A stretch of DNA of 35,812 bases from a virus: IMG/VR virus record IMGVR_UViG_3300037320_000081, positions 1 to 35,812 of that record; one strand, 5' to 3'. Under the pieces are notes generated by a model that was not told where the DNA came from, did no database searches, and saw only the letters and a program-made list of their open reading frames with translations. Positions 1-35,812 of the stretch are shown here, piece after piece. Positions within the stretch are counted from its first letter, which is position 1; each line of letters starts with the position of its first letter. Both the position numbers and the translations under genes were made by a program.

Positions 1-191
1 GGGATAATTATCAGCTACTTGATACGATATTTGTAAACACGAAAGTAGTAGAGGCCTTGTTTCTTTTGAACTTATCAGACGTTCGGAACTTGGATTTTAC
101 CGTTCCTGTTTATGTAGATTATTTTGGTGACTTCTTTTATATTGAGCAAATCAAACAATTCAAAGTTAACAGACGTGAGAGCTGTTTTGTC
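1..191. repeat. Terminal redundancy, left copy
   Basis: These 191 bases are repeated at 35622-35812 with a single difference: T at 128 against C at 35749. Both copies lie inside one tail gene, and the difference is synonymous (GGT/GGC, glycine). The gene reads through the join without interruption, so this is the overlap of a circular or circularly permuted molecule rather than a functional repeat inside a linear genome. The mismatch argues against a plain exact k-mer overlap from an assembler and suggests strain variation or a read error. Confidence 0.93.
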
Positions 192-215
192 AGGCTAATT
201 AAACTAGGGATATAA
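1..215 (+). CDS. 3' end of the 680-residue tail/baseplate structural protein
   Basis: This is the continuation of the gene that starts at 33794 and runs off the right end of the window. The open frame begins with GAT at 3-5 and ends with TAA at 213-215, adding the final residues RLIKLGI after the part shared with the right end. Joined across the ends, the gene has 681 codons. Its stop codon overlaps the start of the next small gene by one base (TAATG), which suggests translational coupling. Function is discussed under the entry at 33794. Confidence 0.85.
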   Translation, partial: DNYQLLDTIFVNTKVVEALFLLNLSDVRNLDFTVPVYVDYFGDFFYIEQIKQFKVNRRESCFVRLIKLGI

Positions 216-385
216 TGGGATGGTCTAAAGTTTCAAAAATTTACAGAAAGCCGATAATGTGGTGGCTTCATAAGGTTATGTGTGAATTTCACTATAACTT
301 ATCCGGGGCATCTAAATATTACTACCTTCATTTAGATGCCATGTGTAACGTTTACAAATTCAATCTTTACGGAGAGCCAATTTAA
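215..385 (+). CDS. Small tail-module protein, 56 residues, function unknown
   Basis: This short ATG-to-TAA frame overlaps the preceding stop by one base (TAATG). The product begins MGWSKVSKIYRKPIMWWLHK and is rich in aromatic and basic residues (W, Y, H, K). It has no hydrophobic stretch long enough for a membrane segment. It sits between the large tail protein and the tape measure gene, the slot where many siphophages keep tail assembly chaperones, but I see no frameshift pair and no recognisable chaperone motif. Its start context, TAGGGATATAATGGGA at 205-220, is repeated exactly before the next gene at 387-402. Coding is supported by tight packing and absence of gaps, not by homology. Confidence 0.6.
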   Translation: MGWSKVSKIYRKPIMWWLHKVMCEFHYNLSGASKYYYLHLDAMCNVYKFNLYGEPI

Positions 386-396
386 TTAGGGATATA

Positions 397-537
397 ATGG
401 GAACCATGCTCAGTAATTTGCGAGAAAAATTAATGATCGCAAACCAGAAATATAAGAATTGCGGCTGCAAAATATACAGAGAGGAAGCGGAAGGGCTGAA
501 AAAATTAATCTTGGAACTAGAGGCTAAATCCAAATAA
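397..537 (+). CDS. Small tail-module protein, 46 residues, function unknown
   Basis: The frame runs from ATG at 397 to TAA at 535-537, three bases before the tape measure start. The product is mostly helical in character: charged residues alternate with leucines (LREKLMIAN, EEAEGLKKLILELEAK), as in a short coiled coil, with a CGC motif in the middle. The start region is an exact 16-base copy of the one before the upstream gene. A coiled-coil peptide next to the tape measure could assist tail assembly, but that is a guess from position only. Confidence 0.55.
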   Translation: MGTMLSNLREKLMIANQKYKNCGCKIYREEAEGLKKLILELEAKSK

Positions 538-540
538 CAA

Positions 541-2958
541 ATGTCTGAAGAAAGTATATTATTACGAGTCGGTATTGACGAGAATCAAATAAACAGAAGT
601 CAAAATGCTATAATTGCAGCTCGTACTGAGCTGCAACGATTACGGGAATCTCAAACGTTATTATCAGCAACAACAGGGAGAAATTCACGGGAGTTCATAC
701 AAAATGAAACCGCTATTGCTGGGCTAAATACTACAGTTCGGGAAAATCAGCGTGTACTAACCGCAAACAATCGTATTCAGGAGGTTAGCACAGGATCGAT
801 TGTAGAACTACGGGCTAACATATCAAGACTAAGAAATGAGTATGTAAATCTAAGCGCAGCCGAACGAGATAACGCGCAAGTTGGTGGGGTATTGCAAGCG
901 GAACTACTAGCGCAAACTGAGGCGGCTAGAGCTTTGGATTTGGGTATCGGGGTGACTAGTTCAAGCGTAGGTAATTACACACAGTCTATCATTTCAGCAG
1001 TTGATAGTTCGGGGATATTTGCCAAAGCTCAGGCAGCACTGGCCACTATTCAAACCGTAGCCACAGCCGCAACGGGGGCTGGTACAATAGCTACTAAGTC
1101 TTTTGGTAATGCTTTGATTGCTACGGGAATAGGTGCAATAATTATCTTATTCGGTTCGCTTATCTCATTCCTTACAAGGACACAAAGGGGAATGGATCTA
1201 GTCGCAAAGGCTACGGCTGGACTCAGTACATTTGTAGCGGTAATATTTGACGCGTTCAGTGATTTAGGTAAGCAATTAGTTGGAACGATTGTACCCACTT
1301 TTGAAGGTCTTGGAGAAATAATAGGAGGTATTATAGACTTAGACTTTGATCGGGTTAGAAAAGGAGTCGATGGCATAGCGGAGGCAGTCGGTAAAGTTGA
1401 GCCTATTAATATTCTAGAGGTCGCAGGAGCAGCAGGTAAAGCGTCAGCCGAAGCATTCAAACTAACTAGACAGCTTCAAAATGTGGTTAGAGCTGAAAAA
1501 GCCTTGTCACTTGAAACAGCAAATAGTAGAGCTGAGATTGAAACGCTCAAGAAGGCAGGTGACGACATAACAAAAAGCACTGAAGAACGGCTCGCATCTA
1601 CTCAGAAAGCGAATAGCATTGAACTAGCTCAAGAAGCTAAAAGAACTGCTTTACAAGAAGACAGGGTTAGGATTTTGAAGGAGCAAAACGAACTGAGCAG
1701 CTCAACCGATGAAGATATTAACAGGGTAATAGAAGCAGAAATTGAGCTTGCAAATATCAGACAAGGCAGCGCAACGATACAAACCGAACTGCAAAACAAA
1801 CTAAACTCACTTAACAAAGAGGCTGAGGACAAGAAAACAGCAGCAAACGAAACAGCACTTGCAGAAAGAACAAAAGCTAGTGAAGCGGCTACAGCAGCGC
1901 AAAACAAATCAGACGCAGAGTCATTGAAAGCATCTATTGAGCTGCAAAAACAAGTAAATGAAAACTATCAACAGGCACTTGAGCAACGACAAATTGAGAC
2001 TGATCTAGCCGTTAGGGATTCGATTAACCAGGTACGCCAGCAGTTTGCGGATGGCTTGATAGATTTGGATGCTTACCAAACAGCCTTGGACCAAGTTGAA
2101 GCACTTGCTATTGAAACAAGACAGGCAGCGGTAACAGGTCAATTAGAAGCTAACCGAACCAACGCGGTAATTGACGCGGAAACCAGATTAGCAATCGAAA
2201 CGGAACTACAGGCAGAATTGAGAGCATTGCAAGATGAAACTATCAGCGCGGGAGTTGATGCGCAAAAAGCTGCATTAGTAGCAGAAACTAAACTAGCAAA
2301 AGATAAAACAGACTTAGCAAAACTAACATCAGATTCACAGATTGCGGCAACCGATGCGGTACTAAGTGCAGCACTTAGCGTGTTCGGGGCGCAAAGTGTA
2401 GCGGGTAAAATAGCAGCTACCTTTCAGGCTGGTGTTGATACTTTCAGGGCTGCAAACTTAGCACTTGCAACTATACCGCCTCCATTCGGTCAAATTGTGG
2501 CAGCCGCTACAGTAGTACAAGGCCTTGCAAATGTTAAAAAGATCAACGCTAAAGCCCCTCCAAAATTTGCAGAAGGTGGAGCGATGGAAGTATCGGGGCC
2601 CTCTCATGCAGGCGGTGGCGTGGATGTTGCTTTGGGTGGTCAAACAGTGGCAAACGTAGAAGGTGGCGAGGGCTTATTTGTTATGAAGAGATCAGCGTTT
2701 GGGGCATTGAAAGCACTATCTAGTTTCAATCAAAGGCACGGAGGTAGATCATGGATGACAGGGAGTCAACGACACTTGGCAGATGGTGGAGCTATTGCAA
2801 GGGGTGGAATTCCTATGCTAGACCGTTCGGCCTTGAATGAGACAAGGCAGGGTTTTGAAAACGCAATTAATAGCCTGACAATCGTAACGAAGGTAAGCGA
2901 CCTGAATCGGGTTCAAGGTGAAATTAAGCTAGTTGAATTGCAGGGAGATTTAAGGTAA
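541..2958 (+). CDS. Tail tape measure protein
   Basis: This 805-residue protein would set tail length and line the tail tube before DNA ejection. Residues 1-130 and about 300-640 are long Ala/Glu/Gln/Lys-rich helical or coiled-coil stretches. A hydrophobic segment at about 180-215 (IATKSFGNALIATGIGAIII) resembles the membrane-active segment of many tape measures. A glycine-rich C-terminal part (FAEGG, GGGVDVALGG, VEGGEGLFVMKR) is common in Bacteroidota phage tape measures. By the usual rule of about 1.5 angstrom per residue the tail would be near 120 nm. It follows two small tail genes with three bases between, and there is no Shine-Dalgarno sequence before the ATG. It is the last gene before the opposite-strand island. 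Confidence 0.88.
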   Translation: MSEESILLRVGIDENQINRSQNAIIAARTELQRLRESQTLLSATTGRNSREFIQNETAIAGLNTTVRENQRVLTANNRIQEVSTGSIVELRANISRLRNEYVNLSAAERDNAQVGGVLQAELLAQTEAARALDLGIGVTSSSVGNYTQSIISAVDSSGIFAKAQAALATIQTVATAATGAGTIATKSFGNALIATGIGAIIILFGSLISFLTRTQRGMDLVAKATAGLSTFVAVIFDAFSDLGKQLVGTIVPTFEGLGEIIGGIIDLDFDRVRKGVDGIAEAVGKVEPINILEVAGAAGKASAEAFKLTRQLQNVVRAEKALSLETANSRAEIETLKKAGDDITKSTEERLASTQKANSIELAQEAKRTALQEDRVRILKEQNELSSSTDEDINRVIEAEIELANIRQGSATIQTELQNKLNSLNKEAEDKKTAANETALAERTKASEAATAAQNKSDAESLKASIELQKQVNENYQQALEQRQIETDLAVRDSINQVRQQFADGLIDLDAYQTALDQVEALAIETRQAAVTGQLEANRTNAVIDAETRLAIETELQAELRALQDETISAGVDAQKAALVAETKLAKDKTDLAKLTSDSQIAATDAVLSAALSVFGAQSVAGKIAATFQAGVDTFRAANLALATIPPPFGQIVAAATVVQGLANVKKINAKAPPKFAEGGAMEVSGPSHAGGGVDVALGGQTVANVEGGEGLFVMKRSAFGALKALSSFNQRHGGRSWMTGSQRHLADGGAIARGGIPMLDRSALNETRQGFENAINSLTIVTKVSDLNRVQGEIKLVELQGDLR

Positions 2959-3048
2959 AAAAATAGGGGGCGGAGGAGTCGAATCTGATTGTTTCATTTC
3001 TAAATTACCGCAGGCGAAACGTCTATTACGTACCTTTTTTAGCCCCTA
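2957..3048 (-). ncRNA. tRNA-like structured element with T-run, minus strand (candidate)
   Basis: Read on the minus strand, TAGGGGC (3048-3042) can pair with GCCCCCTA (2971-2964), giving seven pairs with one bulged base. The enclosed sequence has a GTTTC/GAAAC pairing and ends with TTCGACT, CCTCC, GCCCCCT. Those are the spacings of a tRNA T-loop, T-stem strand and acceptor strand. Seven T residues follow immediately (2963-2957), as after an intrinsic terminator. The 5' strand of the T-stem (TCAGA) does not match its partner and the D-arm is not canonical, so this is not a normal tRNA. It could be a degenerate tRNA, the tRNA end of an old attachment site, or the 3' structure of the minus-strand transcript above it. 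Confidence 0.35.
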
Positions 3049-3078
3049 AATTTAATGTTACAAATATAACTTTTTTAT

Positions 3079-3228
3079 TTATTTGTCTGGCGTCCAGCCT
3101 AGAACCTTATCAGAATAATCTTTGCCAGTGACTAAAAAAACAGTAACAAAGAAAGGCAAACAGATAATGAAAACGACTAAGGATAAAAGCACCGCGATAA
3201 CGACTAAAAGTCTTTGTAGGTATATCAT
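3079..3228 (-). CDS. Small single-span membrane protein, 49 residues
   Basis: The start codon overlaps the stop of the upstream minus-strand gene in an ATGA arrangement, so the two are probably translated together. Residues 4-35 form one long hydrophobic segment (LQRLLVVIAVLLSLVVFIIC and on), followed by a short polar tail ending GWTPDK. The N-terminus has one arginine, so an N-in orientation is plausible. There is no lipobox. It is transcribed against the surrounding late genes. A role in membrane modification, lysis timing or superinfection exclusion is conceivable, but nothing in the sequence decides between them. Confidence 0.6.
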   Translation of the reverse strand: MIYLQRLLVVIAVLLSLVVFIICLPFFVTVFLVTGKDYSDKVLGWTPDK

Positions 3229-3365
3229 GAGTTTAGGTATTTATGTATCAATGTTTTTAAAATATTAGTTTGCGTCTTATTCTCTTGCTTGACCTTAGCC
3301 AAAAAGTTAGCCTTGAGTTCTTTTGAGATATGTACTTTGATTTGATCGAGATCACCTTTTGGCAT
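3225..3365 (-). CDS. Small ribbon-helix-helix-like DNA-binding protein, 46 residues
   Basis: The product reads MPKGDLDQIKVHISKELKAN at its start and continues with QENKTQTNILKTLIHKYLNS. A short beta strand (IKVHI) followed by two helices separated by a polar turn (NKTQ) fits the ribbon-helix-helix (Arc/CopG/MetJ) fold, and the length is right for one domain. Such proteins act as dimeric repressors. It is the first gene of a two-gene minus-strand unit and lies back to back with the protease/capsid operon, so both promoters fall in the short gap at 3366-3433. It could repress itself or the head operon. The fold call comes from pattern only. Confidence 0.6.
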   Translation of the reverse strand: MPKGDLDQIKVHISKELKANFLAKVKQENKTQTNILKTLIHKYLNS

Positions 3366-3433
3366 ATCACTTTAATTATTTTGGGGAATTTACAAAAATT
3401 TATTTGCATAGTGTAATTAAATTAGTAGCGAAA
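3366..3433. promoter_or_regulatory. Divergent control region between minus-strand island and head operon
   Basis: This 68-base A+T-rich gap separates the divergent RHH gene and protease gene. On the plus strand a TTG at 3381-3383 is followed by TTTATTTG at 3399-3406, a loose match to the Bacteroidota -33/-7 pattern with short spacing. On the minus strand TAAATTTT is a near match to TAnnTTTG. The protease ATG at 3434 is preceded by TAGCGAAA, which matches the start-proximal AGCGA element seen elsewhere in this genome. Promoters must be here if both genes are expressed independently, but neither match is strong. Confidence 0.35.
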
Positions 3434-4621
3434 ATGAAGATACTTAATATTGAGGGTATAATTAGCAGCAAAGCCGACGCGGAATATTTTGCGGAAGGTG
3501 AAAAATACTTTAGTTATGATGATTTAGAGGACTTCATTTCCAATAATTACGGTGAACCTTTCGAGGCGGTGATCAAAAGCCCGGGAGGTTCGGTTGAGGA
3601 AGGATTCAGGATATACGACAAGCTCAAATCATTGCAGGTAACAACCGTTGCAATCGTGGCCAACAGTATAGCTTCAGTGATTTTCTTAGCCGGTAAGGTG
3701 CGAAAAGTTACGGAATCAACCGAAATGATTATACATAACTCTTGGGTTAGTGCTGAATCACTTTCGGGCGAAAAATTAAACGTTCACAGCCTTGGAGCAT
3801 TAACCGAACTGTTTGCGGCTACTGATTCACAAATATTGAATGTATATACCCAGATCGCAGGTGATGCAAAGGCTACTAAGCTATTAGCATTAATGGGTAA
3901 AGAATCACGGCTAGACGCAAAAATGGCATTAGACTTTGGGTTTGCTACTGAGCTAGTAGATAACACTTATTCCGCTATTAGTTTCAAAAATAAGGTTTTG
4001 ACTTTTAGCAGGAATCAAATTGAAATTTTAACGGATCAAGATATGAAAACAGAAGAGAAAATCACAGCCTTTGAAAAGGCAATGAATGCCATGAAAAACA
4101 TCTTCAAAGTGCAGATGAGGAACATGGTGATGACAACCGACGCAGGCGTTTCGATATTCATTGAAGGCGAAGGCGATATGTTGGGCAAAACCGTCTATAT
4201 CGCAGAAGATGGACTTCCAACAGAAACACTAGCACCGGCAGGTCCGCACTCATTTGCAGACGGTTCTAGCGTTGTACTTGACGAGTCGGGCATAGTTATC
4301 GAAGTATTACCAGCCGCAGCACCAGCCGCAGCAATGGAAGAAGTCGAGGCATTACAGTCTACTATTGCAGCAATGGAAGATGACAAGATGAAAGATCAAG
4401 CCGTTATAGTCGCTTTGAATGCAAAGGTAGCAGCTCAGGCGAAAGTAATCGCAGACGGCAATACAAAGCTAACAAAGTTGGCAGTTGATTTTAAGGACTT
4501 GAAAAACATGGTGAACGGTGATCCTGACACTAAGAAGAAAAATGCAGTTATTCCATCGGCTGAATTCGCAAAATTATCGTATTCTGAGCAAATCAGACAG
4601 CGAGCAATGAATAAAGTTTAA
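3434..4621 (+). CDS. ClpP-type prohead protease with scaffold-like C-terminal region
   Basis: I start at ATG 3434 (MKILNIEG), after TAGCGAAA, because the longer frame back to 3359 needs a TTG start and its first 25 residues lie in the intergenic region. The product has 395 residues. Residues 1-180 match the ClpP/SppA-type head maturation protease: KSPGGSV at 48-54, the nucleophile region VANSIASVIFLAG (Ser78 by spacing), and His101 in IIHNSW. The third position, Asp in ClpP, aligns with Glu157 in KESRLDA. Residues about 195-395 are Ala/Glu/Lys-rich with a coiled-coil stretch (MEEVEALQSTIAAMEDDKMK), typical of a scaffold joined to its protease. The capsid gene follows 21 bases later, so the protein probably builds the prohead and then processes it. 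Confidence 0.87.
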   Translation: MKILNIEGIISSKADAEYFAEGEKYFSYDDLEDFISNNYGEPFEAVIKSPGGSVEEGFRIYDKLKSLQVTTVAIVANSIASVIFLAGKVRKVTESTEMIIHNSWVSAESLSGEKLNVHSLGALTELFAATDSQILNVYTQIAGDAKATKLLALMGKESRLDAKMALDFGFATELVDNTYSAISFKNKVLTFSRNQIEILTDQDMKTEEKITAFEKAMNAMKNIFKVQMRNMVMTTDAGVSIFIEGEGDMLGKTVYIAEDGLPTETLAPAGPHSFADGSSVVLDESGIVIEVLPAAAPAAAMEEVEALQSTIAAMEDDKMKDQAVIVALNAKVAAQAKVIADGNTKLTKLAVDFKDLKNMVNGDPDTKKKNAVIPSAEFAKLSYSEQIRQRAMNKV

Positions 4622-4642
4622 TCCATAAAACTAAAAAATACA

Positions 4643-5878
4643 ATGGCAGATATTAATTTTCCAAACGGCAATACTTACGCGGGCAAGCTCTATGCCGAAT
4701 TTCTTACACCCGCAATTCTAGCCCCAACAGGAATCGTAAACAGAGGATTAGTTACACCTGTAGAGTCAGTAAAGAACGTTGAGACGCTACGAGGCGTTAA
4801 CCGTGTTATTGAATTGCAGACACCTAGCGCTCGTTTTGTCGCTCAGGACGGTGATATTGAACTAAGCGAAAAGCAGTTGACCATGAAGGCTTATGAGGTC
4901 ATGGATGAAATTGACGCAATCCAGTTAAGTAAAACTTGGGAATCTGAGCAGCAATTACCTGGTTCTTTCGAGGATTACAAATTGACTCCGCAATTATACA
5001 ACTTCTTGCTGGATAGAATCTATGTGCCAAGAATGGCTATTGCTAACGAAGCTCTTTACATTTTAGGTAAGGCAGGCGTAAATAATACCCAAGTGGCTAC
5101 AGCTACTTTCTCAGGTGCTTACGTAGGTCTTTTGGGCGAAGCCAAGGCAGACGCAGGCGTCGCTAAAAAGTCTTTGCCAGCTAATTCAAAGTCCGCAATT
5201 TCAGCTATCGCTTCAGGTACAGCAGGTAATGCAACCGTAACAGTTGCCAGTGCTGCAAATATTATAGTTGGTGACCGTGTAACCTTAATCGGAACTAACG
5301 GAAACCAGACAATCGGAGGCGTTACAATCTTAGGACAGGTGGTTACGGTTATCGAGATCACAGGGAATGTACTGACAATCGATGAGGCAGTTGTAGGATC
5401 AACCGCTGCAAGTGCTGGTAATGCTTTTTTCATTAATCAGAATAATGTACTAAGCGTTTTGACCTCTGTTTACATGAGCATCCCTCAGAAGGTTAAGAAG
5501 CAAATTTCAAACACGGGTAACGGAAGAACAAAGATTCACGTATCTGACAGAATCGCGGACGCTTACCGCGTTGCAAACGGTTTGATTGCAGGCGGAGCAG
5601 GAGCGTTTACACGAGATGTTTACTTCGATCAGGCAGCTTTGATTCCTTATTTGGATATTGATTTGGTAGCTATGCCATATTGGGAAGACAACCTTTTGGC
5701 GGTCTTTAATCCGGGTAACGTGTTCTTAGGTTTTGACTTGTTGTCAGATGAAGTATTTGCTCAGGTATTGTATTTAGGAGATGTCACAGGGGATCAGGTT
5801 TACAGGATCAAAAACCGAATGAAATCTGATATTACTTACAAGTATGCAGCTGAATTGTCTTTGTACTTACCAAAATAA
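4643..5878 (+). CDS. Major capsid protein (HK97-like fold expected) with inserted beta domain
   Basis: The 411-residue protein directly follows the protease/scaffold gene, the standard place for the major head subunit. The N-terminal 170 residues and residues about 265-411 (MPYWEDNLLAVFNPGNVFLG, RIKNRMKSDITYKYAAELSL) read like the two parts of a Bacteroidota phage capsid protein. Between them, about 184-262, lies a segment rich in G, T, V and I (NATVTVASAANIIVGDRVTL, VVTVIEITGNVLTIDEAVVG) that looks like an independent small beta-sandwich inserted in the fold and probably exposed on the capsid surface. A hairpin and a 56-base gap separate it from the next gene. I see no obvious N-terminal delta domain beyond the separate scaffold. 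Confidence 0.85.
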   Translation: MADINFPNGNTYAGKLYAEFLTPAILAPTGIVNRGLVTPVESVKNVETLRGVNRVIELQTPSARFVAQDGDIELSEKQLTMKAYEVMDEIDAIQLSKTWESEQQLPGSFEDYKLTPQLYNFLLDRIYVPRMAIANEALYILGKAGVNNTQVATATFSGAYVGLLGEAKADAGVAKKSLPANSKSAISAIASGTAGNATVTVASAANIIVGDRVTLIGTNGNQTIGGVTILGQVVTVIEITGNVLTIDEAVVGSTAASAGNAFFINQNNVLSVLTSVYMSIPQKVKKQISNTGNGRTKIHVSDRIADAYRVANGLIAGGAGAFTRDVYFDQAALIPYLDIDLVAMPYWEDNLLAVFNPGNVFLGFDLLSDEVFAQVLYLGDVTGDQVYRIKNRMKSDITYKYAAELSLYLPK

Positions 5879-5881
5879 TTT

Positions 5882-5911
5882 AATTGGGTGGCCGTGAAAA
5901 GTCACCCAATT
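5882..5911 (+). terminator. Stem-loop after the major capsid gene
   Basis: AATTGGGTG (5882-5890) pairs perfectly with CACCCAATT (5903-5911) around a 12-base loop, just past the capsid stop codon. No long T-run follows, so it may be a weak terminator or an mRNA-stabilising hairpin that keeps capsid message abundant relative to the genes downstream. Confidence 0.55.
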
Positions 5912-5934
5912 TCACAATTTAAAAAAATACAAAT

Positions 5935-6519
5935 ATGCCAGAAGTACAATGCAGCGTATTAACAAGGTCAATAAATCCAGATTGTGCCGCAACCCGAAAG
6001 CCGGGCGGGCTTAACAAACGAATGTATATCGGTCTACTTTCAGACCTAACAGCGGTAACTTTTGGAACCGGAAACTTAGCATCAGGCTTTACCTTTGCAG
6101 AAACAAAAGGGTTCATTAAGGTTGTAGGTAAGCGCGAAAAGCATAATTCAGTTATGGCTTTGGAGGTAGGAGATAACTTTTCTTTGAGAAACCACGGAAT
6201 TAATTTGGTTATCTATTACAACGGTGCGCTAGAACTAGAAGCTGTTGAGTCATTGATTGATGTTGAGGGAGCGTTTATTGTTGTGGAAACAAACAGCGGA
6301 GAACTAGAATGTTGGGGTGTAAACAAGGGGGCTAACTTCTCAAACTTTGGACTCAAGGCTAGTGCGATTGATGGAGGGTCAGGTACTGCAATTATAGATA
6401 GTAATATCTACACGTTAGCAATGAATGGAAACCATGAAAATCTACAGCTTTATTTTAGGTCAACTGAAAGTTCTACTCTTGCGGAAGATATTGCAATCAT
6501 AGAAGCATTAGTAGTTTAA
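5935..6519 (+). CDS. Probable major tail (tube) protein
   Basis: The 194-residue product is beta-rich. Its C-terminal third reads GLKASAIDGGSGTAIIDSNI, YTLAMNGNHENLQLYF. This spacing of a glycine-leucine, a GSGTA-D-N element and a Y-T-L strand resembles tail tube subunits I know from Bacteroidota siphophages. It lies between the capsid gene and the portal, is bracketed by a hairpin upstream and a strong terminator downstream, and so can be expressed at a high, capsid-like level, as a tube subunit requires. An alternative is a capsid decoration protein. I lean to tail tube on the C-terminal pattern. Confidence 0.5.
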   Translation: MPEVQCSVLTRSINPDCAATRKPGGLNKRMYIGLLSDLTAVTFGTGNLASGFTFAETKGFIKVVGKREKHNSVMALEVGDNFSLRNHGINLVIYYNGALELEAVESLIDVEGAFIVVETNSGELECWGVNKGANFSNFGLKASAIDGGSGTAIIDSNIYTLAMNGNHENLQLYFRSTESSTLAEDIAIIEALVV

Positions 6520-6538
6520 TCAAAAATTAAAATTAAAC

Positions 6539-6570
6539 AGCCCTACTCGTTTTTCGGGCAGGGCTTTTTT
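6539..6570 (+). terminator. Strong intrinsic terminator after the probable tail tube gene
   Basis: AGCCCTACTCG (6539-6549) pairs with CGGGCAGGGCT (6555-6565) around TTTTT, with one mismatch and one wobble, and is followed by a run of T to 6570. It separates the highly expressed capsid/tube block from the portal block. Confidence 0.85.
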
Positions 6571-6595
6571 CATATCTTACTTAAAATTAAAGGTT

Positions 6596-6790
6596 ATGCT
6601 GAAATTCAAACCAGAATACCAAAATAAAACTTTAGTCCTATCGGATGGCACGCTAGTTAATTCAGACAATATCCAAGGCGAACACGTACAAAAGCGATTA
6701 AAAGAAACTCCATTGGTAAGTGAATTTTTTGAATCTGTAAAATCAGAAGCCAAAGAACTTTTAAAAGTTGCAAGAAAAAGAAATAAATGA
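6596..6790 (+). CDS. Small protein upstream of portal, 64 residues, function unknown
   Basis: The frame starts at ATG 6596, 25 bases after the terminator, and overlaps the portal start by four bases (ATGA at 6787). The product begins MLKFKPEYQNKTLVLSDGTL and ends in a basic helix (SEAKELLKVARKRNK). There is no membrane segment. Coupling to the portal gene suggests a minor head or assembly role; small proteins with a short beta N-terminus and a basic helical tail often sit in head modules. I do not recognise a family. Confidence 0.65.
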   Translation: MLKFKPEYQNKTLVLSDGTLVNSDNIQGEHVQKRLKETPLVSEFFESVKSEAKELLKVARKRNK

Positions 6791-8331
6791 GCAAGTCTAG
6801 GAATGTAAGGCAGGCACAACGGATTATAAATATGCAAGCCCCCTCAGCTAGTGCCAAGGGTCAAAACGTATTCAAAACCTTATCTGATCTAAAAACTAAG
6901 GTAGCCAGATCGATTAAAAATGCCGTTGCTGTTATCCTAAAGAATCAGGCAAATGACTATTATTTTTTTGGTGAACTTGATAATTTGCCAAATGCGATCA
7001 TTGCAACGGTAGACAATTCAGGAACCGCTACGGCTTGCGTAAATAGGTTGCAGCAGTTTATAAAAGCAGATGGTTTTATCCTGGATGGGATGGATGAAAT
7101 TAAAGCTAACAAGTACCAAAGTTTAGCCGGGTTAGTAGACGACTTGAGTACAAACGTATCTTATTTTCAGGGTTTGGCACTTCGCTTGGTTTTTAACAAT
7201 CTTGGTCAGGTTGCAAAAGTTTATTGTATTCCTATTTCTACTTTGAGAAGGAAAAATAACGGCTTTGAATATAACCCGCTCATGGGCGAAGTTGGAAAGT
7301 TGGAAAGAGATACTAGATTTTACCCTGAATACGATCCTGAAAGAACACCTATAGAACGCGCTCAAATCATAGCCGACCAAATCGAATTGCATAAAGAGCA
7401 GTTGGGCGAGATCCTATATGTATTCAAGAAAGGTTTAGGCAGGTATTACGATAAATATCCTGTACCTCCTTTTTATTCTTCGATTGAAGATATAGTGAGT
7501 GATGGCAAGATTAGCCGCTTAGACCTTAGAAATATAGCGCAAGGATTTAGGACTCCTGTTGTCATTTCTACAGGTCCGATCGACGACCAAAACAAAGACG
7601 AAGACGACAAGACAGCTCAAGACTATTTTGACGAGGCACTAGAAAGTTTCACCGGGGAAGATGCAAGCCCGATTTTGCACCTAAAGGGCAGCACTGAAGA
7701 ATTTAAACCTACGGTGACAACAATAAACGTAGCTGAAATACTAGACCAAACAGACCGCGCAAGCGATAGAATAGCCAAACGCGTAGCTAGGATTATGAGT
7801 GTACCAGCTATTTTAGTCGGTTTAGGCGAAGGCGGAAAACTTGGAGATACCAATGAGATAAAAAACCAGATGGCTTTATTTTCTTTGTCAGTATTCGGTA
7901 TGCAGGACATGATTAAGCAGGCATTTGATATACTCAAACCAATACTGGCTTTGGAAGGTTTACCTCCTAATGCTGATTTTACACTAAGCACGCTCAAGCC
8001 TTTTGATTTTATACCAGATTTGGTTATCGCAGGTTTGACTATCGAAGAGCAAAAGGAACTGTTTGAGATTGACCTTGAAAGTAGTGTTCCTGTAACTTTG
8101 CCCGGTGCGGTGCCTGAACTAGCAGCACAAGAGCAAAACAATGCCTTTGCAAATTTGACAGGGCGGCAACTTCAAAACATTCAGCGAATAGTTCGAAAGT
8201 TCAACAAAGATGAATTGACCTACGATCAAGCCGAACTTATGTTGATGCAGGGGTTCAACATGAAAGACATTGACGCAGCGATTTGGTTAGTTACAAAAGA
8301 CGAAGAGGAGGAGGACAATTATGCCGGATAG
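6787..8331 (+). CDS. Portal protein
   Basis: This 514-residue protein would form the dodecameric ring at the head vertex through which DNA is packaged. Size and sequence features fit: an N-terminal part with YYFFGELDNLPNAII and NRLQQFIKADG; a central region with conserved aromatic and charged blocks; the portal-like stretch DRASDRIAKRVARIMSVPAI followed by LVGLGEGGKLGDTNEIKNQ; and an acidic C-terminus (KDEEEEDN). It overlaps the small gene upstream (ATGA) and the connector gene downstream (11 bases). It is odd that it lies after the capsid and probable tail tube genes and nearly half a genome away from the terminase, where portals normally follow. Confidence 0.85.
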   Translation: MSKSRNVRQAQRIINMQAPSASAKGQNVFKTLSDLKTKVARSIKNAVAVILKNQANDYYFFGELDNLPNAIIATVDNSGTATACVNRLQQFIKADGFILDGMDEIKANKYQSLAGLVDDLSTNVSYFQGLALRLVFNNLGQVAKVYCIPISTLRRKNNGFEYNPLMGEVGKLERDTRFYPEYDPERTPIERAQIIADQIELHKEQLGEILYVFKKGLGRYYDKYPVPPFYSSIEDIVSDGKISRLDLRNIAQGFRTPVVISTGPIDDQNKDEDDKTAQDYFDEALESFTGEDASPILHLKGSTEEFKPTVTTINVAEILDQTDRASDRIAKRVARIMSVPAILVGLGEGGKLGDTNEIKNQMALFSLSVFGMQDMIKQAFDILKPILALEGLPPNADFTLSTLKPFDFIPDLVIAGLTIEEQKELFEIDLESSVPVTLPGAVPELAAQEQNNAFANLTGRQLQNIQRIVRKFNKDELTYDQAELMLMQGFNMKDIDAAIWLVTKDEEEEDNYAG

Positions 8332-8872
8332 ATTATTAATATGCAAAGAAGATTTTACGGGGGCTAACCTTGTCAAGTTTTCGCAAAACATTAGTGAAGA
8401 TCAACTAAGCTTATATATACAGGCAGCTCAGGAATACGACTTGGAACCTCGACTGGGCGAATATCTTTACGCTGATATTTTAGGTGCTGATTTGGCATTT
8501 CCTTTGCGTTCGGAGCTTCTTTCTTTTATTGATAAAAAAGTTAAGAGGTATTTAGTTTTGATTTCATACCGCAGGTTCATAAGTGCGCACGGACTTAACA
8601 TTACGCAGTTTGGCTTGACTAAAACAGCAGATCCACAGGGAACATTTAACCAAGCTGAGTCACAGGAACGGGCAATAATTACCCGACAAATTGACGCGGA
8701 CGCAAATGTGGCCCTCTTAAAAATGACCTCCACGGATTTTGTTTTTGATGGAATCAGCTATGTCAAAGAATTAAAGGCAGGTCACGTAAGCACTTCAATA
8801 CGCGCACCAAAGCGAAGGAATAAAGACTTTGGTTTTCCTAGTAGTATTTACGAAAATCTAATAGATAAATAA
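8321..8872 (+). CDS. Head-tail connector / head completion protein
   Basis: The 183-residue product starts within the portal coding sequence (11-base overlap) and ends two bases before the next gene. The N-terminal half (LLICKEDFTGANLVKFSQNI, YIQAAQEYDLEPRLGEYLYA) is helical and matches a family of small proteins that follow the portal in Bacteroidota phages and act like gp6-type adaptors. The position next to the portal supports this. The C-terminal tail is basic (IRAPKRRNKDFG). The exact place in the connector is not decided by sequence. Confidence 0.65.
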   Translation: MPDRLLICKEDFTGANLVKFSQNISEDQLSLYIQAAQEYDLEPRLGEYLYADILGADLAFPLRSELLSFIDKKVKRYLVLISYRRFISAHGLNITQFGLTKTADPQGTFNQAESQERAIITRQIDADANVALLKMTSTDFVFDGISYVKELKAGHVSTSIRAPKRRNKDFGFPSSIYENLIDK

Positions 8873-8874
8873 TA

Positions 8875-9927
8875 ATGGCACTAACTAAAGCACAACTCGA
8901 AGCGCTAAAAAATTCACTGCTAGCAAGTCAGCAGCCGATTATTGCATCTACGCATCGTGAATTAATTCAGAACATTATTGATGAAATGTACGATGCCCAA
9001 AGTAGGGGCAATCTACTTGCAGGTGTTCAAATTGATGGTACAACTACAACGGGCGACACGCTTGTTTTGATTAGATCGGGTCAGGCTTACTTAGTTCCGA
9101 CTAGCTTATTTACTGAGGTTGCGGGTGATTTTGTTACCCGTAATACAACTCAAACCATTACGGGCGCAAAAACATTTGAAAACGAATTAGTGAGAATTGA
9201 GGGGATCAATCCTGAAATCAGATTACGAGCGAGCAGCAACAAGAGTGCGGTAAAATTCAGGACGCTTACTAATCAGGATAACGGAGAAATCTCTTATGAT
9301 GATTCTGAAAAAAATCTAAAGATTGAGACTAGAGGAGATAACGCAGATATAGTAATCGCTCCTAACGGGACAGGGAAAGTGAATCTTCCTAACATTCCTG
9401 ACGGTACGGGTGAGTCTTTGATGCGAGATACTGACGGCAATATTGTTAAGGGTGTGGGTGGGGGTGGAGGATTCAAGGCAAAAGGTGTAAGAACCCAAAC
9501 GGGTTTTTTTGATCCTAATATTTCAGGAACTACTCCAGTAAGTATATTTCAAACTCCTTTCCCTTGGATAGCCTCATACTTTTCTGTTGGCACAGTTATA
9601 GAAATTGATTTGGACGGAACGTTAAGTAGGAATTCAGGTTCATTTTTCTTTAATCTAAGAATCGGTACAGATAATTATTCAGATATAGAAATACCTTCTG
9701 AATTTGCTGCTGGCCAATTATTTAGATTGCAATACAAAATAACTCTCAGCGTTTCTAACGAAATTAAAATAGCTGCTAACATATTTATTGGCTCTATTGA
9801 TGCAAGTTTTGAAACAGCAACCAAAAATATGAATGGTTCATTTGATATAGATATTAGAGGCAGGTTCGCTCAGTCAAATGCAAACCATAGCGTAAAATCA
9901 AATTTAATCACAGTTAAAGTTTACTAA
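8875..9927 (+). CDS. Tail fibre or fibre-like virion protein
   Basis: The 350-residue protein has a helical N-terminal segment (LTKAQLEALKNSLLASQQPI) that may anchor it to the particle. It continues with a fibre-type repeat region containing TQTITGAKTF, a motif widespread in phage tail fibres, and VIAPNGTGKVNLPNIPDGTG. After a VGGGGG hinge at about residue 197, a beta-rich C-terminal domain (FFFNLRIGTDNYSDIEIPSE, SFDIDIRGRF) may contact the host surface. It opens a run of four abutting genes leading to the lysis cassette. The exact receptor and attachment point are unknown. Confidence 0.65.
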   Translation: MALTKAQLEALKNSLLASQQPIIASTHRELIQNIIDEMYDAQSRGNLLAGVQIDGTTTTGDTLVLIRSGQAYLVPTSLFTEVAGDFVTRNTTQTITGAKTFENELVRIEGINPEIRLRASSNKSAVKFRTLTNQDNGEISYDDSEKNLKIETRGDNADIVIAPNGTGKVNLPNIPDGTGESLMRDTDGNIVKGVGGGGGFKAKGVRTQTGFFDPNISGTTPVSIFQTPFPWIASYFSVGTVIEIDLDGTLSRNSGSFFFNLRIGTDNYSDIEIPSEFAAGQLFRLQYKITLSVSNEIKIAANIFIGSIDASFETATKNMNGSFDIDIRGRFAQSNANHSVKSNLITVKVY

Positions 9928-10299
9928 ATGCAAACAAACGACATAGGAATAGTTAACATTCAACTGAGGCGAGGGAACAATAAGGCTATAACCCTTTCGT
10001 TTTTTGATGTTGCAGCGAACAACAGCCAAACGCCAAAGGATATAAGAGTCTACAACGCAATTAGAATGGACATAAAAAAGACGACTGACATTAATAGTCC
10101 TGTTATCGAATCCTTTGCAATCGGTACTGGGCTTGCAATTATAGGAGAAGATTTCAACATTCTGGAAATTACATTTGCACGTGAATTTATCGAGGTAAAC
10201 GACATTCAATACGTCTATGACATTCTTTTCAGAGAAGATCAGGACTTCGCAAACTTGATTGGTGGGGTAATAAATATTAACAATACAGTTACGATATGA
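9928..10299 (+). CDS. Baseplate/fibre-associated protein, N-terminal BppU-like pattern (tentative)
   Basis: The 123-residue product starts directly after the fibre stop codon. It begins with a beta-rich stretch (IGIVNIQLRRGNNKAITLSF) and continues with YNAIRMDIKKT, then strands ending FREDQDFANLIGGVINI. This resembles the small beta-sandwich that opens BppU-like upper baseplate proteins, which hold fibres. The resemblance is at the level of strand pattern, not identity. It overlaps the next fibre gene by four bases, so the two are probably made together. Confidence 0.4.
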   Translation: MQTNDIGIVNIQLRRGNNKAITLSFFDVAANNSQTPKDIRVYNAIRMDIKKTTDINSPVIESFAIGTGLAIIGEDFNILEITFAREFIEVNDIQYVYDILFREDQDFANLIGGVININNTVTI

Positions 10300-11330
10300 G
10301 CGTTATAGTAATTAAGTCGGAAACTAACGAATACAAAGTACTTGTCAAAGCAGGTGACGAGGAACTAGCAAGGCAAGAAGCTGTTAAGGCTGCAATCAGT
10401 GCGGAAGAGGCTAGACTTTCATCTATTGCAGCAAGTGACTCTGAGCAGGTAGCAACCGAAAAAGCAGCGCAAACTTTGGAGGATGCAGCGTCTGCACTTG
10501 CTTCAAAAGTAGATGCTGAAAGTGCGGCTACTGCTTCGGATGTTTCCGCTACCGATTCACAGAACGCAAAGGAATTAAGCGTGGCGGCAAAAGTAATTGC
10601 CATTGAAGAGGCTGGAAAATCATTCGTATCGGCTGGTGAATCGGCTGGAAGTGCTGCGGCTGCGGCTGCTTCAAGTGCTCTGATTACTAACAAAGCAGAG
10701 GTTAATATCACTACGGCAGGTAATATTTTACGGGCTGATGGAACGCTTTTTAAAAGTATTTCGGAGGTTGAGTTTTTGAGGAATAGCGCTGCGTTTGCTA
10801 AATCCTTTCCAGCGATGTTTATGGGTTTTTCTTTCCTCGAAAATTGGGGAAAAACAAATGAGAACCAATCGTATAGAGGAGACACATATACGATAATTGA
10901 CGGGTTTAAGACTATGCCTGTTTCAGTTTTGGAAGGACATATAAATGGCAGAGTTACATTTAGGGTAGCGGCTTCCGACAATTCAACTTTTGTTCAAGTA
11001 TCATTTATGGCAGATGCGAATAATTATTTTCAAATCGAATTTAACAGGAGATTTGTGACAATAAGTCAGAAACTAAACGGAGTTTTAACTACGCTATTAC
11101 AGAAAGACCTTACAAGCACATTTGGCCTTTTGCGTAATGATTTAAGGACTTTTGAATTTGATATTACAAGAGATAACTCCTCTAATAATATTTATAGGAT
11201 AAATATTGTGGTTAAAGGCCAATTTATTACGTTCGAAACTAGCTCAGAGGTTTTTCAATTTGCTTCATTAAATAAGTTTGGAATACGATCAATCAGTTCA
11301 GGGAATGTCGATTTTATAACCTTCACATGA
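10296..11330 (+). CDS. Tail fibre with alanine-rich stalk and beta-sandwich tip
   Basis: The 344-residue protein starts with ATGA overlap. Residues about 20-140 are an Ala/Glu/Ser-rich heptad-like helix (EELARQEAVKAAISAEEARL, AGSAAAAAASSA), as in trimeric fibre stalks. The C-terminal 180 residues (WGKTNENQSYRGD, YFQIEFNRRFVTISQKLNGV, YRINIVVKGQFITFETSS) are strand-rich and look like a concanavalin/laminin-G type jelly roll that could bind a glycan. With the preceding two genes it probably forms the host-recognition apparatus. The glycan-binding idea is an inference from predicted fold only. Confidence 0.6.
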   Translation: MSVIVIKSETNEYKVLVKAGDEELARQEAVKAAISAEEARLSSIAASDSEQVATEKAAQTLEDAASALASKVDAESAATASDVSATDSQNAKELSVAAKVIAIEEAGKSFVSAGESAGSAAAAAASSALITNKAEVNITTAGNILRADGTLFKSISEVEFLRNSAAFAKSFPAMFMGFSFLENWGKTNENQSYRGDTYTIIDGFKTMPVSVLEGHINGRVTFRVAASDNSTFVQVSFMADANNYFQIEFNRRFVTISQKLNGVLTTLLQKDLTSTFGLLRNDLRTFEFDITRDNSSNNIYRINIVVKGQFITFETSSEVFQFASLNKFGIRSISSGNVDFITFT

Positions 11331-11707
11331 TACAACTACCAAAATACTTCAATCCAGAAACCAATACTTTCGAGCCTGATTTTTCAGGAATCAACCTTGA
11401 AAATTGGCAGGTAAAAGGCTATGCAATGAACGAGGATAATGAAAGCTATACAGTAGATTTGAAATGGATTTCAGCGGTTCCGTTCTCAATAACACCAGCG
11501 CAAGGTAGAATGATGCTATTACAAATGGGATTATTGTCAACCGTAAAAGCCTCTATTGAATATTCAAACAATGAATCACTACTAATCTTCTGGGAGTATG
11601 CCCTTAGTTGGGATCGGGATAACATTCACATCGCAGCAATGGCAGGTATGCTCGAAATGACCGAGCAACAAACAGATCAATTTTTCATTGAGGCAAAAAA
11701 GATATAA
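11327..11707 (+). CDS. Tail-fibre accessory or assembly protein
   Basis: The 126-residue protein overlaps the fibre gene by four bases. The C-terminal part has SITPAQGRMMLLQMGLL, then LLIFWEYALSWDRDN and IAAMAGMLEMTEQQTDQFFI. This layout (a helix beginning with PxQ, then a W-E-Y-A segment, then a helix ending in DxFF) is common to small proteins encoded next to phage tail fibres and thought to help their assembly or to form their last module. No enzyme motif is visible. Confidence 0.55.
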   Translation: MIQLPKYFNPETNTFEPDFSGINLENWQVKGYAMNEDNESYTVDLKWISAVPFSITPAQGRMMLLQMGLLSTVKASIEYSNNESLLIFWEYALSWDRDNIHIAAMAGMLEMTEQQTDQFFIEAKKI

Positions 11708-12193
11708 ATGCAATTTGATAAATTGATTGATCCAATCGACTACACAGAAGAAAATTTTATCGGGGCTAAGGTTCTTCTAATAACTAGCATGTCTTTTCTA
11801 GGTATAAGTTACGGTCTTATTTTGCTGCTATGGTTTTTCATGGTCTTTGATACGCTACTTGGGCTAATCGCTTCAGTCGTAATAAGTGGATGGAACTCAA
11901 TCACAAAAACCAGATTTTGGGCGGGCATACTTACTAAGATTTCTATCCTTTTCATTCCGCTAAGCCTTGCAATTACAGGAGCGTTGGCAGGATTCAATTT
12001 GAACATTTTTGTTTTTAGTTCGATTTATATTCTAATTGCAAATGATGCGATCAGCTGTTTCACTAATTTGCTTTCGATTAAGACCAAGAAACGCTACATT
12101 AACAGGGATTTAGTCGAGATACTTATCAATGCCCTACGCACGAGCATCTACAAATTTGCTGAAGGGATCATTACAAAAATCAAAAAAGAATGA
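11708..12193 (+). CDS. Holin
   Basis: The 161-residue product has about three to four hydrophobic segments: roughly 22-45 (LLITSMSFLGISYGLILLLW), a short one at 46-60 (FMVFDTLLGLIASV), 80-100 (ISILFIPLSLAITGALAG) and 100-117 (FNLNIFVFSSIYILIAN). D-T-L-L-G-L, a downstream polar patch (WNSITKTRFWAGILTK) and a basic C-terminus match the phage holin family with a D-xx-x-G core (holin 4 type). Four-base overlap with the phosphoesterase and proximity to an amidase support a role in forming the lysis hole in the inner membrane. Confidence 0.75.
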   Translation: MQFDKLIDPIDYTEENFIGAKVLLITSMSFLGISYGLILLLWFFMVFDTLLGLIASVVISGWNSITKTRFWAGILTKISILFIPLSLAITGALAGFNLNIFVFSSIYILIANDAISCFTNLLSIKTKKRYINRDLVEILINALRTSIYKFAEGIITKIKKE

Positions 12194-13062
12194 TAGTTAC
12201 AAAAATAACTAAGAATATTCACAGAATTGATTTGGGTGCACCTGGAAAACTTGCTATAATCTCAGACCTCCACTGGGATAATCCGAAATGCGATCGGGAA
12301 AAATTGAAATCGCACTTAGATTATTGCCTAAAAAATAAGATACCCGTTTTTGTAAACGGCGACTTCTTTTGCCTGATGCAGGGAAAGGGAGATCGCAGGG
12401 GCAATAAATCAGACATTCGAGCCGAACACAACAATGCCAAGTACTTGGATTCTGTCGTCGAAACGGCGGTAGAATGGTTTGCTCCTTATGCCTCAATCCT
12501 AACTGTAATCGGTTACGGGAATCATGAAACTGCAATTATCAAACACCAGGAAACCGACCTATTGCAGCGATTTGTAGACCTGCTTAATTACAAATGCAAA
12601 TCAAATGTTTTTGCGGGTGGGTATGGTGGGTGGCTGATCTTGGATAAGAAGCACAAGGAGACAAGTGACAAGATACTGACTCGAATACTTAAATATTTTC
12701 ACGGTTCGGGCGGTGGAGGCGTGGTAACTAGAGGCGAAATAAACCTCACAAGGGCTTTGGAGATACATGAAGGATTCGACATCTATTGTCTTGCGCACAT
12801 TCACGAAAATAAAGCTACTGACATAGTTAGGGAAGCGGTTAGATTCAATAACGGAAGCCATAATTTTGAGCAGATACACAGAAATGTTCATCTTATGATT
12901 ACAGGTACGTATAAGGAAGAGTTTGGCGATGGTTCAAGTGGTTGGCACATTGAGCGTAACGCACCTGTTAAGTATATTGGAGGCAGAATCTTGACCCTTA
13001 CAAGTCACTCGAAAAATAATGAGTATGAAGTTTTAGTTGACTCTATAAAATTTCCGCTATGA
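12190..13062 (+). CDS. Calcineurin-like metallophosphoesterase
   Basis: All motifs of the two-metal phosphoesterase fold are present in order in the 290-residue protein: SDLHWD at about 22-27, NGDFF at about 55-59, GYGNHE at about 113-118, FHGSGGG near 174-180, and AHIHE near 203-207. It probably hydrolyses a phosphodiester or phosphomonoester. The substrate cannot be read from sequence. Its position is unusual, coupled by four-base overlaps to the holin before and the amidase after, so it is expressed with lysis functions. DNA-directed, nucleotide-directed and cell-wall phosphate roles are all possible. There is no signal peptide, so it acts in the cytoplasm unless released by the holin. Confidence 0.85.
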   Translation: MIVTKITKNIHRIDLGAPGKLAIISDLHWDNPKCDREKLKSHLDYCLKNKIPVFVNGDFFCLMQGKGDRRGNKSDIRAEHNNAKYLDSVVETAVEWFAPYASILTVIGYGNHETAIIKHQETDLLQRFVDLLNYKCKSNVFAGGYGGWLILDKKHKETSDKILTRILKYFHGSGGGGVVTRGEINLTRALEIHEGFDIYCLAHIHENKATDIVREAVRFNNGSHNFEQIHRNVHLMITGTYKEEFGDGSSGWHIERNAPVKYIGGRILTLTSHSKNNEYEVLVDSIKFPL

Positions 13063-13466
13063 AAAGACAAATAGATCATGTTGTAATTCATTGCACGGCA
13101 ACACCGCAAAGAACTACCGTCGAAAGTATAATAAATCATTGGAAAAATACGCTGAATTGGAAGAATGTTGGCTATCATTTTTTGATTGAACAAAGCGGTA
13201 AGATTCATACTCTCGCGTCTTTTGATCAGGTTACAAACGGTGTAAAAGGTTATAATTCAAAGTCTATTCACATTAGTTACATTGGGGGTGCGAAGGTAGA
13301 TGACAGGACTGAAGCACAAAAGAAATCTATAATTGTATGTATTGAACGGGCTTTTATTTATGCTGGAAAAAAAGTAAAGATTCAAGGTCACAGGGATTTC
13401 CCGAATGTTAAAAAACAATGTCCTAGATTTGATGCACAGATTGAGTATAAAGAACTGAGCGCATGA
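13059..13466 (+). CDS. N-acetylmuramoyl-L-alanine amidase (endolysin)
   Basis: The 135-residue protein is a single Amidase_2 (T7 lysozyme-like) domain. Expected zinc ligands are visible: His11 in VVIHCTATP, His111 in GHRDFP and Cys121 in KQCPRFD. GYHFLI at 38-43 is the conserved strand after the first ligand region. The enzyme cuts the bond between N-acetylmuramic acid and L-alanine in peptidoglycan. It has no signal sequence and no cell-wall-binding domain, so export depends on the holin encoded two genes upstream. It overlaps the phosphoesterase and the spanin-like gene by four bases on each side. Confidence 0.93.
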   Translation: MKRQIDHVVIHCTATPQRTTVESIINHWKNTLNWKNVGYHFLIEQSGKIHTLASFDQVTNGVKGYNSKSIHISYIGGAKVDDRTEAQKKSIIVCIERAFIYAGKKVKIQGHRDFPNVKKQCPRFDAQIEYKELSA

Positions 13467-13951
13467 AATACCTCCTACTATTCCTAATCCTATGCAGCTC
13501 TTGCAAGTCCGTTAAAAAGGACATAAGCAAGTCAAGCGAAAGCGAATCGGAAAAAAATACTGAGCAAGTTACCGAAACGGTAAAAGAAAAGGCGGCGGTA
13601 AAATCTGTATCTGAGCTAAAAAAATCTTCGGAGTCCCTGGAGATTGTAGGACTGAAAATTTACCCCAAAGGCGTTTTCGTTATTGACTTATCCGGCACTT
13701 TCACGGGGGAGGCTGATTCAGTTGTACAGGTCAAAAATAAGGCTGTTAGCGAGTTTTACAACGAAAGTAATGTAATTACACAGGTTAAGGAGTTGGAGGC
13801 TAAGAAGGACACTAAAAATGATTCTGAAAGGATTACAAGTAAAGAAGCCTTTGAGAAAAAGGTTGATCGAAAGCCTAATACTGTTTTGGGTATTTTTTTA
13901 GTTGTCATCGCTTTGGGGGTTGGATGGTTTTTTTATTGGAAAAATAAATAG
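13463..13951 (+). CDS. Probable unimolecular spanin (lipoprotein with C-terminal membrane anchor)
   Basis: The 162-residue product begins with a lipoprotein signal: KYLLLFLILCSSC with the likely lipidated Cys14. A Ser/Glu/Lys-rich linker and long helical stretch follow (KSSESESEKNTEQVTETV; EFYNESNVITQVKELEAKKD). It ends with a single transmembrane segment (VLGIFLVVIALGVGWFFYW) and a basic tail. Outer membrane lipid anchor at one end and inner membrane span at the other is the layout of u-spanins such as T1 gp11, which fuse inner and outer membranes after peptidoglycan is cut. The position directly after the amidase fits. Alternative: an inner-membrane Rz-like protein whose signal is not processed. 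Confidence 0.7.
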   Translation: MKYLLLFLILCSSCKSVKKDISKSSESESEKNTEQVTETVKEKAAVKSVSELKKSSESLEIVGLKIYPKGVFVIDLSGTFTGEADSVVQVKNKAVSEFYNESNVITQVKELEAKKDTKNDSERITSKEAFEKKVDRKPNTVLGIFLVVIALGVGWFFYWKNK

Positions 13952-14030
13952 TCTTTTGTTTTGCATTATTAAATAAAATAGTTAATTTTATGGTATAGCA
14001 ATTCAGCTAAAACAAACCAAAGCGATTATG
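13939..14030 (+). promoter_or_regulatory. Promoter plus conserved leader, copy 1
   Basis: TTG at 13961-13963 and TAATTTTA at 13983-13990, 19 bases apart, match the Bacteroidota -33/-7 pattern. The spacer carries the shared sequence ATTAAATAAAATAGTTAAT. A leader follows containing AATTCAGCT, AACAAA and AAAGCGAT just before the ATG at 14028. The block 13949-14030 is matched at 14581-14662 with about 89% identity and no gaps by eye, and shared sequence extends back to about 13939. Confidence 0.75.
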
Positions 14031-14483
14031 ATAAAAGGACAGAAATTAACCGTAAAAGAAAGTGCTAAATACACAGGTCAGTATATGAATTGGACAGAAA
14101 CATTTACCGGATTAAAAACTATCGGTAAGGGCGGAGAATGGGTTTGTCACTTGAGTCAAGAAATAATAAGGGAATTTAGATGTAAAAAAATATGCGTAAC
14201 ACCAAATAATCATTCAGAAACTTATTTTGAAAGTAATTCATCGAAAAAAGAGGTTGTTTCTGAATGGCACAAAATTAAATTTATTTATTCCATTTTTCTT
14301 CCAGAGGGTACAGTAGTAGAGACTTATTCAGATGATGAGTATAGATTTGATTTAGACGAAAATTTTGACATTTTCTATTCTGGCAAAATATTAAGGAGAC
14401 CTGCTGGAAAAAAATTAGGACTTGGAAATAAGCAGGTTTATTTTGACCTGACATTTAGCGACTCAAAAAAAATAGTCTTATGA
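14028..14483 (+). CDS. Unknown protein, 151 residues
   Basis: The start is the ATG preceded by the conserved leader and AAAGCGATT. The product begins MIKGQKLTVKESAKYTGQYM and is a mixed beta protein with patches FIYSIFLPEGTVVETYSDDE and FDLDENFDIFYSGKILRRPA. There is no signal peptide or membrane segment. I do not recognise a family. It is the first gene behind its own promoter after the lysis cassette and is coupled (ATGA) to a small membrane peptide. Together they look like an accessory cassette rather than a virion module. Confidence 0.7.
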   Translation: MIKGQKLTVKESAKYTGQYMNWTETFTGLKTIGKGGEWVCHLSQEIIREFRCKKICVTPNNHSETYFESNSSKKEVVSEWHKIKFIYSIFLPEGTVVETYSDDEYRFDLDENFDIFYSGKILRRPAGKKLGLGNKQVYFDLTFSDSKKIVL

Positions 14484-14608
14484 AAATTGATAATTGTTAC
14501 AAAGACAACTTTGGAAGGGATTTATTAATGTTTATTTTAATAGTCTTGGTTTGCACAGCGATAATTTTAGTAAAAATAAATAGTCTTTTGTATTGCATTA
14601 TTAAATAA
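14480..14608 (+). CDS. Small single-span membrane peptide, 42 residues
   Basis: The ATG overlaps the previous stop (ATGA). Residues about 16-32 are hydrophobic (LMFILIVLVCTAIILV), flanked by a polar N-terminus with MKIDNCYKDNFGRD and ending SLLYCIIK. The last codons run into the second copy of the promoter-leader repeat, so its 3' end overlaps the -33 region of the next promoter. This may be a consequence of the duplication rather than selection. Function unknown. Confidence 0.45.
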   Translation: MKIDNCYKDNFGRDLLMFILIVLVCTAIILVKINSLLYCIIK

Positions 14609-14662
14609 ATTGTTTACTTTTATGGTATAGTAATTCAGCTATAACAAACGAAAGCGATCATG
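14581..14662 (+). promoter_or_regulatory. Promoter plus conserved leader, copy 2
   Basis: TTG at 14593-14595 and TACTTTTA at 14615-14622 are 19 bases apart, with the same spacer type as copy 1. The leader TATGGTATAGTAATTCAGCT and the start-proximal AAAGCGATC before ATG 14660 repeat copy 1 with about nine differences in 82 bases. It drives the pair of small genes at 14660 and 14850. Confidence 0.75.
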
Positions 14663-14842
14663 ACACTCACTCAAACAATCAAATCAAACCCTTACTTAAA
14701 AGTTAGAAACTGCTCGGATAAAAATGATTGCCTTTATGGAATAGAAGAATGTAAGAGGATTGAGATAAAGTATGGTCAAAGCAAAATCTTAGATAAAATC
14801 TGGATTGCATTAATCAATAAAAAAAATAAACTCAATAACTAG
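14660..14842 (+). CDS. Small unknown protein, 60 residues
   Basis: It starts at the ATG of promoter-leader copy 2 and ends seven bases before the next gene. The product begins MTLTQTIKSNPYLKVRNCSD and is basic toward the C-terminus (KNKLNN). It has three cysteines in the first half but no clear metal-binding spacing. No family recognised. The dedicated promoter and leader support it as a real gene, probably expressed early. Confidence 0.6.
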   Translation: MTLTQTIKSNPYLKVRNCSDKNDCLYGIEECKRIEIKYGQSKILDKIWIALINKKNKLNN

Positions 14843-14849
14843 TCTCCTT

Positions 14850-15356
14850 ATGAACTCACAACAAAGGAAATTTCTAATTGACAAGATCACTGCAAAAGTT
14901 AAAGTCAAGATTGATGAATTAAGCTCTCAAAAAACGGAAACGCCTTCTTTATCTTCCTTTATGATGCATCTTATACTTTCTGACAAGTTTGAGATAAAGT
15001 CAAATGAGGCGCTTAAAAAAAGTCTTAGAGATAAAGCCATTAAAGGACTTTCATCAGCAAGACCTGAAAATTTTCTTGGTGATGCCTCAACTTGGTCACA
15101 AAGTACAAAAAACCAAGTCACTTTTAAACTAGAAGATTTTTTTATTCTTCCTGCGGATTTCCAAAAGGCTCTTGATGACTCTAAGGCTATTAACAAAGAT
15201 ATTCAAGAACAAATCTATCGGCTAAATATTCAAGCTGAAAGCCTTGAGACTCGCATAATGCTAGCTTCTGACAAAACGCTTCAAAAAATGATCAATGAGG
15301 TTGACGACATGGGAGATATTAGTTTACTTCAAACGAAAATAAAACTACTAGAATAG
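14850..15356 (+). CDS. Unknown helical protein, 168 residues
   Basis: The product starts MNSQQRKFLIDKITAKVKVK and is mainly helical. A short conserved-looking block (LSSARPENFLGDAS) is followed by a predicted coiled coil (DDSKAINKDIQEQIYRLNIQ). Similar proteins beginning with a helical RKFLIDKI-type segment occur among small early proteins of Bacteroidota phages, but I know no function. Its 3' end overlaps the strong terminator at 15353-15382, so it closes the plus-strand unit that faces the minus-strand gene. Confidence 0.65.
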   Translation: MNSQQRKFLIDKITAKVKVKIDELSSQKTETPSLSSFMMHLILSDKFEIKSNEALKKSLRDKAIKGLSSARPENFLGDASTWSQSTKNQVTFKLEDFFILPADFQKALDDSKAINKDIQEQIYRLNIQAESLETRIMLASDKTLQKMINEVDDMGDISLLQTKIKLLE

Positions 15357-15382
15357 CCTAAACCCTTCGGGGCTATTTTTTT
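15353..15382 (+). terminator. Intrinsic terminator, plus strand
   Basis: ATAGCC (15353-15358) pairs with GGCTAT (15371-15376). An inner CCC-TTC-GGG tightens the loop, and a T-run follows to 15382. It starts inside the last codon/stop of the upstream gene and ends the unit transcribed from 14600. Confidence 0.85.
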
Positions 15383-15386
15383 GCCC

Positions 15387-15419
15387 AAAAAAAAGGAGCA
15401 GTCATAAACCACTCCTTTT
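15387..15419 (-). terminator. Terminator for the minus-strand gene (partly bidirectional)
   Basis: AAAAGGAG (15391-15398) pairs with CTCCTTTT (15412-15419). Read on the minus strand, the stem is followed by eight T residues (15394-15387), fitting the gene that ends at 15448. On the plus strand only four T follow, so the minus direction is favoured. Confidence 0.75.
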
Positions 15420-15447
15420 CCGCACTACCAAAACATAACCTATACAT

Positions 15448-16935
15448 CTATGAAAATTCTTTCGTCCATGCCAGCATTTCTAAAACTACTTGAGGCATTG
15501 GTTTATTCTTGTCTTTTGTAACCTCTACAGGTGGGTTGAACTCATTTTCAAACCCGACGCAGTTAACCATGTTGTAACCGTTAGTTTTTCCGTTGTCCTG
15601 AGTCTGCCGATAATATCCTAATAGCGAAGAATCCTTTGCCCAAAGCGTTATAACGTCGTGATTGTAGCATAAGTGACCTACTGTAGCACCTGAGAGAATT
15701 TCTCTATCTCCAAACTCCGTGGTTGGATAACTTCGGAAATCAAAGTTAGCCTTGAAAACTAAATACGCATCTACCGCATTTTTTGGAGCGTAGAAAATAG
15801 CTTCGTAGGCTTCAATAGTATAAATGCCATCTTCAGGAAGTTTTGCATCCGTGAAACAGGCTAATTGAAAAGCAAGGTCTAAATTCTTATCATCCCCCCA
15901 TTTGGTCCAATCCGTGTAGTAAGTTCGGTTTTTTTCCTTGATTATGTATCCGGTGTTGTTAATATAGAAAATGTCCCCCGCTTGCGGTTCCTTACCTATG
16001 AAAAATGCCCGACCATTATTCACTGTAACACTTTCGCCTGTAAAAGGTCTAGGTCTTAGCTTGCAGGTATTCCAGTCTAGCAAGCTTTTATTTCGGTCTA
16101 TCTGGAAAGTGAAGCGACCTGAATGGATCAAAAAAGAGCTGTTAGAATTTGAGTCTTTCTGAAAATTGTAATTATTCAGAAACTCAAAGTTCAGCCCTTC
16201 GGTTACCGTAAAGGTATCATCTTTGAAAATACCTTTGACTAACGTCTTATTATCTCCCCACTTTTTTAGGTTGGTATAATCTGCATTAACATTGTCAAGC
16301 GTGACGTTGAGAACGCATCCAGGGTAAGGATTCTTGGCATCCATAAGACCGACACCTTTGAATTTCCAGTCTACCAATGCGATATTATTTTCGCTTAGAC
16401 CTCCGTACACAAAGCCTATTCCAAACCCTCCATTTTCTCCGTTATCGTTGTTTTTGATGACTACTGCCCACTTTGCGTTTGGGTCTTGAGCTGACCTGAA
16501 AAGCGAGGGCATCCAAGGTTGAGTACTATATATTTGCTTTGGTTGGGAGATGTGAACGTTTTGAATTAAGATTTCAGCACCGTTTTTCAGTGTGATTAGG
16601 TGACCGCTTTGAGTTGCTTTTTCTGTGTCGTAATTCTCAATTCCAATTATGAGCTTTGCAAATCCATCCTTGCAGTAGATTATTTTTCTGCTTGAAATAT
16701 TGACAGAGCTTACATGGTCTACTATATACGTATAACCATCTTTGAGTTCAAAAAATACCTCCTTACTTGACAAAAAATCGTAAAAATTATCAGTTATGTT
16801 TAAATTTTTAGGAGTTGAAACCTCATCTTCTTTAGCTTCCGGAACCGGGGTTACTGATTCGGTAACAAGTTCAGGAGTCCAAAGACCCTCAAATTTTCCT
16901 AGTCCTTCAATTTTTAGTTCTATCTTTCTGTTCAT
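15448..16935 (-). CDS. Large unknown beta-rich protein, 495 residues
   Basis: This is the only large minus-strand gene. The start ATG at 16935 is preceded by AACAAA and AGAGCG, the same leader elements as the plus-strand early genes. The sequence is strand-rich with repeats of the type seen in right-handed beta-helix proteins (VSSVNISSRKIIYCKDG, GHLITLKNGAEILIQNVHIS, NPYPGCVLNVTLDNVNADY) and many Trp/Tyr/Asn residues (TDWTKWGDDKNLDLAF). Two W-G-D-(D/N)-K motifs recur (KKWGDNKTL, TKWGDDKNL), hinting at an internal duplication. No signal peptide. A glycan-binding or depolymerase-type fold is possible, but I recognise no catalytic motif and it is not in the tail operon. It may be a moron-like gene expressed on its own. 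Confidence 0.75.
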   Translation of the reverse strand: MNRKIELKIEGLGKFEGLWTPELVTESVTPVPEAKEDEVSTPKNLNITDNFYDFLSSKEVFFELKDGYTYIVDHVSSVNISSRKIIYCKDGFAKLIIGIENYDTEKATQSGHLITLKNGAEILIQNVHISQPKQIYSTQPWMPSLFRSAQDPNAKWAVVIKNNDNGENGGFGIGFVYGGLSENNIALVDWKFKGVGLMDAKNPYPGCVLNVTLDNVNADYTNLKKWGDNKTLVKGIFKDDTFTVTEGLNFEFLNNYNFQKDSNSNSSFLIHSGRFTFQIDRNKSLLDWNTCKLRPRPFTGESVTVNNGRAFFIGKEPQAGDIFYINNTGYIIKEKNRTYYTDWTKWGDDKNLDLAFQLACFTDAKLPEDGIYTIEAYEAIFYAPKNAVDAYLVFKANFDFRSYPTTEFGDREILSGATVGHLCYNHDVITLWAKDSSLLGYYRQTQDNGKTNGYNMVNCVGFENEFNPPVEVTKDKNKPMPQVVLEMLAWTKEFS

Positions 16936-17000
16936 CGCTCTTTTTTTTGTTTATGCAATCTACAGAATAATTTGATTAAAAATAGCTATCTTTATATCGA

Positions 17001-17061
17001 AGGTCGCTCTTTGTTTAGTTTTGTGATTGGTCCCGGTTGTGAAAATAATCGGGATTTTTTT
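17001..17061 (+). ncRNA. Candidate small RNA with intrinsic terminator, complementary to the leader motif
   Basis: A -7-like TATCTTTA lies at 16987-16994 and a terminator follows: TCCCG (17031-17035) pairs with CGGGA (17050-17054) before seven T. No gene ends here on the plus strand, so the terminator needs another transcript. The 5' part contains GGTCGCTCTTTGTTTAG, the reverse complement of the leader element AAACAAAGAGCGA used before several start codons. No clear -33 TTG is present at the right distance. The alternative is a degenerate second leader for a lost minus-strand gene. Confidence 0.35.
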
Positions 17062-17070
17062 ATGTCAAGT

Positions 17071-17149
17071 TTGTAATTATTAAATAAATTGTTTAATATT
17101 ACATAAGCAAATGAGGAACGGTCTTCAACTGCAAACAAAAGCGATCATG
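17071..17149 (+). promoter_or_regulatory. Promoter, copy 3, and leader
   Basis: TTG at 17071-17073 and TAATATTA at 17094-17101, 20 bases apart, surround the shared spacer ATTAAATAAATTGTTTAAT (17079-17097). The leader differs from copies 1 and 2 but ends with AACAAAAGCGATC before the ATG at 17147. It drives the first early genes. Confidence 0.75.
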
Positions 17150-17401
17150 ACAAATTTAGATTTAGAGAACTCAAAAAAAATACAAGAAACACTAACAAAG
17201 CTACGTGGAAATTTAGAAGACAAGTCTTGGGAGATTAGGGATGGGTTTGAGACAACGCAAACTTGGAATGATAGACAAGATATTTTGGTTTTAAAATTAG
17301 AGCAGTTAGTAAATGAATGCTCCAGGGAAGTTTTAGCCGCGATAATAACTAATCGTGTTTTTGACGGGCACTACTCAGAAAAAAATACTCTTTTTTATTG
17401 A
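17147..17401 (+). CDS. Unknown early protein, 84 residues
   Basis: I choose ATG 17147 rather than the in-frame ATG 17111, because 17147 is preceded by AAAGCGATC like other early starts and 17111 would lie only about 10 bases after the -7 element. The product MTNLDLENSKKIQETLTKLR is helical and charged, with a Trp pair (SWEIRDGFETTQTW) and an end KNTLFY. It is the first gene of the early operon and lies upstream of an XRE regulator. No family recognised. Confidence 0.65.
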   Translation: MTNLDLENSKKIQETLTKLRGNLEDKSWEIRDGFETTQTWNDRQDILVLKLEQLVNECSREVLAAIITNRVFDGHYSEKNTLFY

Positions 17402-17410
17402 TCTAAACAA

Positions 17411-17427
17411 AACCGCCCTTCGGGGTT
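17411..17427 (+). promoter_or_regulatory. Small hairpin in the leader of the next gene
   Basis: CCC-TTC-GGG with flanking AAC/GTT pairs forms a compact hairpin just after the 17401 stop, without a T-run. The same CCCTTCGGGG core is used in the terminator at 15353. It may stabilise or attenuate the message. Confidence 0.35.
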
Positions 17428-17433
17428 ACACAA

Positions 17434-17712
17434 ATGCAAACACAACAAACTAAGCAAATCACTGTCTCTCATACTATCGGTAATACCGAGTATGATTTTG
17501 AGGTTCAGATTACCTATACAGTAGATATAGAAGAGGGTGACTTCATGCACCCTACCTTTTCCGATACCATTATTGATCGGGTTGAGTATGTGGGCAAGAC
17601 GCTTGCTTATAACTATATGTCAAATAAAAATGAAGTAGTCACCAGCACGGTATTACTAGCGGAAATAAGAAAGTTAATAGATTGGGAATTTGAACTAGAG
17701 AAAAACTTATGA
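17434..17712 (+). CDS. Unknown early protein, 92 residues
   Basis: The product starts MQTQQTKQITVSHTIGNTEY and is beta-rich in its first half with many acidic residues (VDIEEGDFMHPTFSD), then a helical end (TVLLAEIRKLIDWEFELEKN). It follows a small hairpin and is coupled (ATGA) to the XRE-type regulator downstream. No membrane segment or known motif. Coupling suggests it works with the regulator or is simply the leader gene of that pair. Confidence 0.65.
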   Translation: MQTQQTKQITVSHTIGNTEYDFEVQITYTVDIEEGDFMHPTFSDTIIDRVEYVGKTLAYNYMSNKNEVVTSTVLLAEIRKLIDWEFELEKNL

Positions 17713-17957
17713 TACTAAGAATAGAAGAAGCGTTAATTCGCTTCAATTCCACATCGGAAAAGACGATTACAATACCGCAACTTGGCGCGGCACTTTGGCC
17801 TGATAGCGCAGAGGTCACTCAAATGGTTTCTGCTTACAAGTTAGTTCGAGGCGAAACCACTAGAATACCGCTTCGCATGATTCGAATCATTTGCGATAAA
17901 TTAGAATGCAGTCCTAACTTTCTTTGCGGATTTGATGAAAATAAATTCGATTGGTAG
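17709..17957 (+). CDS. XRE/Cro-like helix-turn-helix regulator
   Basis: The 82-residue product fits a one-domain Cro/CI-type DNA-binding protein. After a first helix (RIEEALIRFN), the helix-turn-helix region lies about residues 22-60 (TIPQLGAALWPDSAEVTQMV, YKLVRGETTRIPLRMI). The closing RMIRIICDKLECSPNFLCGF is typical of XRE proteins (a helix then S-P-x-F-L-x-G). It is followed after its stop directly by the -33 element of promoter copy 4. It could act as an early or Cro-like repressor on the repeated promoters, whose shared spacer is an obvious candidate operator. That last point is inference. Confidence 0.75.
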   Translation: MILRIEEALIRFNSTSEKTITIPQLGAALWPDSAEVTQMVSAYKLVRGETTRIPLRMIRIICDKLECSPNFLCGFDENKFDW

Positions 17958-18028
17958 TTGTAAATATTAAATAAATTGTTTAATTTTATGTTATAGCAAT
18001 TCAGCTATAACAAACCAAGAGCGACAAA
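17958..18028 (+). promoter_or_regulatory. Promoter plus conserved leader, copy 4
   Basis: TTG at 17958-17960 and TAATTTTA at 17981-17988 are 20 bases apart, with spacer ATTAAATAAATTGTTTAAT (17966-17984). The leader TTATAGCAATTCAGCTATAA and AACAAACCAAGAGCGAC precede ATG 18029. The leader matches copies 1 and 2 most closely. Confidence 0.75.
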
Positions 18029-18289
18029 ATGAAAACTCAAAAATTAAACATCAGAGGTACGGAAATAAATAAGATTTCGTTTTCAGAGATTGAATTGTCT
18101 TTAGAAGAAAAAGGTCTTAATGTAGATCATATCTTTGTTTTACTTGCAGATCAAAGCGAATTTGTTTATGTGAGTAACGGATTTTTAAGAGGTTTAAATT
18201 CCACTGAAAACGAAGTTGGTGAATGGCACCACTATTTTACAAAAGATATTGACGGCCACTTTATTGCAGGAAAATTAAATTTTAACTAA
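18029..18289 (+). CDS. Unknown early protein, 86 residues
   Basis: It starts behind promoter copy 4. The product MKTQKLNIRGTEINKISFSE is mixed alpha/beta, with EFVYVSNGFLRGLN in the middle and ending FTKDIDGHFIAGKLNFN. No membrane segment or known motif. As first gene of the unit leading to the Rad52-like protein it may be an early regulator or a host-takeover protein. Confidence 0.65.
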   Translation: MKTQKLNIRGTEINKISFSEIELSLEEKGLNVDHIFVLLADQSEFVYVSNGFLRGLNSTENEVGEWHHYFTKDIDGHFIAGKLNFN

Positions 18290-18302
18290 ACAAAAAGCGA
18301 AA

Positions 18303-18596
18303 ATGAAAATTACAGTAAACACAACACAGGAAAGGGAAATAGAAATCCCTAAGTTTTTCAGGATAGGGCGACACTCGTATAAACTTAGCAGCAATAACGA
18401 ATATGTTACTGAGGTCAGCCTATACAAATTCCATGCAGAGGCCATTGATTTAGCAATATTCCCTACGCTACGGGTCGAAATGATTAGATACGTATCAGCC
18501 ATTGGAAGAGAGGTAATAACTCCTATAACTGAGCAGGAGTTCAATAACGACCTTTGCCAAGTCCTAACTGAAATAGAGAAGTTGACTGAGCTATGA
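18303..18596 (+). CDS. Unknown early protein, 97 residues
   Basis: The ATG is preceded by AAACAAAAAGCGAAA, the start-proximal element found before several genes here. The product begins MKITVNTTQEREIEIPKFFR and has a beta N-terminal half and a helical C-terminus (EQEFNNDLCQVLTEIEKLTE). It overlaps the Rad52-like gene by four bases, so it is probably made with the recombination functions. Similar small proteins with an EIEIPKFFR-type opening precede recombination genes in other Bacteroidota phages, but their role is unknown to me. Confidence 0.65.
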   Translation: MKITVNTTQEREIEIPKFFRIGRHSYKLSSNNEYVTEVSLYKFHAEAIDLAIFPTLRVEMIRYVSAIGREVITPITEQEFNNDLCQVLTEIEKLTEL

Positions 18597-19216
18597 ATTT
18601 AAAATATTATGACCTTCTGAAAGATGTTCCCGATAGCTCTCTAAGAGAGATTCAGGCAGGCAGACTAAAAGGTAAGTCTGATATAAATCCTCAATGGAGA
18701 ATACAAAAGCTTACAGAGGTATTCGGAGTGTGTGGTATAGGTTGGAAATTCACAGTAGAAAAGCAATGGATAGAACCAACCGCAACATGTGAAACGGCGT
18801 GTTTTGTAAACATAAATCTATTTGTAAAGATAGAAGATATTTGGAGTGATGGAATACCCGGAAATGGTGGATCAATGTTTATTGCAAATGAAAGGAATGG
18901 GCCTTTTGTTTCTGACGAATGTTTTAAGATGGCTACAACCGACGCAATAGGAACAGCTGCAAAGATGCTTGGATTGGCTTCCGATGTCTACATGGGCCTT
19001 AAAAATAAGAACATTGGCCCACAAACAAAGTACGATAAAAAAGAGGATCTAACTCCGCAAAAAGTTGACGCAAGACCTTGGCTTAACAAAGATGAAAAGT
19101 TAGACGCTGCGATCCAGTATCTAATTTCAGGAGGCAACATAGCTAAGATTGAAGAGAGCTATAAAATCAGTAAAGAGGTCAGGGAATCACTAAGTCAAAC
19201 AATCAACAAACTATGA
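18593..19216 (+). CDS. Rad52-like single-strand DNA annealing protein
   Basis: This 207-residue protein would anneal complementary single strands in phage recombination and replication. The core fits the Rad52/Sak superfamily: residues about 35-105 form the beta sheet (YDLLKDVPDSSLREIQAGRL at the start; WKFTVEKQWIEPTATCETAC), followed by the typical helix DECFKMATTDAIGTAAKMLG and LASDVYMG (about 104-130). The helix phrase A-x-T-D-A-I-G-x-A-x-K-x-L-G is the family signature. The C-terminal 70 residues are a helical tail that may bind partner proteins. It is coupled to the genes before and after by ATGA overlaps, including Gp157. Confidence 0.8.
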   Translation: MNLKYYDLLKDVPDSSLREIQAGRLKGKSDINPQWRIQKLTEVFGVCGIGWKFTVEKQWIEPTATCETACFVNINLFVKIEDIWSDGIPGNGGSMFIANERNGPFVSDECFKMATTDAIGTAAKMLGLASDVYMGLKNKNIGPQTKYDKKEDLTPQKVDARPWLNKDEKLDAAIQYLISGGNIAKIEESYKISKEVRESLSQTINKL

Positions 19217-19698
19217 AATCATTATATATCATATCAGAGGAGGCTAGAAATCTAGCCTCCTTCTTGGAAGATGGCGAACTATCTCAAGAGGTGGAAACCG
19301 CTCTGGTAATTAACCAAAGCGAGCTACAGGAAAAGGCTATTAATTACGGCTACGTAGTCAAGAGTTTTGAGGGGGAAGTGTCGCTTATAAGCGAAGAAAT
19401 CAAGCGATTGACAGCGATTAAGAAAGCCAAAGAAAGTGCGATTGATCGTATGAAAGACGCTGTATTATCAGCTATGCAAATCTATTCAATTGAAAAAGTT
19501 TCGTCTCCTATGCTGAATATAAGTGTGAGAAGAACTGAGTCGATTGAAGTCCCCTTGGTTGAGCTGCTAGACGCTAGGTTTGTGACTGAAAAAATTGTAA
19601 AGTCAGCGGACAAGATTGGGATTAAAAAAGCTATCAAGGACGGTGAAATAATTGAAGGGGCTTTCATTCAGGCTAATTATAATCTGCAGATCAAATGA
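19213..19698 (+). CDS. Siphovirus Gp157 family protein
   Basis: The 161-residue product matches the Gp157 family in layout. There is an N-terminal helix with acidic residues (EARNLASFLEDGELSQEVET), a long coiled coil (about 45-90: VVKSFEGEVSLISEEIKRLT, IKKAKESAIDRMKDAVLSAM), and a beta C-terminus with the family phrase LNISVRRTESIEV and later IKKAIKDGEIIEGAFI. Gp157 proteins are found beside phage recombination genes, and one was linked to phage resistance in Streptococcus thermophilus, but their biochemical role is unclear. Four-base overlaps on both sides put it in the recombination operon. Confidence 0.85.
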   Translation: MKSLYIISEEARNLASFLEDGELSQEVETALVINQSELQEKAINYGYVVKSFEGEVSLISEEIKRLTAIKKAKESAIDRMKDAVLSAMQIYSIEKVSSPMLNISVRRTESIEVPLVELLDARFVTEKIVKSADKIGIKKAIKDGEIIEGAFIQANYNLQIK

Positions 19699-20027
19699 TT
19701 AGATCAGAGGTATTTAATCGGGATTGCCTGGAGGCTATGAAAGAGTTTCCAGATGGTTTTATTAAGCCTTTAATCTGGGATGATGAAACTAAAATCAAAC
19801 ACGTTTATAAGTGTGTTTCGGCCACTTATGTAAACTTACCAGTTCAAGGCGATTTGAAATCTCATATTGCTATTTGCGATGAAGATAATTACGGTTTCAA
19901 TGCTACTTTATGGATGATGAATGGAGGTTATAGTATTTGTAGCCATTGTAAAAATATTGAAGAGGCAAAGTTAGAGTCTGAAAAATGGTGGGTTAATTTT
20001 GTTAGCGGGTTTTTAAATTTAATTTAA
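19695..20027 (+). CDS. Chimeric small protein: methyltransferase N-terminus joined to an unrelated domain
   Basis: The 110-residue product opens MIRSEVFNRDCLEAMKEFPD, which is how many DNA adenine/cytosine-N4 methyltransferases begin (strand, D-C-L-E-x-M-K, P-D-G). The expected DPPY motif should follow within about 15 residues but does not. Instead the sequence changes to a small beta domain with CDEDNYGFNATLWMMNGGYS, CSHC and KNIEEAKLESEKWW. I infer a deletion that fused the first about 22 codons of a methyltransferase gene to a following gene and kept the ATGA coupling to Gp157. The product may be functional as the second domain only. It cannot be a methyltransferase. Confidence 0.6.
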   Translation: MIRSEVFNRDCLEAMKEFPDGFIKPLIWDDETKIKHVYKCVSATYVNLPVQGDLKSHIAICDEDNYGFNATLWMMNGGYSICSHCKNIEEAKLESEKWWVNFVSGFLNLI

Positions 20028-20039
20028 CATTATTCTAAA

Positions 20040-20318
20040 ATGGTATCACAAACACAACTGAAAGAGGTAAAGCGGCTATTTGAACAGAATAAAAGCTACA
20101 ATGAAATAAGCTCAAAAACCGGGCTTACAAATGGTCAGATTTGGCATCTAGTCAGAAAGCGGCTTAGGACTAGCAGATACGATTGCAGCAAGTTTACAGC
20201 GGCTGAATTAGCTACTATCAGGGGACTAAGCGCGGAGGGTAAGAACTCCGCGGATATCGGAATCAAGATGGGGTATAGCTCCAGCAAGGTTAAGTATCAG
20301 TTGTTGAAAATGATATGA
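20040..20318 (+). CDS. Small protein with two helix-turn-helix-like units
   Basis: The 92-residue product has a first unit at residues 5-40 (QLKEVKRLFEQNKSYNEISS, KTGLTNGQIWHLVRKR) and a second at 50-90 (TAAELATIRGLSAEGKNSAD, IGIKMGYSSSKVKYQLLK). Each reads as helix, helix, turn, recognition helix, as in Sigma-70 region 4 or resolvase-type domains. It is basic and probably binds DNA. It overlaps the next small gene by four bases. Its function, as transcription factor or replication accessory, is not shown by sequence. Confidence 0.65.
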   Translation: MVSQTQLKEVKRLFEQNKSYNEISSKTGLTNGQIWHLVRKRLRTSRYDCSKFTAAELATIRGLSAEGKNSADIGIKMGYSSSKVKYQLLKMI

Positions 20319-20491
20319 CTGAAAGCAAAAAAGAAAACATACTAGCCCAAATCGAAGTCTTGAAAGCTACCCTGGTAGGTGAAATGTTTGCTGATATGGA
20401 GGCAAAGGATCGGATTCACAATCTGCAAATGGAGCTGAAAGGAGTCAAGCCTGAAGGATCTGATTTTGATTGTCTGGGCTGTGGGAGTTGA
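20315..20491 (+). CDS. Small coiled protein with C-terminal CLGCGS, 58 residues
   Basis: The ATG overlaps the previous stop (ATGA) and the frame ends TGA at 20489-20491. The product has two short helices (KKENILAQIEVLKATLVGEM, AKDRIHNLQMELKGVK) that would form a hairpin, then FDCLGCGS at the end. The closing C-x-x-C could bind metal or be a redox pair, or may act only when paired in a dimer. Small proteins of this shape are found in Bacteroidota phage early regions. No function known. Confidence 0.6.
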   Translation: MTESKKENILAQIEVLKATLVGEMFADMEAKDRIHNLQMELKGVKPEGSDFDCLGCGS

Positions 20492-20505
20492 ATTAATGTT
20501 TTAAC

Positions 20506-20523
20506 TCCATCGAAATCGATGGA
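20506..20523 (+). promoter_or_regulatory. Perfect hairpin upstream of the TGA-interrupted gene
   Basis: TCCATCG (20506-20512) pairs with CGATGGA (20517-20523) around AAAT. No T-run follows, so it is not a terminator. It sits 12 bases before the ATG of the interrupted helix-turn-helix gene and could be a protein-binding or translation-control element. Confidence 0.45.
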
Positions 20524-20535
20524 ATTAGAAATAAA

Positions 20536-20721
20536 ATGAAAAACAAAACATGAACCGAACCCGAAATCCAGATCGTAAGAGATAACTTTCTGATGTCGCT
20601 TGAAGAGCTTTCTGAGCTGGTAGGAAGGAGCAAGACGTCAGTACTTAACATGAAATACAAGCTCAAGAATCAGGGATTTAAGGATGATAGAGTTTATGTT
20701 TGGGATTTAAAAAGGGTTTAA
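20536..20721 (+). pseudogene. Helix-turn-helix/Myb-like gene with in-frame TGA at codon 6
   Basis: From ATG 20536 the frame reads M-K-N-K-T-stop-TEPEIQIVRDNF, then MSLEELSELVGRSKTSVLNM and ends KDDRVYVWDLKRV with TAA at 20719-20721. Proteins of this type begin K-x-W-T-x-x-E, so TGA at 20551-20553 stands where TGG (Trp) is expected. The rest of the frame is intact and the helix-turn-helix signature (LSELVGRSKTSV) is clear. Possible explanations are a recent nonsense mutation, a sequencing error, readthrough, or restart at ATG 20593 giving 42 residues. The genome uses TGA as a normal stop elsewhere, so codon reassignment is unlikely. Confidence 0.6.
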
Positions 20722-20737
20722 AACGCCCTTTTTTTTT
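20711..20737 (+). terminator. Intrinsic terminator after the interrupted gene
   Basis: AAAGGG (20711-20716) pairs with CCCTTT (20726-20731), followed by a T-run to 20737. It overlaps the final codons of the helix-turn-helix frame and separates the recombination operon from the replication genes. Confidence 0.7.
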
Positions 20738-20765
20738 GATTATCTAGTTTAAAATATTAAATTAC
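20736..20765 (+). promoter_or_regulatory. Candidate promoter before the primase-helicase unit
   Basis: TTG at 20736-20738 and TAAATTAC at 20758-20765, with 19 bases between, are a partial match to the Bacteroidota promoter pattern. It directly follows a terminator, so a new start of transcription is expected here. The leader to the ATG at 20769 would be nearly absent unless the next start is used. Confidence 0.4.
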
Positions 20766-20768
20766 ATT

Positions 20769-20906
20769 ATGGAATATATACCCGTAAAAGAATATGCGGA
20801 ACTGGCTAACATTACAGTTCAAGCGGTCTACCAACGAATTAAAAAAAAGCGATTGGATTATAAGAAGATTGGATCTTTTCACCTTGTAAAGAATAACAAT
20901 GTCTAA
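20769..20906 (+). CDS. Small excisionase/MerR-type helix-turn-helix protein, 45 residues
   Basis: The product MEYIPVKEYAELANITVQAV, then YQRIKKKRLDYKKIGSFHLV, is a typical minimal winged-helix DNA-binding protein: helix (VKEYAELAN), turn, recognition helix (TVQAVYQRIKKK), then a wing-like strand pair (YKKIGSFHLV). It overlaps the primase-helicase gene by eight bases, so it is made with it. It may recognise the replication origin or control the unit. A role as a true excisionase is unlikely because there is no integrase. Confidence 0.7.
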   Translation: MEYIPVKEYAELANITVQAVYQRIKKKRLDYKKIGSFHLVKNNNV

Positions 20907-23124
20907 AATATCAGTTTTTCCAGGGGGATATTTCTCTCAAAAGTTGGGGAAATATGTTCCTTCAACTAAACCTAATGAGTCAATGGACTTTGAGGATTAC
21001 ATCTACAATATCAAAAATGGAAAGTGGGAAGATGCTGTTATAAACGTTCGTTCTAAACGTTGGGAAAAAGTACAAGCGCAGGGAATAACCGCTTCAGGTA
21101 CTTTTGAATATCGAAATGTAAAAGGACTAATTGAGCATTCTGGAATTATAGCCATTGATATAGATGCAAAAGATAATCCTAATTGGTCTATTGATGAGGT
21201 GGCAGCTGACCCCTATATTATGGCTTTTCACGAGTCAATTTCTGGAAATGGTGGGTATGTTGGATTTGTTAAGATTGACCCGTCGCGGCACTTGGACTCA
21301 TTCATAGGGCTAGAGAAATACTTTGCAAATGAGTACAAAGTCATTCTTGATGAATCCTGCAAAGATGTTTCTCGTTTTCGATTTGTTTCTATGGATGTAA
21401 ATGTTTTTTACAATCCAAACAGCAAGGTTTTTAAAAAGTACGTTCCTAAAAAGAAAGTTGAACCTCAAAAAACATACGTTCACACAGGGGATGACATGGA
21501 TTTTATCTTGCAGCAGATCAAAGATCGCAGCCTAAATATTTGCGAAGACTATTCCGATTGGGTTAAGGTAGGGATGGGGTTTGCAAACTCTTTAGGCGAA
21601 TCGGGACGAGACAAGTTCAATTTTGTATCTTCTTTTTCGATAAAGTACGATCAAAACGAATGTGATAAATCTTATGATGGGTTCCTAAAACGAAAGCGAA
21701 GCGATAACTCAATCGCTACTTTTTTCTACCTATGCCAGAACCAGGGGATAAAAATCAAAACCCCAAAGACTGAGCAAATCGAGCGTATCGCAAAGCTAAG
21801 ACGTAAGAGTTCGGTTAAGAACGGAGGGATAAAAGACCCGAAAGAGGGGGCAATTAAGACCCTTGAATTATCTGGAATCAAGCGTGAAGAGAGCGAAAAA
21901 ATCATAGATCAGGTTATGAATATGCCTAATCATGAAATTGAAAACGAGCGCACGGATGATTTGATTTCTGATCTAAAAGCATTTCTTTCTGAGTACAATA
22001 TTCTATTCAATACTATAACTAGGCACATAGAAATAAACGGTGAAATTATTGATGATCGGATGTATAATTCACTCTATATTAAGTCAAAGGAAGTTGTTTC
22101 TGATAAGACTACTAAGGACTTATTATTCTCTATTATTGAATCAGATTTCACTAAAGAATACAATCCTTTCATTAAGTTCTTTGAAACTCATAAATATCTC
22201 AAGCCATCCGGGTTAGTAGATGAATTGCTATCGTGTATCAAATATAAGGCTGACTTGGATGGTATGCATGTGACCAACTACCTGGATGTTTTTGGTCACA
22301 AATGGTTACTTTCTGTAGTCGCGTCGATGCTGGGGACGCACTCAGTAATGATATTGGTTTTGACGGGCGGTCAATATGAAGGGAAAACTAACTTCTTTAG
22401 GAACCTTTTTCCTGAAGAGCTGCAAGCGTATTACGCAGAAAGCAAGCTAGATGGAAAGCCTGAGGATGACGCTGCATTGATGTGCAAAAAGGCCATTATA
22501 ATGGACGATGAGTTTGGGGGAAAAAGTAAGCAGGAAGCCAAGAAACTAAAGGATTTGTCATCCAAAGATAAGTTTTCTATTCGCAAGCCTTACGGAAAAT
22601 TTCACGAGGATCTAAAGCGAATCGCGGTTCTTTGCGGAACTTCAAACGAGGATGAAATTATCAACGATCCAACAGGAAACCGAAGAATACTTCCCGTTAA
22701 TGTCATATCAATAGACTACGAAAAATACAATTTAATCGACAAAACAGCACTTTGGATGGAGCTATATTGGGAGCTTCAGGAGGTCGGAGAATCTTGGATG
22801 TTGAGTAGACAGGAAATCTCTTACCTAAACCAGATCACTCAGGTCAATGAGCAGGCCAGTCTGGAGTGTGAGGCGATACAAATGTTTTTTGACAGACCGG
22901 ACAAAGGTGGTTTTCGCGAATGGATGAGCAACACTGAAATAGTCAATTTCATTGAAACGCATACGCGACTAAAGATTTCTCCTTTCAAACTAGGCATGAA
23001 CCTGAAAAAACTGGGATTTGAGAAAATCAGCAAAAGAATCGATGGAGTGCCTAGAAACGTTTACGAGGTAATAAAAAGAGGTGACTACAATAAAAACGGA
23101 AGTGATTCACAATCAGCGTTTTAG
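20899..23124 (+). CDS. Primase-helicase with VirE_N/BT4734-like and VirE-type ATPase domains
   Basis: This 741-residue protein would prime and unwind DNA at the phage origin. Residues about 35-180 resemble the VirE_N/BT4734-like domain, with an IDID metal-binding-type motif (Asp87, Asp89) and SGNGGYVGFVKIDP. Residues about 195-290 look like a primase C-terminal (PriCT-2-like) helical domain (YSDWVKVGMGFANSLGESG). Residues about 430-690 are a VirE/D5-type P-loop ATPase: Walker A GGQYEGKT (490-497), Walker B IIMDDEFGG with Asp536-Asp537-Glu538, then CGTSNEDEIINDPTGNRR, a sensor/arginine-finger-type region. The start overlaps the preceding small DNA-binding gene. A repeat-rich gap follows. Confidence 0.87.
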   Translation: MSKISVFPGGYFSQKLGKYVPSTKPNESMDFEDYIYNIKNGKWEDAVINVRSKRWEKVQAQGITASGTFEYRNVKGLIEHSGIIAIDIDAKDNPNWSIDEVAADPYIMAFHESISGNGGYVGFVKIDPSRHLDSFIGLEKYFANEYKVILDESCKDVSRFRFVSMDVNVFYNPNSKVFKKYVPKKKVEPQKTYVHTGDDMDFILQQIKDRSLNICEDYSDWVKVGMGFANSLGESGRDKFNFVSSFSIKYDQNECDKSYDGFLKRKRSDNSIATFFYLCQNQGIKIKTPKTEQIERIAKLRRKSSVKNGGIKDPKEGAIKTLELSGIKREESEKIIDQVMNMPNHEIENERTDDLISDLKAFLSEYNILFNTITRHIEINGEIIDDRMYNSLYIKSKEVVSDKTTKDLLFSIIESDFTKEYNPFIKFFETHKYLKPSGLVDELLSCIKYKADLDGMHVTNYLDVFGHKWLLSVVASMLGTHSVMILVLTGGQYEGKTNFFRNLFPEELQAYYAESKLDGKPEDDAALMCKKAIIMDDEFGGKSKQEAKKLKDLSSKDKFSIRKPYGKFHEDLKRIAVLCGTSNEDEIINDPTGNRRILPVNVISIDYEKYNLIDKTALWMELYWELQEVGESWMLSRQEISYLNQITQVNEQASLECEAIQMFFDRPDKGGFREWMSNTEIVNFIETHTRLKISPFKLGMNLKKLGFEKISKRIDGVPRNVYEVIKRGDYNKNGSDSQSAF

Positions 23125-23131
23125 AAAATAG

Positions 23132-23265
23132 TGTAGTCATGTAGTCAGTGTAGTAACCAACTTGCATAAACTTATAGAGAATTTTTCTTACGCGAAAATT
23201 ATTTTGATAATTGCATTTACTATCTACATACTTAATACTTATATATAGTAACTACACTGACTACA
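23132..23265. repeat. Iteron-like TGTAGT repeats and 15-base inverted repeat, candidate replication origin
   Basis: TGTAGT occurs at 23132, 23140 and 23149 on the plus strand and in reverse at 23251-23256 and 23260-23265, with a further reverse copy at 23357-23362. TGTAGTCAGTGTAGT (23140-23154) is exactly inverted as ACTACACTGACTACA (23251-23265). The 96 bases between are A+T-rich and hold a small hairpin (AATTTTTC/GAAAATT). It lies directly after the primase-helicase gene and before the SF2 helicase. That layout fits an origin or a regulator's operator, or a recombination site. Confidence 0.55.
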
Positions 23266-23277
23266 AAGGGTTAAAAG

Positions 23278-23373
23278 ATGGGTTTAGGGTTAATGCAGGC
23301 TGTTTTTTTGTATTCAGCTTGCAAAATAAAAGGTGAATACAAGGTGCATACAACTAACTACAAAAAAAAATGA
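23278..23373 (+). CDS. Possible 31-residue leader peptide
   Basis: The frame ATG 23278 to TGA 23371-23373 overlaps the helicase start (ATGA). The product starts MGLGLMQAVFLYSACKIKGE and ends KKK encoded by nine A residues. It has no recognisable domain. The coupling overlap suggests it may serve to bring ribosomes to the helicase gene, or may be chance in an A-rich region. Confidence 0.3.
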   Translation: MGLGLMQAVFLYSACKIKGEYKVHTTNYKKK

Positions 23374-24809
23374 TCGAGCTAAGACCGTACCAGCTAGAGG
23401 CAGTGCAAAAGACTAGGGAAATGATCCTAGCAGGGAAGAAGAAGTTTGTCTTTTGCAGCCCCACAGGCAGCGGAAAAACTTTTACCTTTTCCTTCATCGT
23501 CAAGAGCGCAATAGCGAAGGGGAAACGGGTTTTGATACTAACACATAGAACGGAGCTGTTAACTCAGGCAGGCGGCGCGCTTGAGTCCATAGGGCTAAAT
23601 CCTACCAAGATTGAAGCAGGAAAAAGTATATCCTATTTTTCGGGCCAACTATACACCGCTATGATTGAAACTATTTCTAGACGAATGCACAAATTAGAGT
23701 ACATTAATTTCGTTCAATCGCTTGACTTAATCATTATTGATGAGTGCCATTTCGGGAACTTCGACAAGTTCTTTTCACAGATTGCAAAGACAAGTGTAGT
23801 AATCGGATTTACAGCAACCCCACACCGGGAAAAGAATCAGATTGCTTTGGATGAGTTTTACGAGGGACTTGTAGAGGTCGTATCTATTCCCGAATTGATA
23901 GAGCAGGGTTTCCTATCAAAACCCTTGAGTTATGGCGTTAAATTAGACTTAAGTAGCGTAAAAACTAAAGGCAATGATTACGATAATGATTCTTTGGGCT
24001 CCTTTATGACTGAGACAAAAGTTTACGAGGGCGTAATTGAGAACTATAAAAAGATATGCGACAAAACAAAAGCGATTGCTTTTTGCCCAAATATCAAAAG
24101 CTCAATAAAACTAAGGGATGAAATGATCGAGTCGGGGCTGAATGCAAAACACCTAGACGCAGGATCTACTAAAAAAGAGCGCGCGGACTGTTTAATTTGG
24201 TTCAAAAATACCTCTGATGCTATTCTTTGCAATGTTGGCATATTGACAACAGGATTCGATGAGCCGACTATACAGACAATTATTCTCTATCGGGCTACAA
24301 AATCGCTTCCTTTGTTTTTGCAAATGGTAGGGCGTGGCAGCAGAATTATAAAGGGCCTAAAAGAAACTTTCAACCTTTTGGATTTTGGTAATAATGTCAA
24401 TGAACACGGATTTTGGGAAGATGAAAGGGCGTGGAGCTTAAAGAAAAAGAAGAAGAAAAAAGAAGGGGCAGCACCTGTAAAAGAATGCAAAGAATGCGGT
24501 GCGCTATGCTATGTAAGTGTTACGGTTTGCGGAACTTGCGGTTATGTTTTCCCTGTATCAGAAAAGCAGAAAGCAGAAGCTGAAATCGCATTTTTGCAGT
24601 TACTAACTAAGCAGGAGCGCATAAGAAAAGCTAATAACGCTGGACTAGAAGAAAAGTCAAGAATGGCTAAAGCTGGTTTAATTAGCCCTTATTGGGTGCT
24701 GCATAAGTTAACAGACCGAAGCGAGGCTCTGGAGTTCATTAATCTGATGGGATATAAAAAAGGATGGCTACACATGAATCAAGATAGATTTGAATGTCTG
24801 AAAAACTAG
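23370..24809 (+). CDS. SF2 DEAD/DEAH-type helicase with C-terminal zinc ribbon
   Basis: The 479-residue protein has the SF2 core: Q-like start ELRPYQLEAVQ, Walker A SPTGSGKT (30-37), motif Ia LTHRTELL, motif II DECH (124-127), motif III GFTATPHR and motif VI QMVGRGSRI. These are arranged as in UvsW/RecG-like and type I/III restriction-type translocases. A lysine-rich linker (KKKKKKKEG) leads to a four-cysteine ribbon: Cys373, 376, 387, 390 (with Cys380 between), then a helical end. It would unwind or remodel branched DNA in replication or recombination. It lies in the replication block with the nuclease and SSB-like genes, starting right after the candidate origin. Confidence 0.88.
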   Translation: MIELRPYQLEAVQKTREMILAGKKKFVFCSPTGSGKTFTFSFIVKSAIAKGKRVLILTHRTELLTQAGGALESIGLNPTKIEAGKSISYFSGQLYTAMIETISRRMHKLEYINFVQSLDLIIIDECHFGNFDKFFSQIAKTSVVIGFTATPHREKNQIALDEFYEGLVEVVSIPELIEQGFLSKPLSYGVKLDLSSVKTKGNDYDNDSLGSFMTETKVYEGVIENYKKICDKTKAIAFCPNIKSSIKLRDEMIESGLNAKHLDAGSTKKERADCLIWFKNTSDAILCNVGILTTGFDEPTIQTIILYRATKSLPLFLQMVGRGSRIIKGLKETFNLLDFGNNVNEHGFWEDERAWSLKKKKKKKEGAAPVKECKECGALCYVSVTVCGTCGYVFPVSEKQKAEAEIAFLQLLTKQERIRKANNAGLEEKSRMAKAGLISPYWVLHKLTDRSEALEFINLMGYKKGWLHMNQDRFECLKN

Positions 24810-24994
24810 AGATTAACGGAAGAGTAGTAGGTAGTTTTGAAATAACAACTTACTACATGGGTAAAACCGAAAGTGGCGAAAAAATTATCATTGAAAAAGT
24901 TAAGGTTCTTGACACTGATGGTAAGTATATTAAGTTCGCAAAACTAAGCGGTGTAATAAGTTACATGAATAAATACCCTGTAACATGGAAATAA
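24794..24994 (+). CDS. Small unknown protein, 66 residues
   Basis: It overlaps the helicase by 16 bases and the nuclease gene by 10. The product MSEKLEINGRVVGSFEITTY is beta-rich (EKIIIEKVKVLDTDGKYIKF) and ends YMNKYPVTWK, like a small beta-barrel. No catalytic residues or known motif. Tight overlap on both sides supports it as coding and as part of the replication unit. Confidence 0.6.
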   Translation: MSEKLEINGRVVGSFEITTYYMGKTESGEKIIIEKVKVLDTDGKYIKFAKLSGVISYMNKYPVTWK

Positions 24995-25320
24995 GCGAAG
25001 ACAAAATTCAAAGCGATTGTTATATGTGGTTTCACGCTACCTATCCAGATTTGAGGGGCTTACTATGCTACAATTTAAATAATTCACGAAGTAAAATACA
25101 GGCAATGACTGATCGAGGTTTAGGCTTGCAGCCGGGCCGTTCGGATCTAGTTTTCTATTACAAGGGTGCTGCATATATGCTGGAAGCCAAGACTGAGAAA
25201 GGAACACAGCAGCCAAATCAAAAAGTTTGGCAGGCTAAAATAATTCAGGCGGGATTTAGTTATCAAATATTTAGATCAAAAGAAGAATTTATTTCTATAA
25301 TACTTGCAATAATTAAATAA
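24985..25320 (+). CDS. VRR-NUC domain nuclease
   Basis: The 111-residue protein is a single VRR-NUC (PD-(D/E)xK-related) domain. N-terminal Glu4 (ISEDKIQSDCYMW), the G-R-S-D-L-V-F strand with Asp53 and Leu54, and MLEAKTEKG with Glu68-x-Lys70 are the expected metal-binding residues, followed by a Q-x-x-W helix (QQPNQKVWQAKI). It would cut branched or structured DNA, as do Holliday-junction type relatives, probably together with the SF2 helicase just upstream. The last codons overlap the next promoter (copy 5). No signal peptide. Confidence 0.85.
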   Translation: MEISEDKIQSDCYMWFHATYPDLRGLLCYNLNNSRSKIQAMTDRGLGLQPGRSDLVFYYKGAAYMLEAKTEKGTQQPNQKVWQAKIIQAGFSYQIFRSKEEFISIILAIIK

Positions 25321-25356
25321 AATAGTTAATATTACAAAACCAAACACAAAATAAAA
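25304..25356 (+). promoter_or_regulatory. Promoter, copy 5
   Basis: TTG at 25304-25306 and TAATATTA at 25327-25334 are 20 bases apart, with the shared spacer ATTAAATAAAATAGTTAAT (25312-25330). It begins inside the nuclease gene. The leader to ATG 25357 is A-rich (CAAACACAAAATAAAA) and lacks the AGCGA element. It would give extra expression of the SSB-like protein. Confidence 0.7.
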
Positions 25357-25671
25357 ATGGCAGATTTCGATAACAGATTATCAGGAGCGTTATTCAAAAA
25401 CGACAAAGGCGACAATCCTAAAAGACCCGATTACAGGGGAAACTACATGGATCAGAATGGAGTAGAGTTCAACGTTTCTGCATGGATTAAGACGTCAGCA
25501 AAAGGCGTTACATTCATGAGCTTCACGATGCAGGTTAAGGAGGCTAAGCTTCCACCCGCTATGCACAATTTTAGCTCTTACGATACTAAACTTCCATCCG
25601 CTACGCAAAGCCAGCCAGCGGCACCGCCACATAATTTTCAGGATGACGATGGTGATAAACTTCCGTTCTGA
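25357..25671 (+). CDS. SSB-like protein with acidic C-terminal tip
   Basis: The 104-residue protein has a beta N-terminal half (LSGALFKNDKGD, YRGNYMDQNGVEFNVSAW, KGVTFMSFTMQV) that could form an OB-like barrel. A proline/glutamine-rich linker follows (QSQPAAPPHN), then the end DDDGDKLPF. The acidic residues plus L-P-F are the interaction tip of bacterial SSB proteins, which recruits replication and repair proteins. The N-terminal core is shorter than a classical SSB, so it may be a divergent SSB or a related small binding protein. It has its own promoter inside the replication block. Confidence 0.6.
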   Translation: MADFDNRLSGALFKNDKGDNPKRPDYRGNYMDQNGVEFNVSAWIKTSAKGVTFMSFTMQVKEAKLPPAMHNFSSYDTKLPSATQSQPAAPPHNFQDDDGDKLPF

Positions 25672-25919
25672 TGAAAGGGCTAAAACTAAAGTTCGGAGCG
25701 TATAAAGGGACCTGTTTTTCAAAGGTTCCGCTAGAATATAAAATATCGTTTTGGAAGATATTTGAAACCAGGTACGAAAAGAATCAGTTGGTTAAGCAAA
25801 AAAGAGTTCAGGAATTTATGGACTACCTTAGCAAGGATGAAAAGATCAATTCTAAGAACAAATTACCAGATAATAATAGTAAAACTACATACAGTAGATC
25901 AGGCAAAAGGTTTTGCTGA
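25671..25919 (+). CDS. Unknown small protein, possibly frameshifted
   Basis: It is coupled to the SSB-like gene by ATGA. The product MKGLKLKFGAYKGTCFSKVP, then LEYKISFWKIFETRYEKNQL, resembles a family of small proteins with an F-G-x-Y-K-G core near the N-terminus. The C-terminal 30 residues become low-complexity and basic (KNKLPDNNSKTTYSRSGKRF). A +1 shift at TTTT (25911-25914) would join it to a frame giving AETEKEAIKMFDKLMIQVTS that runs to 26034. This could be a programmed slip, an indel, or chance. Confidence 0.5.
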   Translation: MKGLKLKFGAYKGTCFSKVPLEYKISFWKIFETRYEKNQLVKQKRVQEFMDYLSKDEKINSKNKLPDNNSKTTYSRSGKRFC

Positions 25920-25941
25920 AACCGAAAAGGAGGCTATAAAG

Positions 25942-26034
25942 ATGTTTGACAAATTAATGATTCAAGTTACAAGTTTCACGAGTGCTAAATTATTATTCAA
26001 CAACAAACTAATTGAAGAGCGAAATGGAAACTAA
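25942..26034 (+). CDS. Possible 30-residue peptide, or 3' part of the preceding gene
   Basis: ATG 25942 follows AAAGGAGGCTATAAAG, one of the few real Shine-Dalgarno-like sequences in the window. The product is MFDKLMIQVTSFTSAKLLFN followed by NKLIEERNGN. The open frame extends upstream to 25762 without another good start. The residues before 25942 in that frame (DQAKGFAETEKEAIK) also look protein-like, which supports an origin as part of a longer gene. Confidence 0.3.
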   Translation: MFDKLMIQVTSFTSAKLLFNNKLIEERNGN

Positions 26035-26440
26035 ATATTATGAGTATATCGGTACACAAGAGCAGGCAAATGGGTACGCAAATCCCATTCCTATCATGGG
26101 AAATATATATCCTGATAGTGCGAAAATGGGAGTCACGGCAGTTTCTTTTTGGGCCTCTGGATCAGATTCAATTTCTAAGGAATGGCGGCTAGTAGAAAAA
26201 GAACAATCAACCGAGGAGCTGATTGAACTACTAAACAAACAAGCTGCTAAGGATGGCTTAATCTGTTCGGTAACTTTTGAGAAGAAGCCTGAGGTTGAGA
26301 TCACTGACTTTCATCTAAGTAAAGCGTATAAAAATGGCCTTACAAGGGTTGTCTTTTATGTTAACGTGGAAAACTTACAGGTTCAAAGTAACGAGACTCA
26401 ACTAATTGAAGCAATCAAAACCGTACTCGAAAATGACTAG
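26024..26440 (+). CDS. Unknown early protein, 138 residues
   Basis: I start at ATG 26024 (METKYYEYIG), preceded by GAAGAGCGAA, rather than TTG 26012. The product has a beta N-terminal domain (YEYIGTQEQANGYANPIPIM, MGVTAVSFWASGSDSI) that looks like a small barrel, with W-R-L-V-E at the end, then an acidic linker and a helical-beta C-terminus (KAYKNGLTRVVFYVNVENLQ). No motif recognised. It overlaps the lipoprotein gene downstream by eight bases. Confidence 0.6.
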   Translation: METKYYEYIGTQEQANGYANPIPIMGNIYPDSAKMGVTAVSFWASGSDSISKEWRLVEKEQSTEELIELLNKQAAKDGLICSVTFEKKPEVEITDFHLSKAYKNGLTRVVFYVNVENLQVQSNETQLIEAIKTVLEND

Positions 26441-26717
26441 ATCAAACAGATTCCAGCTTGCAATAATGGGTTTAATTACCTTAGCTCTGATAGTTATACT
26501 TTCTAGTTGCGAGACTTACAAGCGGAATGTAATCAGGCAGCGCATCATTAGCGAAGAAGGCACTGTTATAGCGATTAATATGGATTACGGGTTCTATACT
26601 GTATTCTGGGAGTGCGAGAATCCAAAGTACAGGAACCAGCCTTGTTTTGGAATTAGCGATCATCCTATGAGGTCAGGGATAAATTTAGGCGACACAGTTA
26701 AAATAACAATAAAATGA
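26433..26717 (+). CDS. Small lipoprotein, 94 residues
   Basis: I start at ATG 26433, overlapping the previous stop, because the earlier in-frame start would add a nonsignal extension. The N-terminus TRSNRFQLAIMGLITLALIV then ILSSC is a lipoprotein signal with lipidated Cys26. The mature part is a small beta domain with two more cysteines (FWECENPKYRNQPCFG) that may form a disulfide in the periplasm. Phage lipoproteins made early often block superinfection. That is a hypothesis only. It is coupled to the next gene (ATGA). Confidence 0.7.
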   Translation: MTRSNRFQLAIMGLITLALIVILSSCETYKRNVIRQRIISEEGTVIAINMDYGFYTVFWECENPKYRNQPCFGISDHPMRSGINLGDTVKITIK

Positions 26718-27379
26718 CTAATAAAGACTTAGAGCGATTGAAAAAATTATTAGAAGGAACTGAATTTGATGTTGACGATTCTGATTCTGTTCATGCATTG
26801 GTAAAATCAAAAGACATTTGGAAGGGTGTTGAGTTTGTTGAGTGTATAACAGATAAAGCTAATAATTTCAGGAAGGGCAAGGTTTACCGATTGGTTCCTG
26901 GTAAGAATATTAAAGGCCCAAACTGTATTTACACTGAAGATAAAAAATGTGCAACGTATGGAACGGCAAGCACATTAGGACTAGGGGGTACTATGCTATG
27001 CTTTAACCCCTCCACAGAAGAAGCCTATGTAAACCAGCTAAAGGCTAAGGCGTTTGAATTGTACGGCGATATTCAGGAGGCAGATAGGTTTCAAGAGCCT
27101 AACGGGAATACTGACACATATCGAGAAAAGGGGAACAAATCTAACCCTGAATGGGATTACATAAAACATCAGGATGAGCTATTTTTCTATTCAATTCTTC
27201 TCTACAAAGAAGGCAAATGGGCAAAGAAGCTACCGAAAAGGATTGAGGTATCAATTCTAAATATTGTAATAGAGGATAATTATCAGGCTTTTGAGAAATG
27301 TAAATCTATCGGTAAAGAAGCTATATATGACTATATGGATAGGTGTCTTGAGAAACTATTAAATGATGAAGTTGATTAA
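26714..27379 (+). CDS. Unknown early protein, 221 residues
   Basis: The product begins MTNKDLERLKKLLEGTEFDV with an acidic patch. It continues with a beta section (VEFVECITDKANNFRKGKVY, RLVPGKNIKGPNC) of SH3-like pattern and closes with a helical region rich in Tyr and Lys (FFYSILLYKEGKWAKKLPKR, AIYDYMDRCLEKLLNDE). No catalytic motif or signal peptide. It is the last gene before a strong terminator at 27389, so it ends the early operon. Confidence 0.65.
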   Translation: MTNKDLERLKKLLEGTEFDVDDSDSVHALVKSKDIWKGVEFVECITDKANNFRKGKVYRLVPGKNIKGPNCIYTEDKKCATYGTASTLGLGGTMLCFNPSTEEAYVNQLKAKAFELYGDIQEADRFQEPNGNTDTYREKGNKSNPEWDYIKHQDELFFYSILLYKEGKWAKKLPKRIEVSILNIVIEDNYQAFEKCKSIGKEAIYDYMDRCLEKLLNDEVD

Positions 27380-27388
27380 CACCTAATT

Positions 27389-27419
27389 AGCCCGGGATTA
27401 ACATTTCGGGCTTTTTTTT
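27389..27419 (+). terminator. Intrinsic terminator ending the early operon
   Basis: AGCCCG (27389-27394) pairs with CGGGCT (27407-27412), followed by eight T residues. It separates the replication region from the methyltransferase/packaging region. Confidence 0.85.
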
Positions 27420-27448
27420 CGTTAAATTGCAGTGTAAACAAAAGCAGT

Positions 27449-28549
27449 ATGAACTCAAAAGTTGTCAAAATATCAGAGATTAAATCGAATCCAAATAATC
27501 CTCGACTAATCAAAGATGAAAAGTTTCATAAATTAGTCAAGTCAATTCAGGGATTTCCTGAGATGCTGGAAATACGCCCTATTGTAGTCAATGCTGATAT
27601 GATTGTACTAGGAGGCAACATGAGGCTAAAGGCTTGCAAAGAGGCAGGATTGAAGGAGATACCCATTATCTTTGCTGATGATCTTACCGAGGAACAGCAA
27701 AGGGAATTTATCATTAAGGATAATGTCGGCTTTGGTGAATGGGATTGGGAGCTGATCGCTAATGAATGGGATTCGGAAGAGTTAGAAGGTTGGGGTCTTG
27801 ATATTCCTAATTTTGGTACTGATGAAGTTTTAGAAGCCGAAGAAGATGACTTTGATACAACACCGCCTGAAATACCGATAACAGTTTTAGGCGACCTTTA
27901 CGAGATTGGAGAGCATCGTTTGTTATGTGGAAGTGCAACAGATGTAAATGATATTGATAAATTAATGTTAGTTAATGTTCCTGACTTAATACACACAGAC
28001 CCTCCATACGGAATGAATGCAGTTTCAAAAAGTGGAGTTTTAAAAGAGAGGTATGGAACAGATATTTTAGGAGACGATAATACAGATGTTGCTCGAGATT
28101 CATTTAATTTGATTTATTCTTTATACCCTAAATCTAAACACGTTTGGTGGGGGGCAAACTATTACTCTTCTTGTTTACCTGATGCTGAATGCTGGCTTGT
28201 TTGGGATAAGAATAATGGATCAAGCGACCAAACAGATTGTGAGTTAGCTTGGAGTAATATCAGAAGTGTTGTGAGACAATTTACACAAGCTTCTGAAAAA
28301 ACAAACCGAGTCCATCCAACGCAAAAACCTGTTTCATTAGTTGAGTGGTGTATTGAAAAAACTAAAGAACCAATTAAGTCTATGTTTGATGGCTTTGGAG
28401 GGAGTGGAGTAACAATGGTGACAGGGCATCAATTAAACATAAAAACATATCTCTTAGAACTTGACCCAAAGTACTGCGATGTAATTGTAAACAGAATGAG
28501 GAATTTAGACCCATCATTGGTAATTAAAAGAAATGGCATACAAATATAG
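27449..28549 (+). CDS. ParB-like domain fused to a DNA methyltransferase
   Basis: The 366-residue protein has a ParB/Srx-type N-terminal domain (about 1-110: [36 protein letters not shown]). It is joined to a beta-class adenine-N6/cytosine-N4 methyltransferase: catalytic TDPPYG at 183-188 (Asp184, Pro185, Pro186, Tyr187), then the AdoMet-binding [10 protein letters not shown] (314-323) near the C-terminus. Motif IV before motif I is the beta-class order. It would methylate phage DNA, probably to resist host restriction, with the ParB-like part binding DNA. It lies directly upstream of the terminase, with a 17-base overlap, in a common arrangement for phages. Confidence 0.88.
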
Positions 28550-28901
28550 CGAACTAGAAAAGCAAGCTTTAGAAGCGATTGAGAAACATAAACTGTTTTT
28601 TATTGCTGATGTGACTTCGTATTTGCCATGCTCAATGGGAACTTTCTATGATTTTAAATTACAAGAATCGGAAGCCATAAAAGAAGCTCTTACAAAGGTT
28701 AAGACAGATATTAAGGTCTCAATGCGGTCCAAGTGGTATAAGTCAGATAACCCGACCTTGCAAATGGGGTTGATGAAGTTGATTAGTACTGACGAAGAAC
28801 TAAGAAAGTTATCAATGCAGCATAATGCAAATGAGGAAATAGAAAAGCCAATATTTAAACCTATTAATCTAGATGTTAGAATCGACAACGGCTCAGTATA
28901 A
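28533..28901 (+). CDS. Probable terminase small subunit
   Basis: The 122-residue protein has an N-terminal helix-turn-helix-like part ([40 protein letters not shown]). A middle helical segment carries the small-terminase-like [20 protein letters not shown], in which a helix from W-Y-K through L-x-x-L suits oligomerisation, and the end is acidic/hydrophobic ([11 protein letters not shown]). Small terminase recognises the packaging site and forms a ring. It overlaps the large terminase start by 29 bases, the expected neighbour. The family call rests on position and helix pattern. Confidence 0.7.
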
Positions 28902-30099
28902 AATATCCAGACTTAAAAAGAGAGTCAGGATTGTACAGGGCGGAACCTCTAGTTCTAAAACTTTTTCTATCCTTCCGCTTTTAATTCAGTATGCAATTCA
29001 GACCCCAAACAGCGAAATATCAGTAGTATCTGAATCAATACCGCATTTAAAACGTGGGGCTATTAAGGATTTCTTAAAAATATTGAAGTGGGTTGGTAAC
29101 TTTCAAGAGGATAATTTTAACAGATCAAATTTAACTTATAAGTTCACGAATGGATCATACATTGAATTCTTTAGTGCTGATCAATCAGATAAGCTACGGG
29201 GTGCAAGGCGTGACATACTTTTTATTAATGAGTGCAATAATGTAACCTTTGAAAGTTACCAGCAGCTATCAATAAGAACTAAGAAATTTATTTATCTGGA
29301 CTACAATCCAACAAATGAATTTTGGGTTCATTCAGAATTGAAAGACGAAAAAGATTCTGACTTTATCATTTTGACCTACAAAGATAATGAGGCTTTAGAT
29401 AGTGCAATAGTTAAAGAAATTGAGAAGGCAAAGGTAAAAGCAGAAACATCCTCCTACTGGGCTAATTGGTGGAAGGTTTACGGACTTGGACAGCTTGGTA
29501 GCTTAGAAGGTGTTATCTTCTCAAATTGGTCTATGATAGGTTCTATTCCAGCAACTGCAAAGTTATTGGGCTACGGGCAGGACTTTGGATTTACAAGTGA
29601 TCCGGCTGCTACTATTGCAGTTTACTCCTATGATGGAAAAATAATACTACACGAGTTAGTCTATAAGCGAGGCTTACTTAATGTTGATCTAGTCAAGGAA
29701 TACAAAAGATTAGGCGTTAATTTAGGATTGCCAATCTGGGCAGACAAGGCGGAGCCGAAAAGCATAAAAGAAATTTCAGGGTATGGCTACCGAATAGATG
29801 GAGCCGACAAAGGGCCTGACAGCGTTAATTTTGGCATTGACTTATTACAGGGTTATGATATGCTAGTCACATCAGAAAGCACCAACCTAATTGCAGAACT
29901 TAGAACCTATCAATGGGAAAAGGATAGAGCAACTGGAAAAAACACAAATGTTCCAAAGGATGCAAATAATCACGCGATTGATGCAGTCAGGTATTTAGCA
30001 GTTATGATGCTTACAAACTATCAACCTAATTATAAAGGCAAAGGACATGGGCGAATCAAACCTCCTTCAAAGAAAGAGTTTTATAAGGACTTCATTTAG
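28873..30099 (+). CDS. Terminase large subunit
   Basis: The 408-residue protein is a packaging ATPase-nuclease. ATPase: Walker A GGTSSSKT (23-30) with Lys29, and Walker B RRDILFINE with Asp114 and the catalytic Glu120. Motor coupling residues follow (IYLDYNPTNEFWVHSEL). Nuclease (RNase H-like): Asp237 in GQDFGFTSD, Asp291 in WADKAEPKS and Asp370 in NNHAIDAVRY. The sequence is of the P22/Sf6-type shape common in Bacteroidota phages, which package by headful, consistent with a circularly permuted genome. It follows the small subunit gene directly and is overlapped by the next gene by 53 bases. Confidence 0.93.
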   Translation: MLESTTAQYKISRLKKRVRIVQGGTSSSKTFSILPLLIQYAIQTPNSEISVVSESIPHLKRGAIKDFLKILKWVGNFQEDNFNRSNLTYKFTNGSYIEFFSADQSDKLRGARRDILFINECNNVTFESYQQLSIRTKKFIYLDYNPTNEFWVHSELKDEKDSDFIILTYKDNEALDSAIVKEIEKAKVKAETSSYWANWWKVYGLGQLGSLEGVIFSNWSMIGSIPATAKLLGYGQDFGFTSDPAATIAVYSYDGKIILHELVYKRGLLNVDLVKEYKRLGVNLGLPIWADKAEPKSIKEISGYGYRIDGADKGPDSVNFGIDLLQGYDMLVTSESTNLIAELRTYQWEKDRATGKNTNVPKDANNHAIDAVRYLAVMMLTNYQPNYKGKGHGRIKPPSKKEFYKDFI

Positions 30100-30727
30100 A
30101 GACGTCACAGTAGCCGAATTAATTTATATTGAGCAGCACACACCTCGACAAGTCATCACAGCACTAAGCAGCCTAACAGCTAGACAGGTCAATATATTGA
30201 CTAGTGATGAAGTCTTGATTCTTTATGAGGTTGTCAGCTTTATTGACGACCTGAATGAGGTGGGTGCGGTTTTGCCGCTTGATTTTACAGCTCCTAAAAT
30301 AGACGTTGCTGGATCAACTTTTGAGAAGTGCGAACGGGCTAAGATTAAGGCATCCGAAAACAAAGCTCCATATAGATTATTTTTAGACTTGGTTGAAATC
30401 TACTTTCCGGATCAATACCTGACAGGACTAGCAGCTCCGGCACTTGCGGTTGGTGCGCTGATCTATGAGGATCTTTGTATCTTGCTAGACCGATTCAAAG
30501 ACCTTGCAAGCGAAAAACCTACCGAAGAAGAAGAGGAGGCGGGGGTTTCTGCATTGCATACTTTTGGTCCTTACGGGATTTGCGAGTCAATAGCAGCCAG
30601 ATATAGCGTCAGGCCTTACGAGGTATTTTCTTGGACTGCTGAAGAGGTGTATTTAGAACTGACTTACCAGATGGCAAAAAGCAGATACCAGGATAATCTT
30701 CGGGCAATTGAGAAAAGAAAAGCTTAG
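30047..30727 (+). CDS. Unknown virion or tail-assembly protein, 226 residues
   Basis: The gene starts inside the large terminase (53-base overlap); there is no alternative ATG near the terminase stop. The N-terminal half is helical (RDVTVAELIYIEQHTPRQVI, TARQVNILTSDEVLILYEVV). The C-terminal quarter has the phrase YSVRPYEVFSWTAEEVYLEL and TYQMAKSRYQDNLRAIEK, similar in feel to the end of tail assembly or T4 gp-like chaperones, with an acidic linker (TEEEEEAG). I do not recognise a family. It ends without a terminator and precedes a small promoter-like site. Confidence 0.6.
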   Translation: MGESNLLQRKSFIRTSFRDVTVAELIYIEQHTPRQVITALSSLTARQVNILTSDEVLILYEVVSFIDDLNEVGAVLPLDFTAPKIDVAGSTFEKCERAKIKASENKAPYRLFLDLVEIYFPDQYLTGLAAPALAVGALIYEDLCILLDRFKDLASEKPTEEEEEAGVSALHTFGPYGICESIAARYSVRPYEVFSWTAEEVYLELTYQMAKSRYQDNLRAIEKRKA

Positions 30728-30742
30728 GTGCAAAAGGATAAA

Positions 30743-30789
30743 ATTAAATAAAAAGGGTATATTTAAGCTCACTAAAATACATAGCGATT
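30743..30789 (+). promoter_or_regulatory. Candidate degenerate promoter, sixth member of the repeated family
   Basis: ATTAAATAAAA (30743-30753) is followed by TATATTTA (30758-30765), a -7-like match, and the leader ends TAGCGATT before ATG 30790. No TTG is found at the -33 position, so this may be a weakened member of the promoter family. Confidence 0.4.
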
Positions 30790-31107
30790 ATGAAAAAATA
30801 CACAGAACAACGAGCTGAAATTATAGCATTTGATTGGAACAAGTTTCTTGAAAACCCTCCTGAATATCTTTCAAATGAACATCTTGACGCTTGTGACTTA
30901 TCGTGTGAATGGGTTACTTGCGCGTGCGGCAACCTTTGCGATATTATACCGAGGAGCCCGATAGGACGGCCTTATGATACGGAATTAGAAAGTTTAGGTA
31001 TAGACTTTGACTATGAAATAAAACGAGCTGAATGGCAAAAAGCCAAAGAAACCCTCGAAAAAATAGAAAAGAGATCAGAAGAAATAATATTTGAACTTAT
31101 AAAGTAA
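30790..31107 (+). CDS. Cysteine-rich small protein, 105 residues
   Basis: The start follows TAGCGATT. The product has a cysteine cluster HLDACDLSCEWVTCACGN followed by LCDIIPRSPIGRPYDTELES and a helical tail (RAEWQKAKETLEKIEKRSEE). Five or six cysteines within about 25 residues suggest a zinc-binding module. Proteins with the phrase C-A-C-G-N-x-C-D-I-I-P-R are found in several phages, with no known function. It is a monocistronic-looking gene placed between the terminase block and the tail genes and closed by a strong terminator at 31185. Confidence 0.6.
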   Translation: MKKYTEQRAEIIAFDWNKFLENPPEYLSNEHLDACDLSCEWVTCACGNLCDIIPRSPIGRPYDTELESLGIDFDYEIKRAEWQKAKETLEKIEKRSEEIIFELIK

Positions 31108-31184
31108 GAGATGCAATCTTTAACTGCATTGGCGGGTGGAGAAAATTAGAGCCATTGACTGATAGGAACTAGACTATCAATTTT
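31108..31184 (+). ncRNA. Structured untranslated region upstream of the terminator (candidate small RNA)
   Basis: Two hairpins are visible after the upstream stop codon: ATGCA/TGCAT (31111-31115 with 31125-31129) and TGATAG/CTATCA (31160-31165 with 31174-31179), with TGGC/GCCA possible between. No open frame is present. The 77 bases before the terminator could be the 3' part of the upstream message or a processed small RNA. Confidence 0.3.
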
Positions 31185-31218
31185 AACACCTCGTCAAATC
31201 TAACGAGGTGTTTTTTTT
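31185..31218 (+). terminator. Strong intrinsic terminator before the tail genes
   Basis: AACACCTCGT (31185-31194) pairs over ten bases with ACGAGGTGTT (31203-31212), and a T-run follows to 31218. It isolates the tail module from the upstream transcript. Confidence 0.9.
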
Positions 31219-31268
31219 AGTCCTATCCATAACAAAATTATCTCTAAAACAACTATATTGCCGAGGAT

Positions 31269-31472
31269 ATGGCAAACCGAGATTTAACTTATACCGAACT
31301 AACTAAAAAGAGACGGGATTTAATGTCTGAGATTATATCCATTGATGAAGAAATTGATCGTATTTTAAAAACGATTCCAAATCGGACTAGGGCAGGATCT
31401 AATTACATATCTACAATCAAACCGAAACACAGTTTTTTAAGCAAGTTATGGCAAACTATCAGAACATTGTAG
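31269..31472 (+). CDS. Small unknown protein, 67 residues
   Basis: It begins 50 bases after the terminator and overlaps the next gene by 25 bases. The product MANRDLTYTELTKKRRDLMS is helical and charged with a coiled-coil feel (ISIDEEIDRILKTIPNRTRA), then a basic end (KPKHSFLSKLWQTIR). A small assembly or regulatory role is possible. No family recognised. The region upstream should hold the tail operon promoter, but I see no good match. Confidence 0.6.
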   Translation: MANRDLTYTELTKKRRDLMSEIISIDEEIDRILKTIPNRTRAGSNYISTIKPKHSFLSKLWQTIRTL

Positions 31473-31861
31473 ACGTGTGCAGGGAATCAATACCTCGAGA
31501 TATTCGGTTTATTCATGGGCGGCTAATTGACTTTACCCAAGGTTATACGGGTACTTATCCCTTGGTTACACTATTGCCGTTCACAATTAACGATGCCAGA
31601 AGTACACCAGATGGAGTTTTTGACAATGCAAATCTAGTCGTCGGGTTCTGGAAAGAAGATAGACCCGACACTACAGCTGAAGAGCGCGAGGCTTTGATTG
31701 CAGAAATGGACATTCTCAGTGATCTATTCTTATCTAACATCCTAGAATCAAACAGCACCAAACTAACCAATATACAAAAGGAACCTCAATATCAGATGTT
31801 TCAGGCTACCCTGAGCGGTTACGCTATTGCATTTAATATTAGCTTAGTTTCACCATGTTAA
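31448..31861 (+). CDS. Probable tail terminator or head-tail completion protein
   Basis: The 137-residue protein (VCRESIPRDIRFIHGRLIDF, GTYPLVTLLPFTIN, NANLVVGFWKEDRPDTT) has the alpha-beta pattern of tail-terminator/neck proteins that precede the HK97 gp10-like gene: an N-terminal helix, strands with P-L-V-T-L, a D-x-x-F-W motif and a closing strand pair. It ends with a cysteine and overlaps the next gene by seven bases. The assignment rests on position and secondary structure. Confidence 0.5.
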   Translation: MANYQNIVDVCRESIPRDIRFIHGRLIDFTQGYTGTYPLVTLLPFTINDARSTPDGVFDNANLVVGFWKEDRPDTTAEEREALIAEMDILSDLFLSNILESNSTKLTNIQKEPQYQMFQATLSGYAIAFNISLVSPC

Positions 31862-32328
31862 GCGGGTTAGTTGAGGCTATCTTGAAGAACTTTGCAGAAG
31901 AAACTATCGCAGGAATAAAAAGCAGGATTCCAAACGTGACGGGGCAAAGTGCTGAGAGTTTAGGTTATCGAATAGTCGGCACTGAGCTTACCATTTTCAG
32001 CACAATGAAATATTTCACAACCTTAGAAACTGGTAGGGGCCCTACGGTAAACTCAATAGCGGGAAACCCTACGCTTCAACAAAGTATTGAACAGTGGATA
32101 AAAGACAAGCCTTTACAGCTTAATGGAATAACTGCTAAGTCACTATCCTATATTATCAGCCGCAAGATACACGAGGAAGGGACACTTCTTTACCGTAACG
32201 GCGGCAAATCTGGAGTTATATCGCAGTCAATTAACGATCAAGTTATCAAAGAAAAACTAACAGATGTGCTAACAGATAAGTTTAGGGACTATGTTATCAA
32301 CGAGTTTGTACGTAAATCACTAGATTAA
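31855..32328 (+). CDS. HK97 gp10-like tail completion protein (tentative)
   Basis: The 157-residue product starts with an amphipathic helix (LVEAILKNFAEETIAGIKSR). Strands follow (SLGYRIVGTELTIFS), then the phrase YFTTLETGRGPT and IEQWIKDKPL, LSYIISRKIHEEGTLLYRNG. An ends-in-G-R-G-P-T turn, a tryptophan helix and an I-H-x-E-G-T turn are seen in gp10-like head-tail/tail completion proteins. It is between the probable terminator-type protein and the large tail structural genes. Confidence 0.5.
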   Translation: MLSGLVEAILKNFAEETIAGIKSRIPNVTGQSAESLGYRIVGTELTIFSTMKYFTTLETGRGPTVNSIAGNPTLQQSIEQWIKDKPLQLNGITAKSLSYIISRKIHEEGTLLYRNGGKSGVISQSINDQVIKEKLTDVLTDKFRDYVINEFVRKSLD

Positions 32329-33788
32329 TGTCAGTAATCAATCAGACTTTAGCCCCTTTGAACGGTGCGGATGTATTCAGCCCAATGATTTTCGAGTTCG
32401 GTTTTCAGTCTGCATCCTGTAATTTTGTTGACTTAGAAGGTATTGCAGCTATTGACATACCTTTAAACTATTCGGAACTAATAGAAGTAGGTGACAGCAT
32501 AAGAATACGAAACGGAGCCTATTTAGGTGTTTATCGGGTTATTGAAATAACTCAAGATACGCTGCTAAGATTAACACTCAATACGCCATTTATCGGTTCT
32601 TCTGCTTCAACAGGATCAACTCAGTTCACGCCCGAAGGATCACAGGAATTTCAACTAATAGCGGGCTACCTAACAGGAGCCGAAGCAATTATAAAACCCT
32701 GGCAGGTGGTCGATGAGATAATAGTCAGTCCTAACCTTGCAGGTGTTTACCGATTTGATATTTCGGGCTATATCAGAAGCAGATTCAAAATTACAGCTCC
32801 TTTAGAAGGGCCAAACGTTGACATTTCAATCCGGTACAATGTCAGGCTAAAAAGTGCTACTGCAATTCCAAACGATTCAAATTCTGTTACTGCTTATTAC
32901 GGTTTGGCAGACCTAACAGCAGCACAACAGGCAGGCGAAGAAGCGGTTGGCGAAAGGCCTATTTTGTTTTTTGGAGATGAGCCGACACTTTATAGTTTAG
33001 CACTTGACAAAGGAATAATCAATAATTTCATTTCAAATGCTTCAGATTCATCTAGCACCGTTACGGGATCAGTAATAAACTTAAACCTACTTAGTTGTCA
33101 ACCTAAAATAATTACCTATTTAGTCGGTGCGGACGCTTCAGGCTTTACAGTTTCGCCTTCTTTGCCAACTTGGATCAGCGCGACAGCTTCGGGCAACAAT
33201 ATAAACCTAGTTATAAATCCTTGCACGGGTGGAGCTGGTGACTACCTAGCAGAAGATTATAGCCCTATTGATTATAATACAGGGGGTCAAATTAACAGTA
33301 TAATAGGAGCTTTTAGTTTTGTGTTCTCAAAAAACGGAACCTTGTTCACACTAAACATTAATATCACAGCGATCAGCGAAATAGTAGACGTGTGCAAGTC
33401 AGACGTTTTAAACTTCGCTTGGCTCAATCAGCGTGGAGGATTTTCATCTTTTGCACTAGAAAGTAGATTCATTGAGGGCAGAGATTTTGGAAGCGATAAC
33501 ACGGTAGTAGATGCGTTAGGAAAACTAAAGCGTGTAGAATTTCGGGATGTTTACGACACCGTAGAACTTCGGGGCGGAGTTTTGTCTAAGAATCAGCTGG
33601 ATTTATTGGCTAGTTTGCGTACAGCTATTCAGGTGTATCTATACAATACGGCTACAAACGCCTTTGATATTCCCATCGTAATTGATCGGTCTAGCTTTAC
33701 TACTTACGGAAATCGATTTAATCAGTCTGAAACTAGGTTCGCTTTTAAGTTTAGAAGATCGCAGCAGGTCACAGTTCAAACGCAATAA
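32328..33788 (+). CDS. Tail structural protein, 486 residues, function tentative
   Basis: The protein is almost wholly beta-rich. The first third (NQTLAPLNGADVFSPMIFEF, GDSIRIRNGAYLGVYRVIEI) looks like a distal-tail type beta barrel with a Y-R-V-I-E strand. The central third is an Ig/fibronectin-like stretch with TVTGSVINLNLLSCQPKI, WISATASGNNINLVINPC and CTGGAGDYLAED (cysteine pairs C-x-x-C-type spacing far apart). The last third is FRDVYDTVELRGGVLSKNQL, FKFRRSQQVTVQTQ. The tail position before the 680-residue protein suggests baseplate or distal tail. No enzyme motif. Confidence 0.6.
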   Translation: MSVINQTLAPLNGADVFSPMIFEFGFQSASCNFVDLEGIAAIDIPLNYSELIEVGDSIRIRNGAYLGVYRVIEITQDTLLRLTLNTPFIGSSASTGSTQFTPEGSQEFQLIAGYLTGAEAIIKPWQVVDEIIVSPNLAGVYRFDISGYIRSRFKITAPLEGPNVDISIRYNVRLKSATAIPNDSNSVTAYYGLADLTAAQQAGEEAVGERPILFFGDEPTLYSLALDKGIINNFISNASDSSSTVTGSVINLNLLSCQPKIITYLVGADASGFTVSPSLPTWISATASGNNINLVINPCTGGAGDYLAEDYSPIDYNTGGQINSIIGAFSFVFSKNGTLFTLNINITAISEIVDVCKSDVLNFAWLNQRGGFSSFALESRFIEGRDFGSDNTVVDALGKLKRVEFRDVYDTVELRGGVLSKNQLDLLASLRTAIQVYLYNTATNAFDIPIVIDRSSFTTYGNRFNQSETRFAFKFRRSQQVTVQTQ

Positions 33789-33793
33789 GTAGC

Positions 33794-35812
33794 ATGACTG
33801 AGATATTTATAAATGGTCAGTTAGTTGACACACAGGATGCGGACATAGTTATCACAGCTCAGGCACTTACCTTTGATCAGTTAGGCAGCCGACGAGGCAG
33901 TTACTCAAACGTCTTTGACTTGGCGCGCACAAACGAGAACAAAGCCCTGTTTGATAATTGCGATATCGTTACAAGTTTAACCTCAATTCCATATCAAAAA
34001 AATTCATGCCAGATTTTTATTAATGGCCAGCTTATTGTAGATGGCAGCGCAATAATCCTAGCAAGTAAGACTACCTATAGACTATACATAACAGCAGGTA
34101 ACACGAACTTTTTTAAATCAGTCGGGTCTTTAAAACTAATAGATGTAGATTTAGTGGATTACGATCACCTCTACAACGGGCCTAACGTAACAGCACGACG
34201 CGAAACGGTAGAAGGATTTGTATATCCTAATATTGACTACGGGTTTTTTGAGTTTGCTGAAGCAGATCAGACTAATTATAGCTTCCGTTTTTTCCAGCCT
34301 AGTTTTTGGGCTAAGACCATTTTGGAGAAAGCTATATTTGATTTGGGTTACACGTTGCAAGGTGCTATACTGGATAGTTTGATCTTCAGAAGTTTAGCAG
34401 TTCTTTGCCGTGGGGCGGTCTCTGACTTGCTAGATAGTTTAGCTAAGTACACATTTACGATTGATTTTAATCAACTGACAGGAGCGACAACTGAAAAGAT
34501 AAGTTTTCCTAATAAAGTTAGTGATACAACTGGAAGATACGGCCCCAATTCAGATGCAGGTCATTTTACCTATACTCCAAACGTAGCAGACAGAGAAGAG
34601 GCACGAATCGAGATTAACTTCACGGGCAAAGTAATAACTAACCTACCTAGGGACTACACAAATGCAAATGTATTTGTAGAATTGCTAGTTTACAATTCAG
34701 CGGGTTCTTTGCTGTTGACCTTGACAAATTCAGTAACTTTTGAAGACAGGTTCTTTGGCTTGTTTAACATTTACCGCGCGCCAAGTTCTGGAACCTTAGA
34801 AAGGGACTTAAACTTTACTTTTCCTTCAAGCCGTGACGATGTAACTGCTTTTAGTACATTAATTAACAGCACATCAGACTTAACTACTTTGCGCTTTGGT
34901 TGGCAGGTAAGAAGCAATCGAGCAGGAGCAGGACTTAAAAGACTACGTTTTGAGAACTTAGAATTTACGATTAATCAGCTACCTCAAGGCGGCACAAGAA
35001 TAGGCGGCCCAAATATTCCAATAAATGTTAGAGCCGCAAACGTTCTTCCATCTTCGCCAACAGTAGGAGATTTGTTACTAACTATTGCTAATTTAGAAGG
35101 GATTATTATTCAGGTTGACGAAACAACTAAGAAGATTAACACCGCTAAAATTGACAATCTTAGAACTAATAAGGCAAAGGCGTTGGATTGGTCTGATAAG
35201 TTAGACCTCACTGAAGACCCTGAAATTGGTTATCAGCTTCAAGGCTTTGCGCAAAATAATTTCTATGAGTTTGCAGGAGATGAGAAAGACCAACTATTGC
35301 AACCGAACGCGGGCCGAGGTTCTTTCTTGGTTGACAATGTTAATTTAGAACCTGAAAAATCAGTTTTTAAAAGCAAGTTTAGCCCTGTACCTTCGCTTCC
35401 AACGTTTCAAGGTTCGCGAGTTATGGGTCGCGTGTTCACAGGTGAAAAGTACACCTTTGACGGGTTTAATTATAATCTTAATGCTGAGATAAAAATAGAG
35501 GACTTTGCTCCTAGGATAGCAATCCTAGCAGCCGCTGAATCGTCTTTGGATATTATCGTTGGACAAAATGAAATAAACTACGAAGTCAATGCAGGGGCTT
35601 TGAGCTTTGAGCGAGCGTTGCGGGATAATTATCAGCTACTTGATACGATATTTGTAAACACGAAAGTAGTAGAGGCCTTGTTTCTTTTGAACTTATCAGA
35701 CGTTCGGAACTTGGATTTTACCGTTCCTGTTTATGTAGATTATTTTGGCGACTTCTTTTATATTGAGCAAATCAAACAATTCAAAGTTAACAGACGTGAG
35801 AGCTGTTTTGTC
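33794..35812 (+). CDS. Large tail/baseplate structural protein, continuing at the start of the window
   Basis: The frame starts ATG 33794 and is open to the end of the window (673 codons); it continues at 1-215 for a total of 680 residues. It begins MTEIFINGQLVDTQDADIVI, then QLGSRRGSYSNVFDLARTNE, an N-terminal phrase I associate with a large virion protein common in Bacteroidota phages. After that come strand-rich segments with repeated NGQL, a glycine/asparagine-rich middle (TGRYGPNSDAGHFTYTPN), and C-terminal LQGFAQNNFYEFAGDEKDQL. It probably forms part of the tail tip or baseplate. Its gene precedes the tape measure gene, whereas tail-tip genes usually follow it. Confidence 0.75.
   Translation, partial: MTEIFINGQLVDTQDADIVITAQALTFDQLGSRRGSYSNVFDLARTNENKALFDNCDIVTSLTSIPYQKNSCQIFINGQLIVDGSAIILASKTTYRLYITAGNTNFFKSVGSLKLIDVDLVDYDHLYNGPNVTARRETVEGFVYPNIDYGFFEFAEADQTNYSFRFFQPSFWAKTILEKAIFDLGYTLQGAILDSLIFRSLAVLCRGAVSDLLDSLAKYTFTIDFNQLTGATTEKISFPNKVSDTTGRYGPNSDAGHFTYTPNVADREEARIEINFTGKVITNLPRDYTNANVFVELLVYNSAGSLLLTLTNSVTFEDRFFGLFNIYRAPSSGTLERDLNFTFPSSRDDVTAFSTLINSTSDLTTLRFGWQVRSNRAGAGLKRLRFENLEFTINQLPQGGTRIGGPNIPINVRAANVLPSSPTVGDLLLTIANLEGIIIQVDETTKKINTAKIDNLRTNKAKALDWSDKLDLTEDPEIGYQLQGFAQNNFYEFAGDEKDQLLQPNAGRGSFLVDNVNLEPEKSVFKSKFSPVPSLPTFQGSRVMGRVFTGEKYTFDGFNYNLNAEIKIEDFAPRIAILAAAESSLDIIVGQNEINYEVNAGALSFERALRDNYQLLDTIFVNTKVVEALFLLNLSDVRNLDFTVPVYVDYFGDFFYIEQIKQFKVNRRESCFV
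35622..35812. repeat. Terminal redundancy, right copy
   Basis: This matches 1-191 except C at 35749 for T at 128. The mismatch is a synonymous third-position change in a GGT/GGC codon of the tail gene. It marks the overlap of a circular molecule. Confidence 0.93.

Follow-up and report, generated by a model that had tools for sequence, protein, structure and literature searches.

The minus-strand cassette between the tape-measure and head protease genes of the virus contig IMGVR_UViG_3300037320_000081 is probably an accessory (moron-type) unit in which a membrane peptide and a small RNA with a pseudoknot accompany an autoregulator of the ribbon-helix-helix (RHH) type. The contig, analysed over its full 35,812 bases (the window), carries a direct terminal repeat of 191 bp (window 1-191 and 35622-35812, with one mismatch, GGTGAC/GGCGAC), indicating a circularly closed phage map of ~35.6 kb or, alternatively, terminal redundancy with a population variant. 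The best matches of its replication primase are those of Nonlabens phage P12024L/S and Cellulophaga phage phi46:1 (45-42% identity), which places the phage among phages of Flavobacteria. The tape-measure gene is followed by the cassette, the ClpP-type head protease, a probable capsid gene and the portal (6787-8331), and then by holin, amidase, exonuclease, Gam, primase, helicase and large terminase genes. The flanking genes run opposite to the cassette, as the earlier note had said of all its neighbours, but the genome holds another minus-strand gene at 15448-16935. This gene encodes 495 amino acids without a PHROG or Pfam match and has a convergent terminator-like region on its flank; the region upstream of it (16977-17111) is 97% conserved in contig L019. 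The features of the junction are:

541..2958, plus strand: tail tape measure protein, flank (phrog_3336, E 5e-6)
2957..3056, minus strand: pseudoknotted structured RNA, ~100 nt, from the predicted +1 to the end of the U-tract
2957..2963, minus strand: U7 tract, minus-strand intrinsic terminator, overlapping the tape-measure stop codon (2956-2958)
2964..2969, minus strand: 3' strand of stem P1, CCCCUA, abutting the U7 tract (partner 3043-3048)
2970..2973, minus strand: 3' strand of stem P3, CCGC, contiguous with the P1 3' strand (partner 3008-3011)
2991..2996, minus strand: 3' strand of the pseudoknot (PK), UGAAAC (partner 3015-3020)
3008..3011, minus strand: 5' strand of P3, GCGG (partner 2970-2973)
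3015..3020, minus strand: 5' strand of PK, GUUUCG (partner 2991-2996)
3043..3048, minus strand: 5' strand of P1, UAGGGG (partner 2964-2969)
3061..3084, minus strand: putative RNA promoter, an A-rich element and the -7 box TATATTTG (3068-3061, fits TAHHTTTG), with predicted +1 at 3056
3079..3228, minus strand: 49-aa membrane peptide (TM), an ORF with a hydrophobic stretch at residues ~7-34 and an ATGA overlap with the RHH gene
3225..3365, minus strand: 46-aa RHH-like protein MPKGDLDQIKVHISKELKANFLAKVKQENKTQTNILKTLIHKYLNS, from its ORF, profile matches and third-position-biased changes
3366..3433: divergent intergenic region of 68 nt between the RHH and protease starts, with AT-rich inverted repeats only
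3434..4621, plus strand: ClpP-type head maturation protease, flank (phrog_94, E 1.7e-24; CLP_protease, E 1.7e-12)
4643-5878: probable capsid protein, matching phrog_11320, a phrog of no known function

The two short, coupled genes on the opposite strand that the earlier note described are well supported. When the region was shuffled 3000 times under a Markov model, 0.33% of the shuffles contained two ATG-initiated ORFs of at least 46 aa, and none contained a pair coupled by ATGA. Both frames are intact in all four relatives (L002-L005), the conservation on which the claim had been staked. Changes in the RHH gene among relatives number 1, 0 and 8 at the three codon positions, indicating that the ORF is coding. 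The TM gene evolves faster and still shows a third-position bias (11, 8 and 30 changes), and its peptide retains 86-90% amino acid identity in the four relatives. This peptide has one strongly hydrophobic stretch (Kyte-Doolittle 19-mer maximum 3.26), in agreement with the single membrane span proposed earlier; searches with Pfam, NCBIfam, PHROG profiles and PADLOC gave no family above cut-off and no homologue with a known function. At fourfold-degenerate sites the divergence is 0.26-0.29 in the protease and tape-measure genes, 0.14 in the TM gene and 0.029 in the RHH gene, whose synonymous sites (3225-3365) are ~10x less diverged than those of the flanking genes. Either a recent exchange of the segment between these phages or an extra constraint at the DNA or RNA level could account for this low divergence.

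The 46-aa protein is likely RHH-like, judging from its profile matches: RHH_1 (E 0.081), the Arc-like phrog_582 (E 0.021), RepB-RCR_reg (E 0.058) and PRK13702 (E 0.0033) all cover residues ~7-46, several models thus agreeing on the span. The earlier assignment therefore holds in that several RHH-type profiles align along nearly the full length, but the Pfam and NCBIfam matches are sub-threshold, falling below their curated cut-offs (RHH_1, 13.4 bits against 20.5; PRK13702, 17.4 against 87). A single-sequence AF2 model of the monomer is one helix spanning residues 3-44 (pLDDT 94.8).

Below these genes the earlier note had placed a structured element with a T-run. The element exists and its left limit was correct, but it exceeds a plain hairpin in size and complexity, extending from 3056 to 2957. 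Its inner stem P3 stacks on the outer stem P1, and a pseudoknot pairs the P1-P3 joining strand with the P3 loop. P1 and P3 are present already in the single-sequence fold, and the pseudoknot emerged after relatives were added. A short additional stem P2 is possible (GGU..GCC, ACGU/ACGU); it is invariant and in partial conflict with PK. The 3' strands of P3 and P1 (CCGCCCCCUA) followed by U7 on the minus strand form the GC-rich stem and U-run of an intrinsic terminator, which a scan for simple-hairpin terminators misses because of the long loop.

Each helix is supported by one two-sided compensatory change: GC to AU at 3046/2966 in P1 (L003), UA to CG at 3018/2993 in PK (L004) and CG to UA at 3010/2971 in P3 (L004). 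These three changes account for all six helix substitutions among the five phages, and no pair is broken. Pairing is standard in 64 of 64 pair cells (16 pairs in four distinct sequences) and is destroyed when the partners are slid, while 11 of 500 letter shuffles reached the observed pairing score. Random placement of the substitutions over 94 columns gives p ~1.5e-7 for the 16 chosen pairs. For PK, found while looking at the alignment, this value is somewhat optimistic; for P1 and P3, predicted beforehand, it is not. The covariation sample consists of three events in five closely related records and is no deep phylogeny. Outside the helices the RNA differs in one loop only, where 2 bases are deleted and one beside them is substituted (L002 and L005). 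Across the RNA, 7 of 92 columns vary, compared with a fourfold-site divergence of 26-29% in the flanking genes.

The order RHH, TM, RNA is kept in all five records (the window phage and L002-L005), and no record was found that has these flanks and lacks the cassette. Its content varies. L004 and L005 have a 70-aa minus-strand ORF (ORF70) between the -7 box and the RNA, preceded by the phage's usual leader (..AGAGCGATTATG), and L002 has a second -7 box, which contains 2 inserted bases, and a plain hairpin-U9 terminator after the RNA. These differences indicate a modular cassette whose constant 3' part is the RNA. ORF70 (MKCIQLNN..NRK), found in two of the five phages, has no family match. The second unit of L002 (3388-3540), with the tail of a TM-like gene, the -7 box TATATATTTG and the hairpin-U9 terminator, looks like the remnant of a duplicated cassette. 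In L005, the head protease gene (4001-5578; L018 12236-13891) carries an insertion of ~390 nt relative to the other phages.

PMC6847099 gives the Flavobacterium -7 consensus as TAHHTTTG, the G standing at -5, and also supplies the spacing used here. Just upstream of the RNA, at the TM stop codon (AAATAAATAAAAAAGTTATATTTG), the Bacteroidota-type box TATATTTG fits this consensus perfectly and is invariant in the five records. It lies 12 nt before P1, with the predicted +1 (3056) 8 nt before P1, and so the RNA may be a small-RNA gene of its own. A -33 TTTG is absent before this box, the window has 45 exact matches to TAHHTTTG, and L004 and L005 have no promoter directly before the RNA. Given the missing -33 and the commonness of the motif, we put the existence of a promoter proper to the RNA, predicted from the -7 box, at only slightly better than even. 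An A-rich and -7-like arrangement also precedes plus-strand genes at 13969, 14601, 17967 and 30744 (10 against 2.6 in the comparison made), and a looser pattern adds plus-strand sites at 17082 and 25315; the recurrent promoter-like motif at these six sites consists of ATTAAATAAA and a -7 of the TAAT(T/A)TTA type. A leader ending in ARAGCGA stands just before the ATG of genes heading units (3434, 14028, 14660, 18029, 18303 and 30790) and likewise before that of the minus-strand gene 15448-16935; at the protease (3434) the start context is GTAGCGAAAATG.

The earlier suggestion of a self-contained moron-like unit is supported by these observations: the position is conserved, the content varies between relatives, the terminator-like end is clear, and one or more promoters of its own are probable, the -7 box being promoter-like and lacking a -33. 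An unrelated minus-strand island near the same junction in phage P12024L agrees with it. In such a moron-type cassette, the RHH-like protein would repress its own promoter in 3366-3433 and the 49-aa peptide would insert in the inner membrane of the host, peptides of this kind usually serving in superinfection exclusion or membrane modification. Transcription of the RNA would yield a ~100-nt small RNA driven by its own -7 box, the 3' end of the mRNA of the operon, or both; P1 would end transcription ahead of an antisense run into the tape-measure gene. The core with the pseudoknot may protect the RNA or bind a partner. Of the functions considered for the RNA, only termination ahead of the tape-measure gene follows from its anatomy; trans action, protection and partner binding are what we infer.

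It is possible, though doubtful, that the RNA is just an elaborate terminator that also stabilises the RHH-TM(-ORF70) mRNA at its 3' end; it would then play no part in trans, and the -7-like box would be there by coincidence. The RNA is always located at the 3' end of minus-strand genes, in L004 and L005 it follows ORF70 directly with no promoter of its own, and a plain hairpin-U9 terminator takes the same place in the second unit of L002. However, a plain hairpin would suffice for termination, whereas here the pseudoknot is kept by compensatory change, the loops are near-invariant despite the divergence of the flanking genes, and the -7 box is invariant too. Were the RNA a terminator only, it would be an example of a pseudoknot built into a terminator to guard a tape-measure gene from antisense transcription.

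More speculatively, the RNA could be the first known member of a class of small phage RNAs. Such an RNA, a compact pseudoknot set in its own terminator stem and made from its own promoter, would act in trans, and might for instance inhibit a host factor or defence or serve as a decoy for one; the RHH-like protein and the peptide would be its companions. To our knowledge, structured RNAs of small Bacteroidota phages have been little studied, and trans action, if true, would add a phage RNA class. An Rfam cmscan (E<=10) of 2700-3700 found no match over the RNA and only chance matches of lncRNA, snoRNA and sRNA type elsewhere; a known ribozyme, riboswitch or other Rfam family was rejected on this basis. 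The element has some resemblance to a tRNA or tmRNA (TTCGACTCC and an acceptor-like P1), but P3 occupies the would-be T-stem strand; a tRNA/tmRNA-like element or att site was rejected, as ARAGORN detected none and a T-arm would conflict with the covarying P3. A frameshift pseudoknot of the tape-measure gene was discarded as well, its stop codon coming before the A-run and ~160 nt separating the two in L002. Antisense targets of the RNA at phage gene starts scored no better than those of shuffled segments. Since the RNA is compact and apparently delimited by a terminator and a box resembling a promoter, with compensatory support for three of three helices, it can be directly cloned, probed and deleted.

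Control of the head operon by the RHH-like protein is suggested by proximity and possible. We nevertheless think it unlikely that the cassette is a late-gene switch in which the protein binds 3366-3433 and controls the head/protease operon. The divergent starts lie just 68 nt apart, the protein is RHH-like, the protease start has the context of the first gene of a transcription unit (AGCGA..ATG), and the synonymous sites of the RHH gene are unusually conserved. However, a search of 3366-3433 for a clear RHH operator returned AT-rich inverted repeats only, which are not convincing as an operator; the region is 92-97% identical in the relatives. The related Inhavirus P12024L moreover has unrelated minus-strand genes near the same junction, and head expression in general thus needs no such repressor.

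A toxin-antitoxin or defence/counter-defence system, with an RHH antitoxin and a hydrophobic toxin or with the RNA as an antitoxin or decoy in trans (in the style of type III systems or AbiF), is very improbable. It would fit an ATGA-coupled operon in which a DNA-binding-type protein comes first and a hydrophobic peptide second, adjoined by a pseudoknotted RNA, and phages with RNA mimics of antitoxins are known (PMC3475682). Against it, PADLOC found no match. The test for a type II system was negative, the 46-aa protein having no C-terminal toxin-binding tail and the peptide belonging to no family above cut-off. The test for a type III antitoxin RNA was negative too, the element being single, with no tandem pseudoknot repeats and no Rfam family, and its neighbours being the TM, RHH, tape-measure and protease genes.

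We consider it equally improbable that the minus-strand reading is wrong and the element acts in the 3' UTR of the tape-measure mRNA, in stability or processing: the compensatory pairs, all Watson-Crick, do not choose the strand, and plus-strand folds are similar in energy, but a U-tract follows P1 on the minus strand only, the MFE z is better there (-2.1 against -0.6), the G38-U57 pair at the end of PK becomes C-A on the plus strand, and an insertion in L002 puts ~160 nt between the element and the tape-measure stop.

The RNA was found only in one lineage, in five records, in the collections searched. Four patterns run over IMG/VR recovered it only in the same four related contigs, and the additional pattern matches are unrelated: one in L015 is coding, and twenty more (L129-L148) lie in unrelated contexts with no model match below E 0.3. 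An exact 22-base pattern had no match in GTDB bacterial genomes, nor did blastn find the RNA in cultured phages and plasmids; its absence holds only for these collections at these sensitivities. The RNA model R1 gave no credible match over 47 primase-related contigs, most of which are fragmentary or carry another head module, as G006 does. Matches of 20-25 bits in L016 and G006-G008 were treated as chance, as they are of low complexity, P1 is broken in L016 and they probably represent one homologous region; the L016 match sits at the end of the Gam gene. Homologues of the protease were likewise not found in the primase-related contigs, because these are partial or without this head module. G006 (L118, L119) shares a similar replication module and has a different structural (head/tail) module, from which the cassette is absent.

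Compared with CopG/Arc-type RHH repressors (RHH_1 PF01402, phrog_582), the 46-aa protein has the same size, the strand-helix-helix sequence pattern and a near-full RHH_1 alignment; it differs in scoring under curated cut-offs, in its all-helical single-sequence model and in having only a hypothetical operator. ToxI-like type III antitoxin pseudoknots are similar in being short, phage-associated pseudoknotted RNAs, whereas the RNA here is a single copy of ~100 nt with no tandem repeat, no adjacent endoribonuclease gene and no Rfam match. In the Inhavirus P12024L, an eight-gene minus-strand island (gp51-gp58) lies between the tape-measure-like gp50 and gp01. It shares with the cassette its opposite strand in a plus-strand genome, its small genes and its location immediately upstream of head genes on the circular map, but no homologous gene or RNA was found in it, it has eight genes and a simple hairpin end, and gp01 is not recognised as a homologue of the ClpP-type protease. 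The P12024L island also has a long noncoding gap with apparent inverted repeats (L025 34935-35230), which could hold another structured element. The presence of this island would fit a favoured site for accessory genes. Unlike phage morons, it carries a conserved pseudoknotted RNA, and no integrase was noticed; like them, it is probably an extra transcription unit within conserved late genes, with signals of its own (the promoter being putative) and a variable content.

Follow-up and report, generated by a model that had tools for sequence, protein, structure and literature searches.

Organization of the locus and its shared leader

The window, that is, the entire 35.8-kb IMG/VR virus record IMGVR_UViG_3300037320_000081 (positions 1 to 35,812), encodes a terminase with 54% identity to the terminase of Flavobacterium psychrophilum phages, and the phage is one of Bacteroidetes, probably of Flavobacteriia. 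The block at 16983-17061 lies between a minus-strand gene, whose ATG is at 16935, and a rightward operon with its first start at 17147; it comprises a TATCTTTA box, an anti-leader segment with GTCGCTCTTTGTTT at 17003-17016, and an intrinsic terminator (Table 1). The -7-like box followed by a terminator with no gene to serve, as the initial annotation had described it, was located at these positions. In the 5' part of the predicted RNA, at most a weak hairpin is predicted, with the anti-leader mostly in its loop and the terminator next. No Rfam family scored above the gathering cut-off for the locus, the best being CopA with 20.4 bits versus 60. The minus-strand gene 15448-16935 encodes a 495-aa protein with no PHROG, Pfam, or phage-collection match and with one relative (94%).

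Table 1. Features of the candidate small RNA locus and leaders to which the RNA could pair
Feature	Position	Strand	Remark
Promoter-like -7 element TAGCTATCTTTA, including box TATCTTTA (16987-16994)	16983-16994	+	Invariant in 7/7 phages
Predicted small RNA, ~60-65 nt	16998-17061	+	Presumed start given by the box, presumed end by the T run
Anti-leader segment GTCGCTCTTTGTTTAGTT	17003-17020	+	
Intrinsic terminator	Stem-loop 17029-17056, T run 17055-17061	+	Core present once per record in 7 records
Promoter-like TTTG-N20-TAATATTA of the rightward operon	17070-17101	+	Similar copies near 14597, 17958, and 25304
Leader of gene 15448-16935	16936-16952	-	Possible target
Leader AAACAAAAGCGATC before ATG 17147	17133-17146	+	Possible target
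Leader AACAAACCAAGAGCGAC before ATG 18029	18009-18025	+	Possible target; hairpin GTTATAGCAATTCAGCTATAAC at 17990-18011
Leader AACTAAACAAAAAGCGA before ATG 18303	18284-18300	+	Likely main target; spans the 18029 stop codon
Leader before ATG 26024	26006-26022	+	Possible target
Leader before ATG 14028	14011-14027	+	Weak target
Leader before ATG 14660	14643-14659	+	Weak target

The leader AACAAA..AGCGA precedes the window genes 14028, 14660, 17147, 18029, 18303, and 26024 and the minus-strand gene 16935, and it was also found in the relatives described below. The motif AGCGA was observed at most 12 nt before an open reading frame (ORF) start 7 times among the 62 window ORFs versus 0.57 expected, and 2 to 5 times versus 0.2 to 0.3 expected in pieces of five relatives. 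Outside the family, the counts were 4 versus 0.5 expected in TCUEAP2, 1 versus 0.7 expected in PDS1, and 0 in both Fpv5 and B124-14. The ORF listed at 17111-17401 probably starts at the in-frame ATG 17147, right after its leader copy. Downstream of 18303, the best target, lie the genes for an annealing-type protein, 18593 (PHROG exonuclease; best phage match annotated Rad52/22), and for a Gam-like protein, 19213.

A promoter-like block is repeated at 14597-14660, 17070-17110, 17958-18029, and 25304-25357. At 14660 and 18029, and also at 14028, a hairpin such as GTTATAGCAATTCAGCTATAAC comes next and the leader after it, an arrangement resembling a reusable start cassette.

The published flavobacterial -7 consensus is TAnnTTTG (PMC9723704), from which TATCTTTA differs by one base. 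In the window, no TTG was found 17 to 23 nt upstream of the box, and one TTG lies 12 nt upstream. A TTG was seen by eye 21 nt upstream of the box in G002, G004, G005, and G006 (4/7 phages), and the -33 TTG is missing in the window, G001, and G003. The terminator by itself is weak evidence, because 17 terminators including this one were found in the region 10000-29000, where shuffled sequences gave a mean of 12.8 (SD, 3.4). The combination is rarer: a TAnnTTT[G/A] box followed after 20 to 80 nt by a terminator outside genes was found once in the whole window, at 16983-17061, in a scan that was run blind to the finding.

Conservation of the block in related phages

Searches with the neighboring genes and the block yielded six related IMG/VR contigs, designated G001 to G006. 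No further relatives were found in viral scans, and among the 54 stretches from one search only these six carry the block. Matches to the block in named phages and plasmids were limited to short pieces. Two other stretches, among eight in another viral search, were unrelated, and six matches in a genome scan were judged to be due to chance. With model R1, six matches at E values up to 0.001 were obtained in 395 genomes, and the four that were read were all terminator hairpins.

Promoter box, anti-leader, and terminator were kept in all seven records (the window and the six relatives), with 70 of the 83 alignment columns invariant and a mean pairwise identity of 97%. Identity at third codon positions in six of the phages averaged 80% for gene 17709 and 64% for gene 18303. 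The surroundings differ widely, with six unrelated kinds of gene to the right of the block across the family and either a minus-strand reading frame (window, G001, and G003) or plus-strand genes (G002, G004, G005, and G006) to the left. Because these neighbors are not homologous, the block stands as an island retained amid exchanged surroundings, and recombination through it could add to its identity. An RNA gene is nevertheless the best fit for a block in which box, anti-leader, and terminator were all retained together. The initial annotation had proposed a small RNA complementary to the leader and had made its case depend on conservation of the complementarity; with box, anti-leader, and terminator present in 7/7 related phages this point is answered, and a small RNA gene kept amid differing gene contexts is well supported.

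In G003, 7 bases are deleted directly before the anti-leader, which is itself intact. A C-to-T change in the RNA of this phage fits its AAAAAGCGA leaders, yet other G003 leaders keep G. No clean compensatory change of RNA and leader was found within the family, the G003 case being at best ambiguous.

The gene at 17709-17957, for a small helix-turn-helix-like protein, has distant relatives (about 35%) in phages of Bacteroides, Parabacteroides, and Elizabethkingia and is kept in six of the seven family contigs; the seventh ends before the gene. In G004 (IMGVR_UViG_3300036670_000159), the same leader copy occurs at both contig ends, at record positions 191 and 33075, a hint of a complete genome with a terminal repeat.

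Complementarity to start regions

The pairing described in the initial annotation was confirmed at 9 nt (AAGAGCGAC) before ATG 18029 and at 8 nt before ATG 26024, and the six bases given for the minus-strand start 16935 had to be corrected to eight by eye (AAAGAGCG). The longest match had been overlooked: AACTAAACAAAAAGCGA at 18284-18300 pairs with the RNA at 16 of 17 bases. This 18303-type leader is identical in G005, and its G003 copy has a single G-U change.

Four of the ten best antisense matches in the window adjoin start codons, a number reached by none of 600 random segments (control mean, 0.06); among these four, the match at 25346 does not correspond to an AGCGA leader. When duplex energies were compared, 4 of the 44 start windows fell below the 2nd percentile of gene-internal windows versus 0.9 expected, which 1 of 100 shuffled RNAs equaled. 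Both tests were based on 44 genes, with the TTG-start ORFs 3359 and 26406 left out and 17147 replacing 17111. In a blind scan of the window, one of two pieces each of G002, G003, and G004, and the whole of G005 (G001 and G006 not included), start-codon matches among the top 10 numbered 4 in the window, 4 in G002, 2 in G003, 1 in G004, and 4 in G005, and were equaled by 0, 0, 1, 20, and 0 of 150 random segments, respectively. The placing of the matches in G004 is therefore not significant (20/150 controls).

The best match score alone is not unusual in the window, where 26 of 200 random segments reached it; the corresponding numbers were 29 in G001, 50 in G002, 1 in G003, 39 in G004, and 10 in G005. 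The unusual feature is the position of the matches, not the best single score. Complementarity to mRNA start regions, on which membership among phage trans-acting antisense RNAs was judged, was beyond chance. The leader comparison behind 14028, 14660, 17147, 18029, and 26024 used leaders picked by [AG]GCGA, a choice that favors the result, and left out G006.

Proposed function, rival explanations, and other phages

On the evidence of sequence, we lean toward reading the block at 16983-17061 as a small RNA gene in its own right, with a product that would pair with the shared leaders and lower their translation together. Host RNA polymerase would initiate just after TATCTTTA and halt at the terminator. 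The 5' part of the resulting RNA, about 60 nt long, would pair with the A-rich leader just before several start codons. The duplex would cover the last 15 to 20 bases before the AUG, the ribosome landing region. According to PMC6847099, initiation in Flavobacterium johnsoniae is tuned by low structure before the AUG and by A-rich positions. Since the predicted pairing covers the pre-AUG region, where low structure aids initiation, translational repression would be the likeliest effect. Translation of the leader-bearing genes would fall together, most for 18303, upstream of the annealing-protein and Gam-like genes, and joint control of several genes by one RNA is plausible.

One rival explanation, which we regard as unlikely, treats the block as an insulator whose terminator blocks rightward read-through before the early promoter and whose anti-leader is a functionless leftover of a minus-strand gene start, an inverted leader copy. 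It would suit G002, G004, G005, and G006, where plus-strand genes end just before the block and would be served by the terminator; the terminator list is, moreover, empty between 15356 and 15448, and read on the minus strand the segment looks like a leader. Decay would be expected of a relic, yet the anti-leader and the TATCTTTA box are conserved like the terminator in 7/7 phages, and in none of them does the antisense copy have the minus-strand AUG after it that a leader needs. Nor does a terminator need a box 35 to 40 nt before its stem. The minus-strand leader relic, already offered as an alternative in the initial annotation, may account for where the sequence came from, yet it leaves the kept plus-strand box and terminator unexplained.

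There is a small chance that the RNA is real but raises translation or protects the leaders, or that it acts chiefly on a host mRNA or protein, with the match to phage leaders secondary. The computation is compatible with either sign of the effect. Against this reading stand the pairing across the very stretch before the AUG in which low structure goes with efficient F. johnsoniae initiation (PMC6847099) and the leader-like pattern, which by eye showed no obvious excess over the control in 295 genomes of one class. It seems very improbable that the block works in cis. In that reading, a transcript begun upstream or at TATCTTTA would normally end at the terminator; on read-through, the anti-leader would pair with and silence a leader farther along the same RNA, or the segment would be an attenuator. 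A read-through RNA would place the anti-leader about 115 nt from the 17147 leader. However, a promoter-like sequence past the terminator belongs to the early genes themselves, and the anti-leader is kept in G002 and G004 even though AGCGA is missing there from the first leader downstream of the block.

The CI RNA of P4 and the c4 RNA of P1 are small RNAs complementary to phage leaders that act in immunity; they are processed from the leader transcript itself, whereas the window candidate has its own promoter box and terminator. The RNAs sar of P22 and OOP and aQ of lambda are short phage products that reduce the expression of phage mRNA by pairing with it, each described for one target gene in the cited review (PMC12197685). 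The window candidate is likewise a short phage-encoded RNA complementary to phage mRNA; unlike these, it fits a leader that several genes have in common, and most of its candidate targets lie at a distance from it. Phage antisense RNAs are thus already known, and the new element would be one RNA fitting a leader shared by several of the phage's own genes. No RNA against a leader common to many genes of its own phage was found in searches of open-access literature, in which most subscription papers are missing. To our knowledge, Bacteroidetes mRNAs have no Shine-Dalgarno sequences. If the proposal is true, one RNA directed against a leader common to several operons would be the equivalent of a regulon at the level of translation, in a phylum of this kind.

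Ten phages outside the family were scanned, including Flavobacterium phage 11b and Fpv5, and eight of them (TCUEAP2, B124-14, PDS1, mumin9-3, 6H, FCL-2, P12002L, and P12024S) gave no RNA candidate or no antisense signal. Phage 11b has an RNA candidate at 30326-30400 with a TATATTTG box and a terminator, which contains the complement of the phage's own repeated leader AAAACCAAAT and is followed by a promoter-like sequence before the erf operon; its leader and RNA sequences are unrelated to those of the window. Its best same-strand target was the leader at 28716 (0/60 controls), where the next ATG opens only 5 codons and the annotated gene starts at 28852. Five of 65 starts fell below the 2nd percentile, which none of 60 controls equaled, but in the blind scan the candidate was equaled by 4 of 150 controls. 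A minus-strand candidate at 28738 (1/150, partly against promoter boxes) was not used.

In Fpv5 (29 near-identical records), the late/early junction carries one promoter-plus-terminator RNA candidate, at 19888-19960. Two of three repeated-promoter leaders pair with it better than with all 60 random segments and the third does not; in the blind scan, none of the 10 top matches lay at starts, and the best match (-28.5) was reached by 7 of 60 controls. As a leader-pairing RNA, the Fpv5 candidate is suggestive only. A class would gain support from two lineages whose leaders differ and whose RNAs match them, with the caveat that 10 genomes and several 11b candidates were tried. That phages generally place a shared leader on many mRNAs and use one complementary RNA, changing with the leader, as a master translational switch is a tentative and still doubtful idea, which would embrace the window family, phage 11b, and perhaps the Fpv5 group.

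The Start-Associated Sequences (SAS) of cluster K mycobacteriophages are, like the window leader, one short sequence repeated before many start codons; their function is left open in the source, which raises the question of binding by a phage RNA (PMC3203893). The SAS contains AGGAG, occurs in phages of other hosts, and has no complementary RNA described in that source (PMC3203893); its sequence, GGGATAGGAGCCC, is not the window leader, so that the two are at most alike in working. An RNA pairing with the shared leader would offer an explanation, open to testing, for the repetition in some phages of a single sequence ahead of many start codons, the question left open there for SAS (PMC3203893). 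Among nine cluster K mycobacteriophages that were read, the loop of Cain's gap does not fit Cain's own SAS; an anti-SAS loop was absent in Cain, Ximenita, ShedlockHolmes, KiSi, and Rando14, and a structured gap with such a loop was found in Adephagia, Enkosi, LastHope, and Shaobing (4/9), so that the loop is no more than a lead. In Adephagia, positions 58499-58879 form a conserved structured noncoding gap that was matched in 181 mycobacteriophage records.
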